IMG/VR virus record: IMGVR_UViG_3300027969_000202
Coordinates: 1 to 39,456 of that record
Direction: 5' to 3' (one strand)
DNA length: 39,456 nucleotides
DNA from: a virus
Shown here: piece by piece, positions 1 to 39,456 of the stretch
Layout: every line of letters begins with the position of its first letter
Numbering within the stretch: the first letter of the stretch is position 1
Translations under genes and position numbers: made by a program
The notes under the pieces: generated by a model
The model's input: only the letters and a program-made list of their open reading frames with translations
Told to the model about the DNA's origin: nothing
Databases searched by the model: none

Positions 1-98
1 AAGATGGTTTTAAATACCGCATGGTTAACGACAAAGACATCACAGGCACTCTTGATGCTGACGTTGATCTTGTTGATCCTTATTTGGCAAAGAAATAA
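1..98 (+). CDS. C-terminal end of an unidentified phage gene (partial)
   Basis: An open frame enters from the left edge (codons from base 3) and stops with TAA at 96-98, giving the last 31 residues, which end in DPYLAKK. The next gene starts 14 bases later behind an AGGAG site, so this is the upstream member of the module A head operon. The fragment is short, acidic in the middle and has no motif I recognise. By position, just before a scaffold-like gene, it could be a small head or portal-associated protein, but that is only position. Confidence 0.6.
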   Translation, partial: DGFKYRMVNDKDITGTLDADVDLVDPYLAKK

Positions 99-112
99 AC
101 TAGGAGTAAGAT

Positions 113-949
113 ATGAGCGAAGAAAATAATGATGTTACTAGTAACAACGAAGTTGCCCCAGAAATTCAACATGAGGCTGAATCCCAAGGTTGGGTTCCTA
201 AAGAAAGATTTCGTGGTAATGAAGCTGATTGGGTAGATGCTGATGTTTTTGTAAAACGTGGTCGAGAAATTCTTCCTATTCTTCGTAAGAATAATGAGAA
301 CCTTGTTAAAGACCTTAATGCTACAAAAGAACAACTTAAAGAGTTTCGACAAGCAGCAGAAGAATTTAAACAGTTTCAACGTGAAACTTATGAACGTAAA
401 GTTAATGAATACGAACTCCGTATTCAAGAGATTAAAGAAAGCCGTGCTCAAGCTATTAGCGATGGGGACGGTCAGAAAGTCAATGCTTTAGACGATGCAT
501 TGGACCTTGCAAAAGAAGAATACAAAGAGGCTAAACAAGCCGTTAAAGATGCAGATGTTGTTAAGACACCTGAGCCAGTACAGGCTGAGATTGATCCAGG
601 CTTACAAGCGTGGTTAGATCGCAACACTTGGTTTGGTGAAGACAAACGAATGACTGCTGTCGTTAATGGTATTGGTGAAAGTCTTCGAGTAGAGTTTCCT
701 ATGCTTAAGGGACAACCATTTCTAGATAAGCTTGATGAAGTGTTAGCAGAAGAGTTTCCTAATAAGTTTGGTAAAAAACAAAGTATACGCAGTCGGGTTG
801 AATCTGGGTCAGGTAGGCAAGGTCGCAGTAGTGGCAATGCTCAATCCTATGAGAATTTACCCCCTGAAGCAAAGTCAGCATGTGATCGGTTTGTTAAGCA
901 AAAGCTTATGACTCGTGAACAATATGTTGCAGACTTTGACTGGAACTAA
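113..949 (+). CDS. Scaffold-like capsid assembly protein (module A)
   Basis: This 278-aa protein is highly charged, with a long predicted coiled coil over about residues 60-145 (Lys/Glu/Gln-rich heptads), no hydrophobic core segments and a basic C-terminal third. This is the usual look of a phage scaffolding protein, which guides coat assembly and is then expelled. The N-terminal motif GWVPKERFRG followed by W-x-DAD-x-F-V-x-RG is, from memory, common in scaffold-like proteins of environmental phages. It begins behind AGGAG (101-107) and lies three genes upstream of the major capsid protein at 2194, as expected for a head operon. Scaffold is the best call; a capsid maturation accessory protein is possible. 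A second, unrelated scaffold lies at 9037. Confidence 0.65.
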   Translation: MSEENNDVTSNNEVAPEIQHEAESQGWVPKERFRGNEADWVDADVFVKRGREILPILRKNNENLVKDLNATKEQLKEFRQAAEEFKQFQRETYERKVNEYELRIQEIKESRAQAISDGDGQKVNALDDALDLAKEEYKEAKQAVKDADVVKTPEPVQAEIDPGLQAWLDRNTWFGEDKRMTAVVNGIGESLRVEFPMLKGQPFLDKLDEVLAEEFPNKFGKKQSIRSRVESGSGRQGRSSGNAQSYENLPPEAKSACDRFVKQKLMTREQYVADFDWN

Positions 950-977
950 TTTTTAACTTACACTAAAGGAAATTGAT

Positions 978-1490
978 ATGCCACGTGCACTAAATGAGTT
1001 TGAAAAACGTGATCGTCTTCTAGAGAAAATGGCAGATAAACAAGCAGCAGCCGCTGCTCCCAAACCTGCTGAAGATGGTACAACTCGAAAACGTAGGAAT
1101 GTCTTTAATGGGACAGAAGCTAAAATAAGTGTTCGAACACAGATAGAAGGTTATCACCTCCATGTCTTTACAGATACTGGAGGACGAATTCAAGAGGCTA
1201 TGGATAGTGGCTACGAATTTGTAAAACCTGATGAAGTGGGAGGCGTGAGTGAGAATGTAATCAGCCGTAATGGTGATCTTGGAGAAAGAATTAGATATCT
1301 TGTAAATCCTCGTGCAGAAGGCACGGAGCAATATGGATATTTAATGAAGATTCGGCAAGAATGGTATGAGGAAGATCAAGCTGAACTTCAGGCTAAAAAC
1401 AATCGCATTGATGCTTCTATCCGCAAAGGGAAGATTACTGGAGATGATCCATCTTTCTATACCCCAAGTGGTGGAATCAAACTTAACTAA
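978..1490 (+). CDS. Conserved phage head-module protein, function unknown
   Basis: A 170-aa soluble protein starting behind AAAGGAAA, between the scaffold-like gene and the decoration-like gene. It has a basic stretch (RKRRN, about residues 37-41), a mixed alpha/beta middle with GYHLHVFTDTGGR, and a C-terminus ending in PSGGIKLN. Proteins of this kind sit beside the capsid gene in many environmental phages, so a virion or assembly role is likely. I cannot name a biochemical function. Base composition matches the neighbouring module A genes. Confidence 0.6.
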   Translation: MPRALNEFEKRDRLLEKMADKQAAAAAPKPAEDGTTRKRRNVFNGTEAKISVRTQIEGYHLHVFTDTGGRIQEAMDSGYEFVKPDEVGGVSENVISRNGDLGERIRYLVNPRAEGTEQYGYLMKIRQEWYEEDQAELQAKNNRIDASIRKGKITGDDPSFYTPSGGIKLN

Positions 1491-1510
1491 TGTTTTATAA
1501 GGAGTCTTAA

Positions 1511-2176
1511 ATGGCTAACGTAAACAAACCCAACGGATTTAGTCCTGTTGGTAACTTGCTAGGTGGCAAGTGGAATGAGCAGGGTCGTGTATACGCTATC
1601 CCTACCTCTGACACTACCAATAGCTATGCAATCGGTGATTGTGTAATGTCTGCTGCTGGTTCGGATGTTAATGGCATTCGTTATATCCAGAAGTGGGGCG
1701 GTGCAACAACTACCTCTGCTTTGCCTTTGGGTATTATTGTCGGTGTTCGTGTTGCTGATTCTAGCGTAAGCTTGGTTGGTACTACTTTGGACCTGACACA
1801 AACTTACATTCCCGCAGGTACTCGTACCACTGTGCGTTATGTATATGTCGTGGATGATCCATTTGTTTTGTTTGAAGCTCAGTTTAACGCTACGGGTGCA
1901 ACCCAAGCTCAACTGTCTTTGAACGCTGCTGTGACCATCTCTGCTGCAAATCAAACATCTTTGTCTACAAGTTCACCGTTCTCTGATATGGTCCTTTCAG
2001 GTCCTGCAGTTACGGCTACTTTGCCAATTCGTTTGCTTGGTGCTGTTCAACGTGTTGACAATGAAGTTACTAGTGCTGCTAGTCCTTATGTCCGTGTGTT
2101 GTGCAAGTTTAACTACCACGAGTACGGTACTATCGCCTCTGCCTCTGGCTCAGTCGTTAACTACCTTGCAGTTTAA
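1511..2176 (+). CDS. Putative capsid decoration / head structural protein (module A)
   Basis: A 221-aa protein rich in Ser, Thr, Ala and Val, predicted mostly beta, with almost no charged helices. Its start behind AAGGAG is clear and it lies 17 bases before the capsid gene. The opening residues MANVNKPNGFSPVGNLLGG and the GIIVGV segment are, from memory, typical of a widespread phage protein found just before HK97-fold capsid genes. Such proteins are usually decoration or head-stabilising proteins. The role is inferred from composition and position; no catalytic residues are visible. Confidence 0.6.
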   Translation: MANVNKPNGFSPVGNLLGGKWNEQGRVYAIPTSDTTNSYAIGDCVMSAAGSDVNGIRYIQKWGGATTTSALPLGIIVGVRVADSSVSLVGTTLDLTQTYIPAGTRTTVRYVYVVDDPFVLFEAQFNATGATQAQLSLNAAVTISAANQTSLSTSSPFSDMVLSGPAVTATLPIRLLGAVQRVDNEVTSAASPYVRVLCKFNYHEYGTIASASGSVVNYLAV

Positions 2177-2193
2177 TTAAGGAGAAATAAATC

Positions 2194-3114
2194 ATGGCTG
2201 GTGTAATTACTACCGCATCCCACCCCAAGGCTCTATGGCCTGGTGTTAAAGCTTGGTGGGGACAAGTCTACAATGAGCATCCAGAAGAGTATGTTGACCT
2301 GTTCGACAAAGATACTTCTACTCAGAACTACGAAGAAGACGTTCAACTGTCTGGTTTCGGTTTGGTTCCTGTGAAGTCTGAAGGTCAAGGAACTGCATAC
2401 GACTCTGAAATTCAAGGCTTTACCACACGTTATACACACGTTGCTTACGCAATGGGTTACATCGTGACTAAAGAAGAGTTGGATGACAACTTGTATGAGC
2501 AAATCTCTAAGAAACGTGCTGCTGCTTTGGCTATGTCTTTCCGTCAAACGAAAGAAAACATTGCTGCTAACGTGTACAACCGTGCTTTCAACAGTACGTA
2601 TAAAGGTGGTGATGGTGTCGCTTTGTGCGCTACTAACCACCCTAATACTGCTGGTGGTACATGGTCTAACAAGCCTACAGTTGATGTTGACTTGTCAGAA
2701 GCTGCTTTGGAAGATGCAGTGATTGCAATCATGGGTCTGCGTAATGACCGTGATTTGTTGGTTGCTATTCAACCTAACAGCCTGCACATTGCTCGTCAAG
2801 AAGTGTTCAATGCTCAGCGTATTCTTCACTCTCAGTACCAAACAGGTAACGCCAACAATGACATCAACGTCATTGCAACTGGTAACTACTTGCCTGGTGG
2901 CTTTAAAGTGAACCACTACTTCACAAGCCCTCACGCTTGGTTTATCCGTAACACCATCCCTGGTGGTACTGGTATGAAGTACTACGAGCGTCATGCTGTC
3001 ACGTTCGATCAGGACAATGACTTTGATACTATGAACGTTAAAGCTAAAGGCTACGAGCGTTATAGTTTCGGTTGGTCTGATCCCCGTGCCATCTTTGGCT
3101 CTAATGGTCCATAA
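2194..3114 (+). CDS. Major capsid protein, HK97-fold type (module A)
   Basis: A 306-aa protein starting behind AAGGAG. It has the usual layout of a compact HK97-fold capsid protein: an N-terminal arm, a mid-protein helix rich in charged residues (about 85-125), then a beta-rich part with TNHP and a C-terminal YERYSFGWSDPRAIFGS. This matches, from memory, capsid proteins of many environmental tailed phages. It is the last gene of the scaffold-decoration-capsid run and a strong hairpin terminator follows 17 bases after its stop, typical of a highly expressed coat gene. It is not related to the P22-type coat at 9835, so the window holds two capsid genes. Confidence 0.8.
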   Translation: MAGVITTASHPKALWPGVKAWWGQVYNEHPEEYVDLFDKDTSTQNYEEDVQLSGFGLVPVKSEGQGTAYDSEIQGFTTRYTHVAYAMGYIVTKEELDDNLYEQISKKRAAALAMSFRQTKENIAANVYNRAFNSTYKGGDGVALCATNHPNTAGGTWSNKPTVDVDLSEAALEDAVIAIMGLRNDRDLLVAIQPNSLHIARQEVFNAQRILHSQYQTGNANNDINVIATGNYLPGGFKVNHYFTSPHAWFIRNTIPGGTGMKYYERHAVTFDQDNDFDTMNVKAKGYERYSFGWSDPRAIFGSNGP

Positions 3115-3130
3115 TTGTTATTAGTAACAA

Positions 3131-3161
3131 GCCCCCTCTCAAAAGGAGGGGGTTCTTTTTT
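3131..3161 (+). terminator. Intrinsic terminator after module A capsid gene
   Basis: A GC-rich hairpin (CCCCCTC pairing with GAGGGGG, loop TCAAAAG) at 3132-3152 is followed directly by TTCTTTTTT. It lies just downstream of the capsid stop codon and should end or attenuate transcription there. Confidence 0.85.
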
Positions 3162-3178
3162 AACTAAAGGAATTTAAA

Positions 3179-3313
3179 ATGAGCTACGAACGTGAAAAAG
3201 AAAAGGGCAAGCGTCCTGATGTTACAGTCCAAGCTAAAATGATGGCAGCTAAGAAAATGGCTCCTACTAAAAAAGCGGCTGCAAAAAAGACTATGCCTAA
3301 AAAGAAAATGTAA
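3179..3313 (+). CDS. Small lysine-rich basic protein (44 aa)
   Basis: A 44-aa reading frame begins with ATG behind AAAGGAA and ends with TAA. About a third of the residues are lysine, with an Ala/Lys/Met-Pro tail (KKAAAKKTMPKKKM) like a histone tail. It sits between two hairpin terminators, so it is a separately punctuated unit after the capsid gene. Similar short basic proteins occur beside phage head genes and may bind DNA or capsid. The function is unproven. Small basic proteins also occur in module B at 34588 and 34740, without clear sequence identity. Confidence 0.6.
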   Translation: MSYEREKEKGKRPDVTVQAKMMAAKKMAPTKKAAAKKTMPKKKM

Positions 3314-3335
3314 AGTACAATTCAATCTTCCAATG

Positions 3336-3361
3336 ACGCTTCAGAAATGGAGCGTTGTTTT
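3336..3361 (+). terminator. Hairpin terminator candidate
   Basis: ACGCTTC (3336-3342) pairs with GGAGCGT (3349-3355), one G-T wobble, across the loop AGAAAT. TGTTTT follows. It is weaker than the terminator at 3131 and lies between the small basic protein and the gene at 3385. Confidence 0.5.
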
Positions 3362-3384
3362 AAACAACGTCAAAGGAACTTATC

Positions 3385-4098
3385 ATGTCAAACCCAACCC
3401 GATTTCTTAGTGGTGTAGCCACTGTCCCCGCAAGCCAACCTCTTGGCAACTTCCCTTTTCCTGATCCATTTCACACTAGTGGCACAACTGGTTTAGATGT
3501 TTTTACCTACGAAAATGATTACACTGATTTAGGTGCTGCTGCTTCCCGCACTATTACTGGTACTAGCAGCACATTTACTCTTGTAGATGGTGTAGGTGGC
3601 ATCGGTCGTTTAACTCCAGGTGGTGCTACTACTGCTTCTAGTATGTATCGCACTGCTGCTGCTTTTCAATTTGTAGCTGGTCAAAAGTTTTGGTATACCA
3701 CACGCATTGCTTATAGCGGTGTTGGTGCTGGTATTACTAGTTACTTTGGTGTAATTAAAACTGCTGGTGCTACTACAGATAGCTTGTTGTTTAAACTTGC
3801 TGCTACTGGTGTATTGAGTTTTGTATCTACAGTTAACAACACAGCAACAACATTAGTAGCTTCTGTTACTACTATGACTGCTGCTACTTATGCTGAAGTT
3901 GCATTTTGTTATGATGGCACTGATCTGCTTGTGTACTTTGCACACAACTTAATTGCTCGTATTTCTAATGTGACCATTGGTTCTACTGGTACAACATTAA
4001 CAAATGCTGCCCTTACTGAGATTGTTCAGATTACTCCTGCTGCTACAGAAACAGCTTCTGTTGATTTTGTATTGGTTGCTCAAGAAGTTGTACGCTAA
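3385..4098 (+). CDS. Putative beta-sandwich head or tail structural protein
   Basis: A 237-aa protein, very rich in Thr, Ala, Gly and Ser with few charges, starting behind AAAGGAA. The pattern of short alternating hydrophobic strands and the segment YAEVAFCYDGTDLLVYFAHN are what one expects of a concanavalin-like jelly-roll used on phage surfaces. It stands alone between two hairpins, downstream of the capsid gene, so a surface or decoration role is plausible. I do not recognise a named family. Confidence 0.5.
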   Translation: MSNPTRFLSGVATVPASQPLGNFPFPDPFHTSGTTGLDVFTYENDYTDLGAAASRTITGTSSTFTLVDGVGGIGRLTPGGATTASSMYRTAAAFQFVAGQKFWYTTRIAYSGVGAGITSYFGVIKTAGATTDSLLFKLAATGVLSFVSTVNNTATTLVASVTTMTAATYAEVAFCYDGTDLLVYFAHNLIARISNVTIGSTGTTLTNAALTEIVQITPAATETASVDFVLVAQEVVR

Positions 4099-4113
4099 TA
4101 GATTAAAGTAAAC

Positions 4114-4150
4114 ACCACATCTGTCACAACAGTGATGGGTGTGGTTTCTT
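4114..4150 (+). terminator. Long hairpin with short T-run
   Basis: A 14-bp stem (4114-4127 with 4132-4145, three G-T wobbles) closes a loop AACA and is followed by TTCTT. It follows the stop of the gene at 3385 and probably acts as a terminator or attenuator. Confidence 0.55.
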
Positions 4151-4196
4151 ACTAAGAATAATTTAGTGTTAAACATAAACAAAGTGGGAGTCTAAT

Positions 4197-4559
4197 ATGG
4201 CTGATATGTTTCTTAAGAGTGGCGAGCAACCTCGTTATTTTGCTTTTAGTGGTGTAAATGCTACAACTACTAATCAAGCATCTTCACCAATCTATAAAGA
4301 AAGTCCATACAGTAGCTTCCAAGCTATTGTCACTGGCACAGGTGCTGTAACTGCAACTGTTGCTTTACAAGTGTCTAATGAAGCTGCTACCTTTAATGGT
4401 ACTAAGTCTAATTGGATTACTATGGGTACTATCACTTTGTCTGGTACTACTACAGCTACCGATGGATTTACAACTGTGTGTCCTTGGCGTTATGTTCGTG
4501 CTAACGTGACTAACGTTACTGGCACTGGTGCTACCGCTGAAATCATTATGGGTGTGTAA
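4197..4559 (+). CDS. Small beta-rich structural protein, unknown
   Basis: A 120-aa protein behind GGGAG, Thr/Ala/Gly-rich and predicted all-beta, with the C-terminal segment WRYVRANVTNVTGTGA. The composition is typical of phage head-tail or fibre-associated proteins. It is the first gene of the short run 4197-4562-4760 that leads into the tailspike. Its place matches that of the 102-aa protein at 38096 in the other tailspike module, but the sequences do not look homologous. Confidence 0.5.
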   Translation: MADMFLKSGEQPRYFAFSGVNATTTNQASSPIYKESPYSSFQAIVTGTGAVTATVALQVSNEAATFNGTKSNWITMGTITLSGTTTATDGFTTVCPWRYVRANVTNVTGTGATAEIIMGV

Positions 4560-4561
4560 TC

Positions 4562-4747
4562 ATGGCTGTTGCTACTACAAACCTTTATGGGGCTTTTGAT
4601 AATCCTGGTGATTTTGGGATTACAGAATATGGAGTAGCTACCGATAAGTACGGGGTCATCCAAGACCCCATTACTTCTACAGGCAAATTGTTACTAGAAA
4701 CAGGTGACGCATTGCTGCAAGAAGATAGCAGCTACATCTTGTTGTAA
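4562..4747 (+). CDS. Small protein with C-terminal LLxE-GD-LxQED-ILL motif
   Basis: A 61-aa protein starting two bases after the previous stop, so probably translationally coupled. Its C-terminus, LLLETGDALLQEDSSYILL, matches the C-terminus of the 54-aa protein at 38401 (LLCENGDNLVQEDGGQILLE) at L, L, E, G, D, L, Q, E, D, I, L and L. In both places the gene lies directly before a tailspike gene. The motif looks like a docking or assembly tag for the tail apparatus. Function unknown. Confidence 0.55.
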   Translation: MAVATTNLYGAFDNPGDFGITEYGVATDKYGVIQDPITSTGKLLLETGDALLQEDSSYILL

Positions 4748-4759
4748 TTTAGGATACCT

Positions 4760-6355
4760 ATGACTTCAACTGTATTTACAACTGGAACTGTTATTGAGTC
4801 TCCTTGGCTCAATGATGTTAATGGTGCTACATACAACGGCACAGCCGTATACACACCTGCTGGTACTGGAGCTATTGCCACTACCATGCAAGCTAAGTTG
4901 CGTCAATCTGTTAGCGTCATGGACTTTGGTGCAGTATGTAATGGTATTGTGGATGACACTGCGGCAGTTCAAGCTGCTGTCAACTACTGCTTAACAGACC
5001 CACTTAGACCTATTTCTTTGATAGTGCCAGGACAATGTAAGCTAACAGCATCAATTAACATTGACCAAACAGTAAGTGTCACAACTCTAAAATTAGGTGA
5101 CTTTAGAATTATTGGTCAAGGCAAAATGCCTGGCTTTTACACCACAACCCCAATTGTGATGTTCTCAGCAACAGCCAATCACACAGTTCAGTCTGTATCT
5201 TCAAACATTTCGTTTGAAGGCATTGTGTTTGATAACAATGATCGCACAGTTGCCGCATTTGTAACTGATGGCGCTTACATTCAAGTTAAGTTTCAGAACT
5301 GCCGATTCAATCGAATTAAGTGTATGAACACAACTGGAATTAATACGTTTTCGTATTCATTCTTGGCTTGTGAGATGCGTAACTGGGATGGTAATTTTTT
5401 TAGCTTAAGTTATACCAGTGCTAATGACATTACTTTTTCAAACTGCTACTTTAATGGTGGCTACAACTGCGTTGTCTTAGGTATTGTTCAAACTTTTAAT
5501 TTTATTGACAATACTGCTGAATCTCTACAAGGTAGACCTATTAGCACCAATGGTGGTCGTGATATTTTAATTACAGGCAATTATTTTGAAGCTAATAGAA
5601 CAGCGTTAGGTCAAGCATACGAAGTAGAACTTGCGTCAGGAGCATTTGCTCTTTATGGTTGTGTTGTTCAAGCAAACTTGTTTTATTTAAGTGCAGGACA
5701 AGTTACTGATGCTAATGATTATGCTGTTAATTATGGTACACCAGTAAGTGCTACTTCTATTGGGAATTGGTCTTCTGGAAAACTTAGCCGAACAGTAACC
5801 CCCGTTTTGGGCTCGTTTATGTCGTTTGGTGACGCAGATAACAAAACCAACGCAGCAGCCGATTCCATATCAGTTTTGACAGACTTTCAAGGCGCGTCTC
5901 TTGCACTTGGCACAAAAGGCTATTACCAACAAATCAACAACTACAACGTGCAAACTGTTGCAGTTACCAAAGCATTTGGGTCTGATTTGTTTAACGCAGC
6001 CGCTACAACTGACAACGCTGTGCTATTTACTCAACCAGCGCAGTCTTTGTTGCTGAACGTAACAATGGTTAATGATTTGTTGTTTGTTGCACCAAGCATG
6101 ACTAATTTAGGAGTTACTGTTGGTGATGGTTCTAACGCCGCAGGCATTTTTACAGAAACCATGAATTTGACTTCTAATGCCCTTAACACCAAGTACAAAA
6201 ATCGTGGAGTTTACTGGAATGGCGGTGCTGTTGGGACTGAATATTACACAACCACTGCAAAGGCTTGGTCAGGCTATGCCACGGCAACTGGAGCAAATTT
6301 AAACACTTTGACAGCGGGTCAAGTGACTTTCTACTTTACATATCGTTCTCTATAA
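4760..6355 (+). CDS. Pectate-lyase-like beta-helix tailspike (short N-terminus version)
   Basis: A 531-aa protein. Residues 1-50 form a short adaptor (WLNDVN segment, as in many podophage tail fibres). From residue 49 the sequence QSVSVMDFGAVCNGIVDDTAAVQ is the classic opening of the pectate lyase 3 / right-handed beta-helix superfamily, whose members bind and often cut host surface polysaccharide. A repetitive Asn-rich helix body follows, then a beta C-terminal domain. From base 4904 the gene is nearly identical to the partial tailspike at the right edge, and from 5033 to 5159 fully identical. The first 48 codons may therefore belong to a different phage from the rest. Confidence 0.8.
   Translation: MTSTVFTTGTVIESPWLNDVNGATYNGTAVYTPAGTGAIATTMQAKLRQSVSVMDFGAVCNGIVDDTAAVQAAVNYCLTDPLRPISLIVPGQCKLTASINIDQTVSVTTLKLGDFRIIGQGKMPGFYTTTPIVMFSATANHTVQSVSSNISFEGIVFDNNDRTVAAFVTDGAYIQVKFQNCRFNRIKCMNTTGINTFSYSFLACEMRNWDGNFFSLSYTSANDITFSNCYFNGGYNCVVLGIVQTFNFIDNTAESLQGRPISTNGGRDILITGNYFEANRTALGQAYEVELASGAFALYGCVVQANLFYLSAGQVTDANDYAVNYGTPVSATSIGNWSSGKLSRTVTPVLGSFMSFGDADNKTNAAADSISVLTDFQGASLALGTKGYYQQINNYNVQTVAVTKAFGSDLFNAAATTDNAVLFTQPAQSLLLNVTMVNDLLFVAPSMTNLGVTVGDGSNAAGIFTETMNLTSNALNTKYKNRGVYWNGGAVGTEYYTTTAKAWSGYATATGANLNTLTAGQVTFYFTYRSL
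4904..5159 (+). repeat. Internal copy of the contig-end repeat (256 nt)
   Basis: Aligned with 39201-39456 there are three mismatches, at 4924, 4975 and 5032. The last 127 positions (5033-5159) are identical. The repeat begins at the start of the beta-helix domain of both tailspike genes and is in frame in both. Confidence 0.97.
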
Positions 6356-6368
6356 CTGGAGCAAATAA

Positions 6369-7271
6369 ATGGCTGACTTAAAAATTTCCGCACTAACGGC
6401 ATCTACCACTCCCCTTGCGGGAACGGAAGTTTTGCCAATTGTGCAAAGCGGTACAACTAAACAAGTTTCTGTAGCTAATTTAACTGCTGGTCGAGCCGTA
6501 TCTGCTTCAACTCTTGGCGTTGGCGTTACCACTCCTGTCAGCATAGTTGAAGCAAGTTCAACAACCCCTGTTATCACTGCTTCACAAAGCAGCACATCGG
6601 TTGCAATTGACACTTTGGTTGGGGCGTTTAATGCTTACTCTTATGATGCGTCATTAAACAGCAAAGGTGGCGTAGGTGGCGTTCGAGTTTATTCGGAAGC
6701 AACATGGAATACAGGCGGCACACCATCGTATCTTGCGTTTTATACGCACCCAGGCTCGGCAAATAATGATACTTTGCTTGGTGCTGTGGTTGAAGCTGGT
6801 AGATTTGACTCAACTGGCAATTTAAAAGTTGCTATTGGTAATGTAGTCATCGGCACATCTGGCAAAGGCATCGACTTTTCTGCCACATCAGGCACAGGCA
6901 CAAGCGAGTTGTTGGCTGACTATGAAGAAGGTACTTGGACACCATCCGACACATCGGGTGCTGGATTGACTTTGACAATCACTGGCACATCAACATATAC
7001 AAAAATTGGCCGACAAGTAATTGCTACTGCTGACATTACTTATCCAGTTACTGTCAATGCAAGTTTGACACTTATTGGTGGTTTGCCTTTTACCACAGCC
7101 GCAGCACCAAGCGGTGCTGGTTCAATTGGTTATACCGATTACGGCACTTGGATTACCGCATCGCCTAGCGGCTCGGCCACAGCATTTAGATTTATTGGTG
7201 CAACTACTTTTTTGACAAACGCCCAATTGTCTGGAAAACGTGTTCAAGTCACCATTATCTACATAGTTTAA
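6369..7271 (+). CDS. Tail fibre-like protein
   Basis: A 300-aa protein behind GGAGC. The opening MADLKISALTAST-PLAGTE, with PIVQSG-TKQVSVANLTAG after it, is a conserved N-terminal module of phage fibre proteins as I remember them. Residues about 175-190 carry GIDFSATSGTGTSELLADYEEGTWTP, a common fibre segment that precedes a small beta receptor-tip domain. It has no enzyme motif. It sits between two beta-helix spike genes, so it probably contributes to the same adsorption apparatus. Confidence 0.7.
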   Translation: MADLKISALTASTTPLAGTEVLPIVQSGTTKQVSVANLTAGRAVSASTLGVGVTTPVSIVEASSTTPVITASQSSTSVAIDTLVGAFNAYSYDASLNSKGGVGGVRVYSEATWNTGGTPSYLAFYTHPGSANNDTLLGAVVEAGRFDSTGNLKVAIGNVVIGTSGKGIDFSATSGTGTSELLADYEEGTWTPSDTSGAGLTLTITGTSTYTKIGRQVIATADITYPVTVNASLTLIGGLPFTTAAAPSGAGSIGYTDYGTWITASPSGSATAFRFIGATTFLTNAQLSGKRVQVTIIYIV

Positions 7272-7280
7272 GGACTAATC

Positions 7281-8651
7281 ATGGCGCTTACAAAAGCCTC
7301 CTATGCAATGATTACTGGTGCTGTAGCCAATATTTTGGACTATGGCGCAGTAGGTGATGGCGTAGCTAACGACACTGTCGCTATTCAAGCCGCTATTACA
7401 GCAATTGCCGCAAAGACAACAAAAGGCGCTGTGTATATCCCTTCTGGGAATTACAAGATTACAGCGGTTTTGACAGTACCTTATGGCGTGTCAATATTTG
7501 GAGATGGCGCAACAGCATCAAATTTGCAATGCGAAAACTGCGATGGTTTGCAATTCACATCGTTTGGATATCAGATCGGAAGTATGTTCTACGAGGATTT
7601 TGGTTTAACCGCCAATTCTGGAACAAATCGTGTTGGCGTGTTGGCGCTAGATGACGCATCAACACAAGATGGTTTATATCTAAACCGACTGCGTTTTTAT
7701 GGATGGAATCAGTGCATTGTGTTGAGTTCAGATTGGAACTGCACAATCTCAGACTGTGTTGGTCAAAATATTAACCAAGCGGTCAATCTTGCTCAGGGTG
7801 ATGGGCAAGCACTTGGTATCAGAATTATTAACAACCGATTTACCTACTCTTCTGGCGGTTTAGGAACGGCAGATAAATACGCAATTGTGCTATCTGCAAC
7901 AACCGAATTTGTTGAAAGCGTCCATATTCTTACAAACCAAATTTTTGGCTTTGTCAAGAACGTAATTATTGTTAAAGGTTACTTTGTCAACATTGTAGGA
8001 AATGACTTTAGTGGCACTGGAAACGTCATTGAGTTTGATACGCCTACTGGAGGCTACACCATTCAAAACAATTTTATTGAAGTTGTTGGGGCATCTGGGT
8101 GTGGGATTTTAATTCCTTCTGTCAGCATTCAAGACGACACATACAGAACGGAAATCCAAAACAACAATATTCAAGGCACAGGCAGCGCGTCTGCTTACGG
8201 CATCAACATTGGAACTGGCACTGGCAATTTTCAATGGAATATTCTTGTAGATAACAACACGGTAAGTGGTTTTGCTACGGCAGACATTAACATTCGTGCT
8301 GGTGGTTACACAACCATTTCTAACAATCGTTGCATATCTTCTGCTGCTACACAAAGTATGTATTTGGACACAATTACTGGTGGCAGTGTGTCTGTTGAAA
8401 ATAATCGTTGTTTAAAACCAATTACGATTGCTACGATTGCTGATTACACAGGCGGCAAGATACTTTTGTCGGGCAACATTGAAAACAATTTATTTCAAGC
8501 AACAAAACAATCTGCTGTGCCTACAACTGGCACATGGCGTGTGACTGATGTGGTAATGAATTCTGCGCCTGCTGCGGGTTCACCTGCTGGATGGGTTTGC
8601 ACTGTGGCTGGAACGCCTGGTACTTGGAAAGCAATGGCTAATTTGGTTTAA
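7281..8651 (+). CDS. Second pectate-lyase-like beta-helix tailspike
   Basis: A 456-aa protein starting 9 bases after the previous stop. Residues about 18-45 (ILDYGAVGDGVANDTVAIQAAI) mark the pectate lyase 3 superfamily start. A parallel beta-helix body with many Asn ladders (NNRF, ENNR, NNNI) follows. The C-terminal GTWRVTDVVMNSAPAAGSPA and GWVCT-AGTPGTWKA form a small domain shared by many phage spikes. It lacks a separate head-binding domain, so it probably attaches through another spike or fibre protein. The substrate is unknown. Confidence 0.8.
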   Translation: MALTKASYAMITGAVANILDYGAVGDGVANDTVAIQAAITAIAAKTTKGAVYIPSGNYKITAVLTVPYGVSIFGDGATASNLQCENCDGLQFTSFGYQIGSMFYEDFGLTANSGTNRVGVLALDDASTQDGLYLNRLRFYGWNQCIVLSSDWNCTISDCVGQNINQAVNLAQGDGQALGIRIINNRFTYSSGGLGTADKYAIVLSATTEFVESVHILTNQIFGFVKNVIIVKGYFVNIVGNDFSGTGNVIEFDTPTGGYTIQNNFIEVVGASGCGILIPSVSIQDDTYRTEIQNNNIQGTGSASAYGINIGTGTGNFQWNILVDNNTVSGFATADINIRAGGYTTISNNRCISSAATQSMYLDTITGGSVSVENNRCLKPITIATIADYTGGKILLSGNIENNLFQATKQSAVPTTGTWRVTDVVMNSAPAAGSPAGWVCTVAGTPGTWKAMANLV

Positions 8652-8657
8652 ACCGTA

Positions 8658-8704
8658 CTGGTGCGGCCCACCAGCCTTAATGCCTGACTGGATGGTCAGG
8701 CTGG
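8658..8704 (+). other. Two adjacent hairpins between tailspike and next gene
   Basis: CTGGTG/CACCAG (8658-8663 with 8669-8674) and GCCTGAC/GTCAGGC (8682-8688 with 8695-8701) are perfect stems. CCAGCC (8671-8676) can instead pair with GGCTGG (8699-8704), which would break both. No T-run follows, so this is not a simple terminator. It may protect mRNA ends, act as a processing site or be a two-state RNA. Confidence 0.5.
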
Positions 8705-8719
8705 AAACAAGGAAATGAT

Positions 8720-8980
8720 ATGTTGGAAAAAGTTATCTCTGTCGATTTAATTGAAGTTGTTGAAAACGGCTGCATTCAAGTTCGCACCAAGACTGCTATC
8801 AAAGAAGATGGCGTTGAAATCAGTAGCAAGTTTCACCGCCATGTGGTTGCCCCTGGCGCTGACGTAAGCGCTGAAGATGCCAAAGTGCAAGCAATTGCCG
8901 CATCTATCCACACTCCTGAAGTGATTGCTGCATACGAAGCTGCCAATCCAGTTGTACAAATGCCCGAAATTCCAGCATAA
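8720..8980 (+). CDS. Small conserved phage protein, unknown
   Basis: An 86-aa acidic protein starting behind AAGGAA. The first half looks beta (VISVDLIEVVENGCIQVRTKT), the second half is helical and Ala-rich (AEDAKVQAIAASIHTPEVIAAYEAA). It sits between the spike genes and the scaffold. Similar short proteins occur near fibre genes in other phages. No motif gives a function. Confidence 0.6.
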   Translation: MLEKVISVDLIEVVENGCIQVRTKTAIKEDGVEISSKFHRHVVAPGADVSAEDAKVQAIAASIHTPEVIAAYEAANPVVQMPEIPA

Positions 8981-9015
8981 TATGCTGACAAACCGTATCG
9001 GCGAGGTTCACCGAG

Positions 9016-9029
9016 GAATCCAAGGATTC
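9016..9029 (+). promoter_or_regulatory. Palindrome overlapping the scaffold ribosome binding site
   Basis: GAATCCAAGGATTC is a perfect inverted repeat, able to form a 5-bp stem with loop CAAG. The best Shine-Dalgarno match for the scaffold start at 9037 (AAGGA, 9022-9026) lies within it. Folding could reduce scaffold translation. The effect is inferred. Confidence 0.4.
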
Positions 9030-9036
9030 AGAAAAC

Positions 9037-9813
9037 ATGACTGAAGAAGTCCAAGCCCTAGCGGAAGTAGACTCCGCGCCAACCACGGATGTGACGGCCA
9101 CACCTGAAGTTGCTGAAAGTACGCCGGAAGTAGCTGAAACACAGCCTGCCAAGACATTCTCGCAAGAGGAACTTGACGCTGCTATTGGCAAACGCCTCGC
9201 AAGAGAGCAACGTAAGTGGGAAAGAGAACAGCAACAACGATCTGCCGAAACGCAAATCGTGAAAGCAGCTCCGTCAGCATCCGTTGACCAGTTTGAAAGC
9301 CCTGAAGCCTATGCGGAAGCATTGGCATATCAGAAAGCTGAAGAACTATTGGCCAAACGTGAAGCGGCAAAGCAGCAGTCGCAAGTTCTTGAGAGTTATC
9401 ACGACTTGGAAGAAGAAGCTAGGACTAAGTATGACGACTTTGAACAAGTCGCCTACAACCCTAAACTTCCGATCACAAACGTGATGGCAGAAACGATTCA
9501 GTCTTCGGACGTTGGGCCTGAGTTAGCGTACTATCTCGGCTCTAATCCAAAAGAAGCAGATCGCATCTCACGCATGTCGCCATTGAGCCAGGCGAAGGAA
9601 ATTGGGAAAATTGAAGCCAAATTGGTTTCAGCGCCCCCAGTTAGAAAAACGACATCTGCGCCAGCGCCGATTTCACCTGTCACCGCACGCTCCGCTGGAG
9701 TGTCGGCTTACGATACAACTGATCCTCGGTCTACCAAGTCCATGAGTGCATCAGAATGGATTGAGGCCGAGCGCAAACGACAAGTGAAAAAGTGGGAAGC
9801 ACAGAACCGCTAA
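9037..9813 (+). CDS. Scaffolding protein (P22 gp8 role)
   Basis: A 258-aa, strongly charged, mostly helical protein directly upstream of the P22-type coat gene. It contains FSQEELDAAIGKRLAREQRKWE (about residues 41-62), a common scaffold motif, a Lys/Glu-rich coiled coil through about residue 125, and a basic C-terminal helix (ASEWIEAERKRQVKKWEAQNR) like the helix-turn-helix by which P22 scaffold binds coat. P22 gp8 is somewhat longer (303 aa). It builds the procapsid and then leaves. Together with the next gene this forms the standard scaffold-coat pair. Confidence 0.8.
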   Translation: MTEEVQALAEVDSAPTTDVTATPEVAESTPEVAETQPAKTFSQEELDAAIGKRLAREQRKWEREQQQRSAETQIVKAAPSASVDQFESPEAYAEALAYQKAEELLAKREAAKQQSQVLESYHDLEEEARTKYDDFEQVAYNPKLPITNVMAETIQSSDVGPELAYYLGSNPKEADRISRMSPLSQAKEIGKIEAKLVSAPPVRKTTSAPAPISPVTARSAGVSAYDTTDPRSTKSMSASEWIEAERKRQVKKWEAQNR

Positions 9814-9834
9814 TTTTTTTAAAGGACTTTTAAA

Positions 9835-11046
9835 ATGTCAAACAGTATTCTGACGATCGACATGATCACAAGAAAATCACTCGAAATCCTCGAGAACAAC
9901 CTTGTGATCACCCGTAACGTGAACCGCCAGTATGACGACAGCTTCGCTGTTGAAGGTGCTAAGATCGGTTCAACCCTCCGTATCCGTTTACCTGACCGCG
10001 CTTTGGTAACTGACGGCGCCGCCCTGCAAGTTCAGGACGACAACGAGCAGTTCACCACTTTGACCGTTGCCAGCCAAAAGCACATCGGTGTCAACTTCAC
10101 ATCTGCTGAATTGACCATGCAATTGGATGACTTCGCTGAGCGTGTGTTAAAGCCTCGTATCAGCCAGTTGGCATCTTCTATTGATGCAGACGTGGCCAAT
10201 GCGTACAAAACCATCGGTAACACCGTTGGTACACCTGGCACAACTCCTTCTACTTCTTTGGTCTTGTTGCAAGCCCAGCAGAAGCTGAATGAGAACGCAG
10301 CCGTGATGTCCCCACGTTACGCTACCGTGAACCCTGCTGCTAACGCTGGCTTGGTTGAAGGCATGAAAGGTCTGTTCAATCCTACAGACACTATCAGCAA
10401 GCAATTCAAGAACGGCATGATGGGCACTGGCGTGTTGGGCTTTGACGAGATCAACATGTCTCAGTCTATCAAGCAGCACACCACTGGCTCACGCAGTGCA
10501 ACAGCTTCTACATTGGTTAAGACCCCCGGCGTTACTGCCGAAGGTGCAACTTCCATTTTGTTAGAGCAAGGCTCTGTGTCCACAACCATCAAAGCTGGTG
10601 ACGTGTTTACTATCAGCGGTTGCAATGCTGTCAACCCACAAACCCGTGAATCCACTGGTTCGTTGTTCCAGTTCGTAGCTTTGGCTGATGCAACCGCTTC
10701 ATCCGGCACTTGGACTGTGACTGTGGCTCCTATGTACTCCGCTGCAAACGCACTGGCTACTGTGGATGTGTTGCCTGCAACTGGCGGTGTCGTAACCTTT
10801 GTTGGCGCTGCTTCTACTCAGTACGCACAGAACTTGGTCTACCATAAGGACGCCATAACGTTCGCAACGGCTGATCTCTTGCTGCCAATGGGGGTCGATA
10901 TGGCTGCTCGCGCAGTCCACAACGGTATTTCCTTGCGTATCGTACGTCAGTACGATATTAACAATGACCGTATGCCTTGCCGTATTGACGTTTTGTACGG
11001 TTTCAGCACAATTCGTCCACAAATGGCCTGCCGTATCTGGGGCTAA
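9835..11046 (+). CDS. Major coat protein, P22 gp5-like
   Basis: A 403-aa protein behind AAAGGA, close in length to P22 coat (430 aa). It opens with a helical arm (LTIDMITRKSLEILENNLVI), then R-x-YDDSF and the GSTLRIRLP segment typical of P22-like coats. A beta insertion rich in Gly, Thr and Ser at about residues 225-325 lies where the P22 telokin-like domain is. The C-terminal part holds MAARAVHNGISLRIVRQYDINNDRMPCR-DVLYG, the best conserved block of the family. It forms the icosahedral head. The next gene is separated by a strong terminator, as expected for the most abundant protein. Confidence 0.92.
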   Translation: MSNSILTIDMITRKSLEILENNLVITRNVNRQYDDSFAVEGAKIGSTLRIRLPDRALVTDGAALQVQDDNEQFTTLTVASQKHIGVNFTSAELTMQLDDFAERVLKPRISQLASSIDADVANAYKTIGNTVGTPGTTPSTSLVLLQAQQKLNENAAVMSPRYATVNPAANAGLVEGMKGLFNPTDTISKQFKNGMMGTGVLGFDEINMSQSIKQHTTGSRSATASTLVKTPGVTAEGATSILLEQGSVSTTIKAGDVFTISGCNAVNPQTRESTGSLFQFVALADATASSGTWTVTVAPMYSAANALATVDVLPATGGVVTFVGAASTQYAQNLVYHKDAITFATADLLLPMGVDMAARAVHNGISLRIVRQYDINNDRMPCRIDVLYGFSTIRPQMACRIWG

Positions 11047-11052
11047 TCTGAA

Positions 11053-11075
11053 TACCCCTTCGGGGGTTTCATTTT
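11053..11075 (+). terminator. UUCG-tetraloop terminator after coat gene
   Basis: ACCCC (11054-11058) pairs with GGGGT (11063-11067) across a TTCG loop, followed by TTCATTTT. The C(UUCG)G loop is very stable. It lies just after the coat stop and probably trims or attenuates transcription beyond the coat gene. Confidence 0.75.
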
Positions 11076-11100
11076 GTAACATCTTTTAAAGGAATTTATC

Positions 11101-11505
11101 ATGGCATTACCTAATGGTACAAGTGGCTATCAAGTTGGCGCAGGCAATACAAGCGAAGCGCTACTGATCGTCCAAGGCGCACCTCTTGCAATTACTGCAA
11201 CAACTGCAACCCTAACTGGCGCTCAAATGGCCGTTGGTTTGATTACCAGCAACACTTCGGCTGACACCGTTGTTACGTTGCCTACTGTTGCTGATTTGGA
11301 AGCCGCAATTAGCAGCGCCCAAAAAGTCAACGCTGCATTTGACTTTGCAGTTGCCGTTGATGACACTGCTTATCAACTCACATTGTCTACCGCTACTGGT
11401 TGGACTTTGCTCGGTAACATGGTGGTGTTGGAAAACACCGGCGCCTTGTTCCGCGCTCGTAAAACTGGCGATGGTTCTTGGACTTTGTACCGCATTGCGG
11501 GCTAA
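11101..11505 (+). CDS. Small head structural protein, unknown
   Basis: A 134-aa beta-rich protein (Ala/Thr/Gly/Val) behind AAAGGAA, between two hairpins. The segment ATLTGAQMAVGLITSNTSADTVVTLPT resembles a repeated small domain found in many phage fibre and decoration proteins. The C-terminus WTLYRIAG closes a strand pair. As the first gene after the coat, with its own punctuation, it may be a decoration protein made in quantity. The same general domain can be seen in the C-terminal half of the protein at 14334. Confidence 0.55.
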   Translation: MALPNGTSGYQVGAGNTSEALLIVQGAPLAITATTATLTGAQMAVGLITSNTSADTVVTLPTVADLEAAISSAQKVNAAFDFAVAVDDTAYQLTLSTATGWTLLGNMVVLENTGALFRARKTGDGSWTLYRIAG

Positions 11506-11509
11506 ATTA

Positions 11510-11537
11510 AATGGGGGTCTAAACAGCCCCCATTTTT
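11510..11537 (+). terminator. Intrinsic terminator
   Basis: AATGGGGG (11510-11517) pairs perfectly with CCCCCATT (11527-11534), followed by TTT. It lies between two small head genes. Confidence 0.75.
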
Positions 11538-11549
11538 AAAGGAAACATC

Positions 11550-11969
11550 ATGCCATCAAATACCCAAGCGGTAGGTGTCGCGTATAGCGATCCTGAATTT
11601 ACCACCTGCTATGCAAGCCAAGAAATTGGTTACGCAACTGGCGCACAGGGAACTGTGACACAAGCAACTAGCAAATCGACTGGCGTGACTTTGAACAAGT
11701 CTGCTGGCCGCATCACAATGCACGACGCAGCTTTGGCGGCGGGTGTAGCGGTGTCGTTTGTCTTAACTAACAGCGCAATTTCTATTAACGACACAATCAT
11801 TGTGAACGTTTCTAGTAATACCACTGGTAGCGCTGCTGGTGCTTACACCACTTACGTTTCTTATCTAGCTGCTGGTTCTGCTTTGATCACGTTGCGGAAT
11901 TTGACTGCGGCGACTTCTTACTCAGAAGCTGTCATTATCAATTTTGCGATCATCCACGGCGCAACCTAA
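11550..11969 (+). CDS. Small head structural protein, unknown
   Basis: A 139-aa protein behind AAAGGAA, poor in charge and predicted to be a beta-sandwich: long alternating strands such as AGVAVSFVLTNSAI and DTIIVNVSS, ending in AVIINFAIIHG. This type is frequent next to coat genes in environmental phages. A head decoration role is plausible but unproven. It is bracketed by hairpins at 11510 and 11973. Confidence 0.55.
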   Translation: MPSNTQAVGVAYSDPEFTTCYASQEIGYATGAQGTVTQATSKSTGVTLNKSAGRITMHDAALAAGVAVSFVLTNSAISINDTIIVNVSSNTTGSAAGAYTTYVSYLAAGSALITLRNLTAATSYSEAVIINFAIIHGAT

Positions 11970-11972
11970 CCA

Positions 11973-11995
11973 AAAGGGGGCTAATCACCCCCTTT
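11973..11995 (+). terminator. Hairpin directly before a start codon
   Basis: AAAGGGGG (11973-11980) pairs with CCCCCTTT (11988-11995) across CTAATCA. No long T-run follows, and the next ATG is only six bases on. The G-run, the only purine-rich stretch before that ATG, is locked in the stem, so the hairpin may limit translation as well as transcription. Confidence 0.5.
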
Positions 11996-12000
11996 CTAAT

Positions 12001-12186
12001 ATGAACATTACAATGTTTCACCCCATCCACGGTGCTAAAGTTGCCACAATGGAACTTGAAGCCGAAATGGATGAAAAGAATGGCTGGACTCGCTATAATC
12101 CAGATACGCCTTCTGAACCTGAAGCGGCTCCTGTGAACGTGCTGGAAGTTAAGCGCCGTAGAAAAGTGACTACTGAAGAGGTCTAA
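12001..12186 (+). CDS. Small hypothetical protein (61 aa)
   Basis: I chose the ATG at 12001, just after the hairpin, because an upstream in-frame ATG at 11944 lies inside the previous gene. No normal ribosome site precedes it. The protein starts MNITMFHPIHGAKVATMELEAEMDEKNGW and ends in a basic tail, KRRRKVTTEE. It lies two bases before the gp4-like gene, so the two are probably coupled. Possibly a small head-completion helper; no family recognised. Confidence 0.55.
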   Translation: MNITMFHPIHGAKVATMELEAEMDEKNGWTRYNPDTPSEPEAAPVNVLEVKRRRKVTTEEV

Positions 12187-12188
12187 GC

Positions 12189-12902
12189 ATGACAACGTAC
12201 ACCGCTGGCGAACAAATCAATCGGGCGCTTCGGCTCCTTGGCGTGCTTGCTGAAGGTGAGACGCCCTCTGCGGCCACGTCCCAAGACGCCTTGATGGCGC
12301 TCAATCAGATGATTGACTCGTGGCAAACCGAGCGTCTGTCAGTGTTCTCCACGCAAGATCAAATCTTCTCATGGCCTTCAAGCCTTATCAGCCGCACCCT
12401 TGGCCCGACTGGTGACTTCATAGGCAACCGCCCCATTTTGCTTGACGATGCTACCTATTTCAAAGCGCCCAACGGCGTGTCGTATGGCATCAAAATGATT
12501 AACCAACAGCAGTACAACGGTATTGCTGTTAAGACCGTAACGTCTACATACCCGCAAGTGATGTGGGTCAACATGACGTTTCCTAACATTGAGATATACC
12601 TTTACCCTCGGCCAACACAAGTTTTAGAGTTTCACTTTGTGTCGGTTGAAGAGCTGAACAACCCTGCCAACTTGTCCACGGTTTTGTACTACCCACCAGG
12701 CTATCTGCGTGCGTTTACATACAACTTGGCCATGGAGTTTGCGCCTGAGTTTGGCGTTGAGCCAAGTCCACAAGTGCAGCGCATTGCGATGACTTCCAAG
12801 CGTGATCTGAAGCGCATCAACAACCCAGATGACGTGATGGCACTGCCTTACGCATTGGTGGCCAACCGCCAGCGTTTCAACATCTATGCCGGTAACTATT
12901 GA
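12189..12902 (+). CDS. Head-tail connector / tail accessory factor, P22 gp4-like
   Basis: A 237-aa protein opening with TAGEQINRALRLLGVLAEGETPS and D-LMALNQMIDSWQTERL. This helical hallmark belongs to the P22 gp4 family, which closes the portal after packaging and joins it to the tail. P22 gp4 is 166 aa; this protein is longer, as in many environmental relatives, with an added beta region (about residues 95-160, YLYPRPTQVLEFHF). It precedes the gp10-like gene with an overlapping stop and start (TGATG), the same gene order as P22. Confidence 0.85.
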   Translation: MTTYTAGEQINRALRLLGVLAEGETPSAATSQDALMALNQMIDSWQTERLSVFSTQDQIFSWPSSLISRTLGPTGDFIGNRPILLDDATYFKAPNGVSYGIKMINQQQYNGIAVKTVTSTYPQVMWVNMTFPNIEIYLYPRPTQVLEFHFVSVEELNNPANLSTVLYYPPGYLRAFTYNLAMEFAPEFGVEPSPQVQRIAMTSKRDLKRINNPDDVMALPYALVANRQRFNIYAGNY

Positions 12903-14341
12903 TGAAGACGCCGATTCTTGGCTCCACTTACGTCACCCGAAGCGTCAATGCAGCAGACGCTCGGATGGTCAACCTTTTCCCCGAGATTGTCCCCGAGGCC
13001 GGTAAAGAACCTGCGTTCCTAAACCGCGCCCCTGGTCTAAAGCTACTCTCAACAGTTGGCCTTGGCCCGATCCGAGGTCTGTGGGCGTTCTCGGCTAACG
13101 ATGGTGTTGGCTTTGTAGTGTCTGGCACTCAGCTTTACAAAATCAACAACGCCTACGTTCCTACGCTGATCGGCACGGTGGCGGGCACTGGCCCTGTCAG
13201 TCTGGCTGACAACGGCACGCAGTTGTTCATTGCGGCCAATGGCCCCAGCTACATCTACAACAACACCACAAACGCTTTTGGCCAGATCACTGACCCAGAC
13301 TTCCCAGGCGCTGTGACAGTGTGCTATCTGGATGGCTACTTTGTGTTCAATCAGCCCAACAGCCAGTTGATGTGGGTGACACAGCTGCTAGACGGCACAT
13401 CCATTGACCCGCTAGAATTTGTCAGCACCGAAGGCTCGCCTGACGGCCTGCTTGCCGTTGTGTCCAACTTCCGCGAAGTCTGGGCCTTTGGCACAAACTC
13501 AATTGAAGTCTGGTACGACTCTGGCGCTACAGATTTCCCCTTACAGCGCATCCAAGGCGCGTTTAACGAGTTAGGGTGCGCTGCCCCTTACTCTATAGCC
13601 AAAATGGACAACGGCCTGTTCTGGCTTGGCCGTGACCGCCGTGGCCAAGGTATCGTCTACCGTGCCAATGGTTACACCGGCGTGCGCATTTCCACACACG
13701 CTGTTGAGTGGCAGATCCAGCAGTACGCTGACATGTCGGACGCTATTGCTTACACCTATCAGCAAGACGGCCACAGCTTTTATGTGTTGATCTTCCCTAC
13801 CGCCAATACAACGTGGGTCTACGATGCGGCAACGCAAGCCTGGCATGAGCGTGCAGGCTTTGTCGATGGCGCGTTTACCCGCCACCGCAGTAACTGCCAG
13901 ATGGCGTTTAACAACAAGATTGTTGTGGGTGACTTTGAGAACGGCAACATCTATGCGTTTGACCTAGATGACTATTCGGACAACGGTAGCATCCAAAAGT
14001 GGCTACGTTCATGGCGTGCCTTGCCAACCGGCACTAACACCCTCAAACGTACAACCCAGCACATGATGCAACTCGATTGCGAGTCTGGCGTGGGTTTAAA
14101 CCTTGGCCAAGGCGAAGACCCTCAAGTCATGCTCCGGTGGTCAGACGATGGCGGCCACACATGGTCAAACGAGCATTGGGCGTCCATGGGCAAGATTGGT
14201 CAATATTACAAACGTGTAATCTGGCGGCGGCTTGGCATGACTGTCAAACTGCGTGATCGCGTCTATGAAATATCGGCTACTGACCCTGTGAAAATTGCAA
14301 TCATGGGCGCAGAACTTATGCTGAGTCCAACGAATGCCTAG
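12902..14341 (+). CDS. Packaged DNA stabilisation protein, P22 gp10-like
   Basis: I use the ATG at 12902, which overlaps the preceding stop, rather than the in-frame TTG at 12899. The 479-aa product matches P22 gp10 (472 aa) in length. The opening TPILGSTYVTRSVNAADARM-NLFPE is the recognisable family start. The body is a beta-propeller-like set of repeats with WAF, FWLGRD and Y-Q-DGHSFYVL segments. In P22, gp10 binds gp4 to seal the portal and forms the hub that holds the needle and tailspikes. The gene overlaps the next one by eight bases. Confidence 0.9.
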   Translation: MKTPILGSTYVTRSVNAADARMVNLFPEIVPEAGKEPAFLNRAPGLKLLSTVGLGPIRGLWAFSANDGVGFVVSGTQLYKINNAYVPTLIGTVAGTGPVSLADNGTQLFIAANGPSYIYNNTTNAFGQITDPDFPGAVTVCYLDGYFVFNQPNSQLMWVTQLLDGTSIDPLEFVSTEGSPDGLLAVVSNFREVWAFGTNSIEVWYDSGATDFPLQRIQGAFNELGCAAPYSIAKMDNGLFWLGRDRRGQGIVYRANGYTGVRISTHAVEWQIQQYADMSDAIAYTYQQDGHSFYVLIFPTANTTWVYDAATQAWHERAGFVDGAFTRHRSNCQMAFNNKIVVGDFENGNIYAFDLDDYSDNGSIQKWLRSWRALPTGTNTLKRTTQHMMQLDCESGVGLNLGQGEDPQVMLRWSDDGGHTWSNEHWASMGKIGQYYKRVIWRRLGMTVKLRDRVYEISATDPVKIAIMGAELMLSPTNA

Positions 14342-15029
14342 CCCTAACGCTACGCCAACGCCGATCACGCCGCCGCGAGTGCCGCTGATTGACCCTCGCA
14401 CGAATCTGATTGACCGCGCTTGGTACTTGTTCTTTCTGTCGCTCAATAACATTGCAACAAATGTTGTTGATGACGTTAACCTTGGCACTGATTCAATATC
14501 CTTGATTGCGTCTTATGACGCCGCTTTGCTGTCGGTCAATCAAGAACTGCAAACCCTGCCACCAGTAGTTACCCTAACAGCACCTGACGTATTGGGCGAC
14601 TGTTGTTCGGCTTTGGTGTCCCAGACGGCTGAGATGCAAAAGCAGATTGAGGCTTTGCAAGTCCAACCGATTGTTGACGTTGCATCTATCACTGCCGCCA
14701 TTAACGCTGCATCATCAGCGCCTGTTACCAAGACTGCTGACTTTACGGTAGCTGACAATGAGACTTGGCTCATCAATAACAAGTCAGGCTCGACTTGTAC
14801 GGTAACTCTACCCACGGCAAGCGCATGGTCGGGTAGGTATCTGACTTTTAAGAACATGCAGGCTCAGACTTTGGTGTCTGCATCTAGCAACGTTGTGCCA
14901 ATCGACAGCACCAGTGCTGGCACAGCAATCCTCTTGGCAGTTGTAGGAAATTGGGCGACAATGGTGTCTGACGGCACAAATTGGGTCATCATGCAACAAG
15001 CCGCAAACAACTGCCTCTTATTGGAGTAA
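14334..15029 (+). CDS. Possible tail needle / tail-tip protein (gp26 position)
   Basis: A 231-aa protein in the position and size of P22 gp26 (233 aa), directly after the gp10-like gene. The N-terminus PRVPLIDPRTNLIDRAWYLFF is a conserved plug-like segment in relatives. A short coil follows (SQTAEMQKQIEALQ, about residues 97-110). The C-terminal half is a beta domain (TKTADFTVADNETWLINN) like those on fibre tips. It lacks the long trimeric coiled coil of the real P22 needle, so needle is a positional guess. It could instead be a tail-knob or adaptor protein. Confidence 0.5.
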   Translation: MPSPNATPTPITPPRVPLIDPRTNLIDRAWYLFFLSLNNIATNVVDDVNLGTDSISLIASYDAALLSVNQELQTLPPVVTLTAPDVLGDCCSALVSQTAEMQKQIEALQVQPIVDVASITAAINAASSAPVTKTADFTVADNETWLINNKSGSTCTVTLPTASAWSGRYLTFKNMQAQTLVSASSNVVPIDSTSAGTAILLAVVGNWATMVSDGTNWVIMQQAANNCLLLE

Positions 15030-15032
15030 ACC

Positions 15033-15368
15033 ATGACAGTCACCGTCAAAGTCCTCGTACCGGCCAAGTATGCCGAGAACGCCCAAACAACCCAGTACAC
15101 CGCGACTGGCGTTACGGCCATCATCGACAAGTTCACCGCGACTAACATCACTGCCACGGCAGCGACTATCAGCGTGAACTTGGTCACAGTGTCTGGCTCG
15201 GCTGGCAACACCAACTTGATTACCAAGACCAAGACCTTGCAAGCGTCTGAGGTCTATACGTTCCCAGAACTGGTTGGCCAAGTCCTTGGCGTTGGCGACT
15301 TTATCAGTACAATTGCAGGCACAGCCAGTGCAATCAACATTCGCGTTTCTGGACGTGAGGTGACCTGA
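15033..15368 (+). CDS. Small tail-associated structural protein, unknown
   Basis: A 111-aa beta-rich protein behind TTGGAG, three bases after the previous stop. Repeated short Thr/Val strands (TVTVKVLVP, TATAATISVNLVTVSG, INIRVSGRE) suggest a single Ig-like or jelly-roll domain. It lies among tail-completion genes and ends exactly where the acetyltransferase begins, so it is part of the late operon. No specific family recognised. Confidence 0.5.
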   Translation: MTVTVKVLVPAKYAENAQTTQYTATGVTAIIDKFTATNITATAATISVNLVTVSGSAGNTNLITKTKTLQASEVYTFPELVGQVLGVGDFISTIAGTASAINIRVSGREVT

Positions 15369-15835
15369 TGCTTGTTCGCAAGGCTACTGAAACTGATTTA
15401 CCCGAGTACATTAAGTTGGCGCAGGCGTTTCACACTGCATCGCCAATGCACGGGTCAATTGGTTTTGATGTGCCTGGTTATTCACAGTTTTATCTGTCCT
15501 CGCTACAAAACGACAGCATTGGCATTTGGCTTGCGGAAATTGAAAATAACATTGTTGGTATATGCGGCGCTCTTGTATACCCACTTTATTTCAACCCTTC
15601 AGCGCTTGTTGTACAAGAGCTATGGTGGTGGCTAACGCCAGCTTCACGGGGTAGCGGCGCTGGTGGTCAAATGTTCAAACAAATTGAGCAATGGGCAAAA
15701 GACAAGAACGCATCTGCATTATTTATGATTGCTTTAGAAGACAATCGGGCAAAAAAGATGGAAAATCTCTATATCCGCGCTGGCTTTAAGCCAATGGAAC
15801 GCACATTTATCAAAGAGGTCACTTCATGGCAATAG
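15368..15835 (+). CDS. GNAT-family N-acetyltransferase
   Basis: A 155-aa protein with GNAT fold features: an N-terminal VRKAT-TDLPEYIKLA helix, central strands (IGIWLAEIENNIVGICGALV), and the acetyl-CoA loop RGSGAGG at residues 94-100 followed by a helix. The C-terminal NLYIRAGFKPMERTFIKE is the usual final GNAT strand pair. It transfers an acetyl group from acetyl-CoA to an amine. The substrate is unknown. Its start overlaps the previous stop, and its end overlaps the first ejection protein gene by ten bases, so it is made with virion proteins. It takes the place held by gp14 in P22. Confidence 0.85.
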   Translation: MLVRKATETDLPEYIKLAQAFHTASPMHGSIGFDVPGYSQFYLSSLQNDSIGIWLAEIENNIVGICGALVYPLYFNPSALVVQELWWWLTPASRGSGAGGQMFKQIEQWAKDKNASALFMIALEDNRAKKMENLYIRAGFKPMERTFIKEVTSWQ

Positions 15836-16569
15836 GAACCGCAACCGCAATTCTTGGCGCTGCTGCACTTGGAGCGCTCAGTTCTAACAAAGCGGCTAAA
15901 ACACAAGCTAGTGCCGCTGGTCAAGCGGCTGAGCTTCAAAAAAGTCAATATGAGCAAACACGAGAAGACCAAGCGCCTTATCGTACAGCTGGTTATAACG
16001 CATTAGCTGAAATGCAGCGCACGGCGGGTAATGTGCCTGGTGCGTTTAAATTTGGTAATGAAGCTATGTACCAAGATCCAGGCTATGCTTTCCGATTGTC
16101 AGAAGGCCAAAAGGCTCTTGACCGTAGCGCTGCTGCCCGTGGTGGTTTGATCTCTGGTGGTGCTTTAAAAGCGGCTACTCGATACGGTCAAGACATGGGT
16201 TCGCAAGAATATCAAGCTGCTTACAACCGTGCATTAACTGGATATAACACTGGTGTGGCCAGCGAAAACCAGTTGTACAACCGTCAAGCAGGGTTAGCCG
16301 GTATTGGTCAAACGGCCACTAATCTAGTTGGCCAAGCCGGTCAAAATTACGCAACCAACGCAGGCAATGCTATGGGCGCAGGCGCTCAAGCCGCAGCATC
16401 TGGTTATATGGGCATGGCAAACGCTGCCGGTCAAGGTGTCGGTCAGTATTTGAACTATACCAGCAACAATAATTTGATTGACGCATTGCAGAGAAATCAA
16501 AATATGCAATTAATAAATACTGGTGGATTTTCTAACACGCCATCGTATATGGTTAACCCAAATCGATAA
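15826..16569 (+). CDS. DNA ejection / transfer protein, P22 gp7-like
   Basis: A 247-aa Ala/Gly/Gln-rich protein close in size to P22 gp7 (229 aa). The N-terminus is hydrophobic (TATAILGAAALGALSS), which suits membrane entry. The block EQTREDQAPYRTAGYNALAE, then DPGYAFRLSEGQKALDRSAAARGGLISGGALKAATRYGQD, is the known signature of proteins annotated as phage DNA transfer protein. It should be carried in the virion and help form the conduit for DNA across the cell envelope. It is the first of three ejection genes in P22 order. Confidence 0.8.
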   Translation: MAIGTATAILGAAALGALSSNKAAKTQASAAGQAAELQKSQYEQTREDQAPYRTAGYNALAEMQRTAGNVPGAFKFGNEAMYQDPGYAFRLSEGQKALDRSAAARGGLISGGALKAATRYGQDMGSQEYQAAYNRALTGYNTGVASENQLYNRQAGLAGIGQTATNLVGQAGQNYATNAGNAMGAGAQAAASGYMGMANAAGQGVGQYLNYTSNNNLIDALQRNQNMQLINTGGFSNTPSYMVNPNR

Positions 16570-16578
16570 GGATTAAAC

Positions 16579-18081
16579 ATGGCACTCGTTGATCCAAACA
16601 TTGCAATGGGCTATAGGGGTGTAGAGATCCCTAATCAGTTGGCTCAATATAGCCAACTTTCGGCTATTCAAAACGCGCAAAATCAAAACGCATTAGCGCA
16701 ATATCAATTAAGCGCGGCTCAGCGTGCAGATGAACAACAAACTAATTTGTATGCAGCCGCCAAACAACCTGATTTTAAATTAGATTTTCAAACCGCTATT
16801 CAATATGGTGCGCCAGGTATTGCGGCATTTAAAGCGCAACAAGAGTCATCTAAAACACAGGGCGAAATTAACGCTCAAGAAAGAAAAGCAGCGTTAGACC
16901 GTGCAGATGCTTTTTCAACTGCGTTAGCGCCGCTTGTCGCGTCTGTTCATGAAAAAAAACCAATTACACACCAAGATGTATTTGCACAAGCAAATCGTCT
17001 TGTTGCGCAAGGTTTGCTTAGAAAAGAAGACCTTGGTGCTATTCCAATGAACGCAGCTGAATTGCCAAAGTTTGTAATGAATATGGCAACGTCTACAGAA
17101 AACTCTCGCAAAGCATTGCAGGCTTATATGCCAGAAGCACTTGTTGCTGGTGGAAATATTGTCAACAAAAATCCTTTGGCCGCTGGCGGCATAGGAAATG
17201 TACTTGGCGATGTTTCATTGACAAAATTTGAAGCAGGTCGTTTGCCAATTTTGCAACAGCAAGCAAATATTGCAGGTGGTCAACTTAATTTGGCACAAGC
17301 CAAATTTGATTTTGAAAAAGCCAACCCCACAATGTCGATCCAAGAAGACCCAAGTGGTTTGTTGGCAGTCAATACAAGAACTGGCGTGGCCACTCCTATT
17401 GTTTACGGCCCCACCGGATTCCAAGCTGCACCCGCAGCCGCACCAGGCGCAAGCATGATGCGTCAGCCACCAGCGGCATTGCCTGGTCAACGCACTCCTG
17501 CCATTCCTGGCATGACCAGTGTGCTTGATCAGACTGCAGCGCCTGCTGCCATGACTATGCCTGCCGAGGTTGGTGGAAGAATGCCTGGTATGCCTGTAGG
17601 TGGCAAACCTAAAGAAGCACCGGCTAAATTTAATGACACAGATCTGCAATTGGCTGGTTTGGCTGGTTCTCTTAAAGAATTTAAAGATGAAGTCGGTAAA
17701 AATCTATTTACAGGTGCTAAATTTCTTCCATCTGGTTCAGACACAGCCAGAATGCAAGCTAAGTACACCGCACTGTTAATGGGTGTCAAAGATTTGTACA
17801 CACTTGGCGCATTGACTGGCCCTGATATGTCAATCATTGAGTCACAAATTACCAACCCTGCTTCATGGTCTGGGAAAATGACAACCAAACAAGGTTTTGA
17901 AGAACAAACTAAAGTAATTGAAGATATGTTAAAACGCAGTTCAACAAATCTTGAAAATACTTATGGTCGCACGCCTAAAGCTACAAAAAAAGCTCTTGAA
18001 TTGTTGCCAGGCGGTGCAAGCGGTGGCATATCAGGTGCAACCGCAAACGATCCATTGGGGCTTTTGAGAGGCAAACCATAA
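16579..18081 (+). CDS. Internal virion / ejection protein (gp20 position)
   Basis: A 500-aa protein rich in Gln and Ala, mostly helical, with a Pro/Ala/Met-rich low-complexity linker at about residues 280-350 and a helical C-terminal domain with DTARMQAKYTALLMGVKDLYTLGALTGPDMSIIE. Position and size match P22 gp20 (471 aa). Sequence alone would not identify it. It starts behind AAGGATT and ends overlapping the start of the third ejection protein, so the trio is translationally linked. Confidence 0.7.
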   Translation: MALVDPNIAMGYRGVEIPNQLAQYSQLSAIQNAQNQNALAQYQLSAAQRADEQQTNLYAAAKQPDFKLDFQTAIQYGAPGIAAFKAQQESSKTQGEINAQERKAALDRADAFSTALAPLVASVHEKKPITHQDVFAQANRLVAQGLLRKEDLGAIPMNAAELPKFVMNMATSTENSRKALQAYMPEALVAGGNIVNKNPLAAGGIGNVLGDVSLTKFEAGRLPILQQQANIAGGQLNLAQAKFDFEKANPTMSIQEDPSGLLAVNTRTGVATPIVYGPTGFQAAPAAAPGASMMRQPPAALPGQRTPAIPGMTSVLDQTAAPAAMTMPAEVGGRMPGMPVGGKPKEAPAKFNDTDLQLAGLAGSLKEFKDEVGKNLFTGAKFLPSGSDTARMQAKYTALLMGVKDLYTLGALTGPDMSIIESQITNPASWSGKMTTKQGFEEQTKVIEDMLKRSSTNLENTYGRTPKATKKALELLPGGASGGISGATANDPLGLLRGKP

Positions 18082-20006
18082 TGGCCACACTTGCAGAATT
18101 CCGCGCACAGTATCCTCAATATGATGATGTGCCAGATGTAAAACTGGCTGATTCTTTGCATGAAAAATTTTATGCAAAGATGCCAAAAATGGAATTTTAC
18201 AAGACCATTGGTTTGGGTTCGGCTGCGGCAATCCCTGGTGCTGAAGGCGTGGTAACTGGCAAGGCTGCACCTGAAGTTTCTATGCGTGACCGCATCATGG
18301 GCGTGATTGAAACGCCTTTGGCGCTTGGCGCTACCTTGGCCGGCGGTGCAATTGCTCCAATTGCTGGTGTTGTTGGAACTTTGGCTAGTGGCAAATATGG
18401 CACTCAGGAAGGCATTCGCGCTGGCGAACAGGCGGCTAAGTCTGTCATGTATCAACCGCGCACACAGACTGCTAGAGAAGCCTTGGGCGCTGTTGGCGAG
18501 TTCTTGCAACCAATTACTGGTGCTTTGCCACCAACACTTGGTGCAGCTGGTACAACATTAAACGCTTTGGCTCCTGCAACCTTGATGCAAGCAGGCGCAC
18601 TTGCTCGCCCTGTTGTAAGCCAAGTAACCGCGCCAGTGCGCAATGCGTTGGCTAATGTAATGACACGCGAACAACAGGCAGCTATGCCAGGCATGGGTGC
18701 TGCCAATACCGCTGAAGATTTGATGCGTCAGCAACGGTTGGAGCAATTTGGTATTCGTGCTACAGCTGGCGAACGTGAAAAGAATTTACAAAAACAACAG
18801 TTTGAGTCAGATGTTCAACGTGGCGCCTTGCCTGGCGTTTCTGAAGATGTTAAAGCTAAATTAGGCAGAGAATATGGTGCGTTTAAAGTTGGTCAAAAAG
18901 AAGATATTTTGAATCAATTTGAACGTATGACAAATGAAGTGGTTGGCCCAGAAGGGTTGGCTATTGATCGCAGTGCCCCTCGCGCACTTGGTACTTTGGT
19001 TGATAAAACATTGGTTAATATTTACACCAAAAAGTTTGATGATTACAAAGCAAAATATGCCAAAGCAGACAGTTCTGGTGAAACTTTAGAACAAGTTCCA
19101 TATCAAAGTTTGCTTGATTACATTAACACTAAAACGCCAACACGCCGTAAAACACTAGACCCAATTTTGGATGATGTGGCTGAATCTTTGGCTATGAATG
19201 ATCCCCAAAAAACTGGGACTATTTCAATTCGCAGTTTAGAAGACATTTATCAACAAGTTGGTACAGCTAAAGATTCACCAAGCGCAAAACCATTAAAAGA
19301 TTTGATTACACAAATTGGTGATGGTGCTGGTGGCAAATTATATCAAGAGGCTCGTCAAGCTAGAGCGCAATTGGCAAAAGATTTTGAAGATGTTTATCGC
19401 GTTGACAAATTGCTTGGCACAAAAGCTGGATACAAAGATCGTCAAGTAGCGCTTGATGATGTTTATAAACATATTGTGATTGATGGCTCATTAGAAGAAA
19501 TGAAAACCGTCACTAATTTGCTTAAAAAAGGCGGCAAAGAAGGTCAACAGGCTTACAAAGAATTGACTGCCTTTACCTTACAACAAATGAAAGATTTGTT
19601 GCTTAAAAAAGGTAATGACACAGACGATATTCGTTTAAATAACTTTAATAATTTTGTTACTCAACTTGATCGAGAAGATAAACTTGCTTATATGTTTGGC
19701 AAGCCTGGCAGAGACAAACTTATTGATTTAAAACAAAGTATCAGCGATGTAATGGTTAAAGAGCCAGGCGCGGTTAATTACCCCAACACGGCTGGCGCTG
19801 TCTTGCGTGGCCTTGAAGCCTTGCAAAACTTGCCGGTTAAGATACCTGGCACTCAAACGGCTGCCGAGTTTGCGCGTGGATTGCAATACAAAAAACAACT
19901 TAAAGAATCTTTGAAGCAACCCAACCAGTTGGCGCCAAAACAGACAAACCAAAACGCTTTGACTAATAAGCCAGTTAAGATTGACTTAACCGGCATGGCC
20001 GAATGA
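18081..20006 (+). CDS. Internal virion / ejection protein (gp16 position)
   Basis: A 641-aa protein matching P22 gp16 (609 aa) in size and position. The N-terminus FRAQYPQYDDVPDVKLADSLHEKFY is a module common at the start of large phage internal virion proteins. Two hydrophobic Gly/Ala-rich segments (about residues 78-115 and 140-180) could enter membranes. The rest is a charged helical region. I see no lytic transglycosylase motif. It is probably ejected with the DNA. Its stop overlaps the first gene of the lysis cassette. Confidence 0.7.
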   Translation: MATLAEFRAQYPQYDDVPDVKLADSLHEKFYAKMPKMEFYKTIGLGSAAAIPGAEGVVTGKAAPEVSMRDRIMGVIETPLALGATLAGGAIAPIAGVVGTLASGKYGTQEGIRAGEQAAKSVMYQPRTQTAREALGAVGEFLQPITGALPPTLGAAGTTLNALAPATLMQAGALARPVVSQVTAPVRNALANVMTREQQAAMPGMGAANTAEDLMRQQRLEQFGIRATAGEREKNLQKQQFESDVQRGALPGVSEDVKAKLGREYGAFKVGQKEDILNQFERMTNEVVGPEGLAIDRSAPRALGTLVDKTLVNIYTKKFDDYKAKYAKADSSGETLEQVPYQSLLDYINTKTPTRRKTLDPILDDVAESLAMNDPQKTGTISIRSLEDIYQQVGTAKDSPSAKPLKDLITQIGDGAGGKLYQEARQARAQLAKDFEDVYRVDKLLGTKAGYKDRQVALDDVYKHIVIDGSLEEMKTVTNLLKKGGKEGQQAYKELTAFTLQQMKDLLLKKGNDTDDIRLNNFNNFVTQLDREDKLAYMFGKPGRDKLIDLKQSISDVMVKEPGAVNYPNTAGAVLRGLEALQNLPVKIPGTQTAAEFARGLQYKKQLKESLKQPNQLAPKQTNQNALTNKPVKIDLTGMAE

Positions 20007-20227
20007 TGGACACCCAAGTTCTTTTCAACATTGCGGTCAGTCTGGCGGGGTTCTTAGGTGGATGGATCTTAAACAACATCTACCGTTCCCTTGAGCGCCT
20101 AGACACCGACGTTCGGGCGATGCCTTTGAATTACGTTGGCCGCGATGACTACCGAGCCGACATGCGCGACGTTAAAGACATGCTCGGCAAAATATTCGAT
20201 AAACTCGATAGTAAGGTTGACAAATGA
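20003..20227 (+). CDS. Small membrane-anchored protein of the lysis cassette
   Basis: A 74-aa protein with one N-terminal transmembrane segment (about residues 7-26, NIAVSLAGFLGGWILNNIY) and a charged, helical tail (YRADMRDVKDMLGKIFDKLDSK). This is a common phage protein in lysis regions. It could be an accessory holin, antiholin or inner-membrane spanin-like subunit. It overlaps the ejection gene upstream and touches the secreted protein downstream. Confidence 0.6.
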   Translation: MMDTQVLFNIAVSLAGFLGGWILNNIYRSLERLDTDVRAMPLNYVGRDDYRADMRDVKDMLGKIFDKLDSKVDK

Positions 20228-20512
20228 ATGCGTCCGCTATTTTTTCTACTGCTGTTGCTACTGTCCGGGGCTACGGCCAAAGAGTCTTGCATCGTTTCCG
20301 ACTTCTATGGTCTAAGCTGGCTCGGAAACCCGAGTGAGCGCCACCAGCGACTGTCTGAGTGGCTGACTATCAATGGCAGCAGTTGCTCGTCTGAGCAGTT
20401 AGCGGGGATATGGAATAGCCTGGCTATGTGGGCTGGCGTTGCGGATAGTTCGGAACTAAGGAGCAAAGTTCTGTATTATTACGCCAAAGCAGTTGAGAGG
20501 GAACGCAAGTGA
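20228..20512 (+). CDS. Secreted (signal peptide) small protein of the lysis cassette
   Basis: A 94-aa protein with a clear Sec signal: RPLFFLLLLLLSG then a likely cleavage after ATA. The Cys of KESC is too far from the hydrophobic core for a lipobox, so this is probably a type I signal, not a lipoprotein. The mature part has two cysteines (about residues 21 and 53) that could form a disulphide, and Trp-rich helices (RLSEWLTINGSSC, WNSLAMWAG). It may act in the periplasm during lysis. I do not recognise a family. Confidence 0.6.
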   Translation: MRPLFFLLLLLLSGATAKESCIVSDFYGLSWLGNPSERHQRLSEWLTINGSSCSSEQLAGIWNSLAMWAGVADSSELRSKVLYYYAKAVERERK

Positions 20513-20748
20513 AAGTCAGCTATGACAAATGGTATCCCGTAGTTCAACCAATGGCTATGGTGCAACAGGAAGCATTTATAAAGAAAGTGGAAAAGCAAAA
20601 CGCTGAACATGCTTTGCAAGTGCAGATTGACAATACCGTTAAGAAGTTTCACCAGTATGAGTATGAGATTTATGAGTTTAGGATGCGTCAGATAACGCTG
20701 AACATTCAAATTGCAAATTTTAAACGTGATATTGACCTACTTGTGTGA
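20509..20748 (+). CDS. Small charged helical protein, GTG start
   Basis: A 79-aa protein starting with GTG that overlaps the preceding TGA (GTGA). It is a helical, Gln/Lys/Glu-rich protein with heptad-like spacing (VEKQNAEHALQVQIDNTVKKF), likely a coiled coil and without a membrane segment. It lies between the secreted protein and a two-TM protein in the lysis region. Function unknown. Confidence 0.5.
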   Translation: MKVSYDKWYPVVQPMAMVQQEAFIKKVEKQNAEHALQVQIDNTVKKFHQYEYEIYEFRMRQITLNIQIANFKRDIDLLV

Positions 20749-20754
20749 GGACGT

Positions 20755-20985
20755 ATGGAAAACACCAAAGACAAACTGACGTTCTATGTGACCTTTATGG
20801 TCAGCATTACGCTTTGCGTTTCGGTACTGGCCATGGTTATCTCGTTCATGCTTGGTTTGTGGGCCAAGGAAGTGGACAACGCTGAGATCTTTAAAATGAT
20901 CAGCCCCGCCTTCTCAACCCTAATCGGCGGCATGATCGGTTTTCTATCAGGCATTAAACTCAACCAAACTGAGGATAAAAAATGA
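20755..20985 (+). CDS. Two-TM holin-like membrane protein
   Basis: A 76-aa protein with two hydrophobic segments (about residues 10-33, FYVTFMVSITLCVSVLAM and on, and 49-67, SPAFSTLIGGMIGFLSGIK), a short acidic loop between them and a charged C-tail. Length and topology fit a class II holin or antiholin. It overlaps the three-TM holin downstream by four bases, as in paired holin systems. Confidence 0.65.
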   Translation: MENTKDKLTFYVTFMVSITLCVSVLAMVISFMLGLWAKEVDNAEIFKMISPAFSTLIGGMIGFLSGIKLNQTEDKK

Positions 20986-21389
20986 TTGGATTAGATGCAC
21001 TTTTAAGCGTGGGCGGCAAGCTCATCGACAAGTTAATTCCTGATCCAGAAGCCAAAGCTCGGGCGCAGCTCGAATTGCAAAAGATGGCGCAAGATGGTGA
21101 ACTGGCCAAGATGGCCAACGAAACTAAGTTGTACGAAGTAGAGCAAGAAAACGTTACCAGACGCGCTGAAGCGGATATGGGGTCTGACTCTTGGCTGTCT
21201 AAAAATATACGCCCTATGACGCTTATATTCCTTCTGGCGGCCTATTCTGGCTTTGCTGTTGCATCGATTTTTGAATATGAGACACGCGGCGCTTACGTTG
21301 AGTTGCTTGGCCAATGGGGAATGCTTGTCATGTCATTCTATTTCGGTGGCCGCACCATGGAAAAGATTGCAGACAGGATTAAGAAATGA
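20982..21389 (+). CDS. Holin, three-TM (gene-transfer-release) type
   Basis: A 135-aa protein. Residues 1-65 are an amphipathic helical region (ALLSVGGKLIDKLIPDPEAKARAQLELQKM). Then comes SWLSKNIRPMTLIFLLAAYSG, the hallmark of the 3-TM holin family first named from gene transfer agents, followed by further hydrophobic helices and YFGGRTMEKIADRIKK at the end. It should make the inner-membrane lesion that frees the endolysin. It overlaps genes on both sides by four bases. Confidence 0.8.
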   Translation: MIGLDALLSVGGKLIDKLIPDPEAKARAQLELQKMAQDGELAKMANETKLYEVEQENVTRRAEADMGSDSWLSKNIRPMTLIFLLAAYSGFAVASIFEYETRGAYVELLGQWGMLVMSFYFGGRTMEKIADRIKK

Positions 21390-21814
21390 ACCTTACAGAA
21401 CACTTCACACTTGAAGAACTGACGCACACAGATCATCGTCAACTAGACAACACACCCAACGATGCAGAACTTGAAAACCTTAAACGCCTGGCTGAATTCC
21501 TTGAGCAAGTTAAAACTGTACTGGGTGGCAAGCCCATCATGGTCAATTCAGCTTTCAGATCAAAAGCTGTCAATGATGCTGTGGGTAGCAAAGACACTTC
21601 TCAGCATCGTGTTGGCTGCGCTGCTGACATTCGTGTACCCGCTATGACACCAGACCAAGTGGTGCGTGCCATCATTGCTTCTAGTCTTGGGTTTGATCAG
21701 GTGATCCGCGAGTTTGATCGGTGGACACACATCAGCATCCCCAACCAAGCTACTGGATCACCTCGCAAACAAGCCCTGATCATTGATAAGGCGGGGACTC
21801 GGGCATTTGTTTAG
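21386..21814 (+). CDS. Endolysin, peptidase M15 family
   Basis: A 142-aa protein with the zinc peptidase M15 signature: SxHxxGxAxD gives H74 and D81 (SQHRVGCAADI), and the third ligand is H115 in WTHIS. The upstream VNSAFRSKAVNDAVGS carries the conserved SxxRS. It cuts peptide crosslinks of peptidoglycan. There is no signal peptide, so release depends on the holin encoded just upstream. The last 35 bases overlap a convergent gene on the other strand. Confidence 0.9.
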   Translation: MNLTEHFTLEELTHTDHRQLDNTPNDAELENLKRLAEFLEQVKTVLGGKPIMVNSAFRSKAVNDAVGSKDTSQHRVGCAADIRVPAMTPDQVVRAIIASSLGFDQVIREFDRWTHISIPNQATGSPRKQALIIDKAGTRAFV

Positions 21815-21965
21815 ACAGGGTTCGGTAAGCCTCAATGGCCGTTTTAAGGTCACACTGTAGGTGCTGAATCATGTCATCTTGCTCACATAACTTGGTGTAA
21901 GCCTCACCGGCAAACTTAACCAAGTTGGCTTGGTTCCATGTAGAAAAGTCTGGTCTGTTGGTCAT
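21780..21965 (-). CDS. Small helical protein, last gene of leftward operon
   Basis: A 61-aa protein with DFSTWNQANLVKFAGEAYTKLCEQDDMIQHLQ, a coiled-coil-like helix seen in many small phage proteins. Its ATG overlaps the stop of the preceding gene (ATGA), so it is coupled to it. Its 3' end overlaps the endolysin 3' end by 35 bases, so the two operons converge here without a spacer or obvious terminator. Function unknown. Confidence 0.65.
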   Translation of the reverse strand: MTNRPDFSTWNQANLVKFAGEAYTKLCEQDDMIQHLQCDLKTAIEAYRTLSKQMPESPPYQ

Positions 21966-22591
21966 GCTCTCTCCTTGATGTCGTAAAACCAGTCATCGCC
22001 GGCAGACCACTTGCGTGTGCCGTCTACAGTCCACAATCTTTGCGCTGCTTGAAAGTCAGGAAACTTTGTCTCAGCCGATATTAGGCTTTGGTCATACCAC
22101 AGGCATCGGTTGTTGGGCTGGCAGGCAAACTGGCCATTGTCTAGCGCAATCCAGTTAAACGACTTGTGTTCCTCGGCCTGCTCGGTAAAGCCGGTGTCTA
22201 AGTCCATGCCCTCGGCACAAAAGTCCACCGTGAACAAATAGCGCCCAAAGTGCCATTCTTTGTCTTTGCCCAAGAACTTGACGCCCAGGTTACGCAGGCC
22301 GATTTTTTCAATAATCGTGAAGCGGTAGCCCATGCAGTCCCACAACTGAAGCGTATCAATCGGCAAATTGCCATGCTCCGCGTGCCAGACATAAGCATGG
22401 ATTGGCAGCTTGTCGTACAGGGCGCCATAAGCTGGCAGTAGGCTTTCAATGCGGAATACTTGGCCACGCAAGGCTTTGAGGCTAACCCAGATCGCAGGCT
22501 CTAGTTCGTTGTGCCCTTTGTGGTCGTTATACAAAAACTCGCGTTTTATAAAACATTTTAGGGGCGGCAATGATGCCACGATATAACTCAT
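21962..22591 (-). CDS. Conserved phage protein of about 210 aa, unknown
   Basis: A 209-aa soluble protein behind AAGGAA. It starts MSYIVASLPPLKCFIKREFLYN and has conserved-looking blocks EPAIWVSLKALRGQVFRIESLLPAYGALYDKLPIHAYVW, LQLWDCMGYRFTIIEK and ALDNGQFACQPNNRCLWYD. I recall proteins with these blocks in various T4-like and environmental phages, where they have no assigned role. It is rich in Trp and Phe, probably globular alpha/beta. It sits at the distal end of the early operon. Confidence 0.7.
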   Translation of the reverse strand: MSYIVASLPPLKCFIKREFLYNDHKGHNELEPAIWVSLKALRGQVFRIESLLPAYGALYDKLPIHAYVWHAEHGNLPIDTLQLWDCMGYRFTIIEKIGLRNLGVKFLGKDKEWHFGRYLFTVDFCAEGMDLDTGFTEQAEEHKSFNWIALDNGQFACQPNNRCLWYDQSLISAETKFPDFQAAQRLWTVDGTRKWSAGDDWFYDIKERA

Positions 22592-22603
22592 GTGCGTGTT
22601 TCC

Positions 22604-22795
22604 TTAATCATTGATTTCTTTCTTTGAGGGTGCGTCCATTTCACGGCGGTAATACTTAGCCGGCATCTTGGCGTTCTTGTCTAGCTGTTTGCGCAGCCAG
22701 TCAATGCCGCCTAGTTCTTGAAAGATCATCATGTGACGATCCGTGAGCCTGATCTGGCGTCCTTTAAGGGGTTCCGATGGTTTTGGGCGTGGCAT
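22604..22795 (-). CDS. Small basic protein, possible DNA-binding
   Basis: I chose the ATG at 22795 because AAGAAAA precedes it; longer in-frame starts lie inside the glutaredoxin gene. The 63-aa protein begins MPRPKPSEPLKGRQIRLTDRH and continues MMIFQELGGIDWLRKQLD. The basic N-terminus followed by two short helices suggests a nucleic acid binding protein, as in ribbon- or helix-type phage regulators. It overlaps the preceding gene by 32 bases. Function unproven. Confidence 0.6.
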   Translation of the reverse strand: MPRPKPSEPLKGRQIRLTDRHMMIFQELGGIDWLRKQLDKNAKMPAKYYRREMDAPSKKEIND

Positions 22796-23240
22796 TTTTT
22801 TTCTTCGTAAGTGCTTCATGCAAGCCGGCCAAACCACCAACGTGCTGACCATCAACAAAAATCTGCGGCGTCTGGCGTGCGTTTTCTGGCAGATCATTAA
22901 GTAATGCAGGGTTTGACTCAATGTCAATCTCAACATACCTAATGTTTTCAGCCCTCAAAATCATCTTGGCCGTATTGCAATTAGGGCATTTGCGTTTGGT
23001 GTAGATCAATATTTCCATGGGTGTATTTGCTCCTCTAGCGCGAATTTTGTTTGCAATGATCGTTCCATAATTGCTGAGTTTGTTTTCTTCATCCCACTTG
23101 TCAGCAATACGGGCGCATTCCTCACGTTCTATGTTGATTGCCGCTTTGATAGCATCAATCTCCCAGTGGTAAGGTTGCCCCTTTATTCTGTTTTCATGCT
23201 CAATGCGTGCAAACTCGTCATCTTCTTCTGTGCGTATCAT
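22764..23240 (-). CDS. Small phage helical domain fused to glutaredoxin
   Basis: A 158-aa protein behind AGGAG (start at 23240). Residues 1-72 are a helical domain (IEREECARIADKWDEEN, IIANKIRARG) that usually stands alone as a small phage protein. Residues 75-158 are a glutaredoxin: strand MEILIYTKR, redox centre CPNC at 85-88, TPQIFVDGQHVGG with the cis-Pro. It should reduce disulphides, for instance ribonucleotide reductase, but no phage reductase is in the window. An internal ATG at 23018 has GAGGAG about 11 bases upstream, so a free glutaredoxin might also be made. Confidence 0.8.
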   Translation of the reverse strand: MIRTEEDDEFARIEHENRIKGQPYHWEIDAIKAAINIEREECARIADKWDEENKLSNYGTIIANKIRARGANTPMEILIYTKRKCPNCNTAKMILRAENIRYVEIDIESNPALLNDLPENARQTPQIFVDGQHVGGLAGLHEALTKKKNATPKTIGTP

Positions 23241-23248
23241 GTTGTCTC

Positions 23249-23449
23249 CTAAAAAGGTATTTGATCCCATTCCCAATGTTCGCATTCAACCGTGCCGTGT
23301 ACCCACTCCATCGGTGGCTTGGCTTCAAATTGTTTGCAAATGCCTGTGCTGAAGTTGTTGCAATGTAGGCAATTCACTTCGATGTTGCTGATCTGTTTGA
23401 CTTGGCCGTCCAGATGCCTCTTGATTGCGTTCAGTTCTATCAAATTCAT
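23249..23449 (-). CDS. Small cysteine-rich (zinc-binding type) protein
   Basis: A 66-aa protein with C-x-x-C (CLHC), then C and C in GICKQF and VECEHW, a likely four-ligand zinc site, and a conserved-looking end W-WDQIPF. Such 60-70 aa proteins are common in early regions of phages. It overlaps the 3' end of the helicase gene by 125 bases in another frame, an unusually long overlap. Role unknown; protein or nucleic acid binding is likely. Confidence 0.65.
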   Translation of the reverse strand: MNLIELNAIKRHLDGQVKQISNIEVNCLHCNNFSTGICKQFEAKPPMEWVHGTVECEHWEWDQIPF

Positions 23450-25052
23450 AATCTTTTACCTCTGTGTATTGTTTGTTTTTACGGGTTGCAATTCTGACTG
23501 GCTCATTGATCTTGTGTGACTCTAAGTAGTAAAGCGCCATTTGAGTACCAGCCGGCATAAACGTCTTGTCGCGCTTTAGCCACCAGTCCTGTGCCTTTTG
23601 CTTGGGGTAGCCAACATGGTTAAAGCACACCCACTCGCTGGCCACGCGCAGCAGGCCGCTGTAGTAGTCAACCCTCATGCTGTCAGGCTTGCCTTCTTTG
23701 CGGTGCATGGCGTAACCTACCCGAGTAACGTCATGCCAAACCAGTTCGACTGCCGCGGCTTGGCTTGATAGCAGCGCAGCATAGGAAACTTTGGCATCCA
23801 TTGGCTTGGCTTCTTCTTCCCTGATCGTGCCACCGCAATGCACACACACAAGCGCAGCTGGTGCGTTGCGCTCACCGCAGTCTGGGCAGATGCTGTAGGG
23901 CGCTTCTTGTGTGCCTGACTTCTTTTTAGCCCTGCCTTGGATGGTGTCCACCGGCCCCAAGCGCTCCACCGTGTCGGTAAAGTCAAGCACTAAGCAATCG
24001 GTCTTGCCGTCTGCAATGCGAGTGCCTCGGCCCATGCCTTGCACATAAAGCACCGGCGATTTGGTGGGCCTGCACCAAACAATGCAGTCCACATCCGGCA
24101 CGTCAAAGCCAACTGACAGCGCCAGCACGGTAACCAAACAGTGAATTTGGTGGCTCTTGAACTGGCGAATCAGGTCTTCGCGCTCTTGCTTTGGTGTCTC
24201 ACCGCACACAACAGCGCTCACAATGCCCAATGCGTTTAGCTTCTCAGACAGGCTTTCAGCGTTATCGACACTCGGTGTAAAGGCAATCCATTTCTTGCGC
24301 TCTGAGGCAATCCTAGTGGCTTCTGCGGCCACTTTGGCAAGGTATTTTTCAACCTCGCGGGATAGTTCGCCAACTTTGTAGTCGCCATTGGAAATGCCAA
24401 CATGGCTGGCATCGATGCGGGTGCTGATTTTCTCTGTTGGTGGAACCAGTGGTGCAATGAACTTCTGCGCAAGCAGCTCACCCATGGACACTCGGCTTGC
24501 GATGCCGGTGAACAAGGGATCGTCACCGTCAGTCAGCCAGACCTGATTGCCCCTAAATGGCGTAGCCGTCATGCCGACTGTCCTGAACTCGCACAACTCA
24601 CCCAGCTTGGACAAGAAGTTGCGGTACATGCCTGCATCCCCTGCCTTCTGGCTCACTAGGTGAGCCTCATCAATCACCACGGCCTTGATGTTGCCAAGCA
24701 AGTGCGCGGCCTTGTGGATGCTGCCAATGGTGGCCACAATCACATCGGCGTTGTACTTCTTTGTGCCCAGGCTCGCGCTGACAAAGCCCACGCTGATAGT
24801 GTGCGGCAGCAAGGCTCTGAGTTTGGCCGCATTCTGCTCGGCCAGTTCTTTGGAAGGAACCAGCACCACAGTGCGCGGGTGAAACTCTGGCCACTGATCC
24901 CACATCTGGCGCACAATCTCAGCGCAGATCACCGACTTGCCAGCAGCGGTAGGCAACACCAAAAGAGGGATGTCGGCATCCCCCTGGTGCTTTGTCCACC
25001 AGCCAAACAAGTCGCTGACAGCGCGTGATTGGTACTCACGCAGGATCATCAT
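23325..25052 (-). CDS. Superfamily 2 DEAD/DEAH helicase
   Basis: A 575-aa protein. Start at 25052 or the adjacent ATG at 25049; GGAG lies four or seven bases upstream. Motif I is PTAAGKS (residues 34-40), motif II DEAH in VVIDEAHLV, motif III MTATP, and motif VI QGMGRGTRIADGKTDCLVLDF. A four-cysteine zinc ribbon (CPDC and CVHC) follows the helicase core at about residue 400, and a C-terminal domain of unknown role has W/Y-rich segments. It likely remodels branched or replicating DNA, as UvsW-type phage helicases do, beside the recombination genes. Confidence 0.85.
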   Translation of the reverse strand: MMILREYQSRAVSDLFGWWTKHQGDADIPLLVLPTAAGKSVICAEIVRQMWDQWPEFHPRTVVLVPSKELAEQNAAKLRALLPHTISVGFVSASLGTKKYNADVIVATIGSIHKAAHLLGNIKAVVIDEAHLVSQKAGDAGMYRNFLSKLGELCEFRTVGMTATPFRGNQVWLTDGDDPLFTGIASRVSMGELLAQKFIAPLVPPTEKISTRIDASHVGISNGDYKVGELSREVEKYLAKVAAEATRIASERKKWIAFTPSVDNAESLSEKLNALGIVSAVVCGETPKQEREDLIRQFKSHQIHCLVTVLALSVGFDVPDVDCIVWCRPTKSPVLYVQGMGRGTRIADGKTDCLVLDFTDTVERLGPVDTIQGRAKKKSGTQEAPYSICPDCGERNAPAALVCVHCGGTIREEEAKPMDAKVSYAALLSSQAAAVELVWHDVTRVGYAMHRKEGKPDSMRVDYYSGLLRVASEWVCFNHVGYPKQKAQDWWLKRDKTFMPAGTQMALYYLESHKINEPVRIATRKNKQYTEVKDYEFDRTERNQEASGRPSQTDQQHRSELPTLQQLQHRHLQTI

Positions 25053-25194
25053 CGCGCTCCAAAAGCATCTTGTCAGCCATGGCATAAGCGTTTTCTACGG
25101 CGCTTTTTCTGTCGCCATTGGCCAGCAAGCCAGTCAAGGCAGCCGCGGCAAAGTAATCACGCAAGGTGATTTGGTCAATTGGTGGGGTGTTCAT
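25036..25194 (-). CDS. Small protein (52 aa) between helicase and nuclease
   Basis: The frame MNTPPIDQITLRDYFAAAAL, then TGLLANGDRKSAVENAYAMADKML, to a TGA. Its ATG overlaps the stop of the nuclease gene (bases 25191-25194) and its end overlaps the helicase start by 17 bases. Small proteins with the same T-LRDYFA--A--GL--- pattern occur in many phages. It has no membrane segment and no known function. Confidence 0.7.
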   Translation of the reverse strand: MNTPPIDQITLRDYFAAAALTGLLANGDRKSAVENAYAMADKMLLERDDDPA

Positions 25195-26279
25195 ACAAAC
25201 CTTCCATTGTGTTGTTTGCGCAAGTCAAGCGCCTGGTCATCTGTCAGCATGATCTTGTCTTTGCAGGCATGGATCTCTTGGCTGCTGATGTAGTCAGGGT
25301 TCTTGTCAGGGTCACCATTGACAAACTGTTTGCCGTCAGCCATTTGGTAGACAACGCCATAATCTTCGGTGCTGTCAACTGGCATGGCCGTCTTGGCTAA
25401 TAGGATGGGAATATAACGGTGACGGCTGCAACCCATGCGCTGTTCGTCTGTGGCCAGATCGATGCCGTGGCTGTTGCATGACCATCGGCCTTGGCCATCA
25501 ATTTCTGGCGTGGCGTAAACGCATGACCGGCATGTGGGCGCCGGTACGTCCGTGCCGTGGCAAATAGCTTGGTAGTCGCAGAACTTGCACTCAAACCATG
25601 TTGGGTCAGTCGAGATGCCAACTGGTGGCTCAACACTGGTGATCACCGCCATGGCCTTGTCAACCAGCTTCTGTGCCTCGTCAGCGTCAAACTCCAAGCG
25701 CTCGGTGTAGATGTCGTCATTGTCTTTGTTGACCACCAGGTACAAGGCCCTTCGGCAACCGTCCTCGCCAAACTGATCAATGCTCCACTTCATGTATATT
25801 TGCATCTGCGCGTAGTGTTCGGGTTTGGCCTTCTTTACGCCATTTTTTTGCATTTCCTTGTACATCTTGTCAGATGCTGTTTTTATCTCCAGTATGTGCG
25901 GAGACTTCGGAGCCTGCGGCAAGCCCGTAATGATGCCGTCAGCATTGCCCTGAAAGTGATGGCCAGTTGTGCTTTCGCTGAATGACCATTGCTTGCCGGT
26001 GGTTGGGTTGATCTGGTAGACCGTGCAGCCAATGCTTGCTAGGTCTGAGTAAACCCTTGGCTCCTGAAGATGGCCAGACTGGAACACTCGGTAAAGCCGG
26101 CCAGAGAACTCGGCAGGCTTGGCCCATCTAAATGAGTACCAGTGCTGGCGCAGGCAGGGCTTACCAATGGCAGAGGCGCCAAGGTAAGGGCGTTGTGCTT
26201 CCGCGCCATACTTTGCCTTGTAATGGGCAAAGATGGCATCGGCCACAGGATCAGTAACTGATTGTGGAAGTAAGGCCAT
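25191..26279 (-). CDS. Cas4-like PD-(D/E)XK nuclease (RecB family)
   Basis: A 362-aa protein with RecB/Cas4 nuclease motifs: His 70 in FQSGHLQEPRV, Asp 114 in GNADGII, Glu 131-x-Lys 133 in LEIKTAS, and Q158-xxx-Y162. Cys 42 (GASAIGKPCLRQ) together with the C-x2-C-x5-C in FECKFCDYQAICHG fits the four-cysteine Fe-S cluster of Cas4/AddB enzymes. A second cysteine cluster follows (CRSC, WSCNSHG, MGCSRH). It probably resects DNA ends for the Sak4/SSB pathway encoded upstream in the same operon. No other CRISPR component is present. Confidence 0.85.
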   Translation of the reverse strand: MALLPQSVTDPVADAIFAHYKAKYGAEAQRPYLGASAIGKPCLRQHWYSFRWAKPAEFSGRLYRVFQSGHLQEPRVYSDLASIGCTVYQINPTTGKQWSFSESTTGHHFQGNADGIITGLPQAPKSPHILEIKTASDKMYKEMQKNGVKKAKPEHYAQMQIYMKWSIDQFGEDGCRRALYLVVNKDNDDIYTERLEFDADEAQKLVDKAMAVITSVEPPVGISTDPTWFECKFCDYQAICHGTDVPAPTCRSCVYATPEIDGQGRWSCNSHGIDLATDEQRMGCSRHRYIPILLAKTAMPVDSTEDYGVVYQMADGKQFVNGDPDKNPDYISSQEIHACKDKIMLTDDQALDLRKQHNGRFV

Positions 26280-26280
26280 G

Positions 26281-26793
26281 TCAGCCTTTCCGTGCCCAAG
26301 CGGGTGCTTTTGGCTTTGCGGCTTCTTGCTCGGCTGTTGGCCATGCAGGCGTGTCGGCTACTGGCGCCGGTGTTGGTGCAACAGCTGGTGCGCTAAAACC
26401 ACCGGCAGACTCATAGCCCCTGATGTTGTTGCTGGCCTTGTACTGGCCTTGAGCTTCCCGCACAGTTACGTTGATGCGAACTGGCTTGAAGTGCAGGGCG
26501 GCAGTGTCAAGCAACTTGATCACGTTCACAGCATGGCAAAGCGCAGACAATTGGCTCTGAGAGATGCGTTGTGTGTCTTCGTTGGTGTGTTGAATGTTCA
26601 AGTTTTCCCAGACTTTGCGGCCTTTGAACTGGCCATCAATGACCTCAAAGGTCAGCTTCAAGCCTTTGCCATTGCCAGAAGCTAAGTCACGAATGTCTGA
26701 TTCTGTGATGTGTGCCAGGTATGTGCCGGCAGGCAGTGGGCCACTTACGGCCTGTGGTGCAACTGTAGATGCGTCAAAATTAAACTGAGCCAT
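26281..26793 (-). CDS. DUF669-family ssDNA-binding-like protein
   Basis: A 170-aa protein behind AGGAAA. It starts MAQFNFDASTVAPQ and has GTYLAHITESDI, GKGLKLTFEVIDGQFKGRKVWENLNI and RGYES, matching phage DUF669 proteins, which replace SSB in Sak4-type recombination modules. The last 45 residues are a Pro/Ala linker ending in KAPAWARKG, a flexible tail as in SSB. It likely coats single strands and loads the recombinase. Confidence 0.85.
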   Translation of the reverse strand: MAQFNFDASTVAPQAVSGPLPAGTYLAHITESDIRDLASGNGKGLKLTFEVIDGQFKGRKVWENLNIQHTNEDTQRISQSQLSALCHAVNVIKLLDTAALHFKPVRINVTVREAQGQYKASNNIRGYESAGGFSAPAVAPTPAPVADTPAWPTAEQEAAKPKAPAWARKG

Positions 26794-26832
26794 GATAAAT
26801 TTCCTAAAAAGTTAAGTTACGAACTGGGGTGA

Positions 26833-27579
26833 TCAAGACTGCGCTTGAGTAAGCGCTGCTTGGAATGCCGTCCAGTCAAGCGGCATATTCTGAAGGCCAA
26901 AGCGGTTACCACCGCAGTGAGCCGGATGGGGTTCAACGTGCAAGATGCGCTCACCAGTTGTGGTGGCTTTGGTTTCTTTCTTAGAGAAGCCTGCATCTGT
27001 CTTGCTGGTGAAGATACGGTAGCCTGCGTAGCCAATGACATCTGCCCATTCTTGCACCAGGCCGGCGGCCTTGTCGTGCAGTTTAAGGACATGGCTGTCA
27101 TAGCCTTCGGTCAGCGGATCTTCAATGCGCTTGATCTTGTCATGCGCAATCAAGATGATGCCCATGCCTTTGGCAGAGCGCAAAACCTCAAGGCCAGAGA
27201 GCAAGTTGCGCCACTCTTCGGCTGCGGCCACATAGCCCTTACCAAAGCCTGGCTGCTCGATGTTTTTCCAATTGTTCTGCTTGCACACATACTCTTGGAT
27301 CATTGGCTCCAACCAGTCGAGCGAATCAATGAACAAGGTCTGAAAGTCATGGTCCTGATTGATCAACGTGTCAATGGCCGCATAGACCTCGGGCAAGCTG
27401 GCCGCTAATGGGAAGGCGTTTGCGTCCACCGCATCGGCGCCGTCTTCGGTCAGGATGCCAATGGCGTTGGGCGCCATGGCTGCGAAGGTTGTCTTGCCAA
27501 TCTTGCCTTGGCCCACTACCACAATCTTGGGTGAGCGTACACGTTTGGTCTTAGAAATAGAGGATAAATCGAATGCCAT
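26833..27579 (-). CDS. Sak4-like RecA-fold ATPase (single-strand annealing/recombination)
   Basis: A 248-aa AAA_24-type protein. Walker A is GQGKIGKTT at residues 23-31, Walker B FIDSLDW with Asp 85, and IILIAHDKIKRIEDP is the sensor strand. These proteins (Sak4) are short RecA/Rad51 relatives that pair single strands with the help of an SSB. It is followed by the DUF669 SSB-like gene and the Cas4-like nuclease, the expected functional set. Confidence 0.88.
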   Translation of the reverse strand: MAFDLSSISKTKRVRSPKIVVVGQGKIGKTTFAAMAPNAIGILTEDGADAVDANAFPLAASLPEVYAAIDTLINQDHDFQTLFIDSLDWLEPMIQEYVCKQNNWKNIEQPGFGKGYVAAAEEWRNLLSGLEVLRSAKGMGIILIAHDKIKRIEDPLTEGYDSHVLKLHDKAAGLVQEWADVIGYAGYRIFTSKTDAGFSKKETKATTTGERILHVEPHPAHCGGNRFGLQNMPLDWTAFQAALTQAQS

Positions 27580-27580
27580 G

Positions 27581-27949
27581 TTAGTCTTTCAGTTCAATGG
27601 ATGGTTTTGCGGGTTTGCTAGTGATGAACACCGCGGCCTTGTTGTAGGCAGCAGGGTCAATTTCGGATAATTGGCGAAGGTAAGCCAAGTTGACTTCGGC
27701 CTTCCACCTAAACGCACGCTGGGCGTTGTCTGATAGATCGTCATAGTCGGCGGCCAAACGATCAGTATCAACCGTGCGGTTCAGCTTCCAAGTGATGCTG
27801 AAGTCTTCGTCATTGTGTGTGCCTTCGTTGCTCTCAGGCTTGGCAAACTGCTCGGTGATCAAGCCCTCAATGCGCAGGCGCTCGGTTTTGGCTTCGTTCT
27901 CGGCCTGTTTAGCCTGGCGCAGTTGCGCCACCAAATTAGTAATCGTCAT
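27581..27949 (-). CDS. Early-operon protein, unknown (122 aa)
   Basis: I start at the ATG at 27949, with AGGA about nine bases upstream. Residues 1-40 form a coiled coil (LVAQLRQAKQAENEAKTERLRIEGLI); the rest is mixed, with FSITWKLNRTVDTDRL. Proteins of this type are regular neighbours of Sak4 genes. It may be a structural partner of the ATPase. Its start overlaps the preceding gene by 14 bases. Confidence 0.65.
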   Translation of the reverse strand: MTITNLVAQLRQAKQAENEAKTERLRIEGLITEQFAKPESNEGTHNDEDFSITWKLNRTVDTDRLAADYDDLSDNAQRAFRWKAEVNLAYLRQLSEIDPAAYNKAAVFITSKPAKPSIELKD

Positions 27950-28211
27950 TTTTAAAGTCCTCAAGTGCTGTGGTTGTGATGTGGTCTACAAGGTACTGCA
28001 AAAGCAAGTGGCCAATGTCAACGTCAGTGCCTTTGACATACGCATTGACCAGTTCTAGATTCTCAGATGTGCCAGGCTCATTGAGTAAGCCATAGCTGTC
28101 GCGTGAGCCTTCTTCGTCTGGCGTGTACTCCAAGAAGCAGACCAGATCGACACCTTCAACTTCGCATTCGTACTGGGTAAGGCCGCTAGGGCAGACGGGT
28201 GTGGGTTTCAT
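27936..28211 (-). CDS. Small acidic protein, unknown (91 aa)
   Basis: The ATG at 28211 is favoured because it overlaps the stop of the gene before it (ATGA), giving coupled translation; a GTG at 28220 is the other option. The protein is acidic, with CPSGLTQYECEVEGVDLVCFLEY, a beta-rich half with three cysteines, and a helical end. Phage early proteins with a similar opening exist, but no function is known. Confidence 0.6.
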   Translation of the reverse strand: MKPTPVCPSGLTQYECEVEGVDLVCFLEYTPDEEGSRDSYGLLNEPGTSENLELVNAYVKGTDVDIGHLLLQYLVDHITTTALEDFKNDDY

Positions 28212-28351
28212 GCTGACCACCAGGCAACGAGTAGGACGGCCATGCCAACGCCAATGGCAAGAACTGTGAGAAGGTCAATCACTGCTTCGCCGCGGGCGTT
28301 CAACTTGGCGTTCTTGACTTCAGGGTAGTGAAAGTATTTGCTGTGTTTCAT
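28208..28351 (-). CDS. Small single-TM protein (47 aa)
   Basis: The frame MKHSKYFHYPEVKNAKLNARG is followed by a transmembrane helix (about residues 25-45, IDLLTVLAIGVGMAVLLVAWW). The stop overlaps the next start. The 5' leader has a GGGGCC/GGCCCC hairpin and no good ribosome site. A role at the host membrane, such as superinfection exclusion, is possible but unproven. Confidence 0.5.
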   Translation of the reverse strand: MKHSKYFHYPEVKNAKLNARGEAVIDLLTVLAIGVGMAVLLVAWWSA

Positions 28352-28353
28352 GT

Positions 28354-28382
28354 TGTGCTTTCGGGGGCCGTGGCCCCGTTTG
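28354..28382. other. GC-rich hairpin between early genes
   Basis: CGGGGGCCGTGGCCCCG reads as a stem (GGGGCC with GGCCCC) on either strand, without a T-run on the operon's strand. It lies in the spacer before the small TM gene and may slow transcription or protect mRNA. Confidence 0.4.
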
Positions 28383-28384
28383 GT

Positions 28385-28567
28385 TTAGTTTGTGAATTCG
28401 TTGTTGATGACTGCTTTTTTTGCATCTTTTAGACGCAAGCAAGACCAACGGAATTTGCCATCAACATGGATTTCCCAGCTTGAAGACAATGTGTTGCAGC
28501 GAAAGCCATAGTCCTGAACACGGACAATGGTGATGTTGCCTTGAGTAAAAACTGTTTTGCGGTTCAT
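28385..28567 (-). CDS. Small protein, unknown (60 aa)
   Basis: Starts with ATG eight bases after AGGAG, an excellent ribosome site. A compact beta-type protein: TVFTQGNITIVRVQDYGFRCN, SSSWEIHVDGKFRWSC, then helix LKDAKKAVI. It has no membrane segment and no motif I can name. It is the second gene of the leftward operon. Confidence 0.6.
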   Translation of the reverse strand: MNRKTVFTQGNITIVRVQDYGFRCNTLSSSWEIHVDGKFRWSCLRLKDAKKAVINNEFTN

Positions 28568-28579
28568 GTTATTTACTCC

Positions 28580-28843
28580 TTAGATGCGTGAAGGTTGTGT
28601 GCCAACTAACTCGCCATCCATGATTTTGAACATAATGGTCTTGGCAATGTTGAGGGTTTGGCGGGCGCGTTCTGTGTCACCAAAAGACATAAGTTCTTGA
28701 GCGTCTGACATCAGGCCAGCGACTACCATGTTGCCACCTGTAAACTGATATGTGATGGATTCTTTGACTGACTCAATGTAAGAGTCAATATCAGCAAAAC
28801 CATACATTGATTCGTTGCGGCTAGTTTGTGTTGCGTTTGTCAT
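28580..28843 (-). CDS. First gene of leftward operon, unknown (87 aa)
   Basis: ATG at 28843 behind AAAGGAA; longer in-frame starts would run into the promoter region. The 87-aa product is helical, with DIDSYIESVKESITYQF, GLMSDAQELMSFGDTERARQTLN and AKTIMFKIM. It is about 50 bases from the predicted transcription start of the promoter at 28901-28930 and should be the first early protein made. Function unknown. Confidence 0.65.
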   Translation of the reverse strand: MTNATQTSRNESMYGFADIDSYIESVKESITYQFTGGNMVVAGLMSDAQELMSFGDTERARQTLNIAKTIMFKIMDGELVGTQPSRI

Positions 28844-28900
28844 TTTGTTTCCTTTGGCCTTTCGGCGTGATGCCAAGAACAATTTCGTTGGCATGGATTG

Positions 28901-28930
28901 ATTATCTAGCAGATCGCTAGATGTCGTCAA
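28901..28930 (-). promoter_or_regulatory. Sigma-70 promoter of the leftward early operon
   Basis: Read on the minus strand: TTGACG (28930-28925), an 18-bp spacer, then GATAAT (28906-28901). Each hexamer matches 5 of 6 consensus bases. Operator O1 fills the spacer and touches the -10, and operator O2 overlaps the -35, so binding there must block RNA polymerase. Confidence 0.8.
28904..28922. promoter_or_regulatory. Operator O1
   Basis: ATCTAGC-AGATC-GCTAGAT is a perfect inverted repeat with 7-base arms and a 5-base centre. It lies between the -35 and -10 of the leftward promoter. Confidence 0.8.
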
Positions 28931-28943
28931 GCGTTTTGCTAGA
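28927..28943. promoter_or_regulatory. Operator O2
   Basis: TCAAGC-GTTTT-GCTAGA has the same arms and 5-base spacer as O1 with one arm mismatch. Its centre is 22 bp from that of O1, two helical turns. It overlaps the -35 of the leftward promoter. Confidence 0.75.
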
Positions 28944-28989
28944 AATATTTAAATTATTTGTGTAGGTGCTTTCCCTAATACGGAATTGC

Positions 28990-29006
28990 TCAAGCAATCT
29001 GCTAGA
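28990..29006. promoter_or_regulatory. Operator O3
   Basis: TCAAGC-AATCT-GCTAGA has arms identical to O2. Its centre is 63 bp from O2, six helical turns, and 12 bases before the regulator start codon. It probably controls rightward transcription of the regulator itself; I see only a weak rightward -10 candidate (TAATAC, 28976-28981). Confidence 0.75.
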
Positions 29007-29017
29007 CTTTGCGTCCT

Positions 29018-29236
29018 ATGAACACACAAATACCCCCAGACGAGCGCCGACAACTGGCAGAAAAAGTTGGCATAAACGAGCAATATCTCTACCAGTGCCT
29101 TACGGGCCGGCGTGAGATGTCAGCATGGGAGGCTGTTCGAGTAGAGCAGCAGACCGAAGGCAGGGTCACTCGGCAGATGGTGTGCCAGGGCAGTTGGCAG
29201 TCTATTTGGCCAGAACTTGTGGAGGCCAAAGCATGA
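29018..29236 (+). CDS. Cro/YdaS-like HTH transcriptional regulator
   Basis: A 72-aa protein; ATG at 29018. The helix-turn-helix is RRQLAEKVGINEQYLYQCLTGRREMS (about residues 10-35). The following WEAVRVEQQTEGRVTRQMVC is the typical YdaS/Cro tail (x-x-I-E-x-x-T-G-G-x-V-T-R). It probably binds the three TCWAGC-N5-GCTAGA operators just upstream, repressing the leftward operon and its own gene. No divergent CI-like repressor is present. Its stop overlaps the start of the primase-helicase gene (ATGA). Confidence 0.82.
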   Translation: MNTQIPPDERRQLAEKVGINEQYLYQCLTGRREMSAWEAVRVEQQTEGRVTRQMVCQGSWQSIWPELVEAKA

Positions 29237-31323
29237 GCAGCCTAACGTCTATTTTCCCCAATGGCTTCGCAGCAGCCACCGAGTCGCAAGACCTGATCAA
29301 CCCTGAAGAATCGTTTCGCAGGCACTGCGAGGCGGCTGGTCTGCTGATCAAAGACCAGATCGTGGCAGATGGTGAGATCCACAGGGTGGCTCATGTGTCG
29401 TCCAAGAAGGGTGCGCTTGACGGGTGGTACATCTTGCACACCAGTGGCAAAGTTCCTGTGGGCATTGCCGGCTGTTGGAAGGAGCCAGTGTTTGAGAGCA
29501 AATGGATTGCAGATACTGGCCGTGCCATGTCGTTCACTGAGCGCTTCGAGCATGACAAGTGGGTGGCAGAGGTCAAAGCCAAGAAAGATGCAGACAGACT
29601 AGCATCTCAGGCGGTAGCTGCAGAGCGTGCAGAGGATGAAGTGGGAACATATGCGGATGCGTCAAATGATCACCCCTACTTAGTTCGCAAGCATGTTAGC
29701 GCCAACGGGATCAAGATTGATCGCGCAGGCAGACTGGTTGTGCCGGTGATCAATCAGGCGGGTGAGATTCTGTCGTACCAGACCATTGATGCAGATGGCA
29801 ACAAGCGGTTCTTGAAGGGTGGCAAGATCGAAGGCGGGTTCTATGAGTTGCGCGGTAACCGCAAGATCGTGTTCATTGGTGAGGGCTTTGCCACCTGCGC
29901 ATCGATCCATGAGGCGACTGGCTACACCGTGTTGGTGGCGTTTGATTGTGGCAATCTGGCCAAGGTGGCCAAGAGCGCCAAGGAGATGTTTCCAGGCTCC
30001 AAGATTGTGATCGGCGCAGACAATGACCAGTTCACGGAAGGCAACCCTGGCGTCACTAAGGGCCGTGCAGCTGCGGCACTAGTGTTTGGTGAGATTGTTT
30101 ACCCATCGTTTTCTGATTCGGACATGGTGGACAACAAGCCTACAGACTTTAACGACTTGCATTGCTTGCAGGGCTTGGATGCCGTCAAAGAGCAGATTGA
30201 GCGCGTGGCAGGGCCAATGAAGGACAAACTGGCGTTTGAGTTCAGCAGGGCTGACAGCCTGCAACTCACGCAAATCAAGTGGATCGTGGATGACTACATC
30301 GAGGCAGACTCACTGGCGCAAGTGTTTGGTGACCCAGGCGGTGGTAAGTCCTTCGTGTCCATCGACATTGCCTGCTGCGTAGCCACTGGCAAAGCATGGC
30401 ATGGCCATGAGGTTAAGCAAGGCAGTGTGTTCTACATCGCCGGCGAAGGTCATAACGGCTTGGCTAGGCGGTTCAAGGCATGGCAGTTGGGCAATGGGCA
30501 AACCTTGGACGGAGCGCCTCTGTACAAGAGCCACCGTGCGGCGCAGCTGTATGACGCGACTGAGGCTGCCGTTGTTGCAGAGGCCATTAAAGAGTTGTCA
30601 CAGCAGGCAGGCACTGTGCCAAGCATGATCATCATTGACACCTTGGCGCGTAACCATGGTGGGGATGAGAACAGCACTCAGGACATGAATGCGTTCATTC
30701 AGCACCTTGACACCTACTTGCGCCAACCATGGAACTGCTGCGTTCTAGTGGTGCATCACTCTGGCGTGGCTGACAAGGATCGCAGTCGGGGATCGACAGC
30801 CCTGAAAGGCGCACTGGATGCAGAGTACCGCTGCCAGTTGGACAGTGGAACCAAAACCATAGCGTTTGAGTCTAAGAAAATGAAGGACGCAGAGATGCCT
30901 GCACCAAAGAACTTTCAGATCACGCAAGTAGACTTGCCAATCCAAGACAAGCACGGTTTGGCGGTCAAGGGTGCATACCTTACAGCTGTGGACATTAGCG
31001 GCCTGACCAGTTCAATCCAGAAGAAAACATATCTTGCGGGCAACCAACGCAAGACCTTAGACTGCCTTGTGGCCATCCAAATGAGCCATGAAAAGAACGG
31101 CATTTTGGACTTGGTAACCTACGATGAGTGGCGCGAGTCGGCCAAAGAACATGGCATTAAATCCAACCGATTTAGGGAAGTTGTTGATAGCTTAGTCAAA
31201 AAGTTGTTGGTTTTGGAGGACTCCAGAGGTTACAGAACCAGACCGAATATAGATGTGACGAACGAACCGAAACTTACCGAATCGGTAACCGAATCGGTTA
31301 ATTCGGTTGAACCGAAACTATGA
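29233..31323 (+). CDS. Primase-helicase (Toprim plus RecA-fold helicase)
   Basis: A 696-aa protein; the ATG at 29233 overlaps the regulator stop. The N-terminal third has a conserved W-ILHTSGKVPVG-GCWKE region. The Toprim domain shows IGEGFATCASIHEATG with Glu about 217 and GADND at about 261. The RecA-fold helicase has Walker A GDPGGGKSF at about 366-374, Walker B MIIIDTLARN with Asp about 469, and VVHHSGVADKDRSRGSTALKGA. It should prime and unwind DNA at the fork. The last 20 residues (NEPKLTESVTESVNSVEPKL) are encoded by the repeat array that continues downstream. Confidence 0.88.
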   Translation: MSSLTSIFPNGFAAATESQDLINPEESFRRHCEAAGLLIKDQIVADGEIHRVAHVSSKKGALDGWYILHTSGKVPVGIAGCWKEPVFESKWIADTGRAMSFTERFEHDKWVAEVKAKKDADRLASQAVAAERAEDEVGTYADASNDHPYLVRKHVSANGIKIDRAGRLVVPVINQAGEILSYQTIDADGNKRFLKGGKIEGGFYELRGNRKIVFIGEGFATCASIHEATGYTVLVAFDCGNLAKVAKSAKEMFPGSKIVIGADNDQFTEGNPGVTKGRAAAALVFGEIVYPSFSDSDMVDNKPTDFNDLHCLQGLDAVKEQIERVAGPMKDKLAFEFSRADSLQLTQIKWIVDDYIEADSLAQVFGDPGGGKSFVSIDIACCVATGKAWHGHEVKQGSVFYIAGEGHNGLARRFKAWQLGNGQTLDGAPLYKSHRAAQLYDATEAAVVAEAIKELSQQAGTVPSMIIIDTLARNHGGDENSTQDMNAFIQHLDTYLRQPWNCCVLVVHHSGVADKDRSRGSTALKGALDAEYRCQLDSGTKTIAFESKKMKDAEMPAPKNFQITQVDLPIQDKHGLAVKGAYLTAVDISGLTSSIQKKTYLAGNQRKTLDCLVAIQMSHEKNGILDLVTYDEWRESAKEHGIKSNRFREVVDSLVKKLLVLEDSRGYRTRPNIDVTNEPKLTESVTESVNSVEPKL

Positions 31324-31463
31324 ACCGAATTAACCGAAACTTACCGAAACTTACCGAAACTGCCGGCTCAAACAGTCTGATTTTCGAACCGAAACTTACC
31401 GAAAGGGTATATATACCCATTCGGTTTCGGTTCGTAAACTGTTTCGGTTCGGTTCGGTTCGGT
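31266..31463. repeat. Iteron and palindrome array, candidate replication origin
   Basis: Ten ACCGAA copies (31266, 31276, 31288, 31311, 31324, 31333, 31343, 31353, 31388, 31398) and seven inverted copies TTCGGT (31302, 31420, 31426, 31443, 31448, 31453, 31458). Several are exactly 10 bp apart. Palindromes: 31274-31288, 31287-31299, 31302-31316. At the centre is GGGTATATATACCC (31405-31418), a perfect 14-bp palindrome with an AT core. The left part overlaps the end of the primase-helicase gene. The pattern fits an initiator-binding origin beside its own replication gene. Confidence 0.75.
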
Positions 31464-31495
31464 TTTGGGAAAATCGGGCAAGGTTGGGTGGTGCA

Positions 31496-31843
31496 ATGAT
31501 TGAAGTAGAAATGGACATGAAAATCGTGTCGGTGGCCAACATGAGATTGCATTGGGCGGCCAAAGCTAGGCTAACCAAAAGTCAGCGGCAAAAGACCAGA
31601 ATGGCATTGGCAGCTGTTGCACAGTCCTATGGCGTGGAGATACTGCCAGTCACCGTGGTGTTGACTAGGGTGGCTCCAAGAAAGCTGGATGGGGATAACT
31701 TGCAGTCTGGGTTCAAAGCGGTCAGGGACGGGGTGGCTGACTGGCTTGGCGTTGATGATGGCAGCGACATGATTGAGTGGCAATATTGTCAGCGCTCTGG
31801 TGGCCCGAAGGTGTACAAGGTTGAGATTGAGGTGATAACATGA
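31496..31843 (+). CDS. RusA-type Holliday junction resolvase
   Basis: A 115-aa protein; I choose the ATG at 31496. The family motif is LDGDNLQSGFKAVRDGVADWLGVDD (about residues 63-87) with the metal-binding aspartates (D-G-D-N, D-G-V-A-D, D-D). RusA cuts four-way junctions made by recombination and replication, which prepares DNA for packaging. It follows the repeat array, has only a weak ribosome site, and its stop overlaps a small frame leading to the small terminase. Confidence 0.85.
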   Translation: MIEVEMDMKIVSVANMRLHWAAKARLTKSQRQKTRMALAAVAQSYGVEILPVTVVLTRVAPRKLDGDNLQSGFKAVRDGVADWLGVDDGSDMIEWQYCQRSGGPKVYKVEIEVIT

Positions 31844-31932
31844 TGGCGTGCGCAGTTGCCATTGCCGCACCTTCAGGGAAAGCGCCAGTTGGCGTGAGTA
31901 CCTTCTTTTTTAAGGAGTTTACAAGTGACTGA
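31840..31932 (+). CDS. Possible 30-aa leader peptide
   Basis: ATG at 31840 overlaps the RusA stop, and the frame (MMACAVAIAAPSGKAPVGVS...) ends at 31932, just past the GTG start of the small terminase. It spans the ribosome site of the next gene, so it could couple RusA and terminase translation. No family known; it may be noise. Confidence 0.3.
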   Translation: MMACAVAIAAPSGKAPVGVSTFFFKEFTSD

Positions 31933-32437
31933 AAACTTGGCGTCAGAAATGACAGTGCAGAAACATCCTGGTGGCCGTCCAGTTGTTTATGGGATGGATA
32001 ACCCATGCTGGCAAATCTTGTGCGAACAAATCTCGGAAGGTAAAAGTCTAAGCACGGCGATTAAGGCAGAAGGAATGCCATCGTATCAATTGGTGATGCT
32101 TACGCTCAGAAACAGCCCTGAGTTCAGAACCATGTACGAAAAGGCCGTAGAAAGCCGCGCAGACCGATTGGCAGAGGAAATCATTGAACTGGCTGACCAA
32201 GAGATGCCAGACGGTTTAGAAGGCCCTATGGCGTCTGCATGGGTGCAACAAAAAAGAATGCAAGTCGATGCACGCAAGTGGGTTGCAAGTAAGTTGAAGC
32301 CTAAGACTTATGGTGATCGCATAGACGTTGCCGTGACCGATAACCGAATCAGCGTTATGGATGCACTCAAAGAAGCAAAGCAGCGTGTGTTACGCGATGA
32401 TAGTAATGTCGTGGATGCAGAGGTTAAAGAGGCGTGA
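31925..32437 (+). CDS. terS: Terminase small subunit
   Basis: A 170-aa protein starting with GTG, supported by AAGGAG eight bases upstream. It has a helix-turn-helix-like N-terminal part (QILCEQISEGKSLSTAIKAEGMPSYQLVMLTLRNSPEF), then YEKAVESRADRLAEEIIELAD and MQVDARKWVASKLKPKTYGDR, typical of phage small terminases. It recognises the packaging site and directs the large subunit. It lies 361 bases before the large terminase. Confidence 0.88.
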   Translation: MTENLASEMTVQKHPGGRPVVYGMDNPCWQILCEQISEGKSLSTAIKAEGMPSYQLVMLTLRNSPEFRTMYEKAVESRADRLAEEIIELADQEMPDGLEGPMASAWVQQKRMQVDARKWVASKLKPKTYGDRIDVAVTDNRISVMDALKEAKQRVLRDDSNVVDAEVKEA

Positions 32438-32475
32438 AGCAAGGTTATGCACAAAACGCATAGATTTTGTATCAT

Positions 32476-32508
32476 TACGCGCACGCGCGCGTGTTGCGTA
32501 AACGCAAC
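32476..32508. other. Alternating purine-pyrimidine tract and hairpin
   Basis: Bases 32476-32494 alternate strictly (TACGCGCACGCGCGCGTGT), including the palindrome CACGCGCGCGTG, a Z-DNA-prone run. GTTGCGT-AA-ACGCAAC (32493-32508) follows as a perfect inverted repeat. Confidence 0.6.
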
Positions 32509-32581
32509 GAAAAGAAAGCCAGACAACAAGAAAAGCATCGTCCACTTTATACAATGACCATTATGTTAAGTTGACCCTAAG

Positions 32582-32670
32582 TTATCCACAGAAAAAATAC
32601 TACTCAGGCATTACAGTTTGAGTTATCCACAGGCAAATGTGGACAACTGTGGAAAACACCCTGTGGACAA
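32582..32670. promoter_or_regulatory. Cluster of five DnaA boxes, candidate origin
   Basis: Two perfect TTATCCACA boxes on the + strand (32582-32590, 32623-32631) and three on the - strand: TGTGGACAA (32638-32646), TGTGGAAAA (32648-32656), TGTGGACAA (32662-32670). Five in 89 bases is far above chance. A GC-rich stretch (about 32671-32750) and an AT-rich tract follow. The arrangement looks like a bacterial or plasmid oriC core. Confidence 0.8.
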
Positions 32671-32798
32671 GCGCCCACGGCCTGCCCAGCCGGCCAAGGG
32701 GGAGGGGGTAGGGCCGGCGCGAAAGGGCCGCAGGAACGGTAGCCCCGCGAACATTTTTTATTTTTATTTTTTAAAAAAATCATTTACCATCACCCCTA
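32671..32798. other. Rest of the terS-terL non-coding region: GC-rich block then A/T tract
   Basis: GC-rich from about 32671 to 32750 (GGCC, GGGGGAGGGGG, GGGCCGG), then 32752-32780 is nearly all T and A (ATTTTTTATTTTTATTTTTT then A-run), ending in a leader with no Shine-Dalgarno site before the large terminase start. The A/T tract could be the duplex-unwinding element of the DnaA-box region. I see no convincing gene in 32438-32798. Confidence 0.5.
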
Positions 32799-34325
32799 AT
32801 GCAAACCACGATCTATAAGCCCGAAGACGAACAAGAGCTGATGGCCACTCTGTGGACACCGGCGATTGCCGATGACCCCGAGGCGTTTGTGTTGTTTGCT
32901 TTCCCTTGGGGCCAAGAGAACACACCCCTTCAAAACTTCAAGGGGCCGCGCAAGTGGCAACGCGAAGTCCTGCGGGAGATAGCCCAGCACATCAAAGACA
33001 ACCAGGGCAAGATAGATTTCAACACTCTGCGCAGTGCAGTCAGTTCTGGCCGCGGTATTGGCAAGTCTGCGCTAGTGAGCTGGCTTACCATCTGGATGTT
33101 ATCCACGCGCATAGGCTCAACAACGATCATTTCGGCCAACAGCGAAGCCCAGCTGCGTGCGGTGACTTGGGCTGAGATCACAAAGTGGTTGGCCATGAGC
33201 ATTAACAGCCACTGGTTTGAGGTGGCAGCCACCAAGATCACGCCTGCGGCATGGCTGACTGAACTGGTTGAAAAAGACCTTAAAAAAGGCACACGGTATT
33301 GGGCTGTTGAAGGCCGCCTATGGTCAGCAGAGAATCCTGACGCTTACGCTGGTGTCCACAACTTTGATGGTGTGATGGTGATTTTTGACGAGGCCAGCGG
33401 TATTGACGACAGCATCTGGGCTGTGACGGCTGGATTTTTTACCGAGAACACACCGAACCGCCTTTGGTTGGCTTTTTCCAACCCACGGCGCAACACTGGC
33501 TACTTTTATGAGTGCTTTAACTCTAAGCGCGACTTTTGGAGTAACAAGGTGGTGGACGCACGCACGGTGGAAGGCACAGACAAACAAGTCTATCAAAACA
33601 TCATTGACGAATACGGCCCCGACAGCTCACAAGCCCATGTTGAGGTCTATGGCATGTTCCCATCTGAGGGTGATGACCAGTTTATTCCGGCTGACATTGT
33701 GGATGAGGCCATGGCACGGCCCAAGTACAAGGATCAAACGGCGCCCATCATCATTGGAGTTGACCCTGCACGCTTTGGTGCTGACGCCACGGTGATTGCT
33801 ATTAGGCAAGGGCGCGACATTGTGAGGATTGACAGGCATCGAGGTGATGACACCATGACTGTGGTTGGCCATATTATTGAGGCCATGGAGGAATTCAAGC
33901 CTGCCATGGTGGTGATTGATGAAGGTGGGCTTGGGGCTGGCATTGTTGACCGTTTGAAGGAGCAAAGGTACAAAATCAAAGGTGTCAACTTTGGCAATAA
34001 ATCGGCAAATCCGATCATGTATGGCAATAAAAGGGCCGAAATGTGGGGAAAAATGAAGGATTGGCTCAGAACGGCAAGCATTCCCAAAGATAGGTTCTTG
34101 AAAACTGATTTGGTATCGCCTATGATCAAGCCAGACTCTAGGGGCACTATATTTTTGGAGAGCAAGAAGGACATGAAAGCCCGAGGTTTGGCCAGTCCTG
34201 ACGCAGCAGACGCAATTTGTGTTACTTTTGCGTTTCCTGTGGCTCATAGGGAATATACTGCGAGGGAAACAAGCCGCAAGTACACTGACAGGACGGCGGT
34301 TGCAACTTCATGGATGGGCAGTTAA
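32799..34325 (+). CDS. terL: Terminase large subunit
   Basis: A 508-aa protein close to P22 gp2 (499 aa). The ATPase has Walker A SSGRGIGKSA (about residues 83-92) and Walker B VMVIFDEASG. The C-terminal RNase H-like nuclease has GVDPARFGADATV, VVIDEGGLGAG and SPDAADAICVTFAF, containing the catalytic acidic residues. It pumps DNA into the procapsid through the portal and cuts concatemers. No ribosome site precedes the ATG, only ACCATCACCCCTA. Confidence 0.93.
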   Translation: MQTTIYKPEDEQELMATLWTPAIADDPEAFVLFAFPWGQENTPLQNFKGPRKWQREVLREIAQHIKDNQGKIDFNTLRSAVSSGRGIGKSALVSWLTIWMLSTRIGSTTIISANSEAQLRAVTWAEITKWLAMSINSHWFEVAATKITPAAWLTELVEKDLKKGTRYWAVEGRLWSAENPDAYAGVHNFDGVMVIFDEASGIDDSIWAVTAGFFTENTPNRLWLAFSNPRRNTGYFYECFNSKRDFWSNKVVDARTVEGTDKQVYQNIIDEYGPDSSQAHVEVYGMFPSEGDDQFIPADIVDEAMARPKYKDQTAPIIIGVDPARFGADATVIAIRQGRDIVRIDRHRGDDTMTVVGHIIEAMEEFKPAMVVIDEGGLGAGIVDRLKEQRYKIKGVNFGNKSANPIMYGNKRAEMWGKMKDWLRTASIPKDRFLKTDLVSPMIKPDSRGTIFLESKKDMKARGLASPDAADAICVTFAFPVAHREYTARETSRKYTDRTAVATSWMGS

Positions 34326-34586
34326 ATGGCTACCAAAAAGAATGTATCTTTAAGCGTAGGTCGCGGTGAAAAGTTGCCGGTCAGCAAGGGCGCCGGCCTG
34401 ACCGAGAAGGGCCGAGCCAAGTACAACGCAGCCACTGGCTCGAACCTCAAGGCGCCAGCGCCTAACCCTAAGACCAAAGCAGATCAGGGGCGCAAGGATT
34501 CATTTTGTGCAAGGATGGGCGCAGTAGCGGCCAACGCCAAGGATGGCGAACGCGCTAAAGCGGCTCTTAAACGATGGAAGTGTTAA
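34326..34586 (+). CDS. Small basic conserved protein (possibly DUF6321 family)
   Basis: An 86-aa Lys/Ala/Gly-rich protein that starts directly after the terminase stop. It has NVSLSVGRGEKLPVSKGAGLTEKGRAKYNAATGSNLKAP, DQGRKDSFCARMGAV and KAALKRWKC. I recall this as a widespread phage and bacterial small domain, probably DUF6321. Its basic, flexible character suggests DNA or RNA binding. It may be a histone-like or packaging helper; no proven role. Confidence 0.7.
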   Translation: MATKKNVSLSVGRGEKLPVSKGAGLTEKGRAKYNAATGSNLKAPAPNPKTKADQGRKDSFCARMGAVAANAKDGERAKAALKRWKC

Positions 34587-34587
34587 C

Positions 34588-34737
34588 ATGAAAAAGCCCG
34601 GCTTATATGCCAACATTCACGCAAAACAGGCTCGCATAGCCGCTGGCTCTAAAGAAAAAATGCGCCAGCCAGGTGCTAAAGGCGCACCAACAGCTAAAGA
34701 CTTCAAAGAATCTGCTAAAACTGCAAAGAAGAAGTAA
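34588..34737 (+). CDS. Small basic protein (49 aa)
   Basis: ATG at 34588, just after the previous stop. MKKPGLYANIHAKQARIAAG, then SKEKMRQPGAKGAPTAKDFKESAKTAKKK: 13 lysines or arginines in 49 residues. The pattern KPGLYANIHAK is common in phage small proteins beside terminase and portal genes. Possibly nucleic acid binding. Confidence 0.65.
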   Translation: MKKPGLYANIHAKQARIAAGSKEKMRQPGAKGAPTAKDFKESAKTAKKK

Positions 34738-34739
34738 TC

Positions 34740-34889
34740 ATGCCACTCGTCAAATCAAAATCACCCGAAGCCTTCCGCAAGAACGTCAAGGCCGAAGTGG
34801 CCGCAGGCAAACCAGTCAAGCAGGCTGTGGCCATTGCTTATGCGGTCAAGCGCGAAGCACAAAAACCAATGGCCAAAAAAGGTAAGTAA
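34740..34889 (+). CDS. Small basic protein (49 aa)
   Basis: ATG at 34740, two bases after the previous stop. MPLVKSKSPEAFRKNVKAEV, then AAGKPVKQAVAIAYAVKREAQKPMAKKGK. The helix-forming core (KSPEAFRKNVKAEVAAGKPVKQAVAIAY) is well known in phage and bacterial small proteins of unknown function. Its stop overlaps the next start (TAATG). Confidence 0.65.
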   Translation: MPLVKSKSPEAFRKNVKAEVAAGKPVKQAVAIAYAVKREAQKPMAKKGK

Positions 34890-35311
34890 TGCCTATAAAC
34901 GCATTAGCCCCCGTGTCCGTAAATATGTTGGGTGTAACACCAGCCTATGCAGCTATTACGGACTTTAGCAAATACGCAAATTTAACAAGCGACAACAAAA
35001 AGTTAAAAGTTGACTATCAACCTTTAAATTTTGACGAGCTATTAAAAGCGGGCGCGTTTAGGGTAACTCATCAAGGGTTAGACGATGGGTACAACCCTGA
35101 TCCTAAAGCTGGCTTTTCATTAGTATCTGCCTATAACGATGCAGTTGGCCCAGGCACAAGGGGCTGGAAAGATAACGAGCTTGCTTTGCCAGTGGTTAGA
35201 GAATTGATGACTCAACGGCCAGCAGATATAGGCGCACACAAATATATGCAAATTATTCAATCAGCTAGGGACTTAGGTTTGACGGACAGTCAAATCTTTG
35301 GTACAAAATGA
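34889..35311 (+). CDS. Hypothetical protein in terminase-portal interval
   Basis: A 140-aa protein with a mildly hydrophobic start (APVSVNMLGVTPAYAAITDFSKYANL) but no clean membrane helix, then a mixed part with QGLDDGYNPDPKAGFSLVSAYND and a C-terminal helix, IGAHKYMQIIQSARDLGLTDSQIF. Starts and stops overlap its neighbours (TAATG; ATGA). No family recognised. The bases are more AT-rich than those of the flanking genes, which may mean recent arrival. Confidence 0.5.
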   Translation: MPINALAPVSVNMLGVTPAYAAITDFSKYANLTSDNKKLKVDYQPLNFDELLKAGAFRVTHQGLDDGYNPDPKAGFSLVSAYNDAVGPGTRGWKDNELALPVVRELMTQRPADIGAHKYMQIIQSARDLGLTDSQIFGTK

Positions 35312-35541
35312 AAGCACTGCAAGACTGCATCATCATTGAGCGCGATGTTGACAAGCACCCCTTGTTTGTGTTGCCCCAAACTGAAAAGCTAGGTACTGGC
35401 ATTGCTGTTGCCATTGGCCCAAAATGCCTAGACATCAAAGTCGGCGACCATGTATACTTCGACGTAGGGCAAGAATTTAAGCTAGATGGCAAAGAATATG
35501 TCGTCATGCGTGAGCCTCATATTTTAGGGGTTTTGGAATGA
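35308..35541 (+). CDS. GroES-like co-chaperonin
   Basis: A 77-aa protein with the Cpn10 pattern: KALQDCIIIERDV at the N-terminus, a short mobile-loop-like region (HPLFVLPQTEKLGTG), then IAVAIGPKCLDIKVGDHVYFDVGQEFKLDGKEYVVMREPHILGVLE. Phage-coded GroES replacements (T4 gp31 type) cap host GroEL and help fold the coat protein. It is a little shorter than host GroES (97 aa). It sits before the portal gene with four-base overlaps on both sides. No GroEL is in the window. Confidence 0.8.
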   Translation: MKALQDCIIIERDVDKHPLFVLPQTEKLGTGIAVAIGPKCLDIKVGDHVYFDVGQEFKLDGKEYVVMREPHILGVLE

Positions 35542-37727
35542 ATGATCCAACCGGAATAGTCGCCGCCGCTAACGTAGCTGCTGGCGGCAAACCACCAAAG
35601 TCTGATTCAGACATTCTGACAACCGCCCGCGCTCGGTTGGACATGGCCGTTGCCGCACTGGCCGAGTCACGCGAAGATGAAATTGACGATCTGCGTTTCT
35701 ACGCCGGATCTCCAGACAACCACTGGCAGTGGCCTGCTGACGTGCTGGCCACCCGTGGCGCGGTGCAAGGTCAGACAATCAATGCACGCCCAACGCTCAC
35801 AATCAACAAACTGCCGCAACACGTTCGTCAAGTGACGAATGACATGCGTCAGAATCGCCCAGGCGCACGGGTTATTCCTGTGGATGACGATGCTGATGTG
35901 GAAGTGGCAGACATTTTCAACGGCATGATTCGCCATATTGAGTACATCTCTGATGCTGACGTGGCCTATGACACGGCGTGTGAGAACCAAGTGTCCTACG
36001 GCGAGGGTTACATCACCCTGATGACCGAGTATTGTGACGAAAACACATTCGATCAAGACATTAAGATTGGCCGGATTCGCAACTCGTTCAGCGTCTACAT
36101 GGATCCACTGATCCAAGACCCAACGGGTGCGGATGCCAAGTATTGTTTTATCACCGAAGACCTTACAAAAGCAGAATATGAGCGCCAGTATCCTGATGCC
36201 GCGCCTATTTCGACTTTACAGTCGCTCGGCGTGGGTGACCAGTCGATCAGCAACTGGCTCAATGAAGACACCGTGCGTATCGCCAGTTATTACTACATCG
36301 ACTACGACAAAACCAAGCTGAATTTGTACCCTGGCAACCAGTCTGCCTTTGAAGGTACGCCCGAGGACAAGATGCTCAAGGGCATGTTTGGCAAACCTGT
36401 CAAATCACGCATGTCTGAGCGCCCACGGGTGATGTATTGCAAGATCAACGGCTATGAAATCCTTGAACAAAAAGAGTGGGCTGGCAAATGGATCCCCGTG
36501 ATCCGTGTTGTTGGCAATGAATTCGAGGTTGATGGCCGTATCTACATCTCTGGACTTGTCAGAAACGCCAAAGATGCCCAGCGCATGTACAACTACTGGG
36601 TTAGCCAAGAAGCTGAGATGCTGGCTCTGGCGCCCAAGGCTCCGTTCATTGGCTATGGTGGCCAGTTCGAGGGTTATGAGGACAAGTGGAAGACAGCCAA
36701 CACAAACAATTGGCCCTATCTGGAGGTCAATCCTGACGTTACAGACGGTCAAGGCGCAGTCTTGCCACTACCCCAGCGTGCCCAGCCTCCAATGGCCTCC
36801 ACGGGTCTATTACAAGCCAAAGCAGGCGCATCTGAGGACATTAAGTCCACAACTGGCCAATATAACGCATCACTTGGTATGGGTTCCAACGAACGCTCTG
36901 GTAAAGCCATTCTGGCCCGCCAGCGTGAGGGTGATGTAGGTACTTACCATTACGGGGATAACCTGACCCGTGCCGTGCGCCATGTGGCTCGTCAGTTGGT
37001 GGACTTGATCCCTAAGATTTACGACACACAGCGCATTGCTCGCATCATTGGTGAAGACGGCGAGACTAAGATGGTCAAGATCAACCCTGACCAGCCTCAA
37101 CCCGTCAACAAGATTGTCAACGAGCAGGGTATTGTGATCGAGAAGATTTACAACCCAGGTGTCGGCAAGTACGATGTGGTGGCCACGACTGGCCCAGGCT
37201 ACGCAACCAAGCGCCAAGAGGCGCTAGAAGCCATGGCTCAGTTGTTACAGGGTAATCCCCAACTGTGGCAAGTGGCTGGTGACTTGTTCGTTAAGAACAT
37301 GGACTGGCCTGGCGCACAGGAAATGTCCAAGCGCTTTGCCAAGACAATCGACCCTAAATTCTTGTCGGATGGCGAGGATGATCCAGCATTGCAGGCAGCG
37401 CAGCAACAGATTCAGGCCATGGGCGCTGAGATGGAGCAGATGCACCAGATGATCCAGAATGTCGGCAAGTCCATTGAAATGCAGGACTTGGAGCGCAAGG
37501 ACTTTGAGGCTCAGATCAAACTGTATGATGCCGAAACCAAGCGTATTGCTGCGGTGCAAGCCGGTATGACCGAAGAGCAGATCCAAGACATCGCCATGGG
37601 CGTGGTTGCTGCGGCCATGGAGTCGCAGAACACAATGAACCAAATGCCTGAGATGCGTGAAGAGCCGATGGCCATGGAAGAACAACAGATGATGCCACCC
37701 GAACAACAGATGGGACTGCCAACATGA
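35538..37727 (+). CDS. Portal protein, P22 gp1-like
   Basis: A 729-aa protein, nearly the same length as P22 gp1 (725 aa). Recognisable parts: SREDEIDDLRFYAGSPDNHWQWP, LTINKLPQHVRQVTNDMRQNRP, the EGYITLMTEY block, KAGASEDIKSTTGQYNASLGMGSNERSGKAILARQREGD, and a C-terminal helical barrel rich in Gln and Met (QQIQAMGAEMEQMHQMIQ). It forms the 12-fold ring for DNA entry and exit and carries the gp4/gp10 tail. It overlaps genes on both sides by four bases. Confidence 0.93.
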   Translation: MNDPTGIVAAANVAAGGKPPKSDSDILTTARARLDMAVAALAESREDEIDDLRFYAGSPDNHWQWPADVLATRGAVQGQTINARPTLTINKLPQHVRQVTNDMRQNRPGARVIPVDDDADVEVADIFNGMIRHIEYISDADVAYDTACENQVSYGEGYITLMTEYCDENTFDQDIKIGRIRNSFSVYMDPLIQDPTGADAKYCFITEDLTKAEYERQYPDAAPISTLQSLGVGDQSISNWLNEDTVRIASYYYIDYDKTKLNLYPGNQSAFEGTPEDKMLKGMFGKPVKSRMSERPRVMYCKINGYEILEQKEWAGKWIPVIRVVGNEFEVDGRIYISGLVRNAKDAQRMYNYWVSQEAEMLALAPKAPFIGYGGQFEGYEDKWKTANTNNWPYLEVNPDVTDGQGAVLPLPQRAQPPMASTGLLQAKAGASEDIKSTTGQYNASLGMGSNERSGKAILARQREGDVGTYHYGDNLTRAVRHVARQLVDLIPKIYDTQRIARIIGEDGETKMVKINPDQPQPVNKIVNEQGIVIEKIYNPGVGKYDVVATTGPGYATKRQEALEAMAQLLQGNPQLWQVAGDLFVKNMDWPGAQEMSKRFAKTIDPKFLSDGEDDPALQAAQQQIQAMGAEMEQMHQMIQNVGKSIEMQDLERKDFEAQIKLYDAETKRIAAVQAGMTEEQIQDIAMGVVAAAMESQNTMNQMPEMREEPMAMEEQQMMPPEQQMGLPT

Positions 37728-38086
37728 AAGCTGCCGATTTTATAGGAATACTGTTCCTAGCCCGTGATGTCACGCACAGTGTTCACTTGAACACGCGCAG
37801 TTACAGCAAGCATGTGGCGCTTAACATCTTTTATGACCGCATCATTGGCGCGGCTGACGACTTTGCCGAAGCCTACCAAGGCCGGTATGGCCTGATTGGC
37901 CCCATCACCCTGCATTCGGCCAAAAAGACGGCTAACGTCATTGAATTCTTGCAAGATTCTCTTGCTGAAATTGAAGCCGCAAGATACGATGTGTGTGATA
38001 AATCTGATTCATCACTGCAACAATTGATAGATAATATCGTTGAGATATATCTTCGCACGCTGTACAAGCTGAAATTCTTGGCATAA
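37724..38086 (+). CDS. Conserved small helical protein (possibly DUF5856)
   Basis: A 120-aa all-helical protein: MKAADFIGILFLARDVTHSVHLNTRSYSKHVALNIFYDRI, then GAADDFAEAYQGRYGLIGPI, two more helices and YLRTLYKLKFLA. This is a Dps/ferritin-like four-helix outline with His and Asp positions; I recall it as DUF5856, common in phages. Whether it binds metal is unknown. It overlaps the portal stop by four bases. Confidence 0.65.
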   Translation: MKAADFIGILFLARDVTHSVHLNTRSYSKHVALNIFYDRIIGAADDFAEAYQGRYGLIGPITLHSAKKTANVIEFLQDSLAEIEAARYDVCDKSDSSLQQLIDNIVEIYLRTLYKLKFLA

Positions 38087-38095
38087 GGAAATATG

Positions 38096-38404
38096 ATGGA
38101 ACTACTTAACCCGATGAGCAAAGCGGATTTCCCCGCTTACACGGCAACTGCCGGTGCAAGCGCAGGCAACACAACCGCATGGAACGCTGGCCCTCAAGGC
38201 GTTTTGGTTTGGTGCGAAGTGCCTTGCTACGTTGAAGTGGGCGTTGGGGCTGTTGCTACCAGTGCCAGCACTCCGATCCCTGCTTACACGCCAATTCCTT
38301 TTTATCTGCAACTCAGTTTAAACGGCTCCCCTTGGCGTGTCAGTGTGCTGCGAATTGGTAGCTCAGACGGCACTGCGTACTGCAAGCCTATCAACAAACA
38401 ATGA
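38096..38404 (+). CDS. Small structural protein before tailspike, unknown
   Basis: I prefer the ATG at 38096, as AAGGA is six bases upstream; the ATG at 38093 is only three away. The 102-aa product is beta-rich with paired cysteines (VWCEVPCYVEVGVG) and ends in GTAYCKPINKQ. It probably is a tail or head surface protein. It overlaps the next start by four bases. Confidence 0.55.
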   Translation: MELLNPMSKADFPAYTATAGASAGNTTAWNAGPQGVLVWCEVPCYVEVGVGAVATSASTPIPAYTPIPFYLQLSLNGSPWRVSVLRIGSSDGTAYCKPINKQ

Positions 38405-38565
38405 GCTTCGGTGTCGCCCTTCGCAATTCGGTGGCCATTGGCCTAGCTGGCATCGTCACGCTGTTTTCAGGCACACGCGACAGTGGTGCTTCAGTAGGCA
38501 ATTTGCTGTGCGAAAATGGCGACAACCTCGTCCAAGAGGACGGTGGACAAATTCTTTTGGAGTGA
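38401..38565 (+). CDS. Small protein with LLxE-GD-LxQED-ILL motif (54 aa)
   Basis: ATG overlaps the previous stop (ATGA). MSFGVALRNSVAIGLAGIV is weakly hydrophobic; the end SVGNLLCENGDNLVQEDG and GQILLE matches the end of the protein at 4562. Both lie next to a tailspike gene. Function unknown. Confidence 0.55.
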   Translation: MSFGVALRNSVAIGLAGIVTLFSGTRDSGASVGNLLCENGDNLVQEDGGQILLE

Positions 38566-38570
38566 CCTAA

Positions 38571-39456
38571 ATGGCCGTCAATCTTTCCCCCGTGGGCGGC
38601 GTTGCGGCCCAGTTTTTCACTAATACCGGCGCAGTCTTGATTGGCGGTAAACTGTACACCTATGCGGCTGGCACAACCACGCCTGCGGCAGCTTACACAA
38701 ATTCTACTGGCGGCACTGCTTGGACAAACCCTATTGTTTTAGATGCCGCAGGCCGCGTGTCTGGTAGCGGTGAAATTTGGCTGACTGATGGCATTAACTA
38801 CAAATTTGTGTTGAAAGATAGCAACGATGTTTTGATTGCCACATACGACAATATCAGTGGTATTAACTCTAACTTTGTTGCGTACACCAACAGCCAAGAA
38901 ATTCAAACTGCAACCTCTGGTCAGACCGTCTTTACGTTGACCACAATGCAGTACCAAGTTGGCACTAACAGCTTGTCTGTGTTTGTCGATGGTGTAAACC
39001 AATACGGCCCCGGCGCTCAGTATGCGTACACTGAGACAAGTTCCACATCGGTGACATTTGTGTCTGGACTCCATGTGGGTGCTGTGGTTAAGTTTACTTC
39101 AACTCAGCAGCAAGGCGCAGGAGCAGTAGATGCTTCACAAGTGTCTTACGATCCACCTTTTACTGGCTCTGTCATTACAAATGTTGAAGCTAAATTAGGT
39201 CAATCTGTTAGCGTCATGGATTTTGGTGCAGTATGTAATGGTATTGTGGATGACACTGCGGCAGTTCAAGCAGCTGTCAACTACTGCTTAACAGACCCAC
39301 TTAGACCTATTTCTTTGATAGTGCCAGGCCAATGTAAGCTAACAGCATCAATTAACATTGACCAAACAGTAAGTGTCACAACTCTAAAATTAGGTGACTT
39401 TAGAATTATTGGTCAAGGCAAAATGCCTGGCTTTTACACCACAACCCCAATTGTGA
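38571..39456 (+). CDS. Tailspike with P22-type head-binding domain (partial, runs off end)
   Basis: ATG at 38571; the frame is open to the edge (295 codons). Residues about 12-75 (QFFTNTGAVLIGGKLYTYAAG, then TTTPAAAYTNSTGG and NPIVLDAAGRVSG-GEIWLTDG) form a head-binding domain like that of podophage tailspikes, which docks the spike to the portal-tail hub. A linker domain follows, then from residue 211 the QSVSVMDFGAV beta-helix start. From 39201 it is nearly identical to 4904-5159, in the same frame. Continued at 5160 it would give a 693-aa spike ending at 6355, close to the 666-667 aa of P22 tailspike. Confidence 0.85.
   Translation, partial: MAVNLSPVGGVAAQFFTNTGAVLIGGKLYTYAAGTTTPAAAYTNSTGGTAWTNPIVLDAAGRVSGSGEIWLTDGINYKFVLKDSNDVLIATYDNISGINSNFVAYTNSQEIQTATSGQTVFTLTTMQYQVGTNSLSVFVDGVNQYGPGAQYAYTETSSTSVTFVSGLHVGAVVKFTSTQQQGAGAVDASQVSYDPPFTGSVITNVEAKLGQSVSVMDFGAVCNGIVDDTAAVQAAVNYCLTDPLRPISLIVPGQCKLTASINIDQTVSVTTLKLGDFRIIGQGKMPGFYTTTPIV
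39201..39456 (+). repeat. Terminal copy of the tailspike repeat
   Basis: Matches 4904-5159 with three mismatches; the last 127 bases are identical. The offset is 34,297 bp, the likely size of the circular or circularly permuted genome. Confidence 0.97.

Follow-up and report, generated by a model that had tools for sequence, protein, structure and literature searches.

A dif-like Xer site at fixed spacing from a DnaA-box array between the terminase genes of an uncultured tailed phage: a possible recombination site run by host proteins

The phage DNA studied here (an IMG/VR virus record of 39,456 nucleotides, hereafter the window) carries two modules between the genes for the small and large terminase subunits (Table 1). 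Module A joins a site that resembles chromosomal dif, the target of XerC and XerD, to a cluster of DnaA boxes; module B follows it. Further upstream lies the gene for a primase-helicase, which is syntenic in this position relative to module A in many relatives. No replication initiator was recognised in the window. No DNA polymerase was found among its large ORFs, in agreement with an earlier sequence-only reading of the same DNA. A YdaS/Cro-like HTH ORF (29009-29236, below the Pfam cut-off) overlaps the called start of the primase-helicase gene, and in one relative (L011) cytosine-methylase-like ORFs are inserted at that primase-start region.

Table 1. Features between the primase-helicase gene and terL, in window coordinates
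Feature	Position	Strand	Remark
Toprim/AAA primase-helicase	29125-31323	+	true start probably near 29230
Terminase small subunit (Sf6 TerS-like; terS)	31925-32437	+
Module A (Xer core and DnaA boxes)	32544-32670	+	cassette, either orientation in relatives
dif-like XerC/XerD core site, 28 bp	32544-32571	+	ACTTTATACAA-TGACCA-TTATGTTAAGT
XerC arm	32544-32554		ACTTTATACAA
Centre	32555-32560		TGACCA
XerD arm	32561-32571		TTATGTTAAGT
DnaA box 1	32582-32590	+	TTATCCACA; starts after 10 bp from XerD arm
DnaA box 2	32623-32631	+	TTATCCACA; 41 bp after box 1
DnaA box 3	32638-32646	-	TTGTCCACA
DnaA box 4	32648-32656	-	TTTTCCACA; weakly conserved at most
DnaA box 5	32662-32670	-	TTGTCCACA; 39 bp after box 2 here, 38-39 bp in relatives
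Module B (conserved GC-rich block, then T-rich tract before terL)	about 32697-32790	+	profile matches in relatives
Terminase large subunit (terL)	32799-34325	+

The cluster of DnaA boxes is not a product of chance. The sequence-only reading had counted five boxes in 89 bases, two of them perfect, and its positions are exact: five sites with at most one mismatch to TTATNCACA within 89 bp were reached in none of 400 dinucleotide shuffles, one of which contained four, and this rules out chance clustering. Because the number of boxes in the window as a whole is not raised (31 observed vs 42 expected), what sets the locus apart is clustering and not abundance. The sequence TTATCCACA has just two copies in the whole window, which are boxes 1 and 2. 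Conservation in relatives, which that reading had named as a point on which its proposal could fail, was examined as well, and the boxes are kept: they come after the terS stop in about 80 relatives with an orthologous TerS, a position that holds even where cargo of 1.3-2.5 kb has been inserted before terL, and independent contigs confirm the locus, as in L005, in which TerS and TerL are identical and the same box module is found. The way in which the boxes vary points to the same conclusion. In 77 sequences aligned in one orientation, Fitch counts of changes per site, which are approximate because the tree was made from those same sequences, were 0,0,1,2,16,3,0,0,0 for box 2 and 1,1,1,4,7,1,0,0,0 for box 1, while box 5 changed only at positions 5, 3, 1 and 2, and the spacers had a mean of 8.6 changes per site. 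The place that varies freely in boxes 1, 2 and 5 is mainly position 5, the N of TTATNCACA, which is DnaA's own tolerance. Conservation, substitution pattern and shuffles together support the view that these are DnaA boxes under selection for the recognition sequence of that protein.

The best-conserved stretch of the locus is not a box. It is CATTATGTTAAGT, ahead of box 1, which together with TACAA upstream of it makes up the 28-bp Xer site. The sequence-only reading was right about the boxes but missed the dif-like XerCD site, which stands a constant 10 bp away from box 1 and changes how the element is to be read. Scored with a matrix made from 32 published dif sites, Rhodoferax being left out, the Xer site is the top scorer of the window (19.8, the next separate site reaching 12.4). 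This score alone is no proof, for when the window was shuffled in blocks 100 times the top scores averaged 10.5 and went as high as 22.0; the identification therefore rests on the host and on the relatives. TerL relatives (81%) occur in contigs from MAGs of Rhodoferax and of Burkholderiales, contigs which may be misbinned and which make a Burkholderiales family the probable host. Rhodoferax ferrireducens dif, ACTTGATACGA-TGTATA-TTATGTTAAGT, has an XerD arm identical to that of the phage, and dif-like sites of the probable host family include ACTTTATACGA-TGTATA-TTATGTTAAGT, with which the phage arms share 21 of 22 bases, and ACTTCATACGA-TGTATA-TTATGTAAAGT. The arms are conserved in 85 relatives, where the XerD arm is TTATGTTAAGT in 78 and TTATGTAAAGT in six, both of them versions that also occur in host dif. 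When 89 loci were picked solely by the XerD arm plus box 1, the matrix for the XerC arm of host dif gave +11.8 at the predicted offset, whereas the remaining offsets listed scored between about -8 and -17. An 11-bp XerC arm, a 6-bp centre (as psi also has) and an 11-bp XerD arm, all laid out to match host dif, argue for a site that XerCD would recognise. A promoter had also been considered for the conserved block before box 1 and was dropped, the arms matching host dif and the cassette occurring inverted as well.

The spacing within module A is rigid. In the 85 relatives, 10 bp lie between the XerD arm and box 1 in 84; box 2 follows box 1 at 41 bp in 80 or 40 bp in four, and box 5 follows box 2 at 39 bp in 57 or 38 bp in 25. 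In the same set the Xer site lies anywhere between 121 and 238 bp away from the terS stop. Across IMG/VR, at least 120 viral stretches have the exact gap between XerD arm and box 1; shortening the gap by one base finds seven (including the contig of L033, with a one-base deletion) and lengthening it by one base finds two. It is chiefly because the exact spacing prevails over gaps that differ by one base that we regard the Xer core and the boxes as parts of one complex. This 10/41/39-bp geometry is that of an accessory region held at fixed spacing from a core, as in cer and psi.

The composite is carried by many uncultured phages, including ones with unrelated terminases and replication genes, and in several lineages it sits at the junction of replication and packaging genes. 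The place between terS and terL, which had been called unexpected, is one instance of this. It occupies this place both in the family of the window and in phages with a TerL about 31% identical, and in L331, whose TerL has no clear similarity to that of the window, it lies upstream of terS. The replication genes of the carriers are of several kinds, namely Toprim-helicase, primase-helicases of other types and O-like/NinB; three relatives with NinB/DUF1376-type replication genes (L242, L243 and L248) are without it. On a TerS tree, 15 of the 82 rows have the cassette inverted, and supported branches force at least seven changes of orientation, a count that could be inflated if lineages have exchanged terS or the module; occurrence in both orientations speaks against a promoter. 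Searches of plasmids and cultured phages returned no copies beyond chance, although short diverged ones could escape blastn. A box pair in one relative without the module (G008, 9325/9339) lies inside a structural gene and was set aside as chance.

Our preferred explanation, to which we give a probability of roughly one half, is that module A is a circularisation and multimer-resolution site run by the host, with DnaA as a phased partner and possibly with origin activity in addition. The sequence shows both kinds of site, the one agreeing with host dif and the other with the DnaA rule, as well as spacing that hardly varies, conservation across many relatives and changes of orientation; from this we infer binding, recombination, joint action and a biological role. 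The dif-like XerCD core would have the DnaA-box array beside its XerD arm and in constant helical phase with it, and host XerC and XerD would act on the core at phage entry and during replication, so that terminally redundant genomes would be circularised, multimers resolved, or both. By binding boxes 1, 2 and 5, DnaA would fold the neighbouring DNA as an architectural or licensing partner, and this partnership would couple the reaction to the replication state of the host. In P1, lox near pac allows terminally redundant DNA to circularise, and recombination near the packaging start might, by analogy, have a similar purpose here, with host enzymes doing the work of Cre. The presence of the module in phages with O-like initiators fits a role in resolution. 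A more specific form of this explanation makes host DnaA a true Xer accessory factor, phased beside the dif-like core and controlling XerCD strand exchange, so that circularisation or monomerisation would follow the initiation state of the host, and makes the composite a portable element common to a wide range of uncultured tailed phages; we put this forward tentatively, at somewhat less than even odds. Several points count against a resolution site. The boxes are on the XerD side, unlike the accessory sequence of cer and psi, which is on the XerC-arm side. A terminal redundancy that extends from the packaging start towards terL would leave out the Xer site in the direct orientation. Finally, fixed spacing could also serve the opening of an origin, the Xer core being 72% A+T.

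Xer sites are known from plasmids and from phages that are non-tailed or filamentous, and DnaA boxes are known in plasmid and phage origins. A fixed junction of the two is described in none of the searchable papers, a set outside which most subscription journals lie; the literature searched held no link between DnaA and Xer and, on DnaA boxes in phages, nothing relevant save a prediction by Ori-Finder for a Pseudomonas phage. There is a real chance that module A represents a new regulatory principle. It resembles chromosomal dif in its length of 28 bp, its 11-6-11 layout and its conserved XerD arm (Carnoy and Roten 2009, PMC2731167), and differs from it in its centre, in an XerC arm that ends CAA and not CGA, and in being phage-borne and adjoining DnaA boxes in fixed phase. 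Like psi of pSC101 and cer of ColE1 (reviewed in PMC5357621), it consists of an Xer core with accessory sequence beside it, carried by a replicon outside the chromosome. The partners of those sites are not DnaA but PepA together with ArcA or ArgR. Integrative elements of the IMEX type (CTXphi, VGJphi, TLCphi and GGI) also bear a dif-like site and no integrase of their own; here, by contrast, the carriers are tailed, P22-like phages, no integrated copy was found, and a DnaA array is attached. The resemblance to oriC-type origins and to P1, with its oriR and Cre-lox, lies in a DnaA-box cluster within a phage replicon and in a recombination site near the packaging genes. The differences are that Xer core and boxes stand here in a fixed junction, that host XerCD would replace Cre and that no Rep protein or iterons were recognised. 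Module A, portable and about 130 bp long, would join two central systems of the host, replication initiation by DnaA and dimer resolution by XerCD. Should DnaA control Xer recombination, it would be a new accessory factor, and phages would have a new means of tying circularisation or monomerisation to the replication of the host.

The strongest rival, though we think it less likely, is a DnaA-dependent, plasmid-like origin at which DnaA loads DnaB or a phage helicase and host Pol III copies the DNA, the Xer site being an ordinary dimer-resolution neighbour whose A+T-rich core may act as the unwinding element. Several features have the look of an origin: each cluster-bearing genome has a single cluster of this quality, the module lies about 1-2 kb after the primase-helicase in many lineages, the window has no recognised initiator, and the plus/plus/minus orientation of the boxes and their rigid spacing are origin-like. 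PolA was found in none of 54 composite-bearing records checked (0/15, 0/4 for G032, G033, G035 and G037, and 0/35) and is encoded by ten TerL relatives without module A, counts of absence that are evidence of lower quality because many records are fragments; however, five phages (G003, G008, G025, G026 and W02) have neither PolA nor the module. That the module occurs only in phages lacking an initiator of their own is refuted by L322 and L331, which carry it together with O-like initiators, and what survives is the absence of PolA. Nor does cumulative GC skew across the window reach a minimum or turn at the module. The sequence-only reading had seen an oriC-like element, perhaps a second origin, in the boxes and a nearby A/T tract. 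The tract (about 32755-32790) belongs to module B, is kept in relatives without boxes and stays put when the box module is inverted, so that it was rejected as a component; the sole candidate for an unwinding element to travel with the boxes is the Xer core itself. An invariant 10-bp gap would, moreover, be needless between independent neighbours. A second origin is possible, and is weakened by the separate tract, the skew and the O-like initiators of some carriers. If module A is an origin, these phages would be DnaA-dependent, plasmid-like replicons.

It is improbable that the Xer site is instead an attP that integrates at chromosomal dif through host XerCD in the manner of VGJphi, with the boxes regulating lysogeny. 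The arms do match host dif, no integrase was found in 33 phages, a YdaS-like regulator lies upstream of the primase, and centres reading TGTCCA share the XerC side of the host TGTATA and differ from it towards XerD, as in VGJphi. Yet the centre varies among the phages on the XerC side too (TCATCA, CGTCCA, CATTCA) and is not matched to dif, none of the same 33 phages has a CI-type S24 repressor, and the composite was found in none of 399 Burkholderiales-order genomes (one per species). The small number of bacterial contigs that encode a related TerL seem to be free phage that ended up in MAG bins, and integration at dif is unlikely.

Scarcely probable is a site of DnaA titration or reactivation (datA/DARS-like) or a DnaA-controlled terL promoter, as might be expected of high-affinity boxes on DNA that is amplified in infection. 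Both would leave the Xer core and its fixed gap unexplained, the orientation relative to terL is not fixed, and better candidates for titration are the loose TTGTCCACA arrays without an Xer core in PolA-encoding relatives. These arrays (TTGTGGACAATGTGGACAA), seen in L192:5051-5560 of G011 and in L053, L059, L073, L067 and L071, are dense and tandem, adjoin module B and have no recognisable Xer core. The least probable reading of all, a packaging site bound by TerS whose likeness to DnaA boxes is coincidental, has in its favour a place between terS and terL and the company of an orthologous TerS in the family of the window, but the spacers have module B and not module A in common, module A also goes with distant and undetectably related TerL and once lies upstream of terS, and its tolerance of base changes obeys the rule of DnaA.

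The better candidate for a packaging site is module B, which is present in nearly all terS-terL or pre-terL spacers, with or without module A, and is found without boxes in L176, L242, L243 and L248. About half of the relatives (L011, L014, L016, L019, L098 and others) have 1.3-2.5 kb of cargo between module B and terL. The boxless L176 has a palindromic, weak dif-like site (1781-1808, minus strand; score 11.7) directly after terS. Far from the locus, the region 113-11046 of the window holds two sets of head genes, one with a coat-like ORF (2194-3114, phrog_371) and one with a P22-type coat gene (9835-11046, phrog_283) beside a scaffold gene (9037-9813), and G+C shifts from 39-45% before about 9 kb to mostly 45-55% beyond; a chimeric assembly or a recent recombination is possible.
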